A DNA stretch of 64,000 bases, from contig SCOI01000007.1 in NCBI GenBank assembly GCA_005503085.1, positions 1-64,000 on the forward strand, written 5' to 3'. The notes under the pieces were generated by a model. That model had not been told where the DNA came from and made no database searches. It was given only the letters and a program-made list of their open reading frames with translations. Both the position numbers and the translations under genes were made by a program. Positions 1-64,000 of the stretch are shown here, piece by piece. Position 1 is the first letter of the stretch. The number at the start of each line of letters is the position of its first letter. The DNA comes from Burkholderiales bacterium C2 (lineage in GTDB: Bacteria > Pseudomonadota > Gammaproteobacteria > Burkholderiales > Burkholderiaceae_C).

Positions 1-43
1 GTGCGGGCACGGGGGGGCGGGCTAGAGCTTGCTGTCGTGACAT
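1..43 (-). CDS. possible start of a divergent gene, cut by the window edge
   Basis: On the minus strand an ATG at 43 is preceded by a strong ribosome binding site (AGGAGTAACCC then ATG) and the frame stays open to the window edge, giving MSRQQALARPPVPA. Only 14 codons are visible, so no family can be named. The arrangement would be divergent from the exonuclease III gene, with about 200 bp of shared promoter region in between. It could equally be a chance ATG. Confidence 0.3.
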   Translation of the reverse strand, partial: MSRQQALARPPVPA

Positions 44-250
44 GGGTTACTCCTGTGAGGGCGAGGACGGGGAAGACGGAGGAAAACGTTTGCCTTCGGC
101 GATTTGCGCCCAAGGACTCAGCCGGGAATCTAGCAAGACGGGTGCCAGAACTTCATGGCAAAGCCCTGTTTATGACGGTTTTGTTGCCAAAACACCGCAG
201 AAAGCGCCTGCGCTACAGTGGCCGTCCCTTCCTCCTACCGACCGCCATCC

Positions 251-1051
251 ATGCGCCTGATCACCGCCAATCTCAACGGCATCCGCTCCGCCGCCACCAA
301 GGGATTTTTCGACTGGTTGCCGCAGCAGAACGCCGATCTGCTGGGCGTGCAGGAGGTCAAGGCCCAGCACGAGCATGTGGATCAGGTCTTCTGCAGCTCG
401 GGCGGCCTGAAGGGCCATTTCCACTACGCGCAGAAGAAGGGCTATTCGGGCGTCGGCCTGTACAGCCGCATCGAGCCCAGCGACATCATCAAGGGCTTCG
501 GCGTGCCGGAGTTCGATGACGAGGGCCGCTGGGTCGAGATGCGCTTCGACAAGCCCGGCCGCAAGCTCAGCATCATCAGCTGCTATTTCCCCAGCGGCTC
601 CAGCGGCCCGGAGCGCCAGGAGGCCAAGTACCGCTTCCTCGCGGCGATGTACCCCTACCTGATGGCCTTGAAGGCCGAGCGTGAGTTCATCCTGGTGGCC
701 GATGTGAACATCGCCCACAAGCCCGCCGACCTGAAGAACTGGAAAGGCAATCTGAAGAACAGCGGCTTCCTGCCCGAGGAGCGCGCCTGGCTGGACCAGC
801 TCTTCGGCAGCGGGCCGGACCAGGGCGGCCTGATCGATGTCTACCGCCAGCTGCATCCCGACACCACCGACGAGTGCTACACATGGTGGAGCAACCGCGG
901 CCAGGCCTATGCCAAGAATGTGGGCTGGCGCCTGGACTACCACTTCGCGACCCCGAAGCTGGCCGCCTTGGCCAAGCAGGCGGCGATCTACAAGGCCCAG
1001 AAGTTCAGCGACCATGCGCCGCTGACGATCGATTACGACTTCAAGCTCTGA
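251..1051 (+). CDS. xth: exodeoxyribonuclease III (AP endonuclease family)
   Basis: DNA repair enzyme of the exonuclease III/AP endonuclease family: cuts DNA 5' of abasic sites and degrades duplex DNA 3' to 5', in the cytoplasm. The 266-residue length is typical. The sequence opens with MRLITANLNGIRSA, has the metal-binding Glu at residue 35 (GVQEVKAQ), the DVNIAHKPADLKN loop in the middle and the C-terminal SDHAP motif with the catalytic Asp-His pair. The ATG at 251 was chosen over a GTG at 218 because the family begins at MRL(I/V)TANLNG; no clear Shine-Dalgarno precedes it. It stands alone, transcribed toward a leftward gene block. Confidence 0.97.
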   Translation: MRLITANLNGIRSAATKGFFDWLPQQNADLLGVQEVKAQHEHVDQVFCSSGGLKGHFHYAQKKGYSGVGLYSRIEPSDIIKGFGVPEFDDEGRWVEMRFDKPGRKLSIISCYFPSGSSGPERQEAKYRFLAAMYPYLMALKAEREFILVADVNIAHKPADLKNWKGNLKNSGFLPEERAWLDQLFGSGPDQGGLIDVYRQLHPDTTDECYTWWSNRGQAYAKNVGWRLDYHFATPKLAALAKQAAIYKAQKFSDHAPLTIDYDFKL

Positions 1052-1102
1052 GCGCGCGGCACCCCCAAATCAATCGGCGCCGGGGCGCTGGCAAGCCGGC
1101 CA

Positions 1103-1121
1103 GGCCAGGCCAGTCCTGGCC
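1103..1121. terminator. possible hairpin between convergent genes
   Basis: A perfect 7-bp stem, GGCCAGG and CCTGGCC, with a 5-base loop lies between the convergent exonuclease and methyltransferase genes. It has no T-tract on either side, so a terminator role is only positional inference. Confidence 0.25.
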
Positions 1122-1145
1122 AGGGCACGACTTGGGTGACCGGCC

Positions 1146-1979
1146 TCAGTTCCGCACGACCTCCACCTCCAGGAACTCCGACTCCACCTGCGTGGATCCG
1201 TCGACCGCGCGGTTGCTGGCGGCCCAGAGCTGCTCCAGATCGGCGCGCAAGGCGGCCTGGCCGGCGCCGTCCAGCGCGGCATGCGCGCGGTTGGTCGGGC
1301 CATAGTAGGTGATGAAGAACTCCACCACATCGGCCGGGCCGAAGGGGTAGCGCATCGCGTAGTTGCGCCTGGTGATGACGATGTGCGCAGCCCCGTGGCC
1401 CAGCCGGTCGCGCACCGTGGCCTCGTCGCCCCAGGCCAGCGGCGAGGCCATCAGCGGCGAGGGCGGTACATGCCTGCCGATCACCTTGAACATCTGGCCC
1501 ACATGCCCCTGCGGGGTCCAGTTGCCCATCACGATGCGCCCGCCCGGGCGGCATACGCGCAGCAGCTCGGCGGCCACGTGGTCGGGGCGTGGCGCAAACA
1601 TCGCCCCGAACAGGCTGCTCACCACATCGAAGCTGGCGTCCGCGTAGGGCAGCGCCTCGGCATCGCCCTCGTCGAAGTGTGCCGTCGTCAGCCCCTCTTC
1701 GGTCGCCCGCACGCGAGCGCGCAGGATCGAGTTGGTGGCGATGTCCACGCCGGTGGCGGCGATGCCTGCGCGCGCCGCCGGAATGACGATTTGTCCGGCG
1801 CCGCAGGCCACGTCGAGCAGGCGCTGGTCCGGTTGCAGGTTCAGGCGCGCCAGGAAGGCCAGCGCATCGGGTTCGAGGAACTTGGCGAAATGTCCGTAGT
1901 CGCCGGCCATCCAGGTCGTCTTGAGCTTCTGCTTCAGGGCCTGCATCTCGGGGGGCATGGTGTTGTCGGTGCTGCTCAT
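1146..1979 (-). CDS. class I SAM-dependent methyltransferase
   Basis: A 277-residue cytoplasmic protein with a Rossmann methyltransferase fold. Motif [20 protein letters not shown], sits near residue 55, followed by an acidic end of strand 2 ([10 protein letters not shown]), a [16 protein letters not shown] motif II/III region and the [12 protein letters not shown] loop. This is the Methyltransf_11/25 (UbiE-like) pattern; the substrate cannot be told. It is the last gene of a leftward run and follows a haloperoxidase-like gene by 41 bp. A second methyltransferase of the same broad class lies on the other side of that gene, so the two may act on one small molecule or lipid. Confidence 0.9.
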
Positions 1980-2020
1980 GGTGGGGTACTCCAGGTGAAA
2001 TGGGAGGGTGCCGCGACGGC

Positions 2021-3360
2021 CTAGCGGCCCAGCGGCTGCAGATACATCGCGACCGTGCGCTGGCCGATCCGCCGGCCGAGCGCCAGCCCGTCCTCGCAGG
2101 CCGAGCGGAAGTGGATGCCGGCATAGATGCGCGAGTCCGCGCTCTCGCGGGCCGCCTGCGACAGGCTGGTGAAGGTGCGCCTGATGTTCGGGAATGGTGG
2201 GCCGCTGCTGATCGTGAAGCCGACCTGGTCGCTGCCGATGACGCCCGCCAGCGCCACCGCCGCCGCGCCGCTGAACAGGCTCTGCGTCGACGGATAGTCC
2301 GACACCGCCGGCGTGTTCTGCTGGCTGTTCCAGGCCGGATCGGCCACGGTGGCCTCGTTGCCATCGTCGGCCGCCTCGCGGATCGCGGTCACCGGGCGCC
2401 AGAAGTCGTAGACATAGCGGATCTTGAAGCCGGCGATATAGGTGTCGGCCATGGCCAGCGAGGTCACGGCCAGCGCGCGCGCGCTGTCCCAGGCATCAAG
2501 GCCGCGTGCCTCGGCCACGGCGCGAGCCACCCGATACCAGGCTCCCGGGCCCTCGAACCAGAAACGGGAGATCTCGGTCTGCTCGGGCGTACGGGCACTG
2601 CTCAGCTGGCCGCCCAGCGTCTTCACCTCATTGAACTCCTGCGCGTACTGCGCGCTGGTCAGCGCGGGGGGCCCGGCAGCCAGTATTGCGAGGTCGACAG
2701 CAGCGTGAACGGCGTCACATGGCCCCAGCCGGGCAGCATGGAGGCCGCGAAGCCGGGTGCCAGCTTGGGATCCTTGATGGGCGGGTTCGGCGGCTCCGGG
2801 TTGGGGTGCGGCCGCCAGCGCCCCGGCCCGCTGGCCGGCGTGTAGACGGCGGGCCTGGTCGCGCCATCGTCCTTGCGCAGCGCCAGCATCGCTTCGCCGG
2901 CGGCCTGGCCGATCGCCACGCCAGCCTGCTTGGCCGGCCCGTCGGCGAGCGCGGCCAGGGCAAGGCGATACGCATCCTCCACCTGGGCCAGCGCCTCGGC
3001 GCGCTGCGGCGGCGCGCCGAAGGCCGGGATCACCGACAGCAGCACGGTGCGGGTAGCGGCGGCCACCGCCGCTTCGGCGGCGGCGCCGGGGGCCGCCACG
3101 CCCTCGAAGTAGTAGGGGGCATGGCGCGGCTTGATGCCGTTGAGCGCATCGTGCACGGCGCCCTGCACCATCGCCACGCTGCGGGTCTGCTGTATCGGGT
3201 TCTGGCCGCCGACGGCGATGACCTTGACGGTCGTCTCGTTCCACTTCAGCACCTCGTTGGCGCTGGCGGGCTGGGCATGCGAGGCGAGGGCCGTCAGGAG
3301 CGCCACCGTGGCGAGCAGGGGTCGGCGCCGGCGCTTGTCGGTGTTCATCGTCTTCATCAT
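2021..3360 (-). pseudogene. vanadium haloperoxidase/PAP2-like protein, frameshifted
   Basis: Two overlapping minus-strand frames together make one protein of about 446 residues. The first (from ATG 3360, good RBS GGAG) has a signal peptide ending near SHAQPASA and the VHPO-like N-terminal half; the second carries the metal/phosphate site. The reading frame breaks at a G6 run (2666-2671): adding one base joins SQYWLPGPP to ALTSAQYAQEF. In the C-terminal half, R-x6-RP (YVYDFWRP) and SRIYAGIHF match two of the three PAP2/VHPO motifs, but the central PSGH motif reads PSTQ, losing the usual His. It overlaps the upstream methyltransferase by 4 bp. It is either a real pseudogene or a homopolymer sequencing error. 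Confidence 0.82.
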
Positions 3361-4205
3361 CTTTCGCTCCTGATGTCGGATGTGCGGGAATCGGCCCGCA
3401 CGCCGCTTGCGACCACAAAACTGCCCGGCAGGCGATAGCCCGCGCCATCGCACCAGCGGGCGATCGAAGCCAGGTATTCCGCCTGCACGGCTTCGCGCGT
3501 GCGGCGCTCGAAGCGGGCATAGGCCAGGGCCACCGGACCGCCCGCCAGGACGGCGTCGCAGGCCGAGCGGGCCCCGGCATAGCGGAGCCAGGCATCGACG
3601 CGGCGGCTGCACACGGCGGCGAAGCCGGTCCGCCGCAGCGCCTGCGTCAGGGCCGTGCCGGTGCCCAGGCGGAAGAACAGCGGGCACACCTCGGAGCGGA
3701 CCCGCCGGTCGACGATCGGAAAGACCTCGGCCCAGGCGCAGTCGCGTCGCTCGCCCCAGACCGACACCAGCAGCCGCCCGCCCGGCCGCAGGCAGCGCGC
3801 CATCGCGGCCAGCGCGCGCTCGGGATCCGGCATGTACATCAGGCCCAGGCCGCACAGCAGCACGTCGAAGCCGCCCTCGCCCAACTCCTGGTCCAGCGCC
3901 TGCGCGTCCGCCCGCAGCCAGCGCGGCGGCACCAGGCCCGCCTCCGCCACGCGCTGCGCCGCCGCGGCCAGCATCTGCTGCGACAGGTCGCTGGCCACCA
4001 CCTCGCAGCCGGCGCGCAGCGCCGCCAGGGTCAGGGTCCCGGTGCCGCAGGCCACGTCGAGCACGCGCTCGCCCGGCCGCAGGGCGGCCTGCGTCAGCAG
4101 CGTCTCGCTGGCCGGCGCCAGCGCCTGCCGCCAGCCCGGGTCGTAGTGGGCGGCGGCGCGATCCCAGCCATAGCGCTGCACGCGGAGCTGCAGGGCGGTG
4201 TCCAT
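3357..4205 (-). CDS. class I SAM-dependent methyltransferase
   Basis: A 282-residue methyltransferase of the UbiE/Methyltransf_11 type. Motif I is VLDVACGTGTLTLAALRAG (around residue 48), followed by VVASDLSQQML and RADAQALD, and the post-motif LRPGGRLLVSVWGERRDC. Family members methylate quinones, lipids or small metabolites; the substrate here is unknown. Its stop overlaps the start of the haloperoxidase-like gene by 4 bp (ATGA), so the two are translationally coupled and probably act in one pathway. The upstream OsmC-like gene ends 13 bp before its start, extending the same leftward operon. Confidence 0.9.
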   Translation of the reverse strand: MDTALQLRVQRYGWDRAAAHYDPGWRQALAPASETLLTQAALRPGERVLDVACGTGTLTLAALRAGCEVVASDLSQQMLAAAAQRVAEAGLVPPRWLRADAQALDQELGEGGFDVLLCGLGLMYMPDPERALAAMARCLRPGGRLLVSVWGERRDCAWAEVFPIVDRRVRSEVCPLFFRLGTGTALTQALRRTGFAAVCSRRVDAWLRYAGARSACDAVLAGGPVALAYARFERRTREAVQAEYLASIARWCDGAGYRLPGSFVVASGVRADSRTSDIRSER

Positions 4206-4218
4206 GGCTCGGGCGGGT

Positions 4219-4743
4219 TCAGGGGCGCGGGCCGAACACCACCGCGCCGCTCAGCGGCTGGGGGTCGGCGAACACATGCAGATAGGGACTGGCGCTCTGG
4301 GCCTGCTCGATCGCGCGGCGCAGCGCCTCCTGCGGCGCGTCGCTGTCGATGTAGAGGGTGTGGCGCACCCGCAGATAGCCCGGGTAGACGTCGGTGCTGC
4401 CGAGCATGCCGCGGTCGTCGAAGTCCGCCTGCACCTCGACCTCCAGGCTGCGCCAGCAGAGGCCCGCGCGCGCCAGCCAGGCCGTGTAGCCGATGGCCAG
4501 GCAGCCGGCCAGCGCGCCGCGCCCGAGCACGCCCGGCGTGGGGTGCCGGCCGCCGCCGCCGGCCTCGACCGCCATGTCGACGGCCAGGGTCCAGTCGCCT
4601 TCGCGCAGCTCGCAATGCAGCCCGTCCACCACGCGCGCGCGCATCGTGCATTGCGCCTGCGCCTGCGCCTGCGCGGGTTTGCGCTCGAAGGCGGCCTGCA
4701 TGCGGTCCCAGGCGGTGCGGATGCGCTCGGCGGTGCGGTTCAT
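4219..4743 (-). CDS. OsmC-like protein
   Basis: A 174-residue protein with the OsmC/Ohr fold pattern: the helix motif GALAGCLAIGYTAWLARAG with the first conserved Cys, followed by the strand LEVEVQADFDDRG and the C-terminal domain RVRHTLYIDSDAPQEAL. OsmC/Ohr proteins are thiol peroxidases for organic hydroperoxides. The second catalytic Cys, normally in a CPV-like context, is replaced here by Ser (ASPYLHVF), so peroxidase activity is doubtful; it may belong to the OsmC branch with other roles. The N-terminus has an Ala-Gln repeat (AQAQAQAQ). First gene of a leftward cluster with two methyltransferases and a haloperoxidase-like protein. Confidence 0.78.
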   Translation of the reverse strand: MNRTAERIRTAWDRMQAAFERKPAQAQAQAQCTMRARVVDGLHCELREGDWTLAVDMAVEAGGGGRHPTPGVLGRGALAGCLAIGYTAWLARAGLCWRSLEVEVQADFDDRGMLGSTDVYPGYLRVRHTLYIDSDAPQEALRRAIEQAQSASPYLHVFADPQPLSGAVVFGPRP

Positions 4744-4812
4744 GCTCGGCTCCTTTTTTGCGGCCTCGGCGGCCCGGTTCGGCGAGAATGCGCGGCGGGC
4801 GTCAGCCCAGCG

Positions 4813-6788
4813 TCAAGACGGCGTCAAGGGCCGTGCTTCCCGCCAGACGGCCAGCAGCGCCTCGAAGCGCCGCTTGCGCACCCAGACGCGCAACTCCTCC
4901 GGGCTCAGGCACGGGCGGATGTGCCAGGCCTCGCGCAGCGCCGCGAGCGCCGCGGCGCGATGGCCGCGCTCCAGCTCGATCCCGGCCCGCACGATGCGTG
5001 CGGGCCAGAAGCGCGGGTCCGCGCGGCAGGCCGCCTCGGCCGCGCTGGCGGCCTCGTCCAGGCGCTCCAGCCGCTGCAGCGCCCCGCTCAGCAGGGTGTA
5101 CCAGACGGGGCGACGGTAGTCGTCCGGGCTCAGGCGCAACCCGCGCTGCAATTGCTCGATGCCGCGTTCGGTCTCGCCCAGGATCAGCTGGGTGGCGCCC
5201 AGCGCGGCCCAGGCCTGGGATTGCCGGGGTTGGTATCGACCGCCCGCTGGATGAAGGGCAGGGCACGCCGCGGGTCGCCCAGATCGGCCAGTGCGCAGCC
5301 GGCATAGCCGAGCACCTCGGAGTTGCGCGGCTCGAGTTCCAGCGCCTGTTCGGCCTCGGACAGCGCCTCGGCGCGCGCGGCCGCGCCGGGCAGCAGCCCC
5401 ATATTGCCGGCCAGGGCCATCACGATGGCCTTCTGCGCCCGCGCCAGCGCATGCCCGGGATCGACGGCGATGGCATGGCGGTAGAAGTCGAGCGCGGCGC
5501 GCACCGAGTCCTCGGCCCAGCCGCGCGCGAACAGCGCGCTATTGGCATCGCGCACCAGGTCGCGGGCATCGTCGCCCGCGCCGTCGGCATGCTGGCGGCG
5601 CTGCCGGCGCGCCCAGGCCACGCTGACCTGCAGGTCGACCTCGGCGGCCCAGGCCGCGATGCGCTCGTCCAGCAGCCCCGACGCCGGCTGGGCCTCCAGG
5701 TCTTCCTGCAGGCTCCACAGGTACAGCGCGTCCTCGCCGGAGATCAGGTGCAGCGACAGCCGCAGCCGCCCCTCCGGCGTGCGGCGCAGGCCGCCGCCGA
5801 CCAGAAAGCAGGCCTTCAGCAGCTCGGCCATGCGCACGAGGTCGCCGTGCGCCCGCGCCGCCACCGACTGCACCGCGGCCTGGGCCGTGACGGCCAGCTG
5901 CGAATGCCGCGCCAGCGCGGCGCCCAGGTCCTCGGCCACCACGAGGGCCAGGCTTGCCAGCGCCGCCTCCTGCGGCAGCACCGCCAGCGGCAGCACGGCC
6001 AGGGCCAGAGCGCCGCCGCCCGTCGGGCGCCCCTGTGGCTCGTCCGGCGCCGAGGCCCGAAGGGCCGCGCGCAGCGCTGCGGTCTCGGCCTGCGGCGCCG
6101 TGCCGTACTCGCGCCGCAGCACCGTCGCGCAGCGCTCGTACTGGGCCAGCGCCTCGCTGCGCCGGCCGAGCGTCGCCCAGGTCTGCATCAGCAGCCGATG
6201 TGCCAGCTCGTTGCCGGGGTCGAGTTCGAGCCAGCGCTGCAGGCAAGGCACGGCCGCCTCGTGGCGCCCGGCGGCCAGCAGCGTGCGGGCCAGCCGTTCG
6301 AGCGCGGCCCAGGCCAGACGCTCGACGCGGGTCCGCTCGCCGCTCAGCCAGGTCTCGAACCCCTCGCTGATGAGCGCGCCACCCTGCAGCAGCGGGCCGG
6401 CATAGAGCGAGGCGGCCAGCTGCAGCTGCTCCGGATCGGCGGAGCGCGCCGCCGGCTCGAACTGCCACAGGTCGACGCCGACGCAGCGGGGGTCCAGCAT
6501 CACCTGCTCGCCGCCGTTGATCTGCAGCACCGGGCAATCGCGTCGCAGCTCGCTCAGCAGCTGGCGCAGGCTCTGCCGCGCCCGATCCCGTGGCACTTCC
6601 TCCCACAGCAGGCTGCCCAGATACTCCCGCGTCAGGCCGGCGGGGCCGGCGCATCCCAGCAGGCCCAGCAGGGCTTGTGCCTTGGGGGATGCGGCGGCCG
6701 TTGCGGCATCGCTTGCGAGCCGACAGGAGCCCAGGAGCCTCAGTTGCCACATCGGCGGATTGTGGGGCGACGGATCCCCTTCTGTCAT
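4813..6788 (-). pseudogene. BTAD/SARP-type transcriptional regulator with TPRs, frameshifted
   Basis: A cytoplasmic DNA-binding activator of the AfsR/DnrI/SARP type, about 658 residues when corrected. The N-terminus has the winged-helix DNA-binding domain (WQLRLLGSCRL...TREYLGSLLWEEVPRDRARQSLRQLLSELRR), then the bacterial transcriptional activation domain (residues about 100-245, TPR-like), a central region resembling the TolB/FlgO-like part of CadC-type regulators, and C-terminal TPRs. The frame breaks at the GGG at 5217-5219: adding one base joins DTNPGNP to QAWAALGATQLILGETERG, and the rest continues to the stop at 4813. ATG 6788 was chosen (AGGG just upstream); ATG 6752 is possible. It lies upstream of the OsmC/methyltransferase/haloperoxidase genes and may control them. 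Confidence 0.8.
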
Positions 6789-6837
6789 GTCCCTGACTTT
6801 GCCGCCCGGCGCGGCGACGACCTCTGGCGGCGCAGGC

Positions 6838-7971
6838 TCAGACCGCCCCGATCAGGCCGGCGACCTGCTCGTCGGACAGCCGCATCGGCAGCGCCTGCAC
6901 CGGCAGCAGGGCCGCCACCGCATGCTCGCCGCGCGCGCTGTCGCGCAGCACCGGGCTCAGGCGCGGCTCGCCGGCGCCATTGATCAGCACCGCCACGCGC
7001 GGTTGATGCGCTTTCTCACCATTGCCCACCACCAGGCCCAGCTCGCCCGAGGCGAGGCGGACCACGCTGCCCGGCGGGAAGATGCCGAAGGCCTTGATCA
7101 ACGCGCCGGCCAGCGGGCTGGCGTCGGCCATCTGATGCAGCTCGCGGCCGGCCTGCTGGGCGCTCATCGCGGGGCGGTTGGCGCGGCTGGACAGGCGGGC
7201 CGTGTAGACATCGGCAAAGCGCAGCATCTCGGCCAGCTCGCTGATATCGGTCGCGCCGTTCGGGTAGCCGGAGCCATCGGCCAGCTCATGGTGCTTGAGC
7301 ACGGCCTCGATCCAGTCGGTGTCGGTGATGCCGGCCTCGCTGAGCATCTCGGCGCTGCGGGCCGGGTGTTCGTTGATGGCCTCGCGCTGCTTGGCCGTCA
7401 GCGGCGAGACCTGGGTCGAGAGCCGGGCTTGCAGATCGATCATCGCCACATTCATCGTCAGCGCGGCCTGGAAGGCGCGGCGCTGCTCGGCCACGGTCCA
7501 GCCCAGATAGCGCGCCGCCGCCTGGCAGGCGGTGGCGGCGTGGATCGAGTGGCTGACGCCGTAATGGCCGGCGCCGGCCTCGGGCTGGCGCACCACCTGG
7601 GACAGGGCCACATCGGGCGAGCACTCGATCAGCGACAGCAGCAGATCGGTGGTGCTGTGGATGGCGCCCGCCAACTGTGCGATGGGCGCACCGAGCGCCT
7701 GCCTGACATCGCGGCTGCCACGGTCCCAGTCGGCCGGCAGCCGTGCCAGCCGCTGCGCCGGCGTCTCGCGCCGCGAGGGCTGCACCGCCTCGGCCAGCTC
7801 CTGGACCTCGACCAGCGCGCCGCGCTCGAACAGCTCCTGCAGCTGCGCCTCGTCGCGTATCACCTGCCCCCGTGCCAGCAGCAGCATGCGGCTGGCATCG
7901 CGCACGCTGAACGGCAGCGGTTGGCCGAGCACGATGCGGTTCTTGACGGAAGAGAGCGAGCAGACGCGCAT
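6838..7971 (-). CDS. HD-GYP-like domain protein with a degenerate HD motif
   Basis: A 377-residue cytoplasmic protein. The C-terminal half has the HD-GYP layout: SHSIHAATACQ (residues 140-150), an EHPARSAEML helix (about 201-210), KHHELADGSGYP (226-237, the GYP motif) and LAEMLRFADVYTARLS. HD-GYP enzymes hydrolyse cyclic-di-GMP using a bimetal site. Here the usual HDIGK stretch reads TMNVAMIDL (about 172-180), so the defining His-Asp pair is missing and the protein is probably a c-di-GMP binder or inactive adaptor rather than a phosphodiesterase. The start at 7971 was preferred to an upstream in-frame ATG because the upstream extension is low-quality coding sequence. Confidence 0.82.
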   Translation of the reverse strand: MRVCSLSSVKNRIVLGQPLPFSVRDASRMLLLARGQVIRDEAQLQELFERGALVEVQELAEAVQPSRRETPAQRLARLPADWDRGSRDVRQALGAPIAQLAGAIHSTTDLLLSLIECSPDVALSQVVRQPEAGAGHYGVSHSIHAATACQAAARYLGWTVAEQRRAFQAALTMNVAMIDLQARLSTQVSPLTAKQREAINEHPARSAEMLSEAGITDTDWIEAVLKHHELADGSGYPNGATDISELAEMLRFADVYTARLSSRANRPAMSAQQAGRELHQMADASPLAGALIKAFGIFPPGSVVRLASGELGLVVGNGEKAHQPRVAVLINGAGEPRLSPVLRDSARGEHAVAALLPVQALPMRLSDEQVAGLIGAV

Positions 7972-7990
7972 GGAGGTGTGGACAAAGCAA

Positions 7991-8010
7991 GGCCCGCCGG
8001 GATGCGGGCC
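7991..8010 (-). terminator. probable Rho-independent terminator of the S8/PAP2/cyclase operon
   Basis: On the minus strand, GGCCCGC and GCGGGCC pair perfectly around a 6-base loop and are followed by TTGCTTTG, a loose T-rich tail. It lies 70 bp past the stop of the subtilase gene and just ahead of the HD-GYP-like gene. A second perfect hairpin (GCTGAGT/ACTCAGC, 8028-8044) lies between it and the subtilase stop. Confidence 0.45.
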
Positions 8011-8080
8011 TGCCGGACTGTATATCGGCTGAGTGCAACTCAGCTTGAGGGCACATGCCGGCCTGTCTTGACCGGCAAAA

Positions 8081-9916
8081 TTATGGACGCACCACGAGCG
8101 GCTCCGCCGTGATCGGACTGCGCATGCTGGCAAGCCAGGCGCGGCGATCTCCGAGATTGACGAATCGTGTTGCGCCCATGTTGTTGACCAGCCGTCGAGC
8201 AAGCACGGGTGCCGCGACGCTCGTGCCCGCCATAGGCACCAGGGTGTCGCTGCACACGCCTGTTGCATAGAGACCACCAAAGGTCGTGCCCTCTTCTGAT
8301 GCGCCATAAGCATCGACGCCGCGTCGCCAGCGCCAGTCAGGTGTCAAGCTGCCGCCCGGCGAGTAGGTCGCCAGGGCATCGCTGCGCAGACAGGCTGCGC
8401 CCACCACGACAACGCCTGCCGAGGTCGCCAGATCGCTGAGAGCGCCGTCGCCGAAAATGCTGAAGCCTCGGTCGCTCGAGGTTTCCAATCTGGATTGAGG
8501 TTCACCCGACGTCGTTTGCCTAGGGTCATCACGCTGGATCCATGCATCCAGCATGACCTGTTCTTCCGAGGATTGATTGCGCAGCCGGAGCGTCCAAAGC
8601 CCAGCGTTGCTCTGCGTTGCCGGGCCCAGCCCTGCAACCGTGGACAGGATCATCATGTCCTGCCCGACCGACTTTGGCCCACCTGCTTCAAAGGCGGCCA
8701 AGCAAACCTCCGTCGGCACATTGGGGATGGCTGGCAGGCACGCATGCTGTCCGCTTGTCAGGGGCCCCAGACAACGGAGCCCATCCGGCGCAATCAGTTC
8801 GACATCGAGTTGGCTGGGTGCTCCGCCGTGAGTGCAGCGCCCCCATAGCTCAAGGAAGCTGTCGGTCGGGTCTCCGTGCGCGATCCGCCAGCCCAGTTCC
8901 AGTTGACTGCCTGGAGTCAAAGTGGCGCGTGCATGCAGGCGCTCGCCGCGCGCATTGCCAGCCGCGACTGTGATCAGCAAACGCGGCGTCTCCTTCAGAA
9001 TCTCGTCCAGGGCAAGCTCCAGCAGTGAACTGCCGTCATGCGGTCCGGCCAACGCCCCAATGCTGATATTGATCAGCACGGGAGCATCGGGGTCAGCTTT
9101 AGCGAGGATGTAGTGAACGGCATCGATCAGGTAGGCCCCACTGGATGCACCGGTGACATCGCCAATCTTCGGTCTCGGCACATCAACGAACACCAAGTCG
9201 CACTGCTGCGCCAAGTCCGGGCGGGATGGCTTGGCACTCAAGGCGGGTGCAGGTGCTCTCACCACACCGGCGAGAGTGTCGAGCACATGCGTGCCGTGCG
9301 CGCTCTGCTGCAAGAATGCGCCTCCCTGTTGCATCAGGTACTGAGCCAGCCGATAGCTCGCAGCCTCATCGTTGCTGGCAATTTGTTCATTGATCGCCGC
9401 ACCGTCCAGTTCTCCGCCATAGCCAAATTCAGGTGGTACAGGCCAGCCGACGGCTGCGGGCAAGTCTTGGCGCCACAAACCCAATAGGCGAGTTTTGCTC
9501 GGGTCGTCTGGGTTGCGAAAGGCGGTGTTGAGGTAGGCACAGTCGTTGTCGATAACTCCGATTACCGGACGCAGCGACTGCGTACGCGGCGGTGGGGGCG
9601 ATCCTGTTGCTTGAGCGGCCCACGCGACAGGGGGCCTATCAATGGGCAGGGCCATCATCATTGAATCGACCGAGTCCTGCAGCTGACCAATGTCGTGGAT
9701 GGCCGCCCATACAGTCATGAAGGGACCGGTCGACCGGACATGATGGGGTGAGACAAAGAAGGACTTGCCAAGAGCGGCGCGCTGCGCTTCGGACACTCGC
9801 ACCAGGAACGGAATCAACAGTGCCGCACCATGGCGCTGGCAGGCTGCATGACCGGAAAACTGGGTCAGATGACTCCACTGCAGATAGGGGTCGGGATAGA
9901 GATTGGTGCTTGCCAT
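8081..9916 (-). CDS. S8 family (subtilisin-like) serine peptidase, cytoplasmic
   Basis: A 611-residue peptidase with a complete subtilisin triad: Asp123 (GVIDNDCAYLN), His207 (SAHGTHVLD) and Ser566 (MAGTSVAAP), with the oxyanion Asn321 (TVAAGNARG). About 150 residues separate Asn321 from the final domain (roughly 340-460), giving an inserted beta-rich region (ELWGRCTHGG...LRLRNQSSEEQ) typical of larger S8 subtilases. No signal peptide or membrane segment is present (MASTNLYPDPYLQWSHL), so it should act inside the cell. The ATG at 9916 has a good RBS (GGAAG) and lies 13 bp after the PAP2 gene stop; it is the last gene of the cyclase-PAP2-S8 operon. GC content is lower than in the flanks. Confidence 0.92.
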   Translation of the reverse strand: MASTNLYPDPYLQWSHLTQFSGHAACQRHGAALLIPFLVRVSEAQRAALGKSFFVSPHHVRSTGPFMTVWAAIHDIGQLQDSVDSMMMALPIDRPPVAWAAQATGSPPPPRTQSLRPVIGVIDNDCAYLNTAFRNPDDPSKTRLLGLWRQDLPAAVGWPVPPEFGYGGELDGAAINEQIASNDEAASYRLAQYLMQQGGAFLQQSAHGTHVLDTLAGVVRAPAPALSAKPSRPDLAQQCDLVFVDVPRPKIGDVTGASSGAYLIDAVHYILAKADPDAPVLINISIGALAGPHDGSSLLELALDEILKETPRLLITVAAGNARGERLHARATLTPGSQLELGWRIAHGDPTDSFLELWGRCTHGGAPSQLDVELIAPDGLRCLGPLTSGQHACLPAIPNVPTEVCLAAFEAGGPKSVGQDMMILSTVAGLGPATQSNAGLWTLRLRNQSSEEQVMLDAWIQRDDPRQTTSGEPQSRLETSSDRGFSIFGDGALSDLATSAGVVVVGAACLRSDALATYSPGGSLTPDWRWRRGVDAYGASEEGTTFGGLYATGVCSDTLVPMAGTSVAAPVLARRLVNNMGATRFVNLGDRRAWLASMRSPITAEPLVVRP

Positions 9917-9929
9917 GGTCGGCTTCCGT

Positions 9930-11063
9930 TCAGGACCATTCGCTCTTGGCTTGCTCCCACAGATCGCACCAAACCGGGAAGGACACAGCTGCATCGGCGA
10001 CATCAACTGGGCTGAGCGAAACCAAGGGTGCTGCCTCGTTGAATGAGGCCGTCGCTCCGGCCGCGCTGCCCGTCAGCGCAGTGGCAGGGAATGAACCGGC
10101 GCCCCAGGAATCGGCCTGCCCCGCTGTAGCGAGCAGGTAGCTTGACAGCACGTCGCCAAGCTGCCGGCCGGCTTCAAGATCGACGGGGAAATGCAGACCT
10201 GCGATCGCGCGATTCTCGGCAATTCGGAAGGCCAAGCGGCGGAGATAGTTCCTCACATGAGTGGGCGGCGCCATGTCACCGAGGAGATGGCCCAATAGTG
10301 CCGCAGTGACATGCGCCTCGACGGCATGCCCTGCCGGAAATGCCGGGTGCCGTGGCACTTCCAGAAGCGGCTGGACGGTGACCGAGTACTCGCTCGGTCT
10401 TGGGCAAGCCAAGGTGTGCTTGAAGTACATGCAGATCGCATAGCTGAACTGCAAGGCCAGTTGCAGGGCTTCCAGTGTGTGACGATGCCGGCCGGTTTGC
10501 AGATTCATGATGGATGCAAAGTAGGCCAGCGGAGGTGCTACCTGGGTCAATATCTCGGGGGCCCGGCTGTCACGTGCACTCACCATGGCATCCATCAACT
10601 GCAACTGGCCTTCGAAGAACCCGCGATCAGGCCGGTTCATCGTGAAAAGCGGATAGACCTGACCGTTGAAGTCGGTGGCCTGGACCTGAGCCTGATGGCC
10701 GTTGCGGTCGAACGCCACCGAGCCGAGCAGTTCGCTCATGATGAGAGCTGCTCGCACCGCAGGACCATGGCGGCGCGCACTGCTTGCCTGAGATAGGGGT
10801 GGGAGGGATGACCATGCCGAACCTCGGTCACCAGCACCGCCCAAGGTGACCGGCCTCTGTCCACGCAGAATTTCGGTTCGCGTCGCCAGCAGCGCAGCCG
10901 TCAACATCCCATTGCCGGGGAAGCCATCGAACCCGTAGGCTTCCATACTGTTGCTGTAGGCGTAGGCATTACTACCCGTATAGGCGTTGGTGCCCGTGTA
11001 GGCGTAGGCATTGTTCCCCGTGTAGGCGAACGGACCAACTGTTGAGAAAGCTCCTGTGGACAT
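9930..11063 (-). CDS. soluble PAP2/vanadium-haloperoxidase-fold phosphatase with Tyr/Asn/Gly repeats
   Basis: A 377-residue protein with all three PAP2 motifs: K215-x6-R222-P223 (KHTLACPRP), P-A-G-H at 243-246 (FPAGH) and R285-x5-H291-x3-D295 (RAIAGLHFPVD). The family contains acid phosphatases, lipid phosphate phosphatases and vanadium haloperoxidases. There is no signal peptide and no clear set of membrane helices, so it looks soluble and closer to the haloperoxidase/bacterial acid phosphatase branch. Residues 12-38 are a low-complexity repeat of AYTGxNAY units. It starts 30 bp after the cyclase gene stop and ends 13 bp before the subtilase start, so the three genes form one operon. Confidence 0.88.
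   Translation of the reverse strand: MSTGAFSTVGPFAYTGNNAYAYTGTNAYTGSNAYAYSNSMEAYGFDGFPGNGMLTAALLATRTEILRGQRPVTLGGAGDRGSAWSSLPPLSQASSARRHGPAVRAALIMSELLGSVAFDRNGHQAQVQATDFNGQVYPLFTMNRPDRGFFEGQLQLMDAMVSARDSRAPEILTQVAPPLAYFASIMNLQTGRHRHTLEALQLALQFSYAICMYFKHTLACPRPSEYSVTVQPLLEVPRHPAFPAGHAVEAHVTAALLGHLLGDMAPPTHVRNYLRRLAFRIAENRAIAGLHFPVDLEAGRQLGDVLSSYLLATAGQADSWGAGSFPATALTGSAAGATASFNEAAPLVSLSPVDVADAAVSFPVWCDLWEQAKSEWS
10950..11030 (-). repeat. in-frame repeat coding AYTGxNAY units
   Basis: The DNA coding residues 12-38 of the PAP2 protein holds imperfect repeats of about 18-24 bp (on the plus strand, variants of GTAGGCGTAGGCATT and GCCCGTGTAGGC). They encode FAYTGNNA, YAYTGTNA, YTGSNA and YAYSNS. 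Lengths are multiples of three, so copy number can change without breaking the frame. Confidence 0.75.
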
Positions 11064-11093
11064 GGCGTGCTCCGACGGTAAAGGAGGGGCTGA

Positions 11094-12917
11094 CTAGCGC
11101 TGCGGTAGGCCGGCTTGCCTCAAGGCTTGGGCGCAGCGGTTTGCAAATGCGGTTCCTCGGCCGGGATAGTTTCTTTCGAAAGCATCTACCGAGTAGCGTG
11201 GATCTATCGCAAGCAAGCCCTGGACCGACAGCTTGGCGGCGTCGACATCGCCCTGTAGCAACTGCGCAATGGCAAGCGTGCGATAGGTCGGCATATGCCG
11301 CCGGTTCAGTCGCAAAGACAACTCAGCGGTGCTGACGGACTCCGCCAGTTGGTTGGCGGACAGCATTGCATGAGCTGAAAAAGTCTCGAAGAAATACCGC
11401 ATCGGATCCAGCGGAGACAACTTGATGGCCTGCCTAGCGGCGTCGACGGCAGCTGCGCCTTGATCGCGATAGGCGTACAAGGCCGACATGAACAGCCACG
11501 CCAAGGGTTCGCTGGAGTTGGCAGCGAGGGCCTCGGTATAGCGCTGCTCCGCTCTCTCAAGATCTTTATCAATCAACGCGGCGACCAAGCCATCGATGGA
11601 CAGAGCCAGAGGATGCGATGGGTACAGCCTCAACGCACTCTGGGTTCGTTGGTGTGCAAGCCTGACCTCGATGTCAGGAGCGGTTGTCCAAGCCTGAACC
11701 AGACTCATGACGTGCCACTTTGCCTGCCAGGCGAGGACGTCCGGCGATCGGGGGTGCCGGTACAGCAACTTCTCAAGGCAGGCATGTGAGCGCTGAAAGT
11801 CCTGGGCCGTCGAGTGGTGCATCAAGGCGATGGCGCTGAATAGAAGCACATGCGAGTCCACCGCATCCAGTCCGAGACCACGGCTTTGTTCGACGGCATT
11901 TGCGAAAAGCACGCGAGCGACGTCCTGTGCAACTTTGTTCCCCACTGGATTTGCGTCGGACAGAATTTGTGCCTGTTCGATTTCCATGCTGTCGGCCCAC
12001 ATGAGTGACCCGGTATGCACATCGGTCAACTCAAGACTGATAAGAACGGTTGATCCCCGCATGAAGCATTTTCCGGAAATGACATAGCGGGCGTCGAACA
12101 TCGTTCTCAGGCCTTGAAGGTCCACCCGACGTCCTCGCAGTGCTGCCGCAGACAGTTGCGATATGACCCGCCAAGCAGCGCAGCGTGAGAGGGCGCGTGT
12201 GATCTCGTCAGCGATGAGATCCCCAAACAGGGCGCCATGCGAACCCGGTGTCAGTGTGGTGAAGGGCAACACCAAAATGACCGACCTGGTATCAGGCGGG
12301 GGCTCGAATGCAGGCATTGCGGCATCATTCGCGCTGCTGCTCAGCGCGAAGCACTGGCGCGGCGCATCAAGGTGTTTGAAGTACTTCTCGCCGAGGTCCT
12401 CGACACGGGCATCCAACTCATGGACCAGGGCATCACGGATCTCGGCGGAAACGACAAACGTTCCAGGTTCAGCGCTGGCGGCAAACCTTGCGGCCAAATT
12501 GACTCCCGATCCATAGACGTCATAGCGATCAATACTCACGGCGCCGACATGCGCACCAATGCGTAGTAAAAGTGCCTGGCTCGCGGATTTGCCCTGGTTG
12601 ATCAATGGCAAGCGACGTTGGAGTTCAAATGTCGCTTTGACGGCGCTCAACACCTCATCGAACTCCAGCAACATCCCGTCGCCAAGACTCTTCACCATGC
12701 GCCCCTGATGGGCGGGCAAGACCTGACTCCGGACCTCATGCACGAACCGCCGCCAGCGGTCGATGACATCGGCCTCGTTGGCCTGCATCAAGCGCACTGA
12801 TTCGACGACATCCACCACCACAATGGTTTTGGTGGCTCGAACCAGTTCGGGCCAACCCTCTCCCTGTGAGTCGGTGGTGCTCATCGTGACCGCACAATCT
12901 GTTACCTTCATCCCCAT
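11094..12917 (-). CDS. class III adenylate/guanylate cyclase with TolB-like and TPR domains
   Basis: A 607-residue cytoplasmic protein. The N-terminal class III cyclase domain (about 28-195) keeps metal-binding Asp36 (VVVDVVESV) and Asp80 (SLGDG), the purine-contact Lys76 and the transition-state pair Asn140/Arg144 (VNLAAR); the second purine-specifying position is Ser in YGSGVN rather than Asp. Residues about 210-325 resemble the TolB/FlgO-like domain found in such cyclases (ILVLPFTTLTPGSHGALFGDLIADEI), and the rest is TPR-rich. It is the first gene of the operon with the PAP2 and S8 proteins. ATG 12917 is used; ATG 12911 and 12884 are also possible, as no RBS is clear. Confidence 0.88.
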   Translation of the reverse strand: MGMKVTDCAVTMSTTDSQGEGWPELVRATKTIVVVDVVESVRLMQANEADVIDRWRRFVHEVRSQVLPAHQGRMVKSLGDGMLLEFDEVLSAVKATFELQRRLPLINQGKSASQALLLRIGAHVGAVSIDRYDVYGSGVNLAARFAASAEPGTFVVSAEIRDALVHELDARVEDLGEKYFKHLDAPRQCFALSSSANDAAMPAFEPPPDTRSVILVLPFTTLTPGSHGALFGDLIADEITRALSRCAAWRVISQLSAAALRGRRVDLQGLRTMFDARYVISGKCFMRGSTVLISLELTDVHTGSLMWADSMEIEQAQILSDANPVGNKVAQDVARVLFANAVEQSRGLGLDAVDSHVLLFSAIALMHHSTAQDFQRSHACLEKLLYRHPRSPDVLAWQAKWHVMSLVQAWTTAPDIEVRLAHQRTQSALRLYPSHPLALSIDGLVAALIDKDLERAEQRYTEALAANSSEPLAWLFMSALYAYRDQGAAAVDAARQAIKLSPLDPMRYFFETFSAHAMLSANQLAESVSTAELSLRLNRRHMPTYRTLAIAQLLQGDVDAAKLSVQGLLAIDPRYSVDAFERNYPGRGTAFANRCAQALRQAGLPQR

Positions 12918-12977
12918 TCTGGGGGACGGGTGTTCGGGTCGGGCAGGGGTTTGCGAGAACCTAGTTCTAGGGAAGGG

Positions 12978-13415
12978 TCAGGTCTTTCCCTGCCCATGGC
13001 AGGCACAGGCCTCGCCATGGGCGGCCGCCACCAGCTCTTCCAGGATGCCGCAGCCATGGGCGTCGTGATCGGCGTCGCAGCGCGCCTTCAATGCCACCAG
13101 CTGCTTCTCCAGCGCCTGCATGCTGGCCAGGCGTGCCCGCACCTTGGCCAGTTGCGCCTCGACCAGGCCATCGACACTGGCGAGCTGGGCCGGGTCCTGG
13201 CTGTGCACGCTGGCCAGCAGCAGGGTCACATCGGCCAGCGACATGTCCAGCGCCCGGCAGTGGCGGATGAAGGCCAGGCGCTCCAGATGTGGCTGCGCAT
13301 AGTCGCGGTAGCCGTTGGCGCTGCGCGCCGGGCCGGGCAGCAGGCCGCTCTTCTCGTAGAAGCGGATGGTCTCGATATCGACCCCGGTGGCCTGGCTGAG
13401 TGCTCCGATGCGCAT
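12978..13415 (-). CDS. MerR family regulator, Cd(II)/Pb(II)-responsive type
   Basis: A 145-residue regulator. The N-terminal winged helix reads MRIGALSQATGVDIETIRFYEKSGLLP, then GYRDYAQPHLERLAFIRHCRALDMSL and a long dimerisation helix. The C-terminus matches the CadR/PbrR type: Cys113 (ARCDADHDAHGCG) and Cys122, followed by a tail with Cys137, Cys139 and His140. The first metal-ligand Cys of classic CadR/PbrR (near 77) is not present, so metal choice is uncertain. ATG 13415 has a good RBS (AAAGGA). No metal efflux gene is next to it; the divergent gene is a cyclase-ATPase. Confidence 0.88.
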   Translation of the reverse strand: MRIGALSQATGVDIETIRFYEKSGLLPGPARSANGYRDYAQPHLERLAFIRHCRALDMSLADVTLLLASVHSQDPAQLASVDGLVEAQLAKVRARLASMQALEKQLVALKARCDADHDAHGCGILEELVAAAHGEACACHGQGKT

Positions 13416-13449
13416 GGCGGCTGGTCCTTTCGCAGCCAGCATAGCGTGA

Positions 13450-13466
13450 CTGTGGAGCCGCTACAG
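13450..13466. promoter_or_regulatory. possible MerR-type operator
   Basis: An imperfect dyad, CTGTGGAGCCGCTACAG, resembles MerR-family operators that lie in the long spacer of a promoter. It sits 35 bp upstream of the MerR gene start, in the right place for autoregulation, but the -35 and -10 elements around it are weak. Confidence 0.35.
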
Positions 13467-13586
13467 GCTTGCCGGCCAGTCCTTTTGGGGCCAGGTCGAT
13501 AAAGACGGGGACAGGATTGGCGGAACAACGGGTGCCGGGTCGCGCCATCCGCCTCTAAACTCGGCCGCTGCATCGAGGGTCCGAGC

Positions 13587-13667
13587 ATGAGTCTGTGCAA
13601 CCGACATCGAACCGCGGCAACCGCCACATCACACACCCGGCCGGGCCGCAAGGCTCTGGGCTCATGA
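13587..13667 (+). CDS. possible 26-residue upstream ORF coupled to the cyclase gene
   Basis: ATG at 13587 has a fair RBS (GAGGG, 8 bases upstream) and opens a 26-codon frame, beginning MSLCNRHRTAATATSHT, whose TGA (13665-13667) overlaps the ATG of the cyclase-ATPase gene at 13664. The ATGA overlap suggests translational coupling. The peptide is Arg/His/Thr-rich and resembles nothing I recognise. The overlap could be chance. Confidence 0.3.
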   Translation: MSLCNRHRTAATATSHTRPGRKALGS

Positions 13668-16600
13668 GCGGCCCAGCGGCCGGGCCGCCCCAGTCACTGC
13701 AGGCGCTGCAGGCGGCCATCGCGACGCTGGAGTCGCAGCGCGCCTTGCTGGGCGATGCCGTCGTTGATGTCGCGGTGGCCGGCCTGCAGGTTCAAGCACA
13801 GGCCTTGCAGGCTGCCGGCTCCGAGTCGACGCAGAGCCAGGCGCTGCGCCTGGTCAGCATCCTGTTCCTGGATGTGGTGGGTTCCACCGCGCTGGGCCAG
13901 CAGCTCGACCCGGAAGAGATCCATGCGGTGATGGATGGCGCGATGGCACGCTTCACCGGTGTGGTGCAGGCTCATGGCGGCCGTGTCCTGCAGTACGCGG
14001 GCGACAACCTGCTGGCCGGCTTCGGCGCCGACGAGGTGCGGGAAGACGATGCCGAGCGTGCCCTGCGCTGCGGTCTGGCGCTGCTGGCCGCCGGCCGCAG
14101 CGTGGCGCAGCAGGTGCAACAGGCGCACGGTCATCAGGGCTTTGATGTGCGGGTCGGCATTCATTCCGGCCAGGTGCTGCTGGGCGGTGGTGTCGATGCC
14201 GAGGGCACGATACGCGGCAGCGCGGTCAATATTGCCGCGCGCATGGAGCAGTGCGCGCCGCCCGGGGGGCTGCTGATCAGCCTGGACACCTACCGGCTGG
14301 TGCAGGACCGCTTCGATGTGCAGCAGGGCCAGGCCTTGCACATCAAGGGCGTCGACGCGCCGATGCTCACCTTTCGGGTCGAGCGCGAGCGCCCGCGCAG
14401 CGCGCAGCAGCTGCGGCATGGCCTGGATGCCGTCAACGCCGGCCTGGTGGGGCGCGACGCCGATCTGGCAGAGATGCGGGCCGCGCTGGCCGCCGTGCAG
14501 ACCGGGCGGACCCAGCGGCAAATCACCGTCATCGGCGATGCCGGTCTGGGCAAGACGCGCCTGCTGGCCGAGTTCGAGGCCGGCCTGTCGACCCCGGGCG
14601 GCGGCCCCTTGCACGCCAGTGCCCATCCGCAGGGGCTGCATCAGCCCTACGGCGTGATCCGGGATCTGCTGTTCCGCTGTTTCGATGTGCAGGACAGCGA
14701 CCCCTTGGCGCTGGCCCAGGCCAAGCTGGCTGACGGCCTGGCGCCGCTGTTCGGCGAGCGGGCCGATGAACAGACCGCGCTGCTGGGCCAGCTGATCGGG
14801 CTGGACTACCGGGCCAGCCCCTTCATCGCCGGCATCCTGCAGGATGGTCGGCAGCTGCGGGCGCGCGCCCTGCATGCCTGGATCGAGTTTCTGCGCCTGT
14901 CCTGCGCGCGGCTGCCGCCGCCTGCCGTGCTGGTGCTGATGCTGGACGATCTGCACTGGGCCGATGAGGGCTCGCTCGATGCCATCGAGCAGCTGTGCGC
15001 CCTCGGTGGCGAGCTGCCGCTGCTGCTGCTGTGCGCCGCACGGCCCGAGCTGCTGGAGCGGCGGCCCGGCTGGGCTGAGGCCTGGCCGGCGTGCACCCGC
15101 CTGGCGCTGGCACCGCTGGATCTGACGGACCGCCAGACGCTGGCGCGCTCCCTGCTGCGCCAGCTGGGTGAGCCGGCGGGCGCCGCCGCACAGCAGCTGC
15201 AAACGCTGCTGATCGAGCGCACCGACGGCAACCCCTTCCATATGGAGGCGCTGCTGCAGATGCTGGTGGACCAGGGCGAGCTGGACATCTCCGCCACGCC
15301 TTGGCGGCTCGCCGCCGGAGGCCTGCAGCGCCTGCAAGTGCCCACCACGCTGGTGGGCGTGCTGCAGGCCCGGCTCGATGCGCTGCTGGTGCCGCAGCGG
15401 CGCGCGTTGCAGCAGGCCAGCGTGATCGGCGCCGTGTTCTGGGACGAGGCCCTGGCCGCGCTCGACGGCCATGCACCGGCAGCGCTGGGCGCGCTGAGCC
15501 AGCGCGGGCTGGTGTTGCCTCAGGACGGTGGCGCCTTCGCCGATGCGATGGAATTTGCCTTTCGGCACCATCTGCTGCATGACGTCACCTACGGCACGGT
15601 GCTCAAGCATGACCGGCGCGAGCAACACCGCTGCGCCGCGCTGTGGCTGGAGGCGCGCAGCGCGGGGCGCGGGGCGGAGTTCGCCGGCCTGATCGCCGAG
15701 CATTTCGAGCGCGCCGGCCTCCCCGACCGTGCCGCCGAACACTGGGCCCGGGCGGCCCAGGAAGCGGTCGCCCGCCATGCCGACAGCGCGGCGCTGGCCC
15801 ATGCCTGCCGCGCGCTGGCGCTGGATGCCGGCGCTGACCCGCAGCGGCGCTTCGCGATGCTGCGCGTGTGCACCCATGCGTGGTCGCGCCGCGGCGATGA
15901 GGCCGAGTATGAGCAGGCCGTCGCGGCGCTGGAAGCCGAGGCGGACGAACAGGATGACGCGGTGCTGCGCCTGACTGCCGCGCAGCACCGCATGCACCGC
16001 CTGTGCCAGAACGGCGACTACGAGCAGGCCCATGCCCTGGGCCTGAGCCGCCTGGCTGCGGCCGGTGAGCGGGCTCCGGCCGAGGCGGCCAAGGTGCACA
16101 GCACCTTGATCATGGCGCTGGGCCGGCAGGGTCGCCATGAGGAGGCGCGCCTGCATGCGCAGGCCGCGTTGACCCTCGCGCGTGCCTGCGAAGACAGCTA
16201 TACCGAGGCCTCCGTGCTGAACAATCTGAGCGTCGGCTATGCGGCCGAACGCCTTTTTCAGCAAGCTTTCGCCAGTGGCGAGCAGGCGCTGGCCAAATAC
16301 CGGAGCATCGGCAGCCGCTACGGCGAGGCCATCGCCTTGCTGAATCTGGCCTTCGCCGCCCAGCAGTGCGGCCTGGTGGAACAGTCCCGCGAGCAGCTGT
16401 GCCAGCTGCTGCAGCTCTGCGATGCCATTGATCACCGGCAGATCGGTGCGCAGGCGCGCTGCAATCTGGCCGGCGTGCTGGTCGAACTGGGGCAGGCGCC
16501 GCAAGCGCTGGACCATGCGCTCGATGGCATCCGCATGGCAGAGGGCATCGGCGACCGCTACATCCAATGCACCGGTCATGACGCCGCTTTTCAGGCTTGC

Positions 16601-16990
16601 TATCTGCTGGGTCGATGGCGCGAGGCCGTCGAGCATGGCCGGCTGGCGCAGGCCGGCCTGGCGGCCAGCGGCGAGCCGGCGCAAGCGCTGGCCTGCGAAG
16701 CCGGCGTCGCCTGCGCCTTGCAGCAGGCCGGTGACGACAGCGGCGCACGGGCCGGTGTCGAGGCCGTGCTGGCCGCGGTGGCCGGCCGCGGCGGCTGGCA
16801 GGACGACGAGGCGGACGCCGCCATCTGGTGCGCCCGCGTGCTGGCGCTGCAGCAGGACCCGCGATCCACCGCGACCCTGGCCGCCGCCCGACGCGGGCTG
16901 ATCGCGCAGGCGGCGATCTTCGAGGATCCGGTCGAACGTGCGCAGTTCCTGCAAGGGACGGCCCTGCGCCGCGAGCTGCAGCTGACCTGA
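13664..16990 (+). CDS. class III cyclase - AAA ATPase - TPR signalling protein
   Basis: A giant 1108-residue cytoplasmic protein of the cyclase/AAA_16/TPR type. The cyclase domain (about 60-240) keeps Asp70 (LFLDVVGST), Asp114 (YAGDN) and Asn189/Arg193 (VNIAAR), but the purine-contact Lys is Gln110 (VLQYAGD). An AAA/STAND ATPase follows, with Walker A at 290-298 (IGDAGLGKT) and Walker B near VLVLMLDDLHWAD. The C-terminal 450 residues are helical repeats of the TPR type. The start at 13664 is preferred to a GTG at 13595. It is followed after 76 bp by a second cyclase-ATPase gene. Confidence 0.88.
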   Translation: MSGPAAGPPQSLQALQAAIATLESQRALLGDAVVDVAVAGLQVQAQALQAAGSESTQSQALRLVSILFLDVVGSTALGQQLDPEEIHAVMDGAMARFTGVVQAHGGRVLQYAGDNLLAGFGADEVREDDAERALRCGLALLAAGRSVAQQVQQAHGHQGFDVRVGIHSGQVLLGGGVDAEGTIRGSAVNIAARMEQCAPPGGLLISLDTYRLVQDRFDVQQGQALHIKGVDAPMLTFRVERERPRSAQQLRHGLDAVNAGLVGRDADLAEMRAALAAVQTGRTQRQITVIGDAGLGKTRLLAEFEAGLSTPGGGPLHASAHPQGLHQPYGVIRDLLFRCFDVQDSDPLALAQAKLADGLAPLFGERADEQTALLGQLIGLDYRASPFIAGILQDGRQLRARALHAWIEFLRLSCARLPPPAVLVLMLDDLHWADEGSLDAIEQLCALGGELPLLLLCAARPELLERRPGWAEAWPACTRLALAPLDLTDRQTLARSLLRQLGEPAGAAAQQLQTLLIERTDGNPFHMEALLQMLVDQGELDISATPWRLAAGGLQRLQVPTTLVGVLQARLDALLVPQRRALQQASVIGAVFWDEALAALDGHAPAALGALSQRGLVLPQDGGAFADAMEFAFRHHLLHDVTYGTVLKHDRREQHRCAALWLEARSAGRGAEFAGLIAEHFERAGLPDRAAEHWARAAQEAVARHADSAALAHACRALALDAGADPQRRFAMLRVCTHAWSRRGDEAEYEQAVAALEAEADEQDDAVLRLTAAQHRMHRLCQNGDYEQAHALGLSRLAAAGERAPAEAAKVHSTLIMALGRQGRHEEARLHAQAALTLARACEDSYTEASVLNNLSVGYAAERLFQQAFASGEQALAKYRSIGSRYGEAIALLNLAFAAQQCGLVEQSREQLCQLLQLCDAIDHRQIGAQARCNLAGVLVELGQAPQALDHALDGIRMAEGIGDRYIQCTGHDAAFQACYLLGRWREAVEHGRLAQAGLAASGEPAQALACEAGVACALQQAGDDSGARAGVEAVLAAVAGRGGWQDDEADAAIWCARVLALQQDPRSTATLAAARRGLIAQAAIFEDPVERAQFLQGTALRRELQLT

Positions 16991-17066
16991 CGCGGCCGTT
17001 CACGCCCCGATGCCGCGAGTAAGTCCGGCATTGGCCGGACTCCTTTCTGTGGCATCGTCCCGGCCT

Positions 17067-19877
17067 ATGAGCGAGATCCGTGCCCTGCTGCTGACCGATG
17101 TGGTGGACAGCACCCACCTGTCCACCCTGCTGGGTGATCACGACATGGCCCAGCTGTGGGCCGCGCACGACCGCGTGGCGCGCGATCTGCTGCCGCTGCA
17201 TGGCGGCCGCGAGATCGACAAGACCGACGGCATGCTGCTGCTGTTCGAGCAGGCCGGCCAGGCGCTGGCCTATGCCCGCGCCTATCACGCGGCGCTGGCC
17301 GGCCTGCACATCCCGCTGAAGGCGCGCGCCGGCCTGCATGTGGGGCCGGTGATCCTGCGCGAGAACGCTCACGACGATGTGGCGCGCGGCGCCAAGCCGC
17401 TGGAGGTCGAGGGCCTGGCCAAGCCGACCGCGGCGCGCGTGATGGCGCTGGCCCAGGGCGGCCAGACCCTGCTGAGCGCCGAGGCGCGGCAGGCGCTGGG
17501 CGAGATCGCCGCCGGCCGCGTGCAGTCGCATGGGCACTGGCTGATGAAGGGCGTGGCCGAGCCGCTGGAGCTGTTCGAGGTCGCGGTGGCGGACGAGGTA
17601 CCGTTTGCCGCGCCGCCCGATGGCGACAAGAGCTACCGCGTTGCCCGGGTCGGCGAGCGCTGGCTGCCGATCCGGCAGATCCCGAACAACCTGCCGGAGC
17701 AGCTGAACTCCTTCATCGGCCGTGAGCGCGAGCTGGGCGAGATCAAGCAGCGCCTGCAGCAGACCCGCTTGCTGACCTTGCTGGGCATGGGCGGTCTGGG
17801 CAAGACGCGGCTGTCGCTGCAGGTCGCCGACGAGCTGCGCGCCGAGTTCCCCGATGGCGTCTGGTTCCTCGACCTGGCGCCGCTGCGCGATGGCGCCCTG
17901 GTGCTGGCCGAGGCGGCCCAGGTGCTGGGTGTGCGCGAGGAGCCGGGCCGGCCGCTGCTGCAGACGCTGAGCGCGCATCTGAAGACACGCCGCGCGCTGA
18001 TCGTGATGGACAACTGCGAGCACCTGCTGCCGGCCTGCGCCAGTCTGGCCCATGCGCTGCTGAAGGCCGCGCCCGATGTGCGCCTGCTGGCGTCCAGCCG
18101 CGAGGCGCTGCATGTGTCGGGCGAGCAAGCCTATCCGGTCCAGCCCCTGCCGCTGCCGGGGCGCGCTGCCGGTATCGCGGAGCTGGCGGCCTCGACGGCG
18201 GTGCGCCTGTTCGTTGCGCGGGCCCAGGCCCACAAGTTCGGCTTCGAGCTGACGCCCGATCAGGCGCCGGCGATCGCCGAGCTGGTGACGCGGCTGGAGG
18301 GCATCCCGCTGGCGCTGGAGCTGGCGGCGGCGCGCGTGCGCCTGCTGAGCGTGGCCGACATCAACAAGCGCCTGGGCGACCGCTACAAGCTGCTGACCGG
18401 CGGCGACCGCGTGCTGCAGCAGCGCCAGCAGACGCTGCGCGCGCTGGTCGACTGGTCGCACGAGCTGCTGGGCGAGCCGGAGCAGCAGCTGTTCCGCCGC
18501 CTGGGCGTGTTTGCCGGCGGCTTCGACCTCGCCGCCGCCGAGCAGGTCTGCGCGCAGGCGCCGCTGGACAGCCTGGATGTGCTGGATCTGCTGGGTTCGC
18601 TGGGTTCGCTGGTCGAGAAGTCGCTGGTGCTGATGGACACGGCGCCCGACGGCGCACGCTATCGGCTGCTGGAGACGCTGCGCGAGTACGCACGCGAGAA
18701 GCTGGTGCAGGCCGGCGAGGAGGCGCTGCTTGGCGCCGCGCATTGCCAGCACTTCTTCGGCGTGGCCAAGCAGATCCGCAACGGCATGCAGGGGCCGGAG
18801 CAGGGGCGCTGGGCCGAGTGTGGCGATGTGGAGCTGGACAATCTGCGCGCGGCTTTTCAGTTCGCGATGCAGGCGACGGATGAGACGGTGTTTGTGGCGG
18901 CCAAGATGGTGATTGCGCTGCAGAACTTCTGGATTCTGCGTGGGCATGTCAGCGAAGGGCGAGAGCAGGTGCGGGCCTTGCTCGGGGTGCCGCGCGTGCA
19001 GGCGGATGACTTTTTCCATGCGCACGCGCTGTATGTCTCGGCCTGCCTTGCCTATTCGCAGAGCGATCATGACCAGGCGTTGAGTCTCCTGGCGACCAGC
19101 CTCCAATTGAGGCGAGGTCTGGACAACGATATTGACACTGCGGCAACCCTTTCCACGATGGCGGTATCGTTTCTAAATGCTGGCGATGCAGTGCAGGCGT
19201 CTATTGCAGGTCAGGAGGCGCTGGCCCTGTTAAGTCAGACCGGTCATCGCATCGGCGAGAGCATTGCCTTGCTGCAGTTGGGCCAGATTGAGGCCTTTCG
19301 CGGTGAGAAAACTCAAGCGCGGCTGCGTTTGCAGGCGGCCTTGGCTCTGGCCCGGGAGATCGAACATCCGGAGGTTGAAGCCGAGGCCGAGCTGGCGCTC
19401 GGGCAGCTCGCGCTGGAGGCCGGTGAACTGGCAGTGGCTAGGCAGGCCATCGACGCATCCCGGGCCTGCTGCGAAGCGGCCGGCGATCATCGCGGCCTGG
19501 CCAATGCGCTGCTGTGGCTGGGCCTGGTCAACCTGCACGCTGGCGATGAGCCGGTGCAGGCCCGCGATCACCTGGGCCGGGCGCTGCAGGCTCTGGACCG
19601 CCTGGAGATGCGTGCGCAGCTACTGGTCTGCCTGGAGGCGCATGCGCAACTGGCGCTGGCCGGTGGCAGCCCGGACCGCGCGGTCAGGCTGGCGGCCGGC
19701 GTCAGCGGGCTGCGCGAGCTGGCCGGGGTGGCCCGCTCACCCAGGGGCGAGGTGCGCTGGCAGGATTTTCTCCAGCGCCTGCGTGAGGCACTGCCCGAGG
19801 ATGCCTATGCCTCGGCTTGGCAGCAGGCCTGGGGTGCCGATACGCCCCAGGTGCTGCGCCTCGCTCAGGACGCCTGA
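17067..19877 (+). CDS. cyclase-like domain - NB-ARC-type ATPase - TPR signalling protein
   Basis: A 936-residue STAND-like protein. The N-terminal cyclase-like domain keeps Asp11 (LLLTDVVDST) and Asp54 (DKTDGMLLLF), but the transition-state Asn is Thr (residue 121, AKPTAARV), so catalysis is doubtful. From about 205, QIPNNLPEQLNSFIGRERE leads into an NB-ARC-like ATPase with Walker A at 240-247 (GMGGLGKT) and ALIVMDNCEHLL as Walker B; the winged-helix part and C-terminal TPR repeats follow. This is the LuxR/AfsR-like ATPase architecture with a cyclase in place of a DNA-binding domain. Codon choice becomes more AT-rich from about 18880 to 19450, unlike the rest of the gene. Confidence 0.88.
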   Translation: MSEIRALLLTDVVDSTHLSTLLGDHDMAQLWAAHDRVARDLLPLHGGREIDKTDGMLLLFEQAGQALAYARAYHAALAGLHIPLKARAGLHVGPVILRENAHDDVARGAKPLEVEGLAKPTAARVMALAQGGQTLLSAEARQALGEIAAGRVQSHGHWLMKGVAEPLELFEVAVADEVPFAAPPDGDKSYRVARVGERWLPIRQIPNNLPEQLNSFIGRERELGEIKQRLQQTRLLTLLGMGGLGKTRLSLQVADELRAEFPDGVWFLDLAPLRDGALVLAEAAQVLGVREEPGRPLLQTLSAHLKTRRALIVMDNCEHLLPACASLAHALLKAAPDVRLLASSREALHVSGEQAYPVQPLPLPGRAAGIAELAASTAVRLFVARAQAHKFGFELTPDQAPAIAELVTRLEGIPLALELAAARVRLLSVADINKRLGDRYKLLTGGDRVLQQRQQTLRALVDWSHELLGEPEQQLFRRLGVFAGGFDLAAAEQVCAQAPLDSLDVLDLLGSLGSLVEKSLVLMDTAPDGARYRLLETLREYAREKLVQAGEEALLGAAHCQHFFGVAKQIRNGMQGPEQGRWAECGDVELDNLRAAFQFAMQATDETVFVAAKMVIALQNFWILRGHVSEGREQVRALLGVPRVQADDFFHAHALYVSACLAYSQSDHDQALSLLATSLQLRRGLDNDIDTAATLSTMAVSFLNAGDAVQASIAGQEALALLSQTGHRIGESIALLQLGQIEAFRGEKTQARLRLQAALALAREIEHPEVEAEAELALGQLALEAGELAVARQAIDASRACCEAAGDHRGLANALLWLGLVNLHAGDEPVQARDHLGRALQALDRLEMRAQLLVCLEAHAQLALAGGSPDRAVRLAAGVSGLRELAGVARSPRGEVRWQDFLQRLREALPEDAYASAWQQAWGADTPQVLRLAQDA

Positions 19878-20608
19878 CGCCGGCGCGCCGCCAGCAAAGC
19901 CAGGGCGAGGACGGCGAGCGTCAGGCTGCCGGGCTCGGGCACTTGATTGTTGGTGGCATCGGTGCGCGCCAGGACGATCTCGCCGTTCTCGCGCGTGATG
20001 CGGTAGCCCACATCGCGGCCGCTGGCATCGACGCCGAGCTTGCTCTGGCCCAGGTCATCGCTGTGGAAGACCTTGATCTCTATGTCCTCGGTGCTGGCGA
20101 AGCCCAGCAGATTGACACAGGGGGCACCGCAGCTCTCGCCGACGGCAATCGTGGGCATGTAGTAGTTGCCGATGCTCATCAGATCGAAATACTTGCCCGG
20201 CGCGACGGCGCCGCCGACGAAGTCGTTGAAATAGCCGGTGCCGACGGTGTTCAGGCCGATGACGAAGCCATCCAGCACCCACAGGAAGTTGCTGCTCAAG
20301 GCCAGATTGACGGTCTCGAGATTGGCTGGGTTGGCGGTTTCGTAGATATTGAAGTCGAAGTTCACCGCCACCGGGCCGCCGCAACTCGCCACCGCGTTCA
20401 CCAGCACCAGCCCCGCGGCATTGCCGGTGCAGCTGTCGGCGACGTTGAAGCTGAAGGCGCCGCTGTAGGACACGCCGGGCAGCACGGCGCCGAAGGCGGG
20501 ATCGACATTACCGGTGATCAACGCAGCGTGCGCGGCGCCAAGCGCGCCCAGCCCCAGGCCCATTGCCAAGGCGACGCGTGCCAAGCCTTGGCGGATTTTG
20601 CTTTTCAT
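19865..20608 (-). CDS. PEP-CTERM sorting domain protein
   Basis: A 247-residue exported protein. A signal peptide (MKSKIRQGLARVALAMGLGLGALGAAHA) is followed by a secreted domain with two disulfide-capable Cys pairs (DSCTGN..ASCGG and ESCGAPC). The C-terminus is a textbook PEP-CTERM: VPEPGSLTLAVLALALLAARRRQAS, that is the VPEP motif, one membrane helix and a basic tail. Such proteins are cut by an exosortase (EpsH type) and exported in exopolysaccharide-producing Betaproteobacteria. No exosortase gene is in the window. The start at 20608 has RBS AGGGAG. The 3' end overlaps the cyclase-ATPase gene by 13 bp, tail to tail. Confidence 0.9.
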   Translation of the reverse strand: MKSKIRQGLARVALAMGLGLGALGAAHAALITGNVDPAFGAVLPGVSYSGAFSFNVADSCTGNAAGLVLVNAVASCGGPVAVNFDFNIYETANPANLETVNLALSSNFLWVLDGFVIGLNTVGTGYFNDFVGGAVAPGKYFDLMSIGNYYMPTIAVGESCGAPCVNLLGFASTEDIEIKVFHSDDLGQSKLGVDASGRDVGYRITRENGEIVLARTDATNNQVPEPGSLTLAVLALALLAARRRQAS

Positions 20609-20849
20609 GGTTTTCTCCCTGTTGGCATGCGATGCAAGCGGCCTGATGCCGGTTGATCCGATGCGTGTGCCGAAATGGCAGCACGTCGGGCTGCTGTGCG
20701 TGGGGATAAATGCACGCAAGAGCAATGCCTGACCCCACGAGTACGCGCCGGAGGCCGGTGCAGCAGGGGTTTTGCTGCCAGAGGGTCAAGTCTTGCGTGA
20801 CTGCGATGTCAACAAATCCGACATCGGGATTTCCCGCGGCCGGCCGCGC

Positions 20850-22784
20850 TCAGAACAGCGCCGTCACCCTGACCGTACCATCCATGTCCTCGGTCCTGAC
20901 CTGGCTGGCGCCCTGTCTGGCCAGGCGGATCATGTGCTCGTTGCTCGGCAGGATCTCGGCGACGAAGCCCAGCACGCCGGTGGCCCGGGCATGGGCTGCC
21001 AGATGGTGCTGCAGCTGGGCGCCCAGGCCCGTGCCCTGCCAGTCGGGGTGGACGATGAAGGCGGTCTCGGCCAGGTTGGTGCTGGGGTCCAGCACATAGA
21101 GCGCATGGGCGACGACCTGCGGGTCCTCGCGGGGGCCGGTGACGGCCACCAGGGCCACCTCGGTCTCCCAGTTCACATTGCACAGGCGCTGCACATCGGC
21201 GATCGACAGGCCGCGGATCCGGCGGAAGAAGCGGGTGTAGACATCGCGCTCGGGCATGCGGTGGAACAGCGCGCGCACCGCGTCGCCGTCGGCCGCGCCG
21301 GCCGGGCGCAGCAAGACCTGGCGCCGGTCCTTCAGCGTGACCTGGGCCTCCTCCTCGACCGCATAGGCGCGCAGATTGCGCAGCTGCTGCTCGGCCGGCA
21401 GATAGCCCAGGGCCTTGGCCTGCTCCAGCAGCGCGGCGCGGTGCTCGGGGTGGGCGATCTGTATCAGCGCGATGGCGCGCTCGCGGATGCTCTTGCCGAA
21501 CAGATAGGCGATGCCGTACTCGGTGATCACGTAATGCACATCGCTGCGCGCGATGGCGACGCCCTCGCCGGCCTGCAGCATGCCGCGGATTCGCGAGGTC
21601 TTGCCGTCCTCGTCGGTCGAGGCCAGGCAGATGATGGCCTTGCCGCCGACCGAGCGCGAGGCGCCCTGCAGGAACTCGGCCTGGGCCGCCAGGCCGCCGT
21701 AGAAATCGCCGCCGAACTGATCGGCGCAGACCTGGCCGCTCAGGTCCACCGCGAAGGCCTGGGTCACCGACACCATCTTGTGCTGCCGGGCGATGGTCCA
21801 GGCATCGCAGACCGCCTCGATGGGCTGGAAGCTGAACAGCGGGTTGCGGTCGATCAGCTCGTACAGGCGCTGAGAGCCCATCGCGAAGCTGCAGACGATC
21901 TTGCCGACCTGGTGGCTCTTCTTCTTGCCGGTCAGGATGCCGCGCTCCAGCAGCGGGATGATGGCGTCGGTGATGACGTCGGAATGGATGCCCAGGTCCT
22001 GGCGATCGCTGAGGTACTTCAAGGCCTCGTTGCTGAAGCGGCCCAGGCCGATCTGCAGGGTCGAGCCGTCGTCGATGATGCTGCCGATATAGCGGGCGAT
22101 GCTCTCGACCACGGCGCCCGGCTGGGCCGGATGGCGGTACTCGATCACCGGCGTGTCGACCGGCACCAGATGGTCGATCTCGCCGATGTGCAGCATCGAG
22201 TCGCCCAGCGTGCGCGGCATCTGCGGGTTGAGCTCGGCGATCACCAGGCGGGCGCGCGCCACGGCCGCCGGGATCACATCGACCGACAGGCCCAGGCTGA
22301 CATAACCGAACTCGTCGGGCAGCGAGACCTGGATCAGCGCCACATCGACCGGGATGCGGCCGATCGCCATCAGCTGCGGTACGCGGGCCAGCGAGATCGG
22401 CACATAGTCGGCCAGGCCCTGACGCACGGCGGCGCGCATGTCCTGGCCGACGAAGAAGCTGCGGTGCCGAAAGCGCGTCTGCGGCTGGCCGGCCGCATCA
22501 TGGGCGAGCGCATGGTCGGTCAGGAAGTGCAGCAGTTCGACATCGGCCGGCGTCGGCCGGTGCGCCTCCAGCGCCGCCACCAGGCTGCGCGGTGTCGCGC
22601 AGGCCGTGCCGACGAAGACATGCTCGCCGGCGCGAATATGGGCCACCGCCTCGGCGGCGCTGCAGATCTTGTCGGCGCAGGCCTGCAGGCGCGGATCCAG
22701 CGCTGCGGGCGCGTCGGCGCTGGCCGGGCGGCGCTGGCTCCAGCGGGTGATCAGACCTTGCAGCAGAGCGCGTGCTTGGTTCAT
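20850..22784 (-). CDS. acetyl-CoA hydrolase/transferase fused to a GNAT domain
   Basis: A 644-residue fusion. Residues about 30-470 match the acetyl-CoA hydrolase/CoA transferase family (AcH/Cat1): KICSAAEAVAHIRAGEHVFVGTACATPRSLVAAL at the start, then IGLGRFSNEALKYL and EYGIAYLFGKSIRERAIALIQIAHPEHR. Such enzymes move or release CoA from acetyl-CoA. Residues about 490-640 are a GNAT acetyltransferase (VLRPAGAADGDAVRALF...VHPDWQGTGLGAQLQHHL). The pairing is known from other Proteobacteria; its substrate is not established. It is the second gene of a leftward operon, 14 bp after the patatin gene. Confidence 0.9.
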   Translation of the reverse strand: MNQARALLQGLITRWSQRRPASADAPAALDPRLQACADKICSAAEAVAHIRAGEHVFVGTACATPRSLVAALEAHRPTPADVELLHFLTDHALAHDAAGQPQTRFRHRSFFVGQDMRAAVRQGLADYVPISLARVPQLMAIGRIPVDVALIQVSLPDEFGYVSLGLSVDVIPAAVARARLVIAELNPQMPRTLGDSMLHIGEIDHLVPVDTPVIEYRHPAQPGAVVESIARYIGSIIDDGSTLQIGLGRFSNEALKYLSDRQDLGIHSDVITDAIIPLLERGILTGKKKSHQVGKIVCSFAMGSQRLYELIDRNPLFSFQPIEAVCDAWTIARQHKMVSVTQAFAVDLSGQVCADQFGGDFYGGLAAQAEFLQGASRSVGGKAIICLASTDEDGKTSRIRGMLQAGEGVAIARSDVHYVITEYGIAYLFGKSIRERAIALIQIAHPEHRAALLEQAKALGYLPAEQQLRNLRAYAVEEEAQVTLKDRRQVLLRPAGAADGDAVRALFHRMPERDVYTRFFRRIRGLSIADVQRLCNVNWETEVALVAVTGPREDPQVVAHALYVLDPSTNLAETAFIVHPDWQGTGLGAQLQHHLAAHARATGVLGFVAEILPSNEHMIRLARQGASQVRTEDMDGTVRVTALF

Positions 22785-22798
22785 GGCGATCCTCGGGC

Positions 22799-24664
22799 TC
22801 AGTCGTTGGCGGCCGGCACGGCAGCGGTCCCGTCGAGCACCTCGCAGGCATGGGCATAGCCCTGCGCGACGATGTGCTCGAAGCGTTTCCATTGCAGCAT
22901 GCCGACCCGGTCCAGCGGCGGGTTCATATAGACATCGGTCAGCTTGCGGGCCTGGCGTTGGCGCGAGACGCTGTAGAGCACGGTGACGTTCATCAGAAAG
23001 GCCGCCAGCGAGGGCAGGCGGTAGCGGCGCTGGGCGCGCGGGCGCAGCCGGTCGCGCAGCAGCGCCCAGGTGCCCGGCATGTCCTCATGGGTGATGCGGC
23101 GCGGCTTGCGGAAGCTCAGGTCCACGCCGATCACGCGGCCGACGCCGCGCATGCCGCGCATCACGTCGACGGGAAAGTTGTTGAAGGTGCCGCCGTCGCA
23201 CATCAGATCGCCGTCGATGATCATCGGCGGCAGCGCGCCGGGGATGGCGATGCTGGCCAGGATGGCATTGCGCATCGGACCGCGGCGCACGATGTGCTCG
23301 CTGGCCTTCGAGTAGTTGGTGGCGACGCAGAAATAGGTCTTCCAGACATCCTCGACCCGGAGCTCATCCTGGCCCGTCAGCTCGCGCAGCGCGGTATCGA
23401 CCAGGCCGCTCAGGCGCCGGCCCTTGATCAGCGAGAGCAGGGGGATCAGATTGAAGTCGCTGGTGGGCTTGGCCGAGAAGACCTTGCGCGCGTTGGCCAG
23501 CACCGCCTCGAAACCCCGGTCGGTGGCCACATAGCCGGCCATCACCGAGCCGATGCTGGTGCCGCCCACCACATCGATCTCGATGCCGCGCTCCTGCAGC
23601 GCCCGGTAGACGCCGAGGTGGGCGATGCCGCGCGCGCCGCCGCCGGCCAGCACCAGGCCTACCGCGGTGCGGCTGATCAGGCGCGCCAGCCTGGCCATGT
23701 CGCGCGTCAGCGCGGGGCGGATGTGCAGATGATCGGTCAGCGGCCGGCGCTCCAGCCAGGCGGCCGTGCCAGCGGGCGAGCGCCGCTCGGCCGGGTGCAG
23801 CAGCACCAGGATCTCGGCCGCATCGGTGCGCGGTGGGCGCCGCACCAGGCATTCCGCCTCGATCGGGTGGATCAGCGGCGGCGCATCGGCGTCGGCCAGC
23901 AGATAGAGCTCGTCGCAATGGCGGCTGCAGCGATAGGTCCAGGAGGTCGGCGTGGCGTCGCCGAGCAGCAGCACGAAGTCGTGCTCGGCCTCGATCTCGT
24001 CGAGCCGCACCGCGATGCTGCGGTCGGCTTCGGCATCGCCCTGCTCGCGGTGGGTGAGGCCGGGCAGGCCCAGATCGGCGTCCAGAAGGTCGGCATCGAC
24101 CACGGCCACCCGCCCGATGCTGCGCAACTGCTCGGCCAGCGCGCTCGCAAACGTGCCGAGATCGACACCGGTGCTGATCGGCAGCAGGCCTATGGTCACC
24201 GGCCGGTCCATCGAGGAGCGGGCGCCCTCGGTCTGCAGCCGCTTGATGATCTGCCGGGTCAGCGCGATCGAGACCTGGCCGCTGAGTGCCAGCAGCTGCC
24301 TGAACTCGGCCTTGCCCAGGCGCACCAGCACGGTGTCGCGGATCGCCACCAGGGTGGCCGAGCGCGGCTCGTCGGTGTAGAGGCTCATCTCGCCGACCAT
24401 CTGGCCGCGGCTGATCTCGCGCACCATGCGCTGGCGGCCGTCCTCGTCGCTGATATAGGTGCGCAGCCGGCCGCTGACGGTCAGGTACATCGCGTCGCCG
24501 GGTTCGCCCTGGCTCATCAGGGTCTGGCCGCCGGCCAGCTCCACCCATTGCAGATGCTGCAGCAGCAAGGACATCGCATCCGGCTCGATGTCGCCGAGAA
24601 AGCTGCGCAGATGGCGCATCAGCAGGTCGTCGAGGTACTGCGCGCGAACAAAGGCCTTGTTCAT
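22799..24664 (-). CDS. patatin-like phospholipase with cyclic nucleotide-binding domain
   Basis: A 621-residue cytoplasmic protein. Residues about 30-145 are a cyclic nucleotide-binding domain (LSGQVSIAL; GDAMYLTVSGRLRTYISDEDG, GEMSLYTDEPRSATL with the PBC-like RSAT turn). A middle region (150-330) resembles a receiver/ATPase-like part of the RssA/NTE family. The patatin domain (about 335-530) has the oxyanion motif GGGARG (341-346), the catalytic Ser370 in GTSIG and Asp490 in DGG. It should hydrolyse acyl esters under cyclic-nucleotide control. The start at 24664 is the ATG nearest the domain. It lies first in an operon with the acetyl-CoA hydrolase/GNAT gene. Confidence 0.92.
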   Translation of the reverse strand: MNKAFVRAQYLDDLLMRHLRSFLGDIEPDAMSLLLQHLQWVELAGGQTLMSQGEPGDAMYLTVSGRLRTYISDEDGRQRMVREISRGQMVGEMSLYTDEPRSATLVAIRDTVLVRLGKAEFRQLLALSGQVSIALTRQIIKRLQTEGARSSMDRPVTIGLLPISTGVDLGTFASALAEQLRSIGRVAVVDADLLDADLGLPGLTHREQGDAEADRSIAVRLDEIEAEHDFVLLLGDATPTSWTYRCSRHCDELYLLADADAPPLIHPIEAECLVRRPPRTDAAEILVLLHPAERRSPAGTAAWLERRPLTDHLHIRPALTRDMARLARLISRTAVGLVLAGGGARGIAHLGVYRALQERGIEIDVVGGTSIGSVMAGYVATDRGFEAVLANARKVFSAKPTSDFNLIPLLSLIKGRRLSGLVDTALRELTGQDELRVEDVWKTYFCVATNYSKASEHIVRRGPMRNAILASIAIPGALPPMIIDGDLMCDGGTFNNFPVDVMRGMRGVGRVIGVDLSFRKPRRITHEDMPGTWALLRDRLRPRAQRRYRLPSLAAFLMNVTVLYSVSRQRQARKLTDVYMNPPLDRVGMLQWKRFEHIVAQGYAHACEVLDGTAAVPAAND

Positions 24665-24790
24665 GGTGCCTAACAATTTTTCTATTGTTGATGCGGCTCG
24701 TGCGATGCAATGTAACCGAGGGTTGGCGGCCTTGCCGCCGCAGTTCTGCAGAATGGCGGCTTTGCACTTCGGTTCGAGTCCGCGCCTCCC

Positions 24791-25435
24791 ATGAGCCTGC
24801 AATACCTGACCCTGCCCGTGACCGCCTTCCAGCAGAACTGCTCCCTCGTCTGGTGCGATGCCCGCCGCGAGGCGGCGGTCATCGATCCCGGCGGCGAGCT
24901 GCCGCGCCTGCTGGCGGCGGTGCGCGAGCATGACCTGACCCTGAAGGCGATCTGGCTGACCCATGCCCATATCGACCATGCCGGCGGCACCGGCGAGCTG
25001 GCGCGCAGCCAGGGCCTGCCCATCATCGGGCCGCACCCGGGCGACCAGTTCTGGATCGACGGCCTGCCGCAGCAAAGCCAGATGTTCGGCTTCCCGCCGG
25101 CCGAGTCCTTCACCCCGACGCGCTGGCTGGCCGATGGCGACACGGTCAGCATCGGCCACGAAACCCTGCAGGTGCGGCATTGCCCGGGCCACACGCCGGG
25201 CCATGTGGTGTTTCACTCGGTGGCGGCCAAGCGCTGCTTTGTCGGCGATGTGCTGTTCGCCGGCAGCATCGGTCGCACCGACTTCCCCGGCGGCGACCAC
25301 GCCACGCTGATCGCCTCGATCACCGGGCGGCTCTGGCCGATGGGCGACGACACCGTCTTCATTCCCGGCCATGGCCCGGAGAGCAGCTTCGGCCGCGAGC
25401 GCCGCAGCAACCCTTATGTTAGGGATGACAGGTGA
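24791..25435 (+). CDS. MBL-fold metallo-hydrolase (glyoxalase II-like)
   Basis: A 214-residue metallo-beta-lactamase-fold hydrolase. The zinc motif HxHxDH is at 58-63 (THAHIDHAGG), and a second His, Asp and His follow in HCPGHTPGHVVF, VGDVLFAGSIGRTDF and FIPGHGP. The overall pattern (GRTDFPGG) is that of the YcbL/glyoxalase II-like family, which hydrolyses thioesters such as S-lactoylglutathione. It is divergent from the patatin gene (126 bp between starts). No strong RBS is visible. Confidence 0.93.
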   Translation: MSLQYLTLPVTAFQQNCSLVWCDARREAAVIDPGGELPRLLAAVREHDLTLKAIWLTHAHIDHAGGTGELARSQGLPIIGPHPGDQFWIDGLPQQSQMFGFPPAESFTPTRWLADGDTVSIGHETLQVRHCPGHTPGHVVFHSVAAKRCFVGDVLFAGSIGRTDFPGGDHATLIASITGRLWPMGDDTVFIPGHGPESSFGRERRSNPYVRDDR

Positions 25436-25541
25436 ATACTTCACAAACGCGGGCGCCAAGATTCACCGCCGCCGCACAAGACCTGGCCCTAAGCTTCTGA
25501 TCACGCTGTCATCACTCGGTAGCGCTTCAGGGAGCTCAGCA

Positions 25542-26207
25542 ATGAATGCAATCGACTTGGCCACCGTTTCCGCTGTTTCCACCGTTTCGCGCAGCACGGC
25601 CGTTCCCGAGCGCCGCCGCGCCGCCTCGCTGAGCAGCCACTGGCTCGGCCTGGTGCTGGAGGAGCTGGACTATGGTGTGCTGCTGCTGAACCAGCGCGGC
25701 GAGCTGCTGCACAGCAACCGCGCGGCCCGTCTGGCGATGGATGCGCGGCATCCGTTGCAGCTGCTGGGCGGCCAGCTGCGGGCGCGCTGCGCCAAGGATG
25801 TCAAACCGCTGTTCGAGGCCCTGGCCCATGCCGAGCGTGAGGGCCGGCGCTGCCTGCTGCGCCTGGGCGAGGGGGCCGAGCAGGCCAATGTGGTGGTGGT
25901 GCCGCTGAACCGCGATGTCGAGCAGGCGGCGGTGCTGCTGGTGCTGGAGCGGCGCGAGCTCTGCGGTGCGCTGGCGGCGCAGTGGTTCGCGCTGCGTTAT
26001 GGCCTGACCCCGGCCGAGACCGAGGTGCTGAAGGCGCTCAGCGACGGCGCCGAGCCCAGCAGCGTGGCCCAGGCCCAGGGCGTGGCGATCTCGACCGTGC
26101 GCACCCAGATCCAGAGCATCCGGGCCAAGTCCGGTGCGCCCAGCATCCGCGAGCTCTTGCGCCAGCTGGCGGTGCTGCCGCCGCTGATGTCGGCGCTGTA
26201 CAACTGA
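25542..26207 (+). CDS. LuxR-type HTH transcriptional regulator
   Basis: A 221-residue regulator. A PAS-like N-terminal half (LGLVLEELDYGVLLLNQRGELLHSNRAARLAM) senses an unknown signal; the C-terminal 60 residues form a GerE-type helix-turn-helix (LTPAETEVLKALSDGAEPSSVAQAQGVAISTVRTQIQSI). The ATG at 25542 has RBS GGGAG. It is 106 bp downstream of the MBL gene and just before the Crp/Fnr-type gene. Confidence 0.88.
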   Translation: MNAIDLATVSAVSTVSRSTAVPERRRAASLSSHWLGLVLEELDYGVLLLNQRGELLHSNRAARLAMDARHPLQLLGGQLRARCAKDVKPLFEALAHAEREGRRCLLRLGEGAEQANVVVVPLNRDVEQAAVLLVLERRELCGALAAQWFALRYGLTPAETEVLKALSDGAEPSSVAQAQGVAISTVRTQIQSIRAKSGAPSIRELLRQLAVLPPLMSALYN

Positions 26208-26261
26208 GACTGACGCCCCGGGCCTACATCCCGTAACATCTGGCGCAGGAGGCGTGGCTTG

Positions 26262-26918
26262 GTGCCACGCACGCCGCGCCGCATGGATAGCAGCACCGTT
26301 CTCGCGCAGATCTTCGAGCCCGCGCTGGCCGATCTGCCGCCCGCGCTGGCGGCACTGGCCGCGCGCGGCGTGGTGCGCAGCTACCGTCGCGGCACCGTGC
26401 TGATCGAGGAAGGCACGCAGGGGGACAGCCTCTACCTGGTGCTGTCGGGCCGCTTGCGGGCCTATGGCTGCGATGCCCGCGGCCGCGAGATCACCTACAG
26501 CGTCTACGGCGTCGGCGACTATGTCGGCGAGATGAGCCTGGACGGCGGGCCGCGCGCGGCCAGCGTCATCACCGAGGAAACCAGCCGCTGCGTGCTGCTG
26601 ACGCGCGAGAGCATCCTGGCTCATATCGCCGCGCATCCCGAGTTCGCGCTGGAACTGCTGAGCAAGGTGATACGCCTGGCCCGCGCCGCGACGCTGTCGG
26701 CCAAGCAGATGGCGCTGCATGATGTCTATGGCCGGCTCAAGGCCCTGCTGGAGAGCGGGCCCCAGGAGCGGCTGACCCACCAGGCGATGGCGCAGCGCCT
26801 GGGCTGCTCGCGCGAGATGGTCTCCAAGCTGATGAAGGACCTGGAGCTGGGCGGCTATCTGGTGCGCAGCTCGGCCGGGCGCTACGAGCTGCGCAAGGCG
26901 CTGCCGGCGCGCTGGTGA
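26262..26918 (+). CDS. Crp/Fnr family transcriptional regulator
   Basis: A 218-residue regulator with a cyclic nucleotide-binding-type sensor domain (LIEEGTQGDSLYLVLSGRLRAYGCDARGREITYSVYGVGDYVGEMSLDGGPRAAS) and a C-terminal Crp-type winged helix (RLTHQAMAQRLGCSREMVSKLMKDLELGGYL). The RAAS stretch is near the cAMP phosphate-binding cassette, but the usual Ser/Thr ligand set is not full. The start is uncertain: GTG 26262 is well placed after AGGAGG (26247-26252), ATG 26283 is the alternative. It ends 17 bp before a convergent M48 peptidase gene. Confidence 0.9.
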   Translation: MPRTPRRMDSSTVLAQIFEPALADLPPALAALAARGVVRSYRRGTVLIEEGTQGDSLYLVLSGRLRAYGCDARGREITYSVYGVGDYVGEMSLDGGPRAASVITEETSRCVLLTRESILAHIAAHPEFALELLSKVIRLARAATLSAKQMALHDVYGRLKALLESGPQERLTHQAMAQRLGCSREMVSKLMKDLELGGYLVRSSAGRYELRKALPARW

Positions 26919-26935
26919 GGTGCCGGCCCGGCGCT

Positions 26936-27901
26936 TCAGGAGCGCTTGCGCAGCGGCGGTGCCACCTCGAACTGCTTGGCCGGCTTCTCGGCCCGCGCAT
27001 ACAGGCCCTCGACCTTGGGGATGTTGGCCTCGATATCGCGGATGCGGGTCGGCCCGGCCGGGTGGGTGGAGAGCCATTGCGGCGGCGCACCTTCGCTGGC
27101 CTTGCCCATCTTCTGCCACAGGCTGACGCCGGCCTCGGGCCGGTAGCCGGCGCGCGCGCCGAGCTCCAGGCCCACCAGATCGGCCTCGGTCTCGTCCTCG
27201 CGGCTGAACTTCAGGGTCAGCAGCTGGCCGCCCATATTCAGCAAGGTGTCGCCGACATTGCCCAGGCCCAGCAGGCTGGACAGCAGGCCGGCGCCGACCC
27301 GGGTGGCCGTGGTCTTGGCCATGCGCTCGCGCGCATGCTCGCGCAGCGCGTGGGCGATCTCATGGCCCATGATGGCCGCGACCTCGTCGTCATCGAGCTT
27401 GAGCTTTTCGAGGATGCCGTAATAGAAGGCGATCTTGCCGCCCGGCATGCAGAAGGCGTTGAGCTGCTCGCTGCCGAGCAGATTGACCTCCCAGCGCCAC
27501 TGCCGCGCGCGCGGGTTCCAGCCATAGGACTGCGGCACGATGCGCTCGGCGATCGCGCGCAGGCGCAGCAGCTGCGGATGGTTGGCCGGCGCCAGCACGC
27601 CCTTTTGCTTGGCCTCGGCCATCATCTGCTGGTACTGCTGGGCGCCGGCGTTCTCGACCTGCTCGGCCGGCACCAGGCTGGTCAGCTTGCTCTGCTTGCC
27701 GACATTGACGCCCTCCTGGGCCCAGGCGGGCAGGCCGGCCAGCGCGGCGCCGCCGGCCAGCAGGCCGGTGAACAGCCGGCGCTGCGGCAGGGCCGGCGCA
27801 GCGTCCCCGCAAGCGCGACAGTCGCAGCGGCCGAAGCCATAGCGCGGCGCGCTGGGCAGATGAGGATTCTCAAGAACCTGAAAGTGGGTGTGTTCAGCCA
27901 T
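26936..27901 (-). CDS. M48 family metallopeptidase, exported
   Basis: A 321-residue zinc metallopeptidase of the M48 (Ste24/BepA/LoiP) family. The zinc-binding HEIAH motif is at about 181-185 (GHEIAHALREH), and the third ligand lies in the downstream EDETEADLVGLELGARAGY motif. The N-terminus has a twin-Arg-like signal, PQRRLFTGLLAGGAALAGLPAWA, after a Cys-rich lead (RCDCRACGDA). It should be a periplasmic protease for misfolded or damaged outer-membrane proteins. It is divergent from the flavin reductase gene (74 bp). Confidence 0.92.
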   Translation of the reverse strand: MAEHTHFQVLENPHLPSAPRYGFGRCDCRACGDAAPALPQRRLFTGLLAGGAALAGLPAWAQEGVNVGKQSKLTSLVPAEQVENAGAQQYQQMMAEAKQKGVLAPANHPQLLRLRAIAERIVPQSYGWNPRARQWRWEVNLLGSEQLNAFCMPGGKIAFYYGILEKLKLDDDEVAAIMGHEIAHALREHARERMAKTTATRVGAGLLSSLLGLGNVGDTLLNMGGQLLTLKFSREDETEADLVGLELGARAGYRPEAGVSLWQKMGKASEGAPPQWLSTHPAGPTRIRDIEANIPKVEGLYARAEKPAKQFEVAPPLRKRS

Positions 27902-27975
27902 GGGGGCTATTTTGGGACAGATTCCGATTTGTCCAGCGCCGAGCCCGGTGATGCCCGCTGACGGACAATCGCGCG

Positions 27976-28482
27976 ATGTCCAGCACCCCCCCTTCCGCCG
28001 CCGGTTTCGACAGCCAGCAATTCCGTTCGGCCCTGGGCATGTTCGCCACCGGTGTCACCATCGTCACCGCGCGTGCCGATGACGGCAGCCTGGTGGGGCT
28101 GACCGCCAACTCCTTCAACTCGGTGTCGCTGGCGCCGCCGCTGGTGCTGTGGAGCCTGGCGATGAAGGCCGGCTCGATGCCGGTGTTCAGCCGCGGCTCG
28201 CATTACGCGATCAACATCCTGGCGGCCGACCAGAAGGCCCTGGCCCAGCGCTTCGCGACCCGCGACATCGACCGCTTTGCCGGCGTTCCCTGGCGCGAGG
28301 GCGCCGGTGGCGCGCCGGTGCTGGAGGGCGTCGCGGCGGTGTTCGAATGCGCCAACCGCAGCCAGTACCAGGAGGGCGACCATGTGATCTTCGTCGGCGA
28401 GGTCGAGAGCTGCCACTGGGCCCCGAACGCCCAGCCGCTGATCTTCCACGGCGGGCGCTACTACACCGAGCTGCCAATCTAG
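27976..28482 (+). CDS. flavin reductase family protein
   Basis: A 168-residue FMN-binding reductase. It shows the family pattern FRSALGMFATGVTIVTARADDG, LTANSFNSVSLAPPLVLWSL and the SHYAINILAADQKALAQRF stretch, ending in HVIFVGEVESC and LIFHGGRYYTEL. Such proteins supply reduced flavin to a two-component monooxygenase; no partner oxygenase is next to it. The start at 27976 is weakly supported by a GACGGA sequence upstream. Confidence 0.92.
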   Translation: MSSTPPSAAGFDSQQFRSALGMFATGVTIVTARADDGSLVGLTANSFNSVSLAPPLVLWSLAMKAGSMPVFSRGSHYAINILAADQKALAQRFATRDIDRFAGVPWREGAGGAPVLEGVAAVFECANRSQYQEGDHVIFVGEVESCHWAPNAQPLIFHGGRYYTELPI

Positions 28483-28508
28483 CTAGCAAGGCGTGGCGCC
28501 ATCGATGA

Positions 28509-28533
28509 GATAATGCGAATCGTTCGCATTATC
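28509..28533. promoter_or_regulatory. Fur-box-like palindrome
   Basis: A perfect 25-bp palindrome, with arms GATAATGCGAA and TTCGCATTATC around a TCG centre, lies 10 bp ahead of the sigma factor start. It closely resembles Fur boxes of Betaproteobacterial iron-starvation genes. Position next to an iron sigma factor supports repression by Fur under iron sufficiency. Confidence 0.8.
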
Positions 28534-28543
28534 AAATCAGCCG

Positions 28544-29065
28544 ATGAGTGCCCCGTCCACCCTGCTCGATCCTCTGGCCCAACTCTACCGCCAGCACCAT
28601 GGCTGGCTGCTGGGCTGGCTGCGCCGCCGGCTGGGCAGCCCGGAGACGGCGGCCGAGCTGGCGCAGGACACCTTCGAGCGCCTGCTGCGCCAGCCCGCGC
28701 TGCTGAGCCAGCTGCAGGCGCCGCGCGCCTTTCTCAGCACCGTGGCGCATGGCCTGCTGGTCAACCACTGCCAGCGCCGCGGCCTGGAGCGGGCCTATCT
28801 CGAGGCCCTGGCCCTGCTGGCGCCGGACAGCCATCCCTCGCCCGAGCAGCAGGCCCAGACCCTGGAGCTGCTGCTGGCCGTGCAGCGCCTGCTGGCGGGC
28901 CTGGCCGAGCGGCCGCGCCGCGCCTTTTTGCTGGCCCGGCTGGAGGGCCTGGGCTATGCCGAGATCGCCGCGCAGCTGGGCGTGTCCGAGCGCATGGTCA
29001 AGCACTATATGGCCCAGGTGATGCTGCATTGCCTGCGGCTGCGCCAGCAGGGCGGTGGATTGTGA
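28544..29065 (+). CDS. ECF (FecI-type) RNA polymerase sigma factor
   Basis: A 173-residue group IV sigma factor. Region 2 reads LAQLYRQHHGWLLGWLRRRLGSPETAAELAQDTFERLL and region 4 ERPRRAFLLARLEGLGYAEIAAQLGVSERMVKHYMAQV. Length and order (sigma, FecR, TonB receptor) match iron-starvation FecI-type sigma factors, which recruit RNA polymerase to the receptor gene promoter when the outer-membrane receptor signals. A palindromic Fur-box-like site is directly upstream. Confidence 0.93.
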   Translation: MSAPSTLLDPLAQLYRQHHGWLLGWLRRRLGSPETAAELAQDTFERLLRQPALLSQLQAPRAFLSTVAHGLLVNHCQRRGLERAYLEALALLAPDSHPSPEQQAQTLELLLAVQRLLAGLAERPRRAFLLARLEGLGYAEIAAQLGVSERMVKHYMAQVMLHCLRLRQQGGGL

Positions 29066-29126
29066 GCCCCCGCCCGGCCGCTCCGAAGGGGGCTTGCACC
29101 GCAGTGCGCAGCACGGAGGTTTCCCA

Positions 29127-30092
29127 ATGAGCCGGCCCGACAGCCAGGTGCTGGCGCAGGCGGCCGACTGGTTCGCCCGCCTGCAGGACCCGGCCCTGAG
29201 CGAGCCGGAGCGCCGGCGCTGGCAGGCCTGGCAGCAGGCCTCGCCCCAGCACGCGGCGGCCTGGCGCGAGGTCGAGGCGGTCTGGGGCAGCCTGAGCCCC
29301 TTGCAGGGCCTGCCGCTGGCCCAGGAAACATTGGCACGCGCCGGGCTGCAGCGCCGCCGTCTGCTCAAGCGCAGCGGCGCCGCGCTGCTGGGCCTGGGCG
29401 GTGTGGCCATGCTGGGCTGGCAGATCCAGGCGCTGCATCCGCTGGCCGATCTGCGCACGGCGGTCGGCCAGAGCGGCCACTGGACCCTGGCCGATGGCGC
29501 CGAGCTCTGGCTCAACAGCGCCAGCGCCGCCGATCTGCGCGAGGACGGCAGCCGGCGCCGCGTGCAGCTGCACCACGGCGAGCTGCTGCTGGACAGCCGC
29601 AGCGACCGCCCGGTCCTGCCCCGGGTGCTGCAGCTGGACACGCCGCTGGGCCAGCTGCGCCCGCTGGGCGTGCTGGGCGCGCGGATGGCGATGCTGCTGG
29701 AAGAGGGCGGCCGGCAGGGCCAATTGAGCGTGTACAGCGGCGTGGTCGAGCTGCGGCACCGGCGCGGCCAGACCCGCCGCATCGAGGCCGGCCAGAGCCT
29801 GCGCCTGAGCGCCCAGTCGGCCGCCGCGTCGCTGCGGCCGGCGACGGCCCTGCGCGAGGCCTGGACGCGCGGCCTGCTGGTGGCCGAGCAGCTGCGGCTG
29901 GACGAGTTCCTGCACGAGCTCTCGCGTCATCGCCACGGCCGGCTCGACTGCACCGAGGCGCTGGCGGCGCGGCGTCTGGTCGGTGCCTACCCGCTGCGCG
30001 ATCCGGAGGCCAGCCTGGCGGCGGCGGTGGCCAGCCTGGGCCTGCGCACGCGCACCGTGCTGCCGGGCTGGACCCGCGTGGTCAGTGCCTGA
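29127..30092 (+). CDS. FecR-type transmembrane anti-sigma factor
   Basis: A 321-residue inner-membrane regulator. The N-terminal anti-sigma domain (DUF4880-like: WFARLQDPALSEPERRRWQAWQQASPQHAAAWREVEAVW) is followed by a single membrane helix (about 80-100, RLLKRSGAALLGLGGVAMLGW) and the periplasmic FecR domain (TLADGAELWLNSASAADLREDG..VQLHHGELLL). It relays the receptor signal to the ECF sigma factor. Start ATG 29127 has a strong RBS (GGAGG). It lies 61 bp after the sigma gene. Confidence 0.93.
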   Translation: MSRPDSQVLAQAADWFARLQDPALSEPERRRWQAWQQASPQHAAAWREVEAVWGSLSPLQGLPLAQETLARAGLQRRRLLKRSGAALLGLGGVAMLGWQIQALHPLADLRTAVGQSGHWTLADGAELWLNSASAADLREDGSRRRVQLHHGELLLDSRSDRPVLPRVLQLDTPLGQLRPLGVLGARMAMLLEEGGRQGQLSVYSGVVELRHRRGQTRRIEAGQSLRLSAQSAAASLRPATALREAWTRGLLVAEQLRLDEFLHELSRHRHGRLDCTEALAARRLVGAYPLRDPEASLAAAVASLGLRTRTVLPGWTRVVSA

Positions 30093-30120
30093 AACTTTTT
30101 TGCGGTGGCGACTTCCCTTT
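30090..30120 (+). promoter_or_regulatory. possible FecI-type promoter for the TonB receptor
   Basis: TGAAAC (30090-30095), a 17-base spacer and TTCCCTTT (30113-30120) resemble the FecI-dependent fecA promoter of E. coli (GGAAAT, 17 bases, TCCTTT). The site overlaps the FecR stop and leaves a leader of about 75 bp to the receptor start. Confidence 0.4.
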
Positions 30121-30200
30121 CGGAGCGCTCGGCTGGCATGGGATTCGAAAGCCTCCCAATTCCAGGCAGCCACGCACTCCTTTTGATGAGCTCCGATCCG

Positions 30201-33152
30201 ATGACCCACTTTTCTTTCGTCCAAGCGCGGCTGCGCCCCAGCCTGCTGTCGCTGGCCCTGCAATCGGCCGCGCTGGCCACGCTGGGCCTGAGTGTTGCCG
30301 CCCAGGCCCAGCAGTCGACAGCCATCCAGCGCTACGAGCTGGCGGCCGGTCCGCTGGCCAAGCTGCTGCCGCGTTTTGCCAGCCAGTCCGGCCTGCTGAT
30401 CTCGGCCGATGCGGGCCTGACCCAGGGCCGTATGAGCCCCGGCCTGCGCGGCGACTACAGCCCGCGCGAGGGCCTGGCCGCATTGCTGGCCGGCACCGGC
30501 CTGCTGGCCCAGCCCGGCGCCAAGGGCATCCTGACCCTGCAGCCGGCGCCCGCCGGCGCGCTGCAGCTGGGCAGCCTGCAGGTGCAGGGTGAGCAGGCGG
30601 CCCAGGCCGCCGGCCTGTCCCTGCACGCCTCCAGCGCCGAGGCCCAGGCCGCGCCCTATCGCCAGGCCGGTTCCTCGGCCCACATCACGCGCGAGACGCT
30701 GGAGCGTTTTCGCGGCACCTCGCCGGCCGATATGCTCAAAGGCCAGGCCGGGGTGCAGATGGGCGACATCCGCAACGGCCACGCGCTGGACGTGAATATC
30801 CGCGGCATCCAGGGCCAGGGCCGGGTGCCGGTGGTGATCGACGGCAGCCAGCAGTCGCTGGAGGTCTATCGCGGCTATGCCGGCCAGCAGCAGCGCAGCT
30901 ATCTGGACCCCGACCTGATCGGCAGCGTCACGATAGAGAAAGGCCCGAACCTGAGCCTGGACGGAGCCGGCGCGATCGGCGGCGTGGTCAGCATGCAGAC
31001 ACTGGGTGCGCTGGACATCCTGGATGCCGAGCAGAGCCAGGGCTGGCGACTGCGCGGCGGCGTGGCCGACAACAGCGTGAGCCCGCAGACCGGCTTCCAG
31101 GTGCTCAACCGCAGCGGGCGCGGCGAGCTGCTGGCGCCGAAAAGCCACTTCGGCTCGGCCGCCTGGGCCAGCCGCAGCGAGCGCCTGGACCTGGTGGCCG
31201 CCTATGTACATCGCAAGCAGGGCAATTACTTCGCCGGCACCAAGGGCATTGGCCGCTACCGCGGCAACACCCGCAGTGGCGGTGGCACCGGCATGAACCC
31301 CGATCCGGTCTCCGAGTACTACCGGGCCGGCGAGGAGGTGCTGAACACCCACAGCGTCAATGACTCCCTGCTGCTCAAGAGCACCTGGCGCCCCAACCCC
31401 GACCAGGCGCTGGAGCTGGGCCTGCGCCATCTGAAGGCCGAGTACGGCGAGGTCATGCCCTCGGCCATCTCGCGCACGCCGGCCTCCAACGAATGGGTCA
31501 AATACGCCGACCCCGAGAACACCATGCAGCAGTTCGAGCCCGGCCGCATGAAGCTGAGCGCGCTGACCGCCCAGCACCGCTGGCAGCCGGCCGGCCAGTC
31601 GCTGATCGACCTGAAGAGCCGGCTCTGGCTGACCCGCAGCGACAGCACGATGTTCAATGCGGTGATGGGTTCGGCCCCGGTCGGGCGCGACCTGCCCAGC
31701 AACCAGATGGGTGATCCGCAGGGCGCGAGCTATGCCCATGCGCTGCGCTCCAATGTGCGCGGCCAGCGCTGGGGCGGCCAGGTCGGCAACAGCTCGATCT
31801 TCTTCATCGGCGAGCAGCAGTCGCTGGAGGCGAAGTACGGCCTGTCCTACACCCATGAGAAAACCGGCCCCGGCAGCGCCACCCCGGTGGTCGAGGCCGA
31901 TCTGCGCAACAACCGCTATGTGCGCTCGGCGGTGCGCAAGGAGGCCAGCCTGGTCGGCTCGCTGGAATGGAAGCCCGTCGAGGCGCTGAGCCTGCTGGCC
32001 GGCGGCCGGCTGATCCAGTACGAGGTGCGCGACCTGAATCGCCGCGCCCACGTGACCGAGAAGATCAAGGTGCCGCGCCGTGCCGTCCATGTCTACAAGA
32101 ACGGCAAGGCGCTGGAATACGTGACTTGGTACCCGGACGCCCAGGGCCGGTTCACCGAGGCCTCGCTGCGCGCCAGCCCGCACCGCCTGGGCACCCTGGC
32201 CGATCTGGGCTTCGACAGCTGGAAGGCCTTCGCGCCGAACAACGGCGCCTTCACGGACCAGATCGCCAGCGCCTGGCGCTATGACGAGCCGCTGCGCCGC
32301 AAGGGCAGCAGGTTCGCGCCCAGCTTCAGCGCCAGCTACCGACCGAGCGAGGACAGCCTCATCTACGCCCGCTATGCCGAGGGCTTCAAGATACCCAGCG
32401 TGTTCGAGGCCACGGTGGGCAACCACTTCATCACCCCGAACCCCGATCTGCGCCCCGAGCGCAACCGCAGCTGGGAGCTGGGCGCCAGCGCCAGCCGGCG
32501 CGGCGTCTGGGCCGCCCAGGACAGTCTGTCGCTGAAGCTGGCGCGCTTTGACAACCGCATCCGCGACTACATCACCCGCAGCTACGACCCCAGCAGCTAC
32601 AGCTTCACGATGAGCAATATGGCGCGCTTCGAGACCGCCGGCTGGGAGCTGCAGAGCGCCTATGACCGCGGCAGCTTCTTCGCCGATGTCTCGGCCAGCT
32701 ATTACGACCGCGCCCGCACCTGCGACCCGGCCACCGGCGCCGCGCTGCGCAATGCCAGGTACGGCGTCAAGAACGCGCCCGACTGCGCCGACGGCGGCTT
32801 TGGCGGTAGCTATGCCAACACCCAGAACCCGCCCAAGTTCAGCCTCAACACCACGCTGGGTGCGCGCCTGCTGCAGCAAGACCTGACCCTCGGTACCCGC
32901 ATCGTGCGCAATAGCGCGCCGCTGCACCGGCTCGACCAGCCCTGGAACACCAATGCCTACACGACCCTGCAGCAGTACTACCCCGCGACCCTGATCGTCG
33001 ACCTGTTTGCCAGCTACAAGCTGCGCAAGAACACCCAGCTCAACGTCGCGGTCGACAACCTCGGCGACCGCTACTACCTGGACCCGCTGGCGCTGTCGCC
33101 GATGCCGGCGCCGGGCCGCAGCCTGCGCGTCGACCTGAGCCTGACATTCTGA
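30201..33152 (+). CDS. TonB-dependent receptor, probable haem/iron signalling receptor
   Basis: A 983-residue outer-membrane protein. A signal peptide (ending near SVAAQA) leads to a secretin/TonB short N-terminal domain (RYELAAGPLAKLLPRFASQSGLLISADAGL), the mark of receptors that signal to FecR. The plug domain follows (SADMLKGQAGVQMGDIRNGHALDVNIRG) and then the 22-strand barrel, ending in SLRVDLSLTF with a C-terminal Phe. In the barrel, FKIPS and NPDLRPE match the FRAP/NPNL box of haem receptors. The next gene is haem oxygenase. The start may be ATG 30201 or 30186; neither has a clear RBS. Confidence 0.93.
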   Translation: MTHFSFVQARLRPSLLSLALQSAALATLGLSVAAQAQQSTAIQRYELAAGPLAKLLPRFASQSGLLISADAGLTQGRMSPGLRGDYSPREGLAALLAGTGLLAQPGAKGILTLQPAPAGALQLGSLQVQGEQAAQAAGLSLHASSAEAQAAPYRQAGSSAHITRETLERFRGTSPADMLKGQAGVQMGDIRNGHALDVNIRGIQGQGRVPVVIDGSQQSLEVYRGYAGQQQRSYLDPDLIGSVTIEKGPNLSLDGAGAIGGVVSMQTLGALDILDAEQSQGWRLRGGVADNSVSPQTGFQVLNRSGRGELLAPKSHFGSAAWASRSERLDLVAAYVHRKQGNYFAGTKGIGRYRGNTRSGGGTGMNPDPVSEYYRAGEEVLNTHSVNDSLLLKSTWRPNPDQALELGLRHLKAEYGEVMPSAISRTPASNEWVKYADPENTMQQFEPGRMKLSALTAQHRWQPAGQSLIDLKSRLWLTRSDSTMFNAVMGSAPVGRDLPSNQMGDPQGASYAHALRSNVRGQRWGGQVGNSSIFFIGEQQSLEAKYGLSYTHEKTGPGSATPVVEADLRNNRYVRSAVRKEASLVGSLEWKPVEALSLLAGGRLIQYEVRDLNRRAHVTEKIKVPRRAVHVYKNGKALEYVTWYPDAQGRFTEASLRASPHRLGTLADLGFDSWKAFAPNNGAFTDQIASAWRYDEPLRRKGSRFAPSFSASYRPSEDSLIYARYAEGFKIPSVFEATVGNHFITPNPDLRPERNRSWELGASASRRGVWAAQDSLSLKLARFDNRIRDYITRSYDPSSYSFTMSNMARFETAGWELQSAYDRGSFFADVSASYYDRARTCDPATGAALRNARYGVKNAPDCADGGFGGSYANTQNPPKFSLNTTLGARLLQQDLTLGTRIVRNSAPLHRLDQPWNTNAYTTLQQYYPATLIVDLFASYKLRKNTQLNVAVDNLGDRYYLDPLALSPMPAPGRSLRVDLSLTF

Positions 33153-33165
33153 ACGGAGGCCCCCG

Positions 33166-33753
33166 ATGAGCGACACCCCGCCCACCCGCAGCCAGCGCCT
33201 GAAGGCCGCCAGCCATGACAGCCATGAACGCCTGGATGCGCGCATCATGCGCAGCCAGCCCTTTGCCAGCGTCGACCACTTCCGCCGCTTTGTGCAGGTG
33301 CAGCTGCGCTTTCACCACGATGTCGCGCCGCTGTACCGGCGCGCCGACCTGGCCGCCTTGCTGCCCGATCTGGCCGAGCGCCAGCGCCTGGACCAGATCC
33401 GCCAGGACCTGATCGACCTGCAGGCCCCGGCCCGTGACGAGAGCGGTTTCGGCGCGCCGGCCCTGCCGATGGAGGCCGACCTGGCCACCGCGCTGGGCTG
33501 GTGCTATGTGGTCGAGGGCTCGAACCTGGGCGGCGCCGTGCTGTTCAAGCTGGCCGCCAAGCTGGGCCTGGACGAGCACCATGGCGCCCGCCATCTGGCC
33601 GGTCATCCGGACGGCCGGCTGCGCCACTGGCGCGGCTTCACCGGCATGCTGGACGCGCTGAGCCTGGACGAGACCGCCGAGCAGGCCCTGGTGGCCGGCG
33701 CCCGCGCCGCCTTCGAGCGCGTGCATGCCCATGTGGCGCGCGAGCTGGGCTGA
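33166..33753 (+). CDS. haem oxygenase (biliverdin-producing)
   Basis: A 195-residue cytoplasmic enzyme of the bacterial haem oxygenase family, which opens haem to biliverdin, CO and iron. The N-terminus has a His in SHDSHERLD for haem ligation, and LGWCYVVEGSNLGGAVL is the distal-helix signature. Sequence and length fit HmuO/BphO-type proteins. It starts 13 bp after the TonB receptor and is followed after 7 bp by the DUF454-TonB fusion, in one iron-regulated operon. Together the operon would import haem and release its iron. Confidence 0.92.
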   Translation: MSDTPPTRSQRLKAASHDSHERLDARIMRSQPFASVDHFRRFVQVQLRFHHDVAPLYRRADLAALLPDLAERQRLDQIRQDLIDLQAPARDESGFGAPALPMEADLATALGWCYVVEGSNLGGAVLFKLAAKLGLDEHHGARHLAGHPDGRLRHWRGFTGMLDALSLDETAEQALVAGARAAFERVHAHVARELG

Positions 33754-33760
33754 TCCGCCG

Positions 33761-34843
33761 ATGCCGGCCCTTCCGGCCTATCGCCAGGCCTCTCGTCATG
33801 CCTATCTGCTGCTGGGCTGGCTGGCGCTGGCCTGCGCCCTCATCGGCGCGCTGCTGCCGCTGCTGCCCACCACGGTCTTCCTGATCATCGCGGCGGCCTG
33901 TTTCGGTCGCGCCTCGCCGCGCCTGCAGGCCCGGCTGCTGGCCCATCCCCGCTTCGGCCCGCTGCTGCAGGACTGGCAGCGCGAGGGCGCGATCGGCGCG
34001 CGCGCCAAGCTGATGGCCGGCGCCGGCATGGCCCTGGGCCTGGGCCTGTTCTGCTGGCAGGCCCGGCCCGGCCCCTGGCTGGCCACCGGGGTCACGCTGG
34101 GGATGCTGGCCTCGGCCGGCTATGTGCTGAGCCGGCCACGCCCACAGGCCGAGCGAGGGCGGCCCACCGCCGGCGCGCAAACCTGGGGGCTGCTGGCGAG
34201 CCTGGCCCTGCATCTGCTGGCGCCGCTGGCGCTGTGGCTGGCCGGCTGGCTGCCTGACGGCAGTGCGGCACCGCTGCCTGCGGCGCCGGTGATCACGGCC
34301 AGCCTGCTGAGCCCGGCCGCGCCGCCCCGGCCGCTGGAGCCGCGCCTCGCGCCCGAGCCCAGCCGGGCCCAGCCGCGCCGGCCGGCCGCGCCGCCACGCG
34401 CCGCCCCGGTGATTGTCGCGGTGGCCGCGCCCGTCGGCGATTCCTCCATCAACATGCCCGACAGCCCGCCGGCCGCTCAGCCGGCCCCGCCTTCAGAGGC
34501 CGCCGCACCGCCGGCTCCGGCCCTGCCGCCGGCCGAGCGCCTCAGCCTGGCCGGGCTGCAGAGCAACTGGCAGGGCCGGGTGCTGGAGCGGCTGGCCGAG
34601 TTCCGCCGTTATCCGGCCGGGGCCCGCTCGCGCCGCGAGCAGGGCGTCAGCCATGTGCGGCTGCGTGTCAACCGTGCCGGCCAGCTGCTGCAGGTGCGGC
34701 TGGAGCGCGGCAGCGGCCATACCGAGCTGGACCGCGCGGCCCTGGCCACGGTGCGCGCCGCCGTGCCGCTGCCGGCGATTCCGCCCGAGCTGCCGGACGA
34801 GCTGGAGCTGCTGCTGCCGGTGGAGTTCTTCATCGCGGGCTGA
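33761..34843 (+). CDS. fusion of DUF454 (YbaN-like) and TonB C-terminal domains
   Basis: A 360-residue inner-membrane protein joining two families. Residues about 8-130 match DUF454/YbaN (LLLGWLALACALIGALLPLLPTTVFLIIAAACFGRASPRLQARLLAHPRFGPLLQDWQREGAI, with two to three helices). A second membrane helix near 150-170 is followed by a Pro/Ala-rich linker (about 175-265). The C-terminus (about 275-360) is a TonB domain (WQGRVLERLAEFRRYPAGARSRREQGVSHVRLRVNRAGQLL). So the gene can supply the TonB for the operon's receptor. DUF454 has no known function but often travels with haem oxygenase. The start is ATG 33761. Confidence 0.85.
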   Translation: MPALPAYRQASRHAYLLLGWLALACALIGALLPLLPTTVFLIIAAACFGRASPRLQARLLAHPRFGPLLQDWQREGAIGARAKLMAGAGMALGLGLFCWQARPGPWLATGVTLGMLASAGYVLSRPRPQAERGRPTAGAQTWGLLASLALHLLAPLALWLAGWLPDGSAAPLPAAPVITASLLSPAAPPRPLEPRLAPEPSRAQPRRPAAPPRAAPVIVAVAAPVGDSSINMPDSPPAAQPAPPSEAAAPPAPALPPAERLSLAGLQSNWQGRVLERLAEFRRYPAGARSRREQGVSHVRLRVNRAGQLLQVRLERGSGHTELDRAALATVRAAVPLPAIPPELPDELELLLPVEFFIAG

Positions 34844-34865
34844 GTCCTTGCGTGCGGCGCCGGCC

Positions 34866-35924
34866 TCAGCCCCCGCCGCGCAGCGCCGTCGGCAAGACCC
34901 CCGACCAGCGCTTGAACGCGCGCCGGAACGAGCGCGCGTCGGCATAACCCAGGGCCTGGGCCACCTCGGCGATGCTCATCGGGGTGTTGATCAGCAGATC
35001 GCGCGCGCGCTCGTAGCGGGCCTCGTCGCGCAGGCCGCTGTAGCTGGCCTCCTGCGCCACCAGGCGGCGGCGCAGGGTGCGCTCGCTGACATTGACCTGG
35101 GCCGCGAGGGCGCGCTGCGAGGGCCGGTCCTGCAGGCCGTAGCGGATGCGGTTGACCACCGAGGCCAGCAGATCGTCCTGGCCGATCGGCACCTTCAGCA
35201 GCTGGTTCAGCTGCTTGCGCACCAGGTCGCTGGTCAGCCGGTCATAGCCGGGCAGCCGGGCCTCCAGCCATTTGATGTCGACCGTCAGGCGATGCTCGTC
35301 GGCATCGAAGCGCACCGGGCAGCGGAAGAAGCGTTCATACAGGCGCGGGTTCGCCGGGCAGGCATAGGCGAAGTCCACCTGCAGCGGCCGAAAGCTCGCG
35401 CCCACCATGGCCCGCGTCACTGCCACCGCGCTGGAGAAGGCCTCCTCGACCAGGAAGTTCTCGATCTCCAGGTCGAAGACATGCGGCGTCGCGCTGATGT
35501 GGAAGCGCTCGCCATCCTCGGTCAGCTGGTGATGGATCATCGAGCCGGTGCCGGTCTGGCGCTCCAGGCCGTAGCTGACGGCCTCGCCCAGGGTCTCGCA
35601 GCTCAGCATTGCCAGCCCGGCCAGGCCCCAGGAGATCGGCGTCTCGCGCGCCCCCACCGCCAGGCCCAGCGCCGGCTCGCCCAGCTCGCGCTGCGCGCGC
35701 AGGATCAGCGCACGGGTCTGCTGGTGCGAGATCAGCACATCGTCCTGCGCCAGGGTATGGGGGTTGAAGCCCAGGCCGCGGCACAGGCGCTCGCTGGACA
35801 TGCCGCGGTCCTCGACCAGGCCCAGCAGCACCCGCGCGACGGCCGGCACCAGGGTGGCCTGGCTGCGCGGATCGTTGTCGGGCTGGTCCTGCGGGTGCTC
35901 GGGGCTGGCGGCTTCTCGTTTCAT
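34866..35924 (-). CDS. AraC family transcriptional regulator
   Basis: A 352-residue regulator of the OruR/arabinose-binding-domain AraC type. The N-terminal two thirds match the Arabinose_bd/AraC-type ligand domain (SWGLAGLAMLSCETLGEAVSYGLERQTG...). The C-terminus has a double HTH (ALAAQVNVSERTLRRRLVAQEASYSGL and MSIAEVAQALGYADARSFRRAFKRWSGVLP). It is divergent from the RND efflux operon and probably controls it. The start, ATG 35924, has RBS GAGGAT. Confidence 0.9.
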   Translation of the reverse strand: MKREAASPEHPQDQPDNDPRSQATLVPAVARVLLGLVEDRGMSSERLCRGLGFNPHTLAQDDVLISHQQTRALILRAQRELGEPALGLAVGARETPISWGLAGLAMLSCETLGEAVSYGLERQTGTGSMIHHQLTEDGERFHISATPHVFDLEIENFLVEEAFSSAVAVTRAMVGASFRPLQVDFAYACPANPRLYERFFRCPVRFDADEHRLTVDIKWLEARLPGYDRLTSDLVRKQLNQLLKVPIGQDDLLASVVNRIRYGLQDRPSQRALAAQVNVSERTLRRRLVAQEASYSGLRDEARYERARDLLINTPMSIAEVAQALGYADARSFRRAFKRWSGVLPTALRGGG

Positions 35925-36240
35925 GCGGATCCTCGATGAGGGAACAGGGGCCGGGATTGTCCGGTTCTGCACCGCCTGCCGCGTCCCATCAAGCGGGCAG
36001 CGCGGCGGCAAATGGGCTGAAAAACCGGGCTCCAGCCCGGCATGCAGTACATCACAGCCGCACCGGGACGGCCAAGGTCTGGTTCCACGCCTGACCGCAA
36101 ATGATCCCACAGTGGCCGAAATGGTTCCCTGTATGACAGTCCCCGGTCCCTAGAGTGCGGGTCGTTCCAAGCAGGTCCCCGCGTCGTTGGGCGCCACAGC
36201 GGCGCGGGGACCTCGCAGCATCGAGAGAAAGCAACACACC
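35925..36240. other. intergenic region between the AraC gene and the RND efflux operon
   Basis: 316 bp without a gene, holding the divergent promoters of the AraC regulator and the efflux operon. A perfect hairpin lies at 36025-36040 (CCGGGCT and AGCCCGG around CC). No convincing -35/-10 pair could be placed; ATGACA at 36133 and TAGAGT at 36151 are too close together. The regulator's operator should be here. Confidence 0.6.
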
Positions 36241-37338
36241 ATGTCACGCCATAGCAAACTCACACCGTCGCCCTATCCCCTCGTCTCCCTCCTGTCGCTG
36301 GCCGCCGCGGCGGCCCTCGGCCTGAGCGGCTGCGGCCAGACGGCCGCGCCCGAAGCCGGCAAGACCCCGCCGCGCACCGTGCTGGTCGCCAGCGCCCTGC
36401 CCGCCGCGGCCACCGGCCCCGAGTTCATCGGCGAGGTGCGCGCGGCGCAGCGCGCCGAGCTGGCCTTCGCCCTGCCCGGCCTGGTCGAGCAGGTGCTGGT
36501 GGAAGCGGGTGACCGCGTCCGCCGCGGCCAGCTGCTGGCCACGCTGGAGGCCGCGCCCGGCCAGGCCCAGCTGAATGCGGCGCAGGCCGAGATCCAGCGC
36601 CTGCAGGCCGGCCTGGACGAGGCGCGCCGCAAGCAGGAGCGGCTGCGCGCTGCGCGCGAGCGCAAGGCCGCCAGCGAGGCCGAATGGACCGCCGCCCAGA
36701 CCGAGCTGGGCATGGCCGAGGCCGCGCTGGCCGCGGCCCACGCGCAGCGCGAGGGCCAGGCCTGGAACCGCGCCCGCGCCGAGCTGCGCGCGCCCTTCGA
36801 CGGCGTGGTCGCCTCGCGCCAGCTGGAGATCGGCCAGGCGGTCGGCTCCGGCCTGCCGGTGATCGCGATCGACGGCGCCGGCCGCGAGCTCTGGGTCACC
36901 CTGCCCGCCGGCCTGCCGGCCCTGGCCGTCGGCCAGCGCGCCCGCCTGGCCACGCCCCAGGGCGAGCTGGACAGCCGCCTGCTGCGTCTGGGCTCGCGCC
37001 TGGAGGCCGGCGGCGCACAGCGCGCGGTGTTTTCCCTGCCCGAGCCATGGCGGGTCGGCGACACCCTGGCCGTGCGCCTGCTGCCCGGCCAGGCCAGGCC
37101 GGCCAGCGTGCAGATCCCGCTGCGTGCGGTGCAGGGGGCGGCCGAGCAGGCCGCCAGCGTGTTCCGCCTGAAGGCCGACGGCCGCACGGTCGAGCAGGTC
37201 GCGGTGGGCCTGGGTGCCACCCGCGGCGAGCAGGTCGAGGTGCTGGCGGGCCTGCAGGCCGGTGACCGCGTGGTCGTGGCCGGCGGCCACAGCCTGGCCG
37301 CGGGCGCCCTGGTCAAGCCGGTCACGGCGCTGCGCTGA
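36241..37338 (+). CDS. RND efflux adaptor (membrane fusion protein), lipoprotein
   Basis: A 365-residue periplasmic adaptor. The signal peptide ends in a lipobox (LSGC, Cys31), so it is anchored in the inner membrane. The barrel-sandwich hybrid and hairpin are clear: LVEQVLVEAGDRVRRGQLLATLEAAPGQ, a long coiled coil (residues about 115-175) and ELRAPFDGVVASRQLEIGQAVG. It links the pump to the outer-membrane channel. The pump gene starts 18 bp later. Confidence 0.94.
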   Translation: MSRHSKLTPSPYPLVSLLSLAAAAALGLSGCGQTAAPEAGKTPPRTVLVASALPAAATGPEFIGEVRAAQRAELAFALPGLVEQVLVEAGDRVRRGQLLATLEAAPGQAQLNAAQAEIQRLQAGLDEARRKQERLRAARERKAASEAEWTAAQTELGMAEAALAAAHAQREGQAWNRARAELRAPFDGVVASRQLEIGQAVGSGLPVIAIDGAGRELWVTLPAGLPALAVGQRARLATPQGELDSRLLRLGSRLEAGGAQRAVFSLPEPWRVGDTLAVRLLPGQARPASVQIPLRAVQGAAEQAASVFRLKADGRTVEQVAVGLGATRGEQVEVLAGLQAGDRVVVAGGHSLAAGALVKPVTALR

Positions 37339-37356
37339 AGCCTGGGAGCCGACGAC

Positions 37357-40300
37357 ATGAGCATTGCCTCCTACGCCCTGAAGCGCCCGCGCTTCGCCTT
37401 CCTGGCCGCGCTGCTGCTGGTCCTCGCCGGCCTGTGGCTGGCGCTGGACTTCCCCTCGACCGAGGAACCGCAGGTCACGGTCCGCACCGCCACCGTGCTG
37501 ACCCTGGTGCCCGGCGCCAGCACCGAACGCATGGAGCAGCTGGTCGCGCGCCCCACCGAGGAAGCGATCCGCTCGCTGGCCGAGGTCAAGCGCGTCAAGA
37601 CCACGGTGCGCCCCGGCTTCGCCTTCAGCTATGTGGAGCTGAAGTCCGAGGTCTCGGCCCAGGCCCTGCCCGCCGTCTGGCAGCGCTTGCGCAACCGCAT
37701 GGCCGAGGTCCGGCCCGGCCTGCCGCAGGGCGCCACCGGCCCACTGGTGGATGACGAGTTCGGCCGCGTCGCGGTGCTGACGATGGGCCTGACCGGCCAA
37801 GGCTACAGCGCCGGCGAGCTGCGCGAGCAGGCGCGCCAGCTGCGCGACCGGCTCTACCGGCTGGACGGCGTGGAGCGGGTCAGCCTGCATGGCGTGCGCG
37901 ACGAACAGGTGCAGGTGGTGGCCGACGTGGCCGCGCTGAACGCCAAGGGCCTGTCGGTCGCCGCGCTCTCCGAGGCCCTGGCCAAGCGCAATGTGCTGGC
38001 CCCGGCCGGCCGCGCCCAGGTCGGCGGCGCCGAGATGGCGCTGACCGTCAGCGGCGACGCGAGCCGGCTCGCCGAGCTGGCGCAGACCCCGGTCGCGCTG
38101 CCCGGCGGCGGCTTGCTGCCGCTGGGCCAGCTGGCGCGGGTCGAGCGCGTGCCCCAGGATCCGGCCTCGGTCGGCGCCTTCGTCGACGGCCAGGCGGCCG
38201 CGGTGATCGCGGTTTCGATGGACCCGGGCCTCAACGTGACCAGCTTCGCCGCGCGCCTGCGCGCCGAGGTGCAGAGCCTGACCCGGGCCTTGCCCGCGGG
38301 CATGGAGCTGGTGCCGATCACCGACCAGGCGCAGATCGTCACCCAGCAGCTCAAGCAGGTCAGTCAGGTGTTCCTGGAGACCACCGCGATCGTGATGGGC
38401 GTGGTGGTGCTGTTCCTGGGCCTGCGCACCGGCCTGATCGTCGGCGCCATCGTGCCGACCACGGTGCTGGGCAGTCTGGTGGTGATGAAGCTGCTGGGCA
38501 TCGAGCTGCACATCATCTCGATCGGCGCGATCATCATCGCGCTGGGCCTGTTCGTCGACAACGCGATCGTCGTGGCCGAGGACATGGAGCGCCGCCTCGC
38601 GCTGGGCGAGGACCGCGCCGCGGCCGCCGCTGCCGCGGGGAAGACCATGTTCGTGCCGCTGCTGGTGTCCTCGCTGGCCATCATCCTGACCTTCATGCCG
38701 CTGGTGCTGAGCCGCACCGAGACCGGCGAGTACCTGCGCAGCATGGGCATCGTGATGGCGATCGCGCTGCTGCTGTCGCTGCTGCTGGCGGTCACCGTGA
38801 CGCCGCTGCTGTGCCAGCGCTTCGCGGTGCACCATGCCGAGCTGAGCCGCATGGCGCGCGGCGTCGAGGCGCTGACCGGCTGGTACCGCGGCAAGGTGCG
38901 CTGGGTGCTGGGCCACAAGACGATCTACATCGGCACCATGGTGGCGCTGCTGCTGGGCGCCGGCTGGCTGTTCTCCCACATCCCCTCGGAGCTGATGCCC
39001 GCCTCGGAGCGCAAGCAGCTGCAGATGGCGATCGAGCTGGCGCCCGACACCAGCGGCAACACCACGCTGGCCACCGCGCAGCGCATCAGCCAGGCGCTGA
39101 ACGAGCGCCAGCGCTTCCCCGAGCTGCAAAGCCAGACGGTCTATGTCGGCGACGGCGGCCCGCGCTTCATCCTGGCGCTGAACCCGCCGACGCCGGCCGC
39201 GCACCGCGCCTATGCGGTGCTGACCCTGGCCCCCGGCGCCACCCATGAGCAGGCGCTGCAGCGCCTGCGCAGCGAGCTGCCGGCGCAGTTCCCGGGCGTG
39301 CGTTTCGAGCCCAAGCGCTTCTCGATGGGCTCGACCGAGGCCGGCACCGCCGAGTTCCGCCTCTCCAGCGCCGACGGCCGCTCGCATGCCGTCGCCGCCG
39401 AGCGCCTGATGGCGGCGCTGCAGGCCCTGCCCGGCATCGTCGAGGTGCGCAGCGATGCCGAGCGCCAGGTGATGCATCTGGCGGTGCAGGTGGACCAGGT
39501 CAAGGCAGCGGCCGCCGGCATCAGCAGCGCCGAGGTGGCGCACAACCTGGAGCGCCTGCTCTCGGGCGAGGCGGTCAGCCAGTTCCGCGACGGCGACACC
39601 CTGCTGCCGGTGCTGGTGCGCGGCCCGCTGGAGCTGCGCGAGCGCATCGAGCAGCTGCAGGCCGCGCCGCTGGAGCGCGCCGGCGGCCAGGGTCGCCTCA
39701 CCCTGGGCCAGATCGCCCGCGTCGAGCTGGCCAGCCAGCCCTCGGTGCTGCAGCGGGTCGACCAGGAACGCGTCGTGACGATCAGCGCCAAGCATGCGCG
39801 CTGGACCGCGCAGGGCATCGTCGACGCGGTGCAGGCGCCACTGGGCGAGCTCCAGCAGGACGGCCAGGTGAAGGTCGTGCTGTCCGGCGAGATCGAGGAG
39901 GGCGCCAGCGCCAACGACGCGATCCTGGCGCTGCTGCCGGCCTGCGTGGTGGCGATGTTCCTGCTCTTCGTCTGGCAGTTCGAGAGCCTGCGCAAGAGCC
40001 TGATCGTGCTGACCAGCATCCCCTTCGTGACGATAGGCGCGGCGCTGGCGCTGAAGCTCAGTGGCACAACCTTGACCTTCGTCGGCACCCTGGGCCTGCT
40101 GGCGCTGGCCGGCATCATCGTCAACAACGCGGTGCTGCTGCTGGACGCGATCGACGAGGCGCGCGCCGCCGGCCTGGCCGCGGCCGACGCGATCGAGGAT
40201 GCCGCCGCCAAGCGCCTGCGCCCTATCGTGATGACCAAGATGGTCTGCATCCTGGGCCTGCTGCCGCTGTACCTGTTCGGCGGCGTGGTCTGGACCAGCC

Positions 40301-40431
40301 TGGCCGTCGTGATGATGGGCGGCCTGGCCCTGGGCACCCTGATCACGCTGGGCCTGATCCCGGCCCTCTACGCCGCCTTCTACCGCGTGCCCGCCCCTGT
40401 GGCGACGAGCACTGCGGCCACCGCTATCTGA
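37357..40431 (+). CDS. RND family efflux pump (inner-membrane transporter)
   Basis: A 1024-residue pump with the hydrophobic profile of RND transporters: an N-terminal helix, periplasmic porter domains (SAQALPAVWQRLRNRMAEVRPGLP and the repeat after 540) and two six-helix bundles. The central bundle has the proton-relay region IISIGAIIIALGLFVDNAIVVAEDMERRL with the two acidic residues, and the C-terminal one ends in KRLRPIVMTKMVCILGLLPL. It shares 12 transmembrane helices with the AcrB/MexB class. Substrates cannot be deduced. Middle gene of the adaptor-pump-channel operon. Confidence 0.95.
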   Translation: MSIASYALKRPRFAFLAALLLVLAGLWLALDFPSTEEPQVTVRTATVLTLVPGASTERMEQLVARPTEEAIRSLAEVKRVKTTVRPGFAFSYVELKSEVSAQALPAVWQRLRNRMAEVRPGLPQGATGPLVDDEFGRVAVLTMGLTGQGYSAGELREQARQLRDRLYRLDGVERVSLHGVRDEQVQVVADVAALNAKGLSVAALSEALAKRNVLAPAGRAQVGGAEMALTVSGDASRLAELAQTPVALPGGGLLPLGQLARVERVPQDPASVGAFVDGQAAAVIAVSMDPGLNVTSFAARLRAEVQSLTRALPAGMELVPITDQAQIVTQQLKQVSQVFLETTAIVMGVVVLFLGLRTGLIVGAIVPTTVLGSLVVMKLLGIELHIISIGAIIIALGLFVDNAIVVAEDMERRLALGEDRAAAAAAAGKTMFVPLLVSSLAIILTFMPLVLSRTETGEYLRSMGIVMAIALLLSLLLAVTVTPLLCQRFAVHHAELSRMARGVEALTGWYRGKVRWVLGHKTIYIGTMVALLLGAGWLFSHIPSELMPASERKQLQMAIELAPDTSGNTTLATAQRISQALNERQRFPELQSQTVYVGDGGPRFILALNPPTPAAHRAYAVLTLAPGATHEQALQRLRSELPAQFPGVRFEPKRFSMGSTEAGTAEFRLSSADGRSHAVAAERLMAALQALPGIVEVRSDAERQVMHLAVQVDQVKAAAAGISSAEVAHNLERLLSGEAVSQFRDGDTLLPVLVRGPLELRERIEQLQAAPLERAGGQGRLTLGQIARVELASQPSVLQRVDQERVVTISAKHARWTAQGIVDAVQAPLGELQQDGQVKVVLSGEIEEGASANDAILALLPACVVAMFLLFVWQFESLRKSLIVLTSIPFVTIGAALALKLSGTTLTFVGTLGLLALAGIIVNNAVLLLDAIDEARAAGLAAADAIEDAAAKRLRPIVMTKMVCILGLLPLYLFGGVVWTSLAVVMMGGLALGTLITLGLIPALYAAFYRVPAPVATSTAATAI

Positions 40432-40445
40432 ACATCGAGCCTCCC

Positions 40446-41909
40446 ATGTCGACCACGAACCCGAAGAACCCCATGACCCTCATGCGCCGGGCCGGCGCCC
40501 CGCTGCTGCTGGCCTTGGCCGCACTGCTGGGCGGCTGCGCCAGCGTGGCCCCCGTCAGCCAGCTGCCCGCGCTGCAGGCGCGCCACGACACGCGGCTGCC
40601 CGCGGCCCCCGCGGCGGCTTCCACCCAGGCCGCGCGTGCCTGGTGGCAGGAGCTGCAGGACCCGGTGCTGGACCGGCTGCTGGTGCAGGCCCAGGCCCGC
40701 AACCTCGATCTGAAGGCCGCGCTGGCCAGCGTGCAGGAGGCCCGTTCGCTGGCCGGCCTGGCGCGCCGCGAGGGCCTGCCGCAGGGCAGCCTGGGCCTGA
40801 CGGCCCAGGTCTCGCGCGCCTCGCAGGCCGAGGTGGACCCCTACCGCCAGAGCCAGCCGCGCGTGCCGGAGCAGCGCCTGATCGGCCTGAGCCAGAGCCT
40901 GGGCTGGGAGCTGGACCTGTTCGGCCGGGTCGGCACCGCCCAGGCCGTGGCCGAGCGCGAGCTGGACCTGGCGCAGGCCGATCTGCACGGCGCCCAGGCC
41001 CTGCTGCAGGCCGAGCTGGTGCAGCGCTACACCCAGCTGCGCGCGGCCCAGCAGGGCGAGATCCTGGCCGGCCGGCAGCTGGCGCTGGCGCAGACGAAGC
41101 TCGCGCAGCTGGAGGCGCGGACCGCGGCCGGCCTGGCCGATGCGCGCGAGCAGCGCGCCGCCGAGGCCGAGCTGGCGCAGCGCCGCGCCGCGCAGGGCGC
41201 CATCGCCGCGCAGATCCGCCAGCAGTTGGCCGCCATCGCCCTGCTGTGCGGCGAGGCACCCGCGGCGCTGGAGGCGGGCGGCAGCCTGGCCGGCCTGCGC
41301 GAGCCCCAGGCCCTGCCGGCCCTGCCCGAGCAGCAGAGCCTGCAGGTGCCCGAGGACCTGCTGCAGCGCCTGCCCCAGGTGGCGCGCGCCGACGCGGCGC
41401 TGCGCGCCAGCCTGGGCCAGCAGGTGCTGGCCGAGCGCGCCCATCTGCCGCGCCTGAGCCTGGCCGCCACCATCGGCCTGAACGAGGGCGCCTCGCGCCT
41501 GGGCAAGAGCGGCGCGCTGCGTTATGCGGCCGGCCCGGCCCTGCAATGGGACTGGCTCGACGCCGGCCGCCGCCAGGCCCGCGAGGCCGCCGCCAAGGCC
41601 GGCAGCGAACGCGCCTGGGCCCAGTTCGAGCAGAGCGTGCTGCAGGCCCTGGCCGACGGTGAGTCCGCGCTGCGCGGCTGGCAGGCGCAGTACCTCGGCT
41701 GGCAGGAGGCGCAGCAGGCGCTGCGCGCCGCCGCCGAGGCTGCACGCTATGCCGCCGAGCGCCAGGCCCTGGGCCTGGAGCCGCCACTCAGCGCGCTGGG
41801 CAGCGAGTCCCAGCGGCTCGCTGCGGAGCAAGCCAGCACCGAACAACAAGCCCTTGCGCTGCAAGCCTATGTGCAGGTGCAGCTGGCGCTCGGCGCCTGG
41901 CGGCCCTGA
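40446..41909 (+). CDS. RND outer-membrane channel (OprM/NodT-type lipoprotein)
   Basis: A 487-residue TolC-type channel. The signal peptide has a lipobox (LLGGC, Cys31). Two related outer-membrane efflux domains follow (ARAWWQELQDPVLDRLLVQAQARNLDLKAALASVQEARSLAGLA...GLSQSLGWELDLFGRVGTAQAVAERELDLAQADLHGAQALLQAELVQRYTQLRAAQ). The Trp-Trp pair and long helical hairpins fit the NodT family. It closes the operon 14 bp after the pump gene and ends 24 bp before a convergent tautomerase gene. Confidence 0.93.
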   Translation: MSTTNPKNPMTLMRRAGAPLLLALAALLGGCASVAPVSQLPALQARHDTRLPAAPAAASTQAARAWWQELQDPVLDRLLVQAQARNLDLKAALASVQEARSLAGLARREGLPQGSLGLTAQVSRASQAEVDPYRQSQPRVPEQRLIGLSQSLGWELDLFGRVGTAQAVAERELDLAQADLHGAQALLQAELVQRYTQLRAAQQGEILAGRQLALAQTKLAQLEARTAAGLADAREQRAAEAELAQRRAAQGAIAAQIRQQLAAIALLCGEAPAALEAGGSLAGLREPQALPALPEQQSLQVPEDLLQRLPQVARADAALRASLGQQVLAERAHLPRLSLAATIGLNEGASRLGKSGALRYAAGPALQWDWLDAGRRQAREAAAKAGSERAWAQFEQSVLQALADGESALRGWQAQYLGWQEAQQALRAAAEAARYAAERQALGLEPPLSALGSESQRLAAEQASTEQQALALQAYVQVQLALGAWRP

Positions 41910-41932
41910 GGTGCTTGCGCGCCTCGGGCGTG

Positions 41933-42313
41933 CTAGACATGCAGCAGCCGGCCGCCGCCGAATGACCAGTTCTCCCAGCTGGTCTCGACAAAGCCGACCA
42001 TCACCTGCTCGGTGTCGATGCCGGCCTCGGCCAGATCGGCCATCAGCTGCTGCAGCAGTTTTTTCTTGACCTTGACGCTGCGCCCGACCGACCAGAGGAT
42101 CTCGATCAGCACGAAATCGGCGCCGCGATCGGCCTGCAGATCGGGATAGCGCGGATCGATGCGCAGGTTCTCGGCCGGCAGCTCCAGCACGCGCTGGAAG
42201 CGGTCGGTGGCCGGCACGCCGGAGGCGACCAGGGCGGCATGGACCGCGTCGAGCACGGTGTTCTTGAAGCTCGCCGGCTTGGGCTGGCGGACGGTGACGG
42301 TGACCAGAGGCAT
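41933..42313 (-). CDS. tautomerase family protein
   Basis: A 126-residue protein of the tautomerase (4-oxalocrotonate tautomerase-like) superfamily. The family signature is the N-terminal Pro after the Met (MPLVTVTVRQPKPASFKNTVLDAVHAALVASG). It matches longer versions that act on unknown beta-keto acids. It lies 11 bp downstream of the small ORF at 42325-42483 and divergent from a LysR gene, which probably controls it. Confidence 0.85.
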   Translation of the reverse strand: MPLVTVTVRQPKPASFKNTVLDAVHAALVASGVPATDRFQRVLELPAENLRIDPRYPDLQADRGADFVLIEILWSVGRSVKVKKKLLQQLMADLAEAGIDTEQVMVGFVETSWENWSFGGGRLLHV

Positions 42314-42324
42314 GGCGTGAGCTC

Positions 42325-42483
42325 TCAGTAGTAGCGGGACAGGGGAAGGCGCGCCCAGCGCGCCTCGGCCTTCTCGGCCCAGGCCAGGAACCAGCGGTCC
42401 AGCAGCGGGCGGGCCGGGCCTGCTGGCGACGGGGGCTGGGTTGGGGGCATGGTGCGTGGCCGCAGCGGCAAGATCTTGCTCAT
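42325..42483 (-). CDS. small 52-residue protein upstream of the tautomerase
   Basis: A 52-residue ORF with a very strong RBS (CAGGAGGACCCG before the ATG). It begins MSKILPLRPRTMPPTQPPSP and ends in WFLAWAEKAEARWARLPLSRYY. The first half is proline-rich; the second is a basic amphipathic helix with Trp. No family is recognised. It is 11 bp upstream of the tautomerase, so the two are co-transcribed from the promoter shared with the divergent LysR gene. Confidence 0.55.
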   Translation of the reverse strand: MSKILPLRPRTMPPTQPPSPAGPARPLLDRWFLAWAEKAEARWARLPLSRYY

Positions 42484-42582
42484 CGGGTCCTCCTGGGGCG
42501 ATCCCACGCGGTTTGCGCGGGCTGGTCTGGATGCTATGTTTGCGTTCTTGCACGAACAATGGCTGAGTGTGCAGAGTGGACT

Positions 42583-42594
42583 TGCAAATTTGCA
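42583..42594. promoter_or_regulatory. palindrome TGCAAATTTGCA at the LysR start
   Basis: A perfect 12-bp palindrome, TGCAAATTTGCA, ends one base before the LysR ATG. It has the T-N11-A form of LysR-type operators, and a second inverted repeat (GTTC TTGCAC GAAC, 42544-42557) lies nearby. Autoregulation by LysR and control of the divergent tautomerase operon are likely but unproven. Confidence 0.5.
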
Positions 42595-42595
42595 C

Positions 42596-43519
42596 ATGAC
42601 AACCCCATCGACCGAACATCCCGCCGAATCGCTGAACTGGGACGATCTGCGCTATGCGCTGGCGATTGCCGAGGCCGGCTCGCTGGCCGGCGCGGCTCGC
42701 GTCCTGGGCGTGCAGCACACCACGGTGCTGCGCCGCCTCGATGCGCTGGAGCAGCGCCTCGGCGCCCGCCTGTTCGAGCGCCACCGCCAGGGCTACCGCC
42801 CCACCGAGGCCGGCGAGCTGATGGCGGCCCAGGCGCGCGAGATGGCGCCCGGCGTGGCCGAGCTGCAGCGCCGCATCCTGGGCCGTGACACCGCGTTGCA
42901 GGGCCAGCTGCGTCTGACGACCGCCTTTGTCGCGATGCTCTACCTGCTGCCGGGGCCCTTGGCGGCGTTCGCTCGTGCCCATCCGGGCATCGCGGTCGAG
43001 ATCAGCGAGAGCTCGGCCCTGGTCGATCTGTCGCGCCGCGATGCCGATGTCGCGCTGCGCATGAGTGCCCAGGTGCCCGAGCATCTGGTCGGGCGTCGGC
43101 TCGGCGAGATGCGCATGCGCATCTATGCGGCACGCGGCGCGGCCGATCTGCCGCAGGCCGAGACGCCGGTGGCGCGGCTGTGCCAAGACTATCCCTGGAT
43201 AGGCTATGAGCGCGACCGCAGCTCGCGTTTCTATGACCGCTGGCTGCGCCGCCATGTGGCGGACGAGCGCATCGTGATGCGGGCCGACCTGATGCAGTCG
43301 GCCGCCGCGATGGCCCGCACCGGCCTGGGCCTGGCCCTGCTGCCGACCCTGGCCGAGGCCCATGAGCCTCAGCTGCTGCCGGTCTCCGAGGTGCTGCCCG
43401 ACATGAGCATCCCGGTTTGGCTACTGACCCATCCGGACCTGCGCGACACCGCCCGGGTGCGCGCCTTCATGCAGCAGCTGGGCGGCGATCTGGCCGAGCG
43501 GCTGGCGGCCGCGCCCTGA
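42596..43519 (+). CDS. LysR family transcriptional regulator
   Basis: A 307-residue regulator. The winged helix (residues about 14-72) reads LNWDDLRYALAIAEAGSLAGAARVLGVQHTTVLRRLDALEQRLGARLFER, followed by the periplasmic-binding-like effector domain (LRLTTAFVAMLYLLPGPLAAFARAHPGIAVEI). The inducer is unknown. It is divergent from the small ORF/tautomerase operon, which is the likely target. The ATG 42596 has no clear RBS, and the operator-like palindrome next to it may also affect translation. Confidence 0.9.
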   Translation: MTTPSTEHPAESLNWDDLRYALAIAEAGSLAGAARVLGVQHTTVLRRLDALEQRLGARLFERHRQGYRPTEAGELMAAQAREMAPGVAELQRRILGRDTALQGQLRLTTAFVAMLYLLPGPLAAFARAHPGIAVEISESSALVDLSRRDADVALRMSAQVPEHLVGRRLGEMRMRIYAARGAADLPQAETPVARLCQDYPWIGYERDRSSRFYDRWLRRHVADERIVMRADLMQSAAAMARTGLGLALLPTLAEAHEPQLLPVSEVLPDMSIPVWLLTHPDLRDTARVRAFMQQLGGDLAERLAAAP

Positions 43520-43534
43520 AGCCGGCGGCGCTCT

Positions 43535-44320
43535 TTACTGCAGCGCGGCCAGCTGCTGGCGCAGCGCGGCGTTCTCGGCTTCCAGCTCGGCGACCCGGGC
43601 CTGCAGGCGTTCCAGCTCGCTGGCCGGCGCCGCCTCGGCCGTCACGGTCTCTTCCGGCGCGGGCTTGGCTTTGCTGGGCTTGCTCGCCTCGCGCACCCGC
43701 TTCGCGGCCTGCTTCAGCTCATCCTTGCCGCCGGCGGCGGCGGCCACCTGTTCCTCGACCGGCAGGCTGGCCACCGCGGCGGCCGCATTGATCGAGATCT
43801 CGCCGGCCTTGACGGCGGCCACCAGCTCGGGCGCGGCCTGCTTCTGGATCTTCTCGATCTGCACCACCTGGCTGCTGCTGATGCGGGCCGCCCGGGCTAT
43901 GGCCTCGCGGCTGTTCAGCGCCTCGACCGGCGGCAGCTCGGGAGCCGTGCTGTCGGCGGGGGCCGGCACCGGCTCGCTGGCCAGGATCTGGGCGCGGCGC
44001 TGCGCCACCAGCTCCTTCTTGCGCAGCGCCAGCACGCCGCGCTGGAAATCCGACACGCTGCGCCGACCCAGATGCTGGTCGATCATCCACAGATGCACGT
44101 CCTCGATGGACTTGAAGCGTGAATTCTGCACGGTCTGGAAGGGCAGGCCGTGCTTCTGGCAGATGCCGTAGCGGTTGTGGCCGTCCACCAGCACCTCGCC
44201 CCACAGCACCAGCGCGTCGCGGCAGCCCTCGGCCAGGATGCTGCGCTCCAGCGCCGCGTGTTCCTCGGGAGTCAGCGGGTCGATATAGGCGCGCAGGTCT
44301 TCGTTGACGGTGATGTTCAT
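43535..44320 (-). CDS. ParB/Srx-fold protein with a C-terminal coiled coil
   Basis: A 261-residue protein. The N-terminal third has the ParB/sulfiredoxin-like fold (LTPEEHAALERSILAEGCRDALVLWGEVLVDGHNRYGICQKHGLPF), the DGHNR turn corresponding to ParB's nucleotide-binding box. A KorB-like HTH region (EAIARAARISSSQVVQIEKIQKQ) follows, and the C-terminus is a Glu/Ala/Leu coiled coil (ELERLQARVAELEAENAALRQQL). Such proteins are common on plasmids and integrated elements and may bind DNA. No partner parA is present, and the flanks are chromosomal genes, so it may be a remnant of an integrated element. Confidence 0.75.
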   Translation of the reverse strand: MNITVNEDLRAYIDPLTPEEHAALERSILAEGCRDALVLWGEVLVDGHNRYGICQKHGLPFQTVQNSRFKSIEDVHLWMIDQHLGRRSVSDFQRGVLALRKKELVAQRRAQILASEPVPAPADSTAPELPPVEALNSREAIARAARISSSQVVQIEKIQKQAAPELVAAVKAGEISINAAAAVASLPVEEQVAAAAGGKDELKQAAKRVREASKPSKAKPAPEETVTAEAAPASELERLQARVAELEAENAALRQQLAALQ

Positions 44321-44484
44321 GGGCTGGTGTCGGTTCGCTGGGGGGCGGATTTTAGAGGCTGAGCGCGAAGCAGGCTGTTACGCCTTGGGTCTTCTTGAAA
44401 CCCCTGGCGCGGCCGCCGACCTTCAAAATTCGGTCATGCCGCCGTTCGAGCGGGCGCTCCCCCAGTTTTCCGAGGTCCTCCACC

Positions 44485-44913
44485 ATGCTGATCACCTGCT
44501 CCCATTGCCTGAGCAAGAACCGCGTTTACGAAGCGGGTGCCCGGTACAACCCGGCCTGTGACCACTGCACCCGGCCGCTGCTGGACGGTGGCTCGGTAGA
44601 GCTTGGCGAGGCGAACTTCGACGCGGTGGTCAGCGGCACCGATCTGCCCATCGTGCTGGAGCTGACCGCCACCTGGTGCGTGCCCAGCCGCATGATGGCG
44701 CCGCAGCTGGCGCTGGCGGCACGCCAGATGAAGGGCCAGCTGGTGTTCGCCCGGCTCGACACCGACAAGCACCCGCGCCTGGCCCAGCGCCTGGGCCTGC
44801 GCGGCCTGCCCGCGCTGCTGCTGCTGCGCGACGGCCAGGAGCGTCAGCGCATCAACGGCGCGCTGCAGGCGCCGCAGATCATCGAGTGGCTGGAGCGGGA
44901 TTGGGTGGTGTAA
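44485..44913 (+). CDS. thioredoxin-2-like protein with an atypical CVPS active site
   Basis: A 142-residue cytoplasmic protein with the thioredoxin 2 (TrxC) plan: an N-terminal zinc-finger-like pair CSHC (5-8) and CDHC (25-28), then a thioredoxin fold. The active site is WCVPSR (Cys65, Ser68) instead of WCGPCK, so only one redox Cys remains and normal dithiol-disulfide exchange is not possible; a monothiol or chaperone role is more likely. Otherwise TrxC features are present (FARLDTDKHPRLAQRLGLRGLPALLLLRDG). The cis-Pro (GLPAL) is kept. Confidence 0.85.
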   Translation: MLITCSHCLSKNRVYEAGARYNPACDHCTRPLLDGGSVELGEANFDAVVSGTDLPIVLELTATWCVPSRMMAPQLALAARQMKGQLVFARLDTDKHPRLAQRLGLRGLPALLLLRDGQERQRINGALQAPQIIEWLERDWVV

Positions 44914-45233
44914 ACACCCAGTCTTGCGTTCGCCGTTCAGCCCGCAGGTGCCGGGGGCCCGGTCCCACAATCCCGGATCAGCAGCTGCAACAGCAGGTCC
45001 GCCTGCACTGCATCCGTCTAGGCCTCGCTCTCCAGCAGGGTGCCCAGGCGCGCCGCAGCTCGAAGACCTGCTTGAGCTGAGGGCTGTCCTTGCGCTTGTG
45101 GCTGACTTCCAGCCGGCAAGCGGACGCGAGGTCGAAGGCCCAGCGCCGCTCGGGGTGTTCGGTCACGTGTATCGACCCGGCGACTGTGTGGCACCGCACA
45201 GACTGATCCTCTGTCTGAGGTAGAAGCTGGGGG
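44914..45233. other. 320-bp region with a possible frameshifted small gene
   Basis: No intact gene. On the minus strand, about 45018-45180, one frame reads SIHVTEHPERRWAFDLASACRLEVSHKRKDSPQLKQVFELRRA and another continues as RLGTLLESEA before a stop. A single extra base would join them into a protein-like C-terminus. It could be a decayed small gene or a chance match. It overlaps the promoter of the Crp/Fnr gene. Confidence 0.3.
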
Positions 45234-45929
45234 ATGTATCGCAACAAGCTCATCGCAAAGCTTCGGTCCGAGGACCGTGAACTTCTGCTGGCCGAGGGGG
45301 AGGAGGTCGATCTTGAGCGGGGTCAGGTGCTGTATGGCCTTGAGGAAAAAAGAGCCTGGGCGTTCTTCCCGTCCGCCGGCGTCTTCTGCTTGCTGGCCGG
45401 CACCGGCAGCGGCGCGGAACTGGGGGTCGCGCTGGTGGGGCGCGAGGGCATGCTCGGCATGCACTTGCTCCTCGGTGCACAAGACTCGGCCATGCGTGTG
45501 TTTGTCCAGACCGGCGGTCGTGCATGGAGGGTCGGCGTCGCGAGCTTGAATGCGGCGCTTGACAACAGCACCGGGCTCAAAACACTGCTGCTGGCGCAGT
45601 CCTGCGCTGTCGTGAATCAGATCGCCTCGTCATCGGCCTGCGTACTCAGACACACCGTCGCCTGTCGTCTGGCCCGCTGGCTCCTGGTCAGCCGCGACCT
45701 GGCCGAAGCCGACAGCTTCAGCGTGACTCATGAGGTGCTGGCCCGGATGCTCGGTGTCTACCGTGAGCGAGTGACGGGCGCTGCAAGCCAGCTGCAAAGA
45801 TCCGGGCTCATCTACTACAGCCGAGGCCTGTTATCCGTGCTGGATGCGGCCGGCTTGCGTGCCGTCTGCTGCGAATGCTATGCGGCAAGCTGCAAAAGAG
45901 CCTCGGCCGCCGCTTATCTTCAGCCGTAG
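45234..45929 (+). CDS. Crp/Fnr-like transcriptional regulator
   Basis: A 231-residue regulator. The sensor domain is divergent (EEVDLERGQVLYGLEEKRAWAFFPSAGVFCLLAGTGSGAELGVALVGREGMLGMH), without the ordinary cNMP phosphate-binding cassette. The C-terminal HTH is clear: SVTHEVLARMLGVYRERVTGAASQLQRSGLIYYSRG. This kind of Crp-like protein in soil Betaproteobacteria often controls stress genes. The DNA is less GC-rich than the neighbours. Start ATG 45234 follows AGCTGGGGG. The gene tail overlaps the small minus-strand ORF that ends at 45920. Confidence 0.82.
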   Translation: MYRNKLIAKLRSEDRELLLAEGEEVDLERGQVLYGLEEKRAWAFFPSAGVFCLLAGTGSGAELGVALVGREGMLGMHLLLGAQDSAMRVFVQTGGRAWRVGVASLNAALDNSTGLKTLLLAQSCAVVNQIASSSACVLRHTVACRLARWLLVSRDLAEADSFSVTHEVLARMLGVYRERVTGAASQLQRSGLIYYSRGLLSVLDAAGLRAVCCECYAASCKRASAAAYLQP

Positions 45930-46141
45930 TTGCTGACCCATTCAATGCCCTGGGCATGGGCCGCTTCTATCGCGACTTCGGCCGTCGGGTGGGCGCCGCG
46001 CGCGACCGCGATCGTGCGGGGGCGACTCGGCCAGGCCTGCCTGGAGACGACCAGCGCCGGCTCGAAACGCCCGCTGTCGTTGATCTCGGCACTGCAGACC
46101 AGCGCATAGTCTTTGTGTCTGAAGGTGTGCGACGTGGCCAT
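45920..46141 (-). CDS. small conserved-type protein, 73 residues
   Basis: A 73-residue protein, MATSHTFRHKDYALVCSAEIN, that continues with SGRFEPALVVSRQAWPSRPRTIAVARG. RBS GGAG stands 6 bases before the ATG at 46141. The plus-strand protein at 46351 has a related layout (AGTMEMCTGRGFIAAVVVHRVGEGQPQEVYRDMGLSCSYPW), so both may come from one family of small Betaproteobacterial proteins; I cannot name it. Its tail overlaps the Crp/Fnr-like gene by 10 bp. Confidence 0.6.
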   Translation of the reverse strand: MATSHTFRHKDYALVCSAEINDSGRFEPALVVSRQAWPSRPRTIAVARGAHPTAEVAIEAAHAQGIEWVSNYG

Positions 46142-46350
46142 GATCATCTCCAAGGCAAGCCTGGAGTATGCGCGCCAACGGTCAGCACAGCAGCGCGGCC
46201 ATGCTGTGTTGGCTGGCGTACAGACGGAACTCGGAGATGCCGGCAGTGTTTGCTCGGAGATTTTTCCGCGTACCGAGTCATGCTATGGATCGCTTGATCG
46301 TGGCCCATCCGGCGTGGTCAGGCGCTGGGTGAGCCTCGGAAGGAGTCCGT

Positions 46351-46650
46351 ATGCAGTTCGAAGACCGCAGCGATGGCCAGTACCGGATCTATGCCGGCAC
46401 GATGGAGATGTGCACGGGCCGAGGCTTCATCGCCGCCGTCGTTGTGCATCGAGTGGGTGAGGGGCAGCCGCAGGAGGTCTATCGCGATATGGGCCTGTCG
46501 TGCAGCTACCCCTGGTCCTCATCAACCCAGGCATTGACACATGCGCTGGCCGATGGCGCCCAGGCGGTGAGGGCCGAACAGCTGCGCGATGCAAGCCGGC
46601 ATGCTTGGCGCGCGAACCCTGCCCTCACTGCACCAACGCGACCGACTTGA
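46351..46650 (+). CDS. small hypothetical protein, 99 residues
   Basis: A 99-residue ORF with RBS AAGGAG. It begins MQFEDRSDGQYRIYAGTMEM and shares a pattern with the 73-residue protein on the other strand (short beta strands, an aromatic Tyr near the start, and a hydrophobic VVV/AVVV strand). No family is recognised. It is divergent from that gene, and its end overlaps modC by 26 bp, tail to tail. The region is less GC-rich than the mod genes. Confidence 0.6.
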   Translation: MQFEDRSDGQYRIYAGTMEMCTGRGFIAAVVVHRVGEGQPQEVYRDMGLSCSYPWSSSTQALTHALADGAQAVRAEQLRDASRHAWRANPALTAPTRPT

Positions 46651-47707
46651 CCAGTGCCCAGACCGGCAGGCCGGGCCGCAGCTGCAGCTCGTCGGCGGCC
46701 TTGCTGGTGATGCGGGCCAGCAGCACCGCCGGCCCGCAGCGCAGCCGCAGCAGCAGCTGCGAAGGGTGGGCATGCTCGGCCATGCTCTCGATCACGCAGC
46801 GCAGCTGGTTCTGGATGCTGCTGTGGCGCGGCTGTTCGGTGGCGATGCTGACATCGCGCGCCAGCACGCGCAGCCGCAGCGGCTGACCCGGGGCCAGGCC
46901 GCTGTCCTTGAGCCAGAGGCTGCCGCCCTCGAAGGCGACGCGGCACAGATGCCAGCGCGGGTCGCGCTCGGCCAGCGTGCCGTTCAGCAGCGCGCCCGCC
47001 TCATCGCCCAGGCGCAGCGGGTTGTCGATCGCGGCCAGCAGCTCGGCCACCGGGCCGGCGGCGCGGACCTGGCCCTGGTCCAGCAGCACCAGATGGTCGG
47101 CCAGCCGGGCCAGCTCGTCGACCGCGTGGGTGACGTAGAGCATGGGGATGTTGAGCTCGTCACGCAGCCGCTCCAGCCAGGGCAGGATCTCCTGCTTGCG
47201 GGCGAGGTCCAGCGCCGCCAGCGGTTCGTCCAGCAGCAGCAGGCGCGGGCCGGTGGCCAGCGCGCGGGCGATGGCCACGCGCTGGCGCTCGCCGCCCGAG
47301 AGCTGCGCGCTCGAGCGCTTCAGCAGGCCGCCGATGCCCAGCAGCGCGATGGCCTGCTGCAGCGCCTGCGCTCCTTGCACGCCGCCGGCGCGCTTCAGGC
47401 CGTAGTGCAGATTGCCCTGCACATCGAGATGCTCGAACAGGCTGGCCTCCTGGAACACATAGCCCAGCGGGCGTCGCCAGGTGGGCAGGCACAGCCCGGC
47501 CGCATCGTCCTGCCAGCACTCGCCGCCGATCTGCACCCGGCCGCTGGCGCCGGGTTCCAGCCCGGCGACGCTGCGCAGCAGGCTGGTCTTGCCGCAGCCG
47601 GAGGGGCCGAACAGCGCGGTGATGCCGCGCGCCGGCAGCTCGATGTCCACGGCCAGTTCGAAGGCCGCGCGTGGCAGGCGCAGGCGGATCTGGTGGGCCT
47701 GGTTCAT
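46625..47707 (-). CDS. modC: molybdenum ABC transporter, ATP-binding protein
   Basis: A 360-residue ATPase for molybdate uptake. Walker A is [17 protein letters not shown], the Q-loop [13 protein letters not shown], the ABC signature [15 protein letters not shown] and Walker [13 protein letters not shown]. The C-terminal 110 residues are a TOBE/Mop-like domain ([33 protein letters not shown]) that binds molybdate. Its ATG overlaps the modB stop by 4 bp. Last gene of modABC. Confidence 0.96.
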
Positions 47708-48381
47708 GGCAGCGCGCGACGATTTTTCATCAGCGCCAGGATCAGCAGCACGGCGAAGGAGAACAGCAGCATGCCGCCGGCCAGCCAATGGGCCTGGGCA
47801 TATTCCAGCGCCTCGACATGGCCGTAGATCAAGGTCGAGACGACACGGGTCTGGCCCGGGATATTGCCGCCCATCATCAGCACCACGCCGAACTCGCCGA
47901 CCGTGTGCGCGAAGCTCAGGATGGCCGCCGTGGCCAGACCCGGCCGGGCCAGCGGCAGCGCCACCGTGAAGAAGGCATCGAGCGGCCGGGCGCGCAGTGT
48001 GGCGGCCACCTCCATCGCACGCGGCCCGATGGCTTCGAAGGCATGCTGGATAGGCTGCACCGCAAAAGGCAGCGAAAAAAGGATGGAGCCGATCAGCAGG
48101 CCGCTGAAGGTGAAGGGCAGCGTGCCCCAGCCCAGTGCCAGCGTCAGCTGGCCCAGCGGGCCGCTCGGCCCCATCAGCACCAGCAGGTAGAAGCCCAGCA
48201 CGGTCGGCGGCAGCACCAGGGGCAGGGTCACCAGCGCGGCGACCGGGGCGCGCCAGCGCGAGTGCGTCTGCGCCAGCCACCAGGCCAGCGGCGTGGCCAG
48301 CAGCAGCAAGAGCAGGGTGGTCAGGCCGGCCAGCTTCAGCGTCAGCGCGATCGCCTGCCAGGCGGCGGGGTCCAGTGGCAT
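47704..48381 (-). CDS. modB: molybdate ABC transporter permease
   Basis: A 225-residue inner-membrane permease with about five hydrophobic helices. It has the EAA motif region of binding-protein-dependent permeases ([50 protein letters not shown]). It overlaps modC by 4 bp (ATGA) and is 13 bp downstream of modA. Together with modA and modC it forms a high-affinity molybdate importer, needed for molybdenum cofactor enzymes. Confidence 0.95.
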
Positions 48382-48394
48382 CAGCGAGTCCTCT

Positions 48395-49141
48395 TCACAG
48401 CTCGTAGCCGTGGGCGCGGATGATGGCGCGGGCCTTGTCGCCGCGCAGGTATTGCAGCAGCGCCGCGGCGGCCGGATTGCCGAGCCCGGCCTTCAGCAGC
48501 AGCGCGTCCTGGCGGATAGGCTCGTGCAGGTGGGCCGGCACGATCCAAGCCGAGCCCTGGGCGATACGCCCGTCTACCTGCACCTGGCTCAGCGCGACAA
48601 AACCGAGCGCCGCGTTCTCGGTGGCGATGAACTGATAGGTCTGGGCGATGCTCTCGCCCTGCACGAACTTGGGCGTCAGCGCCTCCAGCAGGCCCAGCTT
48701 GCCCAGGGCCTGGATAGCGGCGGCACCATAGGGCGCCACCTTGGGATCGGCCAGCGCGATGCGCTCGAAGGCGCCGGCTTTTCTGAGCACCGCGCCCTGG
48801 GCGTCCACCAGGCCTGGCTGTTTGCTCCACAGCACCAGCCGGCCGGTCGCATAGCTGAAGCGGCTCTCGGCCAGCCCCAGGCCCTCGGCCACCAGCCGGG
48901 CTGGCGTCGTATCGTCGGCGGCCAGCAGCAGTTGGAAGGGCGCGCCGTTCCTGATCTGGGCGTAGAACTTGCCGGTCGAGCCGAAGGCCAGCCTGACCTG
49001 GTGTCCGCTGTCCTGCTCGAAGGCCTGGGCGATCTTCTGCATGGCCGCGCTGAAGTTGGCGGCCACGGCCACCTGCACCTCGGCCGCATGAACCCTGCCG
49101 AGCAGCACGATGAGCAGCAGCATGACGGAAAAACGCAGCAC
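48395..49141 (-). CDS. modA: molybdate-binding protein
   Basis: A 248-residue periplasmic protein. The signal peptide ([19 protein letters not shown]) leads to [42 protein letters not shown], the ModA ligand-binding N-terminus with the Ser residues that bind oxyanions. The C-terminal half is [31 protein letters not shown]. First gene of the leftward modABC operon, with a ModE box upstream. Confidence 0.94.
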
Positions 49142-49149
49142 GGCAACCT

Positions 49150-49172
49150 CGCTATTCCAAACAAGAATAGCG
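49150..49172. promoter_or_regulatory. ModE-box-like inverted repeat
   Basis: CGCTATT (49150-49156) and AATAGCG (49166-49172) form a perfect inverted repeat with a 9-base spacer. It resembles the ModE operator (E. coli CGTTATATA-N-TATATAACG) and lies between modA and modE, 9 bp from the modA start. It is well placed to shut off modABC when molybdate is plentiful. Confidence 0.75.
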
Positions 49173-49202
49173 CCAGTATAGGCCGCTGGTTAGGATGGGC
49201 GC

Positions 49203-49943
49203 ATGAACAACGCCCACTCCGATCTGAGCGAGGTGCTGCGCCACGAGGCCGGCGACAAGCGCATCGCCATCCTGCGCCGCGTCGGCGCGGTCGGTTCGAT
49301 CTCGCAGGCGGCCCGCGAGGCCGGCGTCAGCTACAAGGCGGCCTGGCAGGCCATCGAAACCCTCAGCAATCTGGCCGGCATGCCCCTGGTCGAGAAGCTG
49401 GTCGGCGGCGCCGGTGGCGGCGGTGCGCGGCTGACCGCCGAGGGCGAGCGGGTGCTGGCGGCCGAGGCGGCGCTGAGCCGCGCGCGCGCCGAGGTGCTGG
49501 CCCGGCTGGCCCCGGGCGGCATGCTGGCGAGCACCGGCGTGCGCACCAGCATGCGCAACCAGTTCCCCTGCACGGTCGCGGCGCTGCGTGCGCAGCAGGG
49601 GCTGCTGAGGGTGGAGCTGGCCCTGCCCCAAGGCGGGCGGCTGTTCTCGCGCATCACGCGCGAGAGCGCCGAGCTGCTGGGCCTGGCGCGCGGCCTGCCG
49701 GTGCTGGCGCTGTGCAAGGCCACCGCGGTGCAGGTGGCGGCGCAGCTCGAGGCCGGCCCGGCGCGCAATCTGCTGCCGGGCACGGTGCTGCGCCGTGCGC
49801 GCACGGCCGGCGAGGTCGTGCTGCAGCTGGCCGGCGGCATCAGCCTGGTCGGCTTCGCGGCGGCCGGCCACGGGCTGGCGCCGGGCCGGGCCGCGCAGGC
49901 GGCGGTCGAGGAGTCGGGCGTCGTGATCGCGTTGCCGGGCTGA
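49203..49943 (+). CDS. modE: molybdate-responsive transcriptional regulator
   Basis: A 246-residue regulator. The N-terminal winged helix (RIAILRRVGAVGSISQAAREAGVSYKAAWQAIETLSNLAGMPLVEKLVGGAGGGGARLTAEG) is followed by two Mop (TOBE) domains that bind molybdate: RNQFPCTVAALRAQQGLLRVELAL and LPGTVLRRARTAGEVVLQLAGGI. It is divergent from modABC, and the ModE-box palindrome lies between the two. Confidence 0.95.
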   Translation: MNNAHSDLSEVLRHEAGDKRIAILRRVGAVGSISQAAREAGVSYKAAWQAIETLSNLAGMPLVEKLVGGAGGGGARLTAEGERVLAAEAALSRARAEVLARLAPGGMLASTGVRTSMRNQFPCTVAALRAQQGLLRVELALPQGGRLFSRITRESAELLGLARGLPVLALCKATAVQVAAQLEAGPARNLLPGTVLRRARTAGEVVLQLAGGISLVGFAAAGHGLAPGRAAQAAVEESGVVIALPG

Positions 49944-50043
49944 AGCGGGCGGGGCGTCCTATGACCCCGCAGGTCATCGACAGCGTCCGGGCGGTCCCGC
50001 ACAGTAGCGCCAGTCCCTGTGCAATGACCTACCGGAGAAAGCC

Positions 50044-50472
50044 ATGAGAACCGTTCAATCCTCCCCGATCCTCAAGCTTGCGCTGCTGGCCGATGCCGTC
50101 GTCAGCGGCAGCATCGCGGCCGCGCAGCTGCTGTTCGCGGCGCCCATGGCCGGGCTGCTGGGTCTGCCCAAGCCGCTGCTGCTGGAGAGCGGCCTCTTCC
50201 TGGTCTTCTATGTGGCGCTGCTGTTGCTGATGGCCTCGCGCGGCCGGCTCTGGTCGGCCCTGGTCGGCGTCGTGGTGGTGGGCAATATCGGCTGGGCGCT
50301 GGCCTGCATCGCGCTGGCGCTGAGCGGGGCTGTTGCGCCGACCGGCTGGGGCCTGGCCTATCTGGCCCTGCATGCGTTCGGTGTGCTGGGCTTCGCGGCG
50401 CTGGAGTGGATTGGCCTGCGCCGCTCGGCCGACGCGGCCGAGTTCCGCGCTCAGACGCCGGCGACGCGGTAG
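50044..50472 (+). CDS. small integral membrane protein, 142 residues
   Basis: A 142-residue hydrophobic protein with four predicted helices (LALLADAVVSGSIAAAQLLFAA; LFLVFYVALLLLMAS; ALVGVVVVGNIGWALACIALALSG; WGLAYLALHAFGVLGFAALEWIGL). It has RBS GGAG 6 bases before the ATG. No family is named; such four-helix proteins occur in many Proteobacteria. It overlaps the convergent diguanylate cyclase gene by 22 bp. Confidence 0.75.
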   Translation: MRTVQSSPILKLALLADAVVSGSIAAAQLLFAAPMAGLLGLPKPLLLESGLFLVFYVALLLLMASRGRLWSALVGVVVVGNIGWALACIALALSGAVAPTGWGLAYLALHAFGVLGFAALEWIGLRRSADAAEFRAQTPATR

Positions 50473-52724
50473 GTGTTGCGCCCGGCCTTCTTGGCCTGAT
50501 AGAGCGCCTCGTCGGCACGGGCCAGCAGCTCGGCCGGCGTGATGGCCCCGCCCTGGTGCTGGGCCAGGCCTATGCTGGTGGAGACCTGCAGCTGCTGGCC
50601 CTGCAGCTCGAAGCGCGGGCCCATGGCCGCGACGATCTTGGCGGCGACCGCAGCCGGCTCGGCCTCGCCGCCCAGGCCCTCCAGGATGATGACGAACTCG
50701 TCGCCGGCCAGCCGCGCCACCGTGTCGGTGCTGCGCACGCTGCGCTGCAGGCGCCGCGCGAACTCCTGCAGCACCGCATCGCCCATCGCGTGGCCCAGGC
50801 TGTCGTTGATGGACTTGAACCGGTCGATGTCCAGGAACAGCAAGGCCAGCGCGCTGCCGCTGCGCTGGGCGCGGCGCAGCGCCTGGCCCAGCAGTTCGTC
50901 GAAGTGATGCCGGTTCGGCAGGCCGGTCAGGCTGTCGTGCCGGGCCAGCAGCTGCAGCTCGCGCTGCACCGATTTGAGCGCCGAGACATCCTGGCTCAGC
51001 GTGTAGAGGCCTTGCACGACGCCGGAGGCGGCGATGTCCGGCAGGTACTCGTTCTTCAGCGAGCGGCTCACGCCCAGCGTCTCCGATTGCAGCTCGAAGC
51101 TGACCGCCTCGCCGGCCAGCGCGCGGTGCAGCCAGGGCGCGCGCTGCGCATACAGCGTCTCGCCGATCACCTCGCGCAGCGGCCGCCCCAGCGCTGTGCC
51201 GGGTTCGATGCCCAGCCAGTCCTTGAAGGTGGCGTTGACGAAGAGCAGGCGCTCCTGCGCGTCGAGATAACCGATCAGCACCGGCAGGTGGTCGGTGATG
51301 TCGTGCAGGCGCTTCTCGGCCGCCCTCAAGGCCTCCTGCGTGTCCAGCATGGCCTGCTCGCGGCGGCGCTCGGCCGTCACATCGCGGCTGGTGATGGCCA
51401 CGCCGTCGCCGACCGGCACCACCTGGTGCTGCAGCACCAGGCCGGCGGCCGGCGGCGTCTCGATGACGAACTCCGCGCGCAGCGGCCGGCCGCTCTCCAG
51501 CACCCGGGCATACATCTCGAAAAAGCGCGGGTCGCGGGCGGTCTTGAACACCTCGGCGCGGGTATGCCAGAGGATCTGCTCCTTGGGCCGGCGCAGCAGC
51601 TCGGCGCCGCGGTCATTGCAGTGGGTGAAGCGGAAGTCGAGCAGACGGCCGTCGGCCGCGCGCTCGGCGCGCAGGATCCAGAAGGCGTCCAGGCTGGCGT
51701 TCGAGGCCGCCTCGAACTGGGCCCGTGCCCGCTCGCGCGAGGCCTGGCTGCGCCGCAGCGTGATGGCCGCGAAGCTCAGGCCGCCGAAGGCCAGCATCAG
51801 GGTCAGGCTGGCGATGCCGGTGGCGCGCAGCGCGGCGGCGCGGCGTGCCTGGTAGGGCACTAGCGCCTCGGGCAGGCTCAGGCCGGTGAACACCACCATC
51901 TGGTAGTCCTCCAGCGTCTGGTAGGCCATGCGGCGGTGCACGCCGTCGAGCCGGCTGGTGGCCAGATAGCTGCCTTGCGGCCAGCGCGCCAGCTGATGGA
52001 TCAGCGTGCGGGTGCCGGAGACCTCGCCGAACCAGACCCGCTCGCCCGAGCGCCGCGCCCGCAGCACCCAGTCCAGGCCCAGCAGGCCGACGACGCCCTG
52101 GTCGCCGAACTGGCTGGCGCGGTAGAAGTCGGTGAAGTAGTAGGGGTCCATCACGACGCCGACGACGCCGGCAAAGCCGCCGTCCGCATGCTGCAGCCGC
52201 CGTGTCAGATGCAAGCGCCACGAGGGATCGCCGGCGTTCTGCTCGGGCCTGCCGATATGCAGGCCGCGACGTTGGCCCTCGCGATGCACCAGGAAGTGCG
52301 GCTTGCCGGCGATCTCGCCCGGCTCGGCCGGCCGCGAGCTGCTCAGCAGCCGGCCCTGGGCATCGGCGATATAGAGCGATCTGACGCCCGGCAGATCGTC
52401 CAGGCCCAGCCTCAGCAGCCGGGCCAGGCCGGCTTCGGCGGCGGCGCGCTCGCTGCTGCGGCCCAGGCCGTGCTCCAGATCGCTGGCGACAAAGGCGGTG
52501 ATCTGGTCGATCTGCTGCAGGCTGCGCCGCGTGTGTTCCGAGAAGGCCTGGTTCAGGCCGTTGCCGCGCTGCTCGATCTCGCGTTCGACCAGCGCGCGCT
52601 CGCCATCCAGCGTCTGCAGCACCATCCACCAGAGTGCGCCGATGATGGCCAGGCCCAGGGCCGGCAAGGCCCAGATCAGCAGATCGAGCTTGCCGACGGG
52701 CCGGGCCGGGGATGGCAAGCGCAT
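50451..52724 (-). CDS. diguanylate cyclase with Cache-like sensor and PAS domains
   Basis: A 757-residue inner-membrane protein. Two membrane helices (about 16-36 and 320-345) frame a periplasmic Cache/dCache-like sensor domain (QITAFVASDLEHGLGR...GVVMDPYYFTDFYRASQFG). Two PAS domains follow in the cytoplasm (ARAQFEAASNASLDAFWILRAERA and HDITDHLPVLIGYLDAQERLLFVNATFKDWLG). The C-terminal GGDEF domain has AGDEF at 673-677 and the inhibitory RxxD site (RSTD). It makes cyclic-di-GMP; A for the first G of GGDEF occurs in active enzymes. The start, ATG 52724, has RBS CAGGAG. Confidence 0.92.
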   Translation of the reverse strand: MRLPSPARPVGKLDLLIWALPALGLAIIGALWWMVLQTLDGERALVEREIEQRGNGLNQAFSEHTRRSLQQIDQITAFVASDLEHGLGRSSERAAAEAGLARLLRLGLDDLPGVRSLYIADAQGRLLSSSRPAEPGEIAGKPHFLVHREGQRRGLHIGRPEQNAGDPSWRLHLTRRLQHADGGFAGVVGVVMDPYYFTDFYRASQFGDQGVVGLLGLDWVLRARRSGERVWFGEVSGTRTLIHQLARWPQGSYLATSRLDGVHRRMAYQTLEDYQMVVFTGLSLPEALVPYQARRAAALRATGIASLTLMLAFGGLSFAAITLRRSQASRERARAQFEAASNASLDAFWILRAERAADGRLLDFRFTHCNDRGAELLRRPKEQILWHTRAEVFKTARDPRFFEMYARVLESGRPLRAEFVIETPPAAGLVLQHQVVPVGDGVAITSRDVTAERRREQAMLDTQEALRAAEKRLHDITDHLPVLIGYLDAQERLLFVNATFKDWLGIEPGTALGRPLREVIGETLYAQRAPWLHRALAGEAVSFELQSETLGVSRSLKNEYLPDIAASGVVQGLYTLSQDVSALKSVQRELQLLARHDSLTGLPNRHHFDELLGQALRRAQRSGSALALLFLDIDRFKSINDSLGHAMGDAVLQEFARRLQRSVRSTDTVARLAGDEFVIILEGLGGEAEPAAVAAKIVAAMGPRFELQGQQLQVSTSIGLAQHQGGAITPAELLARADEALYQAKKAGRNTYRVAGV

Positions 52725-52849
52725 GGGCGCTCCTGCTGCTGCTGGCGTTGCATCCCTGGCGATGAAGGCTTGTCGAAACAGTACGACAGCCTGGTGTTGT
52801 GCGATCAGCATACGCCGGCGCCCGGGCGCCGGGAAGCTCGGGCAACAGC

Positions 52850-54880
52850 CTAGATGGGGGGTAGCGAGGACCGGCGCCGCGCGGCGAAGTCGCAGAACCA
52901 GTCGACGCAGCCGGCATTGGCCATCGCATCGCGCTTGAACACCGTCTCTGGCGCCGCGCCCAGCAGCAGCTTCTTGACCGGCAGCTCCATCTTCTTGCCC
53001 GACAGCGTGCGCGGGATCGCCGCCACCTGCAGGATCTCGCTGGGCAGATGGCGGGCCGACAAGGCGCTCCTGATCGCCTCGCGCAGCCGCCGCGTCAGCG
53101 CCTCATCGAGGGTCAGGCCCTCGCGCAGCACCAGGAACAGCGGCATATAGCTGTCGCGCCCCAGGTATTCGAGGTCCACCACCAGGCTGTCCAGCACCTC
53201 GGGGAACTGCTCCACCGCGCGGTAGAGCTCGGCCGTGCCCATGCGGATGCCGTGGCGGTTGATGGTCGCGTCGGAGCGGCCATAGATGATGGCGCCGCCC
53301 TCGGGCGTGATGCGCAGCCAGTCGCCGTGGCGCCAGATGCCCTCGCCATGCGGGCCTCGGTACATCTCGAAATAGCTCTCCAGATAACGCTTGCCATCCG
53401 GGTCGCCCCAGAAGCGCAGCGGCATCGACGGGATCGGTCGGGTGCAGACCAGCTCGCCGACCGCATCCGTCAGGGCCTGGCCCCGGCCCATCGCGTCGGG
53501 CTCGCCGAAGGCATAGACCGCCGCGCCCAGGCAGCGGCACTGCATCTGGCCGCGCCGCAGCGGCAGCGTCGGCAGGCCAGCCAGGAAGGCGCCGGCGAAG
53601 TCGGTGCCGCCGCTGATGCATGCGATCCAGATCGGCCGCCCGCCGACCTCGGGGAGGCGTTGCCAGATCCAGTCATAGCTTTCGTCGGCCAGCGGGCTGC
53701 CGGTGGCGCCGACCGCGCGCAGCGCCGCCAGATCGCTGACCTGCTGCGGCCGCACATCGGCCTTCAGGCAGCTGGCATAGAAGGCCGCGCCGGCGCCGAA
53801 CCAGCTGACCCGGGCCAGCGCCGCGAAGCGCCACAGCGTGCCCCAGTCCGGCCGCTCCCGCGGGCCGCCGGGGCTGCCGTCGAACAGGCAGATGGTCGTG
53901 CCGCCCAGCAGCGCATTGACCTGGCAGTTCCACATGATCCAGCCGGTCGAGCTGTACCAGTGGAAGCGGTCCTCGGGCCGCAGATCGTTGTGCAACACCC
54001 CGCCCTTCAGTGCCTCCAGCACGATGCCGCCATGGCCGTGCACGATGGGCTTGGGCAAGCCGGTGGTGCCGCTGGAGTAGACGATCCACAGCGGGTGGTC
54101 AAAGGGCAGCGGCTCGGGCGCCACCGGGGCCTGGTCCTCGCGCGCCAGCAGCGCGTTGAAGTCCAGCGCGCCCAGCGCCGCCGCGTCGGCCTGCGGGTCC
54201 AGCCAGGGCAGCAGCACCAGATGCCGCAGGCTGGGCAGCTGGTCGCGCAGCTCGCCCAGCAGCGGCCGGCGGTCGACCGCCTGGCCGCCGTAGGTGTAGC
54301 CGTCCACCGCGATCAGCACGCTGGGCTCGATCTGGCGGAAGCGGTCCAGCACCGCCATCGCGCCCATGTCCGGCGAGCAGACCGACCAGACCGCGCCGAG
54401 GCTGGCTGTGGCCAGGAAGGCGATGGCGGTCTGCGGGATATTGGGCATATAGGCGACCACCCGGTCACCGCGCTGCACGCCCAGCGCGCGCAGCACCGCC
54501 GCGAAGGCGCCGACCTGGCCGCGCAGCTCGGGCCAGCCGAGCTCGGCCAGTTCGCCGCGTGCCAGCATGGCCTCGGTGCTCCAGACGATGGCCGGCCGCT
54601 CGGTGCCGGTCTCGGCATGGCGCAGGGCCTGGTCCGCCAGGTTCAGCGTGGCCCCCTCGAACCAGCGCGCGCCTGGCATGCGGTCATCGACCAGGGCGCG
54701 CTCGAACGGCGTTGCCGAGCGCAGCTCGAAGAACTCCCACAGGCTCAGCCAGAAGGCATCGAGCTCGGTGATGGACCATTGCCACAGGTCCTCGTAGCGC
54801 TCGAAGCTCAGGCTGCGCGTCTCGCGCAGAAAGCGCTGGTAGCGGCGGATCTGGGGCTCGGGGCTGTCGGGCAGGTGCAT
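52850..54880 (-). CDS. acetoacetate-CoA ligase
   Basis: A 676-residue ATP-dependent acyl-CoA ligase of the acetoacetyl-CoA synthetase type. N-terminal domain: LWQWSITELDAFWLSLWEFFELRS, then the AMP-binding motif WIVYSSGTTGLPKPIVHGHGG and YGRSDATINRHGIRMGTAELYRAVEQ with the C-terminal Lys region KTL-like SGKKMELPVKKLLLG. Acetoacetate becomes acetoacetyl-CoA for use in polyhydroxybutyrate or carbon metabolism. It is alone; 125 bp separate it from the diguanylate cyclase start. The start chosen is ATG 54880. Confidence 0.93.
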   Translation of the reverse strand: MHLPDSPEPQIRRYQRFLRETRSLSFERYEDLWQWSITELDAFWLSLWEFFELRSATPFERALVDDRMPGARWFEGATLNLADQALRHAETGTERPAIVWSTEAMLARGELAELGWPELRGQVGAFAAVLRALGVQRGDRVVAYMPNIPQTAIAFLATASLGAVWSVCSPDMGAMAVLDRFRQIEPSVLIAVDGYTYGGQAVDRRPLLGELRDQLPSLRHLVLLPWLDPQADAAALGALDFNALLAREDQAPVAPEPLPFDHPLWIVYSSGTTGLPKPIVHGHGGIVLEALKGGVLHNDLRPEDRFHWYSSTGWIMWNCQVNALLGGTTICLFDGSPGGPRERPDWGTLWRFAALARVSWFGAGAAFYASCLKADVRPQQVSDLAALRAVGATGSPLADESYDWIWQRLPEVGGRPIWIACISGGTDFAGAFLAGLPTLPLRRGQMQCRCLGAAVYAFGEPDAMGRGQALTDAVGELVCTRPIPSMPLRFWGDPDGKRYLESYFEMYRGPHGEGIWRHGDWLRITPEGGAIIYGRSDATINRHGIRMGTAELYRAVEQFPEVLDSLVVDLEYLGRDSYMPLFLVLREGLTLDEALTRRLREAIRSALSARHLPSEILQVAAIPRTLSGKKMELPVKKLLLGAAPETVFKRDAMANAGCVDWFCDFAARRRSSLPPI

Positions 54881-55020
54881 GGGCCGATGATGCCGCGTTG
54901 TTTGCGTCACCGCTGTCGTGCAGGTGCCAAGCACTGCACGCCGGCGCCTGGTCGTCATGACTTCGTCATATCACCGCCACAAAGCCCATCCAGCATGCAG
55001 CCTCCACGCATCGCTCGCCC

Positions 55021-55488
55021 ATGTCCTCGTCCACCGCAGCCATCCTCCGCAAGACCGAAGCCGGCCGGCTGTTGCTGGCCGGGCCGCGCCAGGCCTTGCC
55101 GGCGGGCCTGCGCATGCTGCTGATCATGGTGGACGGGCGCCGCAGCCTGGCCGAGCTGCAGACCCTGGCCCAGGGCCTGGGTCTGGCGCCGCAGCAGGCC
55201 ATCGAGCGGCTGCTGGCCGAGGGTCTGGTCAGCGGGCCGGTGTCGGCGCGGGCGCCGGCCGACGCCGACGCCGCAGCCGCCCGACTGATGCGCGCCAAGT
55301 TCTTCGCGCTGGACCTGGCCGCGCGCATGCTGGCCGGGCGCGACGCGGCGCTGCGCGAGGCGGCCCGCACGGTGGACTCCGAATCACGCTTCGCCGCCTG
55401 GATGGACCACTGCGCCGCCGAGATCGCCCGCGCCGCCGACGCCGAGCGCGCCGCGCTGTTCAGGGAGCGGGTGGGGGCGGTGGGGTGA
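55021..55488 (+). CDS. hypothetical protein, 155 residues
   Basis: A 155-residue soluble protein. The first 75 residues look like a winged helix (ILRKTEAGRLLLAGPRQALPAGLRMLLIMVDGRRSLAELQTLAQGLGLAPQQAIERLLAEGLV); the rest is an Ala/Arg-rich helix with EAARTVDSESRFAAWMDHC. It resembles short Betaproteobacterial regulator-like proteins I cannot name. It starts at ATG 55021 without a clear RBS. It is divergent from the acetoacetate-CoA ligase. Confidence 0.75.
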   Translation: MSSSTAAILRKTEAGRLLLAGPRQALPAGLRMLLIMVDGRRSLAELQTLAQGLGLAPQQAIERLLAEGLVSGPVSARAPADADAAAARLMRAKFFALDLAARMLAGRDAALREAARTVDSESRFAAWMDHCAAEIARAADAERAALFRERVGAVG

Positions 55489-55582
55489 GGGCTTTCCTCT
55501 TGTTGTCGTAGCCGTTCAAGGAGTAGGAGAGGCGCACAGCGGCTGTGGCATCCTTGTGTCTAGACAATGACGAGGATGCACG

Positions 55583-55774
55583 ATGGCAACGCCAATCCGC
55601 GATCAGGCAATGGAATCCCCTGAGCTTGTGAGTCCACGCTTCGAGCCGAACTCCAATGCGCAGAAGGCCTGGATGAGTCTTGCCCAGCGGCGCCGAGACG
55701 AAATCCGAAGCGGCCAAGTTGCGATGGCTGCTGGTGATGAAGCACTGGCACGCGTCAAGGCAAGGATTGCATGA
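55583..55774 (+). CDS. addiction-module antitoxin-like protein, 63 residues
   Basis: A 63-residue protein whose C-terminus, RRRDEIRSGQVAMAAGDEALARVKARI, matches the putative addiction-module component family (unstable antitoxins of RelE/ParE toxins, PF09720-like: RR-EI-SG..PGDE...ARV-AR). The N-terminus is less typical. It should be the antitoxin of a two-gene module, but the next gene, overlapping by 4 bp (ATGA), codes for a membrane protein, not a RelE/ParE toxin. Local GC is lower than in the flanks. Confidence 0.65.
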   Translation: MATPIRDQAMESPELVSPRFEPNSNAQKAWMSLAQRRRDEIRSGQVAMAAGDEALARVKARIA

Positions 55775-56232
55775 ACGGCGGACAGACGCTGCTTGGAACA
55801 CCAGATATGTTTGTGACTCTACGCACTGCGATCTCAAAACGGATCCAACTTTTGGTCGATATCAGCGGTATGGCCGTCTCCCTGTCTGGAGCAACGGCTG
55901 CGGCCGTCTTCGGAAAGGCGCTGATCGCTGTAGTGCTCGGAGCCCTCGCCCTTGGCTTCTTCCTGCGCCTTTCAGGGCGCCGCGCCGCGAGCACGGCTGC
56001 CGCAGTTCGCACACCAGGTTGGGTCTTCGCTGTCGCGAGTCTGTTATCGCTGGTCGTGGTCGGCGTTCTGGTCGAAGCAACCAATCTGCCGGTGCGGTTT
56101 ACCCAAGGAGGCTTTGAGCTTCTTCACTGGGCGTTGGTACTTCTTGCGCTCAGTGCTGCCTTCTTCACTCTGGTCCGGGTGCTCAGAAGCGCCGCCGTCA
56201 AAGAATCAGCGAGCAAAGGTCCGGCCTCCTAG
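55771..56232 (+). CDS. membrane protein in the toxin position, 153 residues
   Basis: A 153-residue protein with three hydrophobic helices (AAVFGKALIAVVLGALALGFFL; WVFAVASLLSLVVVGVLVEA; LLHWALVLLALSAAFFTLV) and basic loops. It starts at 55771 by ATGA overlap with the antitoxin-like gene; ATG 55807 is also possible. No family is recognised. The close coupling with an antitoxin-like gene makes it a candidate toxin of a new kind, or simply a neighbour. GC is lower than in the flanks. Confidence 0.6.
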   Translation: MNGGQTLLGTPDMFVTLRTAISKRIQLLVDISGMAVSLSGATAAAVFGKALIAVVLGALALGFFLRLSGRRAASTAAAVRTPGWVFAVASLLSLVVVGVLVEATNLPVRFTQGGFELLHWALVLLALSAAFFTLVRVLRSAAVKESASKGPAS

Positions 56233-56326
56233 TTTGCAGATCCAAAGGCTCTTGGCGTGTCGGGCCCTGACCCGCATGTCTGCAAGATCCCGGCATCACG
56301 AAACCCTTCACCTAGGCATGGCCCCC

Positions 56327-56776
56327 ATGAAACGGATCGCAATCCTCGCTGCTGTTTTCGCTGCCGGCGTTCTCGTCGGCGGGATCACGTTTTCGCGGAG
56401 CATTCCGCGATCGCTGCTTGCGGTCGCCTCATGCGATGGCAACTGCTTCAAACCATCCGACGCGGCCGGCCTGTTGATGTCGGTCGGGGTGAATCTTACT
56501 GCCGGCCTGGTGCCTCGTGCTGTGGCGGAATCGGAGAAGTGCATCGGCATTCAGCACTGGAAGCCTGAAGGGCGCTATCACGTCGCGTTCTTTCCGAAGC
56601 GGGACGTGCGAAACATCATGGAGCTTCAGCAAGAAGACATGCCCTACCTGCTCGATTGCCTGGCGCTTGCTCGCGAGCATGTCGGGGCTGCCGGGTTCAA
56701 GAACTATCGCTTCATCAGCAACGGGCCGGCATTGCAGCACCTCACATACTTCCACTTCCACGTGGTCGCCAAGTAG
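56327..56776 (+). CDS. HIT-like domain protein with an N-terminal signal or anchor
   Basis: A 149-residue protein. The N-terminus (MKRIAILAAVFAAGVLVGGITFSRS) is a signal peptide or anchor. The C-terminal two thirds are HIT-like (IQHWKPEGRYHVAFFPKRDVRNIMELQQEDMPYLLDC...FKNYRFISNGPALQHLTYFHFHVV). The HIT motif HxHxHxx reads YFHFHVV: the middle, nucleophile His is kept but the first is Tyr. HIT proteins are nucleotide hydrolases or transferases, usually cytoplasmic, so an exported one is unusual. The start is ATG 56327; ATG 56318 in the same frame is too close to its putative RBS. Confidence 0.7.
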   Translation: MKRIAILAAVFAAGVLVGGITFSRSIPRSLLAVASCDGNCFKPSDAAGLLMSVGVNLTAGLVPRAVAESEKCIGIQHWKPEGRYHVAFFPKRDVRNIMELQQEDMPYLLDCLALAREHVGAAGFKNYRFISNGPALQHLTYFHFHVVAK

Positions 56777-56820
56777 GGCCTGGCCATCCTTCGATTTCAA
56801 GCCTCGATGGCCGCCCGCCC

Positions 56821-57750
56821 TCAGCCCGCAAACCCCAGCCCCAGGTAGTGCCTGCCCAGCTCCGTCAGCTCCCCGCCCGCGCCCAGCAGGCTGGTGTGGT
56901 GCGGGTCGGGGCTCCAGCGGCCGGTGAACCAGGCGTAGCGGTGCACATCGGCGCGCTGCTCGCAGACGGTGACCATCTCGCTCATCTGCGCCTTCTGCTT
57001 GGCGACCGTATCGATCTGCGCGCCGTCGCTCTGCGCATGCCAGTTGGCGAACTCGGTGACCCAGAAGGGCTTGCCGTACTTGAGCAGACGGTCGAGCTGG
57101 CCGGCCAGGCCGTAGTCGTACCAGTGGAAGGCCAGCGCATCGAGCTGCGGCTCGCGGCCGCTGTGGGCGGCGCGGTAGGCGGCCAGGAAGGCGTCCATCC
57201 AGGTGATCGGATCCTCGTAGCCGGCCAGCGTGCCCCAGGTGATCGCCGGGCCGACGAGCTGGACGCCGGTCTTGCGCGCGATGGCCTCGTAGCGCGGCCA
57301 TAGCGCGGCGGCCTGGGCGGGCGTGAGATGGGCCTGGTCGCGCAGATTCGGCTCGTTCAGCACCAGCAGATGCTTGATGGCCGGGCTGGCCAGCAATCGG
57401 GCCTCGACGGCCGCTGCGTCGAACTGCTCGTTCCACAGCATAGGCACGAAGTCCAGGCCGGGAGCAGCGGGCGCGGTCGCGGCCGGCCGGTCGCTCCAGT
57501 TGTACCACCAGCTGACGCCCGGTCGCAGCGCGGCGAAGTCGCGCGCATCGGCGAGGTCGTAGGCGATGCCGCGCTTGGCGCTGCGCGTCGGGCCGGGTGC
57601 GGGCGTGGCGGGTGCGGGTGCGGGGCCGGGTGCGGGGCCGAGCGCCGGCGCGTCGCCATCGCTGCCGCCGCCGCAAGCGGCCAGCAGCGGCGCCGTCACC
57701 AGGCTGGCCAGGCCCTGGCAGAGCAGCCGCCTTTTTCTACTCGTCATCAT
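56821..57750 (-). CDS. GH128-like glycoside hydrolase lipoprotein
   Basis: A 309-residue exported protein. Signal peptide with lipobox (LLAAC, Cys26), a Pro/Ala/Gly linker (33-55), then a TIM-barrel domain with the GH128 (Asl1-like) pattern: WWYNWSDRP, VLNEPNLRDQ with Glu133 as likely acid/base, GPAITWGT, FHWYDYG and WVTEFANWHA with Glu233 as nucleophile. GH128 enzymes cut beta-1,3-glucan. The start at 57750 has RBS GAGG; its ATG shares a base with the stop of an upstream gene remnant. Confidence 0.88.
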   Translation of the reverse strand: MMTSRKRRLLCQGLASLVTAPLLAACGGGSDGDAPALGPAPGPAPAPATPAPGPTRSAKRGIAYDLADARDFAALRPGVSWWYNWSDRPAATAPAAPGLDFVPMLWNEQFDAAAVEARLLASPAIKHLLVLNEPNLRDQAHLTPAQAAALWPRYEAIARKTGVQLVGPAITWGTLAGYEDPITWMDAFLAAYRAAHSGREPQLDALAFHWYDYGLAGQLDRLLKYGKPFWVTEFANWHAQSDGAQIDTVAKQKAQMSEMVTVCEQRADVHRYAWFTGRWSPDPHHTSLLGAGGELTELGRHYLGLGFAG

Positions 57751-57896
57751 CACAGCGACCTCAGGAAATCGATCACCGCATCGCGCTCGGCCTTGCTCAG
57801 CGCCTCGAAGCGGCCGCGGCTGTCGGTGGCCTCGCCGCCGTGCCACAGGATGGCCTCCTGCAGCATGCGGGCGCGGCCGTCAGGCAGATCCCTGCC
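57750..57896 (-). pseudogene. C-terminal remnant of a di-haem oxidoreductase (DUF1111-type)
   Basis: About 48 codons, GRDLPDGRARMLQEAILWHGGEATDSRGRFEALSKAERDAVIDFLRSL, match the last part of di-haem thiol oxidoreductase (DUF1111) proteins, where the consensus is DGRA-T-EEAILWHGGEA followed by RF..L...ER..L..FL-SL. The rest of the gene, including both CxxCH haem sites, is gone upstream. The stop (57750-57752) overlaps the GH128 start, so the two were once translationally coupled. The break is within 57896-58116. Confidence 0.8.
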
Positions 57897-58116
57897 ACCA
57901 CCCACCCATGTCCAACTGCTACGCATGCTGCGCCCCTCGTGTCGCCGATCCGGCTTGTCTATGTAAGGGCGACAGGATTGCACCGGACTTGCATCCGGGA
58001 TGTAACTTTTCGCGTCGCACGGCCGCGGTGCATGGCCGTGGGCACCGGGCCTGGCCACCCGGTGCCAGGTCTTGCCTCTCACCGATCGATACAGATGACG
58101 GCTATGTGACGGCGGC

Positions 58117-59898
58117 TCAGGCGATGTCCACGAAGCGCCACCAGTCGCGCGCGAACGGGTGGCGCCAGAAGCCATGCACGCCGGGCTGGCTGACGTCGGT
58201 GCGCAGCGCATGCCAGTGCGGCAGATAGGGCACATAGGCCAGCAGCAGCCGGTTGGCTTCGCGCATCAGGGCCAGGCGCTCGGGGCCGTCGGGCAGCGCG
58301 CGCTGGGCCTCGTAGAGGCGGTCGTAGGCGGCCAGCTTGAAGCGGGCGTCATTGCTCTGGTCGGCATTGGGGCCGTAGGCCATGCCGAGGAAGAAGTCGG
58401 CGTCGGGGAAGGAGATGTTCCAGGAGAAGCCCCAGATCTGCAGCTGGCCGGCCAGCGACTTCTTGATCAGCTCGCCGAAGGTGCCGGTCTCGAACACCAT
58501 GCGCAGGCCCAGCGCATCCATGCGCTTCTTCCACAGCTCGTCGAGCGCGCGCTGGCGCGAGGTGTTGACGCCGGCCATGCGCAGCAGCAGCTTGGAGCCG
58601 TCGGGGTTCTCCAGATAGCCGTCGCCGTCGACATCCTTGTAGCCCCAGACATCGAGCAGCGCGCGGGCGCGCGGCAGATCGGGCGTGCTCATCTCGCTCT
58701 TCAGCAGCGGGTCGTGGCCGTAGACGGCGGCCGGCAGCAGCGACTGGGCCGGCACGCCCTGGCCCTTGTAGACCTGCTGCAGCTCGACCTGGCTGTCATA
58801 GGCCAGCGCGATGGCGCGGCGCAGCGCCACCTTCTCCGGGGTGTAGCCGCCGACCTGCGCATCGTTGAAGTTGAAGAAGGAAAAGCGCACATCGGCGCCC
58901 AGCGTGCTGCGCGCCGTCACGCCCTTGCGCTGCAGCGCCGGCGCGAGCCGTCCGCCCGGCAGGGCCAGCGGTGCGACGCCGGGCGGCATCTCGACAACGT
59001 CCAGCTCGCCGCCCTCGAAGGCCAGCCAGCGCGGCTGCTCCTCCTCGATGATGCTGATCTGCACCTGGTCGACCAGCGGCAGGCGCTTGCCCTGCAGCCG
59101 GGTGGCCAGCGCCTGCGCGGCCGGGTCGTCGGCCGGGGCCTGGCTGTCGAAGAACTGCTCGCGGAACTGCGGGTTGCGCGCCAGCAGCACTTGCGAGCCG
59201 CGCCGCCAGTTCTCAAGCCGGAACGGGCCGGTGCCGACCGGGTGGGCCATGATGTCGGCGCCATAGGCCTCGACCACCTCGCGGGCAACGGCCGCGCTCA
59301 GCCCGGCATTGGCGAACACATAGATGAAGCGCGGATCGCTCTGCGCCAGCCTCACCTCGAAGCGGTAGCGGTCCAGCGCGCGCAGGCCCGCTACCGGCGT
59401 GTCGTAGTCCAGCCCGGTCTTGTTCTTGATGGCGCGCTGGCGCAGCTCGCTCAGGCCCAGGATCTTGGCGCCCTCGAACTGGTAGAGGTGCTCGGTCTTG
59501 ATGCGCGGGTCGTAATAGCGCTTGATGCTGTAGACATAGTCTTCGGCCACCAGCTCGCGCGGCTTGCCCTTGAAGGCCGGGTCCTCGCTGAAGAACAGGC
59601 CGGGCTTGAGCGTGAAGACGAAGCGGCGGTAGTCCTCGCTGATCTCGGGCAGCGCGACAGCCGTCTGCGGCCGCAGCTGCGCCGGCCGGGCCAGGCAGTC
59701 GAAGGTCAGCGGCGACTCGAAGATGTGCGCGTTGATGATGACCGAGGTCTGGTCCGAGACCTGCGGCGGGTCGAAGCCGACCTCGGCCGCGTTGAAGGCG
59801 GTGCGCAGGACCTTCTTCCTGCTCGCCGGCTGGGCCTGCGGCAGGGCCGGTGCGGCGGCCAGCGCGGCGGCCGCGCCCAGCAGATCGCGGCGTTTCAT
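58117..59898 (-). CDS. ABC transporter substrate-binding protein, family 5 (third paralogue)
   Basis: A 593-residue periplasmic binding protein of the oligopeptide/nickel family (SBP_bac_5). Signal: MKRRDLLGAAAALAAAPALPQA, with a Tat-like RR. Family features: VGFDPPQVSDQTSVIINAHIFESPLTFD, FVFTLKPGLFFSEDPAFKGKPRELVAEDYVYSIKRYYDP and HPVGTGPFRLENW. A DVDGDGYLENPDG loop near 405 is typical of calcium-binding-like motifs. Its ATG overlaps the stop of the upstream paralogue by 4 bp. It is the 3'-most of the four tandem genes; about 220 bp without a gene separate it from the oxidoreductase remnant. Confidence 0.94.
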   Translation of the reverse strand: MKRRDLLGAAAALAAAPALPQAQPASRKKVLRTAFNAAEVGFDPPQVSDQTSVIINAHIFESPLTFDCLARPAQLRPQTAVALPEISEDYRRFVFTLKPGLFFSEDPAFKGKPRELVAEDYVYSIKRYYDPRIKTEHLYQFEGAKILGLSELRQRAIKNKTGLDYDTPVAGLRALDRYRFEVRLAQSDPRFIYVFANAGLSAAVAREVVEAYGADIMAHPVGTGPFRLENWRRGSQVLLARNPQFREQFFDSQAPADDPAAQALATRLQGKRLPLVDQVQISIIEEEQPRWLAFEGGELDVVEMPPGVAPLALPGGRLAPALQRKGVTARSTLGADVRFSFFNFNDAQVGGYTPEKVALRRAIALAYDSQVELQQVYKGQGVPAQSLLPAAVYGHDPLLKSEMSTPDLPRARALLDVWGYKDVDGDGYLENPDGSKLLLRMAGVNTSRQRALDELWKKRMDALGLRMVFETGTFGELIKKSLAGQLQIWGFSWNISFPDADFFLGMAYGPNADQSNDARFKLAAYDRLYEAQRALPDGPERLALMREANRLLLAYVPYLPHWHALRTDVSQPGVHGFWRHPFARDWWRFVDIA

Positions 59899-61676
59899 GG
59901 CTTCGTGCGCGGCAACACGTCGATCAGATGCCAGAACTCGTTGCGGAACAAGGGGCGCCGGTAGCCGATCAGCCATGGCTGGGCGATGTCGTTGACGATG
60001 CGGTGCACATGGGTCTTGGTGGGCATATAGGCGGTCTGCAGGCGTTTGGCCTGCAGGAACAGGGCCTCGCGCTCGGGGCCGTCGGGCAGGGCCTGCATGC
60101 GCTCGTACAGCGCATCGAACTCGGCATTCTTGAAGCGCGACAGGTTCTGGTTGCCGGCCTGCGGGCCGTAGAAGCGCTGCAGGGCCTGCTGGCCGTCGGG
60201 CGCGGTGGCGGTGGTGCCCATCATCCACAGCTGCAGCTTGCCGGCGCGCGCGGCCTTCAGCTGCTCGGGCCATTTGCCGGCGAAGAATTTGGTGCGGATG
60301 CCGACGCGCTTGAAGTTGATCGTCCACAGCTCGTCATACTGGCGCGACAGTGCGTCGGGTTGGGTCGCGACCTCCAGCGCCAGCGGGCCGCCATCGGGGC
60401 GGTCGCGCCAGCCGTCGCCGTCCTTGTCGACATAACCATACATATCGAGCAGGGCGTTGGCGCGGGCCGGATCGAAGTCGCCGTTCTCGCTCTTGAACTC
60501 GGGGTCGTAGCCGCTGGTATGGGGCAGCAGCGGCGACTGCGCGGGAATCGCCTGGCCACGCCGCACCAGGCGGATCTCGCGCTCCACGTCCAGCGCCAGC
60601 GACAGCGCGCGGCGCAGCGCCACCCGCTCGGGCGTGTAGCCGCCGATCACCGGGTCTTCCATATTGAAGAAGGTGAAGGCGCTGTCGGCATTGACCAGAC
60701 GGCTCAGCTGCATGCCCTGCTTGGCGAGATTGGGTGCCAGCTTGCCGTGCGGCAGCGCCACCGCGACGAACTCGGGCGGCACGCGGTCGATCAGATCATG
60801 TTCGCCGCCCAGATAGGACAGCCAGCGCGGTTGCGACTCCTCGATGATGCTGACCTCGACGCGGTCCACCATCGGTATGCGCCGGCCCTTGAGCCGAGCC
60901 AGGATGGCCTGGCCCTCGGCATCGTCGGCGCGCGGCTGGGCCTCGTAGACGCGTTCGCGGTAACCGGGGTTGCGCTCCAGCACGATCAGCGAGCTGCGCC
61001 GCCAGTCCTTCAGCACAAAGGGGCCGGTGCCGACCGGGTGGGCGCTGATCTGCTCGCCATAGTGCTGCACCACCTCGCGGGCCACGGCGCCGAACAGATC
61101 GTTGGTGGCCAGCATTTCAAGCAGGCGCGGGCGCGGGCTCTTCAGCCTGATCTGCAGCGTGTGGCGATCCGGCGCGCTCAGGCCTTCGATGGGGCTGTCG
61201 TAGTCAAACGGGGTCTTGCTGCTCAGCGCGGCCTGGCGCCGCTCGGCCAGGCCCAGAATGCCCCGCTCCTCAAGAGAGGCCCACATGGGGCTCTTGACCG
61301 CCGGGTCGGCAAAGCGCATCAGGCTGTAGACATAGTCCTGGGCCACCAGCTCGCGTCTCTTGCCCTTGAAGGCCGGATCGTCGGCGAAGAAGATGCCGGG
61401 CCGGAGCTTGATGGTCCAGCGGGTGAAATCGGCATTGACCTCGGGCAGGGCCGCCGCCGTCAGCGGCACGATTTTGACCGGCAGGGCCAGCGGGTCGTAG
61501 CCGTAGAGCGCCTCGAAGATATGGGGCGTGACGGTGCGCGAGTATGTGTCGCTGACCTGGGCCGGATCGAAGCCGGTCTCGGCGATCGGGAAGGCGTAGC
61601 GGAAGGTCTTGGGCTCGGCACCCGCCGCTACCTGGCACAGGGCGGCCAGCATGGCCAGGACGATGCGCTTGATCAT
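59895..61676 (-). CDS. ABC transporter substrate-binding protein, family 5 (second paralogue)
   Basis: A 593-residue binding protein of the same kind: signal MIKRIVLAMLAALCQVAAGA, TGFDPAQVSDTYSRTVTPHIFEALYGYDPLA, FADDPAFKGKRRELVAQDYVYSLMRF, HPVGTGPFVLKDWRRSSLIVLERNPGYRERV and DKDGDGWRDRPDG. It is more like the downstream-numbered copies than to Opp/Dpp proteins of enterics. Its start and stop overlap its neighbours by 4 bp (ATGA), so translation is coupled along the row. Confidence 0.94.
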   Translation of the reverse strand: MIKRIVLAMLAALCQVAAGAEPKTFRYAFPIAETGFDPAQVSDTYSRTVTPHIFEALYGYDPLALPVKIVPLTAAALPEVNADFTRWTIKLRPGIFFADDPAFKGKRRELVAQDYVYSLMRFADPAVKSPMWASLEERGILGLAERRQAALSSKTPFDYDSPIEGLSAPDRHTLQIRLKSPRPRLLEMLATNDLFGAVAREVVQHYGEQISAHPVGTGPFVLKDWRRSSLIVLERNPGYRERVYEAQPRADDAEGQAILARLKGRRIPMVDRVEVSIIEESQPRWLSYLGGEHDLIDRVPPEFVAVALPHGKLAPNLAKQGMQLSRLVNADSAFTFFNMEDPVIGGYTPERVALRRALSLALDVEREIRLVRRGQAIPAQSPLLPHTSGYDPEFKSENGDFDPARANALLDMYGYVDKDGDGWRDRPDGGPLALEVATQPDALSRQYDELWTINFKRVGIRTKFFAGKWPEQLKAARAGKLQLWMMGTTATAPDGQQALQRFYGPQAGNQNLSRFKNAEFDALYERMQALPDGPEREALFLQAKRLQTAYMPTKTHVHRIVNDIAQPWLIGYRRPLFRNEFWHLIDVLPRTKP

Positions 61677-63472
61677 GGGCGTTGGCTGGGGTCTATGTCC
61701 ACCCACTGCCAGAACTGCTGGCTGAAGGGCGGCCGCTTGTAGCCGATCAGCCAGGGCTGGCTGAGGTCGCTGATGACGCGGTGCACCAGGAACTTGATCG
61801 GCATATAGGCCGTCGTCAGCTTCTGCGCCTCGCGCAGCAGGGCCAGGCGCTCGGGGCCGTCGGGCAGGGCCTGCATCTGCTCGTAGATCGCATCGAAGCG
61901 CGCCAGCTTGAAGCGGCTGAAGTTCTGGCCACCGGCCGAGGGGCTGTAGAGCAGCTCCAGGCCGGGCTGCACATCGGGCGAGTTGGAGCTGAAGCCCAGC
62001 TGCCACAGCATCAGCTGGCCGGCGCGTGCGGCCTTCAGCTGCTCGGGCCATTTGGCCACCTTGACCTCCAGGCGTATGCCCAGCGCGTCGAGGTCGCGCT
62101 TCCACATCTCCTCGAAGGAGCGCGAGCGCGCATCGGGCGAGCTGGCATAGCGGATCACCAGCGGCTTGCCGTCCGGCAGATCGCGCCAGCCGTCGCCGTC
62201 GCGGTCGATATAGCCGAACAGGTCCAGCAAGGCCTTGGCCCGGACCGGATCATGGTCGCTGTTCGGGCTCTTGTAGTCAACATCGAAGCCGAAGGTGTAG
62301 GGCGCGACCACGCTTTGCGCCGGCACGGCCTGGCCGCGCCAGACATTGCTGACCTGGCGGCCCACATCGGTGCCCAGGCCGATGGCGCGGCGCAGCGCCA
62401 CCTTGTCGGGCGTGTAGCCGCCGACCACCGGGTCCTTCATGTTCCAGTAGTACATATAGCGGTCGGAGGCCAGCACGCGCTCCAGCTGCATGCCGCGGCG
62501 GGCCAGATTGGGCGCCAGCTTGCCATGCGGGATGGCCTGGTTGGCGAAGGGCGCGGGCAGCACCCAGGAGAGCTCGAACTCGCCGTTCAGAAAGGACAGC
62601 CAGCGCGGCTGGTCTTCCTCGATGATGGCCACCTCGACCCGGTCCACCATGGGCAGGCGCCGGCCCTTGAAGCGGGCCAGCAGGGCCTGGCCGGCCGCGT
62701 CGTCGGCGCTGGGCTCGGCATCGTAGAAGCGCTCGCGGTAGGCGGGGTTGCGCTCGAACACCATCAGCGAGCTGCGCCGCCACTGTTTCAGCAGGAAGGG
62801 GCCGGTGCCGACCGGATGGGCGCTGATCTTGTCGCCGTAGAACTCGACCACCTCGCGTGCCAGCGCGCCGAACAGATCACCACTGGCCAGCGTGAACAGC
62901 AGGCGCGGGCGCGGCGCGGCGAGCCTGAACTGCAGCGTGTAGCGGTCCAGCGCGCGCAGGCCCTCGACCGGGCGGTCGTAGTCGAAGGGCTTTTTGTGCT
63001 TCAGCACGTCTTGGCGCAGCTCGTCCACGCCCAGCATGCCGACGTCCTTGAGCGTCGAGTAGATCGGGCTCTTGCTCGCGGGGTCGAAGAAGCGCTTGAA
63101 GCTGTAGACGAAGTCCTCGGCCACCAGCTCGCGCCTGGCGCCCTTGAAGGCAGGGTCGTCGGCAAAGAAGATGCCCGGGCGGATCTTGACGGTCCAGGTC
63201 CGGAAGTCGGCCGAATGCTCGGGCATGCCCTCGGCGACATTGGGCCGTATCTTGTAGGGCCGGGCCAGATAGTCGTACTCGTACAGCCCATCGAAGATGT
63301 GGCTGGTCATGATGCGCGAGTACAGGTCGTTGAGCTGGGCCGGGTCGAAGCCGGTCTCGGCCGCGTTCAGCGCGTAGCGCAGCACCTTGGGCTCGGCGGC
63401 CTGCTGCGCCTGCGCTGGCTGGGCCGCCATCATCAGCAGGGCCAGGCCGGCCAGCAGCAGGCGGGCGGTCAT
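61673..63472 (-). CDS. ABC transporter substrate-binding protein, family 5 (first full paralogue)
   Basis: A 599-residue binding protein: signal MTARLLLAGLALLMMAAQPAQA, then TGFDPAQLNDLYSRIMTSHIFDGLYEYDYL, the FADDPAFKGARRELVAEDFVYSFKRFFDP block, HPVGTGPFLLKQWRRSSLMVFERNPAYRERFYD and DRDGDGWRDLPDG. The order of motifs is as in the other copies. It overlaps both neighbours by 4 bp. No permease or ATPase is visible downstream. Confidence 0.94.
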   Translation of the reverse strand: MTARLLLAGLALLMMAAQPAQAQQAAEPKVLRYALNAAETGFDPAQLNDLYSRIMTSHIFDGLYEYDYLARPYKIRPNVAEGMPEHSADFRTWTVKIRPGIFFADDPAFKGARRELVAEDFVYSFKRFFDPASKSPIYSTLKDVGMLGVDELRQDVLKHKKPFDYDRPVEGLRALDRYTLQFRLAAPRPRLLFTLASGDLFGALAREVVEFYGDKISAHPVGTGPFLLKQWRRSSLMVFERNPAYRERFYDAEPSADDAAGQALLARFKGRRLPMVDRVEVAIIEEDQPRWLSFLNGEFELSWVLPAPFANQAIPHGKLAPNLARRGMQLERVLASDRYMYYWNMKDPVVGGYTPDKVALRRAIGLGTDVGRQVSNVWRGQAVPAQSVVAPYTFGFDVDYKSPNSDHDPVRAKALLDLFGYIDRDGDGWRDLPDGKPLVIRYASSPDARSRSFEEMWKRDLDALGIRLEVKVAKWPEQLKAARAGQLMLWQLGFSSNSPDVQPGLELLYSPSAGGQNFSRFKLARFDAIYEQMQALPDGPERLALLREAQKLTTAYMPIKFLVHRVISDLSQPWLIGYKRPPFSQQFWQWVDIDPSQRP

Positions 63473-64000
63473 GGCTTCTTGGCCGGCTCGATGTCCACAT
63501 AGCTCCACCAGTCCTGCTTGAAGGGATGGCGGCGGTAGCCGATCAGCTGGGGCTGGGCGAGATCGGTGATGAAGCGGTGGGCCTTGTGCTTGTAAGGCAT
63601 ATAGGCCGTCATCAGGCGTTCGCTTTCGCGGAACAGCGCCGCGCGCTCGGGGCCGTCGGGCATGGGCGCGGTCCGCTCGAACAGGCGGTCGGCCGCCGGC
63701 AGGCGGATGCGTGCGAAGTTCTGGCTGCCGATATAGAGGGAGGAGAGGCTGCTCAGGAAGTCTTGCGGATCGGGCATCGAGGCCGAAGTGGCCAGGCTCC
63801 AAATCTGGAACTTGCCGGCGCGCAGAGCCTTGTAGTTCTCGGGCCATTTGCCCGGCTTGAACGTGACCCGCAGACCCACCTTGGCCAGCGACTTCTGCCA
63901 CAGCTCATCGATCTGGCGCTGCGAGCCGTCCGGCGTGGTCAGGCTGTCGAGCAGCAACGGCTTGCCATCGGGCTGGTCGCGCCATCCATCCCCGTCGCGG
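63469..64000 (-). CDS. ABC transporter substrate-binding protein, family 5 (C-terminal part)
   Basis: The visible 177 residues are the C-terminal part of a fourth paralogue; the N-terminus lies beyond the window edge at 64000. The fragment begins RDGDGWRDQPDGKPLLL, the same calcium-loop-like motif as the other copies, and continues SLTTPDGSQRQIDELWQKSLAKVGLRVTFKPGKWPENYKALRAGKFQIWSLATSAS and ends HPFKQDWWSYVDIEPAKKP. Its stop overlaps the next gene by 4 bp. Confidence 0.9.
   Translation of the reverse strand, partial: RDGDGWRDQPDGKPLLLDSLTTPDGSQRQIDELWQKSLAKVGLRVTFKPGKWPENYKALRAGKFQIWSLATSASMPDPQDFLSSLSSLYIGSQNFARIRLPAADRLFERTAPMPDGPERAALFRESERLMTAYMPYKHKAHRFITDLAQPQLIGYRRHPFKQDWWSYVDIEPAKKP

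Follow-up and report, generated by a model that had tools for sequence, protein, structure and literature searches.

A cyclase gene, a PAP2 phosphatase gene and a subtilase gene make up a real, conserved module in the window, i.e. the 64,000-nucleotide stretch of contig SCOI01000007.1 (Burkholderiales bacterium C2) that was analysed. The three genes are found in one order and on one strand in 103 of the 112 distinct related loci, far beyond chance; seven of the nine exceptions stop at contig edges and two carry another regulator. The PAP2 gene is followed by the protease gene in 109 of the 112 loci, and the remaining three (L083, L084 and L150) stop at contig edges. We propose, at a probability of roughly one in three and by analogy with the action of CspB on pro-SleC, that the trio may be an accessory signal module in which a sensor-controlled, zymogen-like protease of the Csp type acts on a tailed PAP2 enzyme.

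Locus layout

The genes of the trio, with their coordinates in the window, are as follows.
11094..12917, minus strand: gene 1, class III cyclase with a C-terminal TPR-like sensor body (607 aa; Pfam match and six key cyclase residues).
9930..11063, minus strand: gene 2, soluble PAP2 phosphatase with an N-terminal repeat tail (377 aa; Pfam match and AlphaFold model).
8081..9916, minus strand: gene 3, Csp-type subtilase (611 aa, ATG start; Pfam match and fold match).

The initial annotation had described three genes in the same direction with gaps of 30 and 13 bp, encoding a cyclase, a PAP2 enzyme and a subtilase. The three minus-strand ORFs and their gaps (30 bp, then 13 bp) bear this out, as do Pfam scores above the curated cut-offs (Guanylate_cyc 32.5 bits, PAP2 34.8 and Peptidase_S8 31.2). 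In line with the stated lack of signal peptides, no hydrophobic one is seen by eye in the trio proteins; the DNA is, as stated, poorer in GC than its flanks (60.6% in the trio vs 70.4% in the remaining window). Rare co-location of the families had been named beforehand as the outcome against the trio, and such rarity was not seen. What that reading missed is that the peptide array is family-wide, that the cyclase domain is replaceable and that the protease is of the Csp type.

Distribution of the trio

The 112 loci were drawn partly from a scan that gave at least 578 PAP2-related stretches; 40 of the 42 top-ranked foreign places were retrieved, the other two being on short contigs, and eight duplicate loci were removed. 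Hosts of the trio are Burkholderiales and several groups of Alphaproteobacteria, and in Phaeobacter it is carried on plasmids; the named loci belong to Pseudomonadota, plus one Planctomycetaceae MAG. The hosts include many bacteria of soil and water. The distribution is patchy, 44 of 299 genomes giving a strong PAP2 match; in two members of the family sample (G045 and G278) such a match occurs and the protease search at E 1e-25 found nothing. Some of the plasmids that carry the trio are typed conjugative (9/21 Phaeobacter records opened), and four genomes were seen to contain two systems (G096, G298, Bradyrhizobium Ec3.3 and B. algeriense). Other effectors beside the protease were considered and rejected: the protease relatives of L153–L160 are distant and have no PAP2, gene 1, CRP or LuxR profile match nearby, and L161–L163 are trio-type proteases at contig ends. 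In agreement with the earlier statement that no described system with this trio is known, the open-access papers searched on the trio, its parts, peptide repeats and Csp proteases gave no description of it.

Gene 1 and neighbouring regulators

The output domain of gene 1 and two regulators elsewhere in the window are listed below.
12381..12827, minus strand: cyclase catalytic domain, the interchangeable output (residues 31–179; Pfam Guanylate_cyc 32.5 bits; replaced in relatives).
26286..26918, plus strand: CRP-type cyclic-nucleotide-binding regulator, a relative of trio-adjacent ones elsewhere, 13 kb from the trio; its role in the module is putative.
25542..26207, plus strand: LuxR-type regulator, the usual neighbour of the CRP gene (GerE under the Pfam cut-off).

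Class III cyclases use two metal-binding Asp residues, a substrate Lys/Asp pair and a transition-state Asn/Arg pair. All six (D36, K76, D80, D133, N140 and R144; DKDDNR) are present in the window protein and are kept together in 75 of the 84 loci that have the domain. The cyclase domain scores at least 60 bits in 88 of 103 gene 1 proteins; the others are DNA-binding-like or degenerate, save one broken assembly, and in Phaeobacter the output domain is Trans_reg_C. Judged from these domain matches, the output domain of gene 1 is swappable across loci. Concerning the rest of the protein, the TolB-like and TPR parts proposed initially fared differently: TPR holds only by way of the relative L115, which exceeds the Pfam cut-off (TPR_19 26.9 vs 25) where the window protein falls below it (TPR_2 19.4 vs 27), and the TolB-like part was not recovered, the profile libraries giving only sub-threshold LpoB-like matches.

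Of the 112 loci, 43 have a CRP-type regulator nearby, and CRP, M48 peptidase and LuxR are the commonest families among 144 neighbours (144 of 193; 148 were drawn at random, of which the L118 regulator and three short neighbours were then left out). CRP occurs in 37 of the 44 genomes in which PAP2 matches strongly vs 70 of the 255 others (Fisher test, kinship ignored); because these 70 also have it, the linkage may be partly inherited position.

Protease and phosphatase cores

The domains of genes 3 and 2 discussed here are the following.
9650..9817, minus strand: subtilisin-prodomain-like N-terminal domain of the protease (residues 34–89, limits approximate; from the order of secondary structure in the model and the CspC–CspA alignment, which starts at residue 34).
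8417..8938, minus strand: strand-rich insertion between N321 and S566, which probably corresponds to the Csp jellyroll (residues 327–500, limits approximate; from model secondary structure and the full-length Csp alignment).
10146..10460, minus strand: PAP2 catalytic domain (residues 202–306; Pfam PAP2 and conserved catalytic residues).

As had been claimed, the subtilase has an intact triad (D123, H207 and S566), and in a structure alignment of 54 sequences including the window, out of 109 loci, the catalytic residues are kept (D in 53/54; H, oxyanion N and S in 54/54). Among the matches listed, the folds closest to the protease model are CspB (E 1e-26) and CspC–CspA (Z 31.0, 3.1 A, 468 aligned of 551); superposition on CspB gives Z 28.6 and 2.6 A over 403 aligned of 464 residues. 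Likeness in sequence is weak (CspBA model 33.9 bits; CspB E 1.2e-4). At the level of the model, the protease resembles clostridial Csp, prodomain and central insertion included. The account of CspB given in PMC3567191 includes a retained prodomain and a jellyroll, and from the modelled likeness we infer that the protease is made as a self-inhibited zymogen. A narrow literature search found no earlier mention of Proteobacteria with a Csp-type protease.

The PAP2 superfamily is marked by the motifs KX6RP, PSGH and SRX5HX3D. In the structure alignment of 66 sequences including the window, out of 112 loci, K215, R222, H246, R285, H291 and D295 are present in 66/66, and the motif K, RP, P, H, R, H, D is likewise kept in 66/66; in the window protein PAGH replaces PSGH and NR replaces SR. 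The AlphaFold model is nearest, among the matches listed, to class A acid phosphatases (Z 18 to 19), with vanadium haloperoxidase folds below them (Z 12 to 14). The N-terminus consists of the array and has no hydrophobic stretch by eye.

The N-terminal peptide array

The initial annotation called the PAP2 enzyme repeat-tailed; the repeat is present, and its position is corrected here to the N-terminus.
10950..11027, minus strand: N-terminal tandem array of the AYTGxNAY type, imperfect here (residues 13–38; array search; disordered in the model).

Residues 1–46 have a pLDDT under 50 in the AlphaFold model, in which the array is disordered; window-like arrays are also found in L073 and L075. A tandem peptide array stands at the PAP2 N-terminus in 104 of 112 loci, and 97 of the 104 are perfect as peptide. 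There are 57 different units (e.g. GGA, SGGY, TGT, GIGRTA, ASLWPR and NSF), most of them three residues long; most arrays are rich in Gly, Ala, Ser and Thr, and the unit differs in almost every species. In a codon test of 96 of the 112 loci (the others lacked genes, copies or clean letters), the same codon was used in successive units below random choice in 74 of 96 arrays (718 observed vs 953 expected in total), for which reason recent DNA slippage as the only source of the array was rejected. Eight arrays have clearly more identical codons than random and look recently expanded. Since the peptide is periodic and its codons are scrambled, it is the peptide that selection acts on; on these codon counts, the peptide sequence of the array is conserved and its DNA is not.

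A copy of the array in another gene of the locus was sought and rejected. Most matches came from reading the array DNA itself antisense or in a shifted frame, and some loci added upstream AAPAKK proteins. The only perfect arrays among the gene 1 and protease ORFs searched (RGPM in gene 1 of L040 and LH in the protease of L064) lie near the 5' end of the ORF and may precede the true start. Partial Mantel tests on 98 of 112 loci (the others dropped for the same reasons as in the codon test) did not clearly single out a partner for the array. With PAP2 similarity allowed for, unit similarity relates to protease similarity at r -0.16, a result that speaks against recognition of the unit itself by the protease; the relation to TPR-region similarity is weak (r 0.10, p 0.018, one of many Mantel tests). 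The arrays of L049 and L128 differ, with 94% identity in the next 400 bp of PAP2 DNA and 75% in the cyclase DNA. By eye, no cleavage motif stands out between the array and the PAP2 core.

Transfer and defence

The block 8011–12933 contains just the trio and lies between two synteny breaks. A same-genus genome, which aligns with 4.6 kb of one flank at 91% identity, lacks any match to the PAP2 protein or the protease; the trio is absent from it and is therefore accessory in this organism. The transfer suggested initially is thus supported for the window by sequence comparison; low GC as a general mark of the trio was rejected, the mean difference between trio and flank being -0.4 points over 98 loci, with only eight below -5 points. 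A link to defence had also been raised. PADLOC gave no match for the trio (cyclase included, up to E 0.1), phage records contained no trio match, and viral contigs gave three weak matches with the trio partners absent. Among the 144 neighbours there are at most 13 non-TIR defence-model matches (no control set), and the one TIR-type match displayed in full corresponds to a CRP gene's cNMP domain. A defence role is not supported.

Possible function of the module

In the proposed mechanism, gene 1 would be a soluble sensor with a TPR-like body, whose N-terminal domain is the output. Here the output would be an adenylate-cyclase-type enzyme and its cyclic nucleotide would be read by a CRP-type regulator, a route suggested by the conserved residues and the gene linkage. 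Genes 2 and 3 would form an effector pair: once the module is on, the block on the protease would be lost and the repetitive N-terminal tail cut from PAP2, much as CspB activates pro-SleC. The strictly periodic tail may hold the phosphatase assembled or inactive until it is cut. Points against this model are that the CRP gene of the window is 13 kb off, that CRP linkage may be partly inherited position, that unit similarity does not follow the protease once PAP2 is allowed for, that no cleavage motif stands out by eye before the PAP2 core, and that G045 and G278 gave a strong PAP2 match and no protease match at E 1e-25.

The array could instead be a homotypic assembly tag that gathers the phosphatase into fibres, clusters or condensates, with divergence of the unit insulating related systems and the protease having other targets. 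We regard this as a tentative possibility: the perfect, mostly Gly/Ala/Ser/Thr-rich peptides of 57 unit types and the disorder of the window array in the model suit it, and all four two-system genomes carry different units; however, four genomes are few and differing units are near chance given so many types, and ASLWPR, NSF and GGA share no obvious assembly chemistry. A rather unlikely extension is that the arrays form a self-specificity code, in which the periodic peptide is kept, the codons are scrambled so that the DNA is non-repetitive and the unit is free to change by lineage; each system would assemble only with itself and be released by the protease of its own operon under the interchangeable-output sensor. 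It is highly improbable that the array is a peptide precursor from which the subtilase releases numerous short copies of one sequence for binding by the gene 1 TPR body, a cytoplasmic feedback signal for which RRNPP-type peptide receptors are the comparison. Identical tandem units with diverged codons and lineage-specific sequence do resemble pheromone precursors, and both the TPR-region link and the differing arrays of L049 and L128 point the same way, but that link is weak and one among many tests, units of mostly three residues are very short for a specific signal, they have no common cutting residue, and no export signal is seen by eye.

An operon for stress or nutrient use, with a regulated phosphatase and protease and the tail as a loosely constrained low-complexity spacer, would fit the CRP and LuxR genes nearby and the fold like that of class A acid phosphatases; near-perfect periodicity with randomised third codon positions, in arrays present in 104 of 112 loci, is unexpected of such a spacer, and we consider this reading unlikely. 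It is quite improbable that the trio is an anti-phage or other conflict system, with infection triggering the cyclase and the protease and phosphatase as toxins. The patchy spread (44/299 genomes), the absence from the same-genus genome, the plasmids typed conjugative and the pairing of a nucleotide-making sensor with enzymes would agree with it; against it stand the PADLOC result, the few defence-type neighbours, the commonest neighbours (CRP, M48 peptidase and LuxR) and an output that can be a plain DNA-binding domain.

Relation to known systems and significance

Csp proteases keep the prodomain after autoprocessing and act in spores on the cortex hydrolase pro-SleC. The clostridial Csp germination proteases (CspB, PDB 4i0w; CspC–CspA, 9pr8) are like the gene 3 protease in full-length fold, prodomain and central strand-rich insertion at the level of the model, and CspB also has an intact triad; in contrast, identity is about 20%, and gene 3 is found in Proteobacteria with a PAP2 enzyme as partner. 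Class A acid phosphatases are exported and have a signal peptide. These non-specific enzymes (PhoN, PDB 2a96; 7f17) share with gene 2 the soluble PAP2 fold (Z 18 to 19) and all catalytic residues, whereas gene 2 shows no signal peptide by eye, is longer at its N-terminus by about 100 residues, which include the array, and has a protease as its fixed partner. Class III cyclases that carry a C-terminal TPR part share the cyclase motifs and TPR-like body of gene 1, which differs in belonging to one conserved operon and in having a cyclase domain replaceable by DNA-binding domains. Pycsar combines a PycC-type cyclase with a toxic cNMP-binding effector; as in the trio, the cyclic nucleotide enzyme lies close to a cNMP-binding protein, but the cyclase of the trio has no PADLOC match (up to E 0.1) and its cNMP-binding protein is a CRP-type transcription factor. 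The NTP-dependent conflict systems, as presented in the main text of Kaur et al. 2020 (PMC7159879), place cNMP cyclases and peptidases in one operon, a theme common to the trio; the words PAP2 and haloperoxidase are absent from that main text, and the trio differs in having no MoxR, vWA or STAND domain (Pfam).

The operon couples a sensor with second-messenger or DNA-binding output, a seemingly self-inhibited protease and a phosphatase, for which no function was found in the literature searched. Its arrays are a rare natural experiment, as the peptide can be almost anything short, but must repeat. Because the unit is free and the repeat is required, it is testable whether periodicity itself, not sequence, carries the function.

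Organisation and distribution of the operon

The three genes in one direction described by the initial annotation were borne out, and all gave Pfam matches above the cut-off (Guanylate_cyc, PAP2 and Peptidase_S8). The operon and the tandem short-peptide repeat (array) at the PAP2 N-terminus are located as follows:

12917-8081, minus strand: trio of gene 1 (cyclase with a TPR-like body), PAP2 phosphatase and subtilase (the protease), head to tail and separated by 30 and 13 bp
PAP2 residues 13-38: imperfect AYTGxNAY array, similar to the arrays at loci L073 and L075 (Rubrivivax)

A search of 299 same-family genomes with the PAP2 protein gave a match at E 0.001 in 93 genomes and a strong match (E below 1e-19) in 44. 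A working set of related loci (L-numbers) was assembled from 40 of this search's 42 top foreign places and 80 named loci of a public-genome scan listing at least 578 PAP2-related stretches; after removal of 8 duplicates it comprises 112. The three families do occur together: 103 of the 112 loci have the order gene 1, PAP2, protease on a single strand, and the trio is a conserved operon. The exceptions are seven loci ending at contig ends (L037, L083, L084, L127, L132, L137, L150) and two with a divergent regulator (L118, L143). Sequence distances in 98 loci are concordant among the three genes: r is 0.85 for PAP2 versus protease, 0.84 for PAP2 versus gene 1 and 0.70 for protease versus gene 1.

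Concerning taxa, the matches listed include Bradyrhizobium, Methylobacterium, Microvirga, Kiloniella, Rhodobacteraceae and one Planctomycetaceae MAG; by tree path, the nearest relatives of the window PAP2 are in Paucibacter, Rubrivivax and Piscinibacter. The PAP2 protein also matched in 35 plasmids, 21 of them from Phaeobacter, and seven of the nine Phaeobacter records examined were typed as conjugative. No match was found in the phage records searched. Three viral contigs (L178-L180) carry PAP2 relatives with a different N-terminus, and a profile search found no trio partners there. On the Parasedimentitalea plasmid pW43B (L190, 4270-7393) the PAP2 and protease genes are both split into several frames; intact relatives occur on Phaeobacter plasmids.

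The distribution of the trio is accessory. G077, a genome of the same genus, has no PAP2 match at E 0.001 and no protease-profile match at E 1e-25. It matches window 6845-8010 at 89% and 12934-17470 at 91%; in G077 the two matching stretches lie on one contig, some 94 kb from each other, and the window block between them (8011-12933) contains the trio and nothing else. Window 1044-6844 is missing at the corresponding place in G077, where its flanks 106-1043 and 6845-8010 adjoin. The low GC content reported initially holds for the window trio (10 points lower) but is not general, the mean difference over 98 loci being -0.4 points.

Domains of the three proteins

Gene 1 encodes a regulator whose output domain can be exchanged, and domain swaps are found among the 103 ordered loci. 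A cyclase domain of at least 60 bits is present in 88; of these, 84 were aligned, and 75 of the aligned ones have all six key cyclase residues, as does the window. The remaining 15 comprise, by inspection, seven degenerate cyclases (L048, L050, L052, L053, L078, L141, L142) and six DNA-binding-like N-termini on the same gene 1 body (L105, L112, L115, L119, L120, L131), besides L133 (Trans_reg_C in Pfam plus a remnant cyclase) and L107 (a broken assembly). Trans_reg_C is found in gene 1 of Phaeobacter and Parasedimentitalea. The DNA-binding label of the six loci, and of L118 and L143, is our own and putative, based on likeness to SARP-type regulators; the Pfam scan of L115 and L118 gave TPR only.

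Catalytic residues are intact in the trio enzymes. The PAP2 model (pLDDT 84) has its closest structural matches in class A acid phosphatases (Z 18.8, 2.1 A, 197 aligned); vanadium haloperoxidases are more distant (Z 12 to 14). Residues 1-46 of the model have low confidence, as disorder would give. By sequence, the protease shows only weak likeness to the CspBA model (33.9 bits, cut-off 1250) and to CspB (E 1.2e-4). In its structure model (pLDDT 85) the fold is Csp-type: the closest folds are clostridial Csp proteases (CspB, E 1e-26), and the alignment with CspC-CspA (Z 31.0, 3.1 A) covers 468 residues from residue 34, so that the prodomain and central insertion both fall inside the matched range. 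According to PMC3567191, the retained prodomain of CspB blocks the active site, a jellyroll interrupts its protease domain, and SleC cleavage requires CspB activity.

The PAP2 N-terminal array

Of the 112 loci, 104 have at least three tandem copies of a unit at the PAP2 start; with duplicates counted, it is 111 of 120. The eight others are three contig-end cases (L127, L132, L137), four loci with short or imperfect repeats (L033, L037, L074, L076) and L122, which was masked. The unit has three residues in 72 arrays, four in 20, six in 8, and five, seven or eight in four; 57 different units are present and 97 of the 104 arrays are perfect, with medians of 8.4 copies and 28 residues. Units consist mostly of Gly (46%), Ala (18%) and Ser (9%), and six lack Gly. 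The nine Phaeobacter plasmid loci examined (seven P. inhibens, one P. piscinae, one P. gallaeciensis) have the unit NSF in 5, 6 or 7 copies, and their six-copy arrays are one synonymous base apart.

The array is under selection at the peptide level. Median agreement between units is 1.0 at codon positions 1 and 2 and 0.29 at position 3; GC3 is 0.59 in arrays versus 0.77 in the operon. Measured against codons drawn at random from their own operon, identical codons were below expectation in 74 of 96 arrays (20 by more than two standard deviations); old arrays thus stay protein-periodic while their DNA diverges or is kept apart. Eight arrays exceeded expectation by more than two standard deviations and look recently expanded. 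Proteins with AAPAKK arrays, presumably histone-like, lie upstream of the trio in six loci (L063, L102, L107, L128, L129, L146) and are similarly scrambled, so codon scrambling by itself is not unique to PAP2 arrays.

A tree of 99 PAP2 sequences requires at least 66 changes of unit, against a floor of 54 with 55 unit labels, which implies that the majority of units originated once or just a few times; unit length changed at least 11 times. Between L049 and L128, the 400 bp after the array are 94% identical in DNA and the arrays differ (SGGI versus SGGL); identity is only 51% upstream and 75% in the cyclase, so the vicinity of the array may have recombined.

Neighbouring genes

Of the 112 loci, 43 have a CRP-type gene near the trio and 39 one of LuxR type (48 and 43 by a profile search admitting weak matches). 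Of 44 CRP ORFs, 30 are convergent with the protease gene and follow it directly, which is the commonest placement. Within the family sample, 37 of the 44 genomes with strong PAP2 matches contain the CRP gene, as against 70 of the other 255 (Fisher p 1e-12, ignoring kinship). The window genome has both types, 13 kb from the trio; in the Piscinibacter loci L033 and L076 the trio lies between the two genes rather than beside the pair. Other regulatory genes of the window are:

5184-6788, minus strand: BTAD and TPR regulator about 1.3 kb from the trio, by eye like those adjoining it in L118 and L143
13595-16990, plus strand: second class III cyclase, with AAA and TPR domains
17010-19877, plus strand: gene after the second cyclase, with AAA_22, NB-ARC and TPR matches

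The resemblance to defence modules proposed initially found no support: PADLOC models did not match the trio proteins. Among 144 of 193 chosen neighbours, 16 matched a TIR-type model (raw count); in the one shown in full, the matching part is the cNMP domain of the CRP gene, and the others are probably the same, because 24 neighbours have cNMP_binding. The remaining defence models gave at most 13 matches (raw counts), several of them contributed by sister models within a single family.

Proposed function

Cleavage of SleC takes off a propeptide. In the best explanation, the protease would act on the array tail of PAP2. Mantel tests gave no support for the protease directly reading the array unit, which we counted against this explanation. 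We infer that a cyclic nucleotide reaches a CRP-type regulator; any physiological role of the trio is likewise putative.
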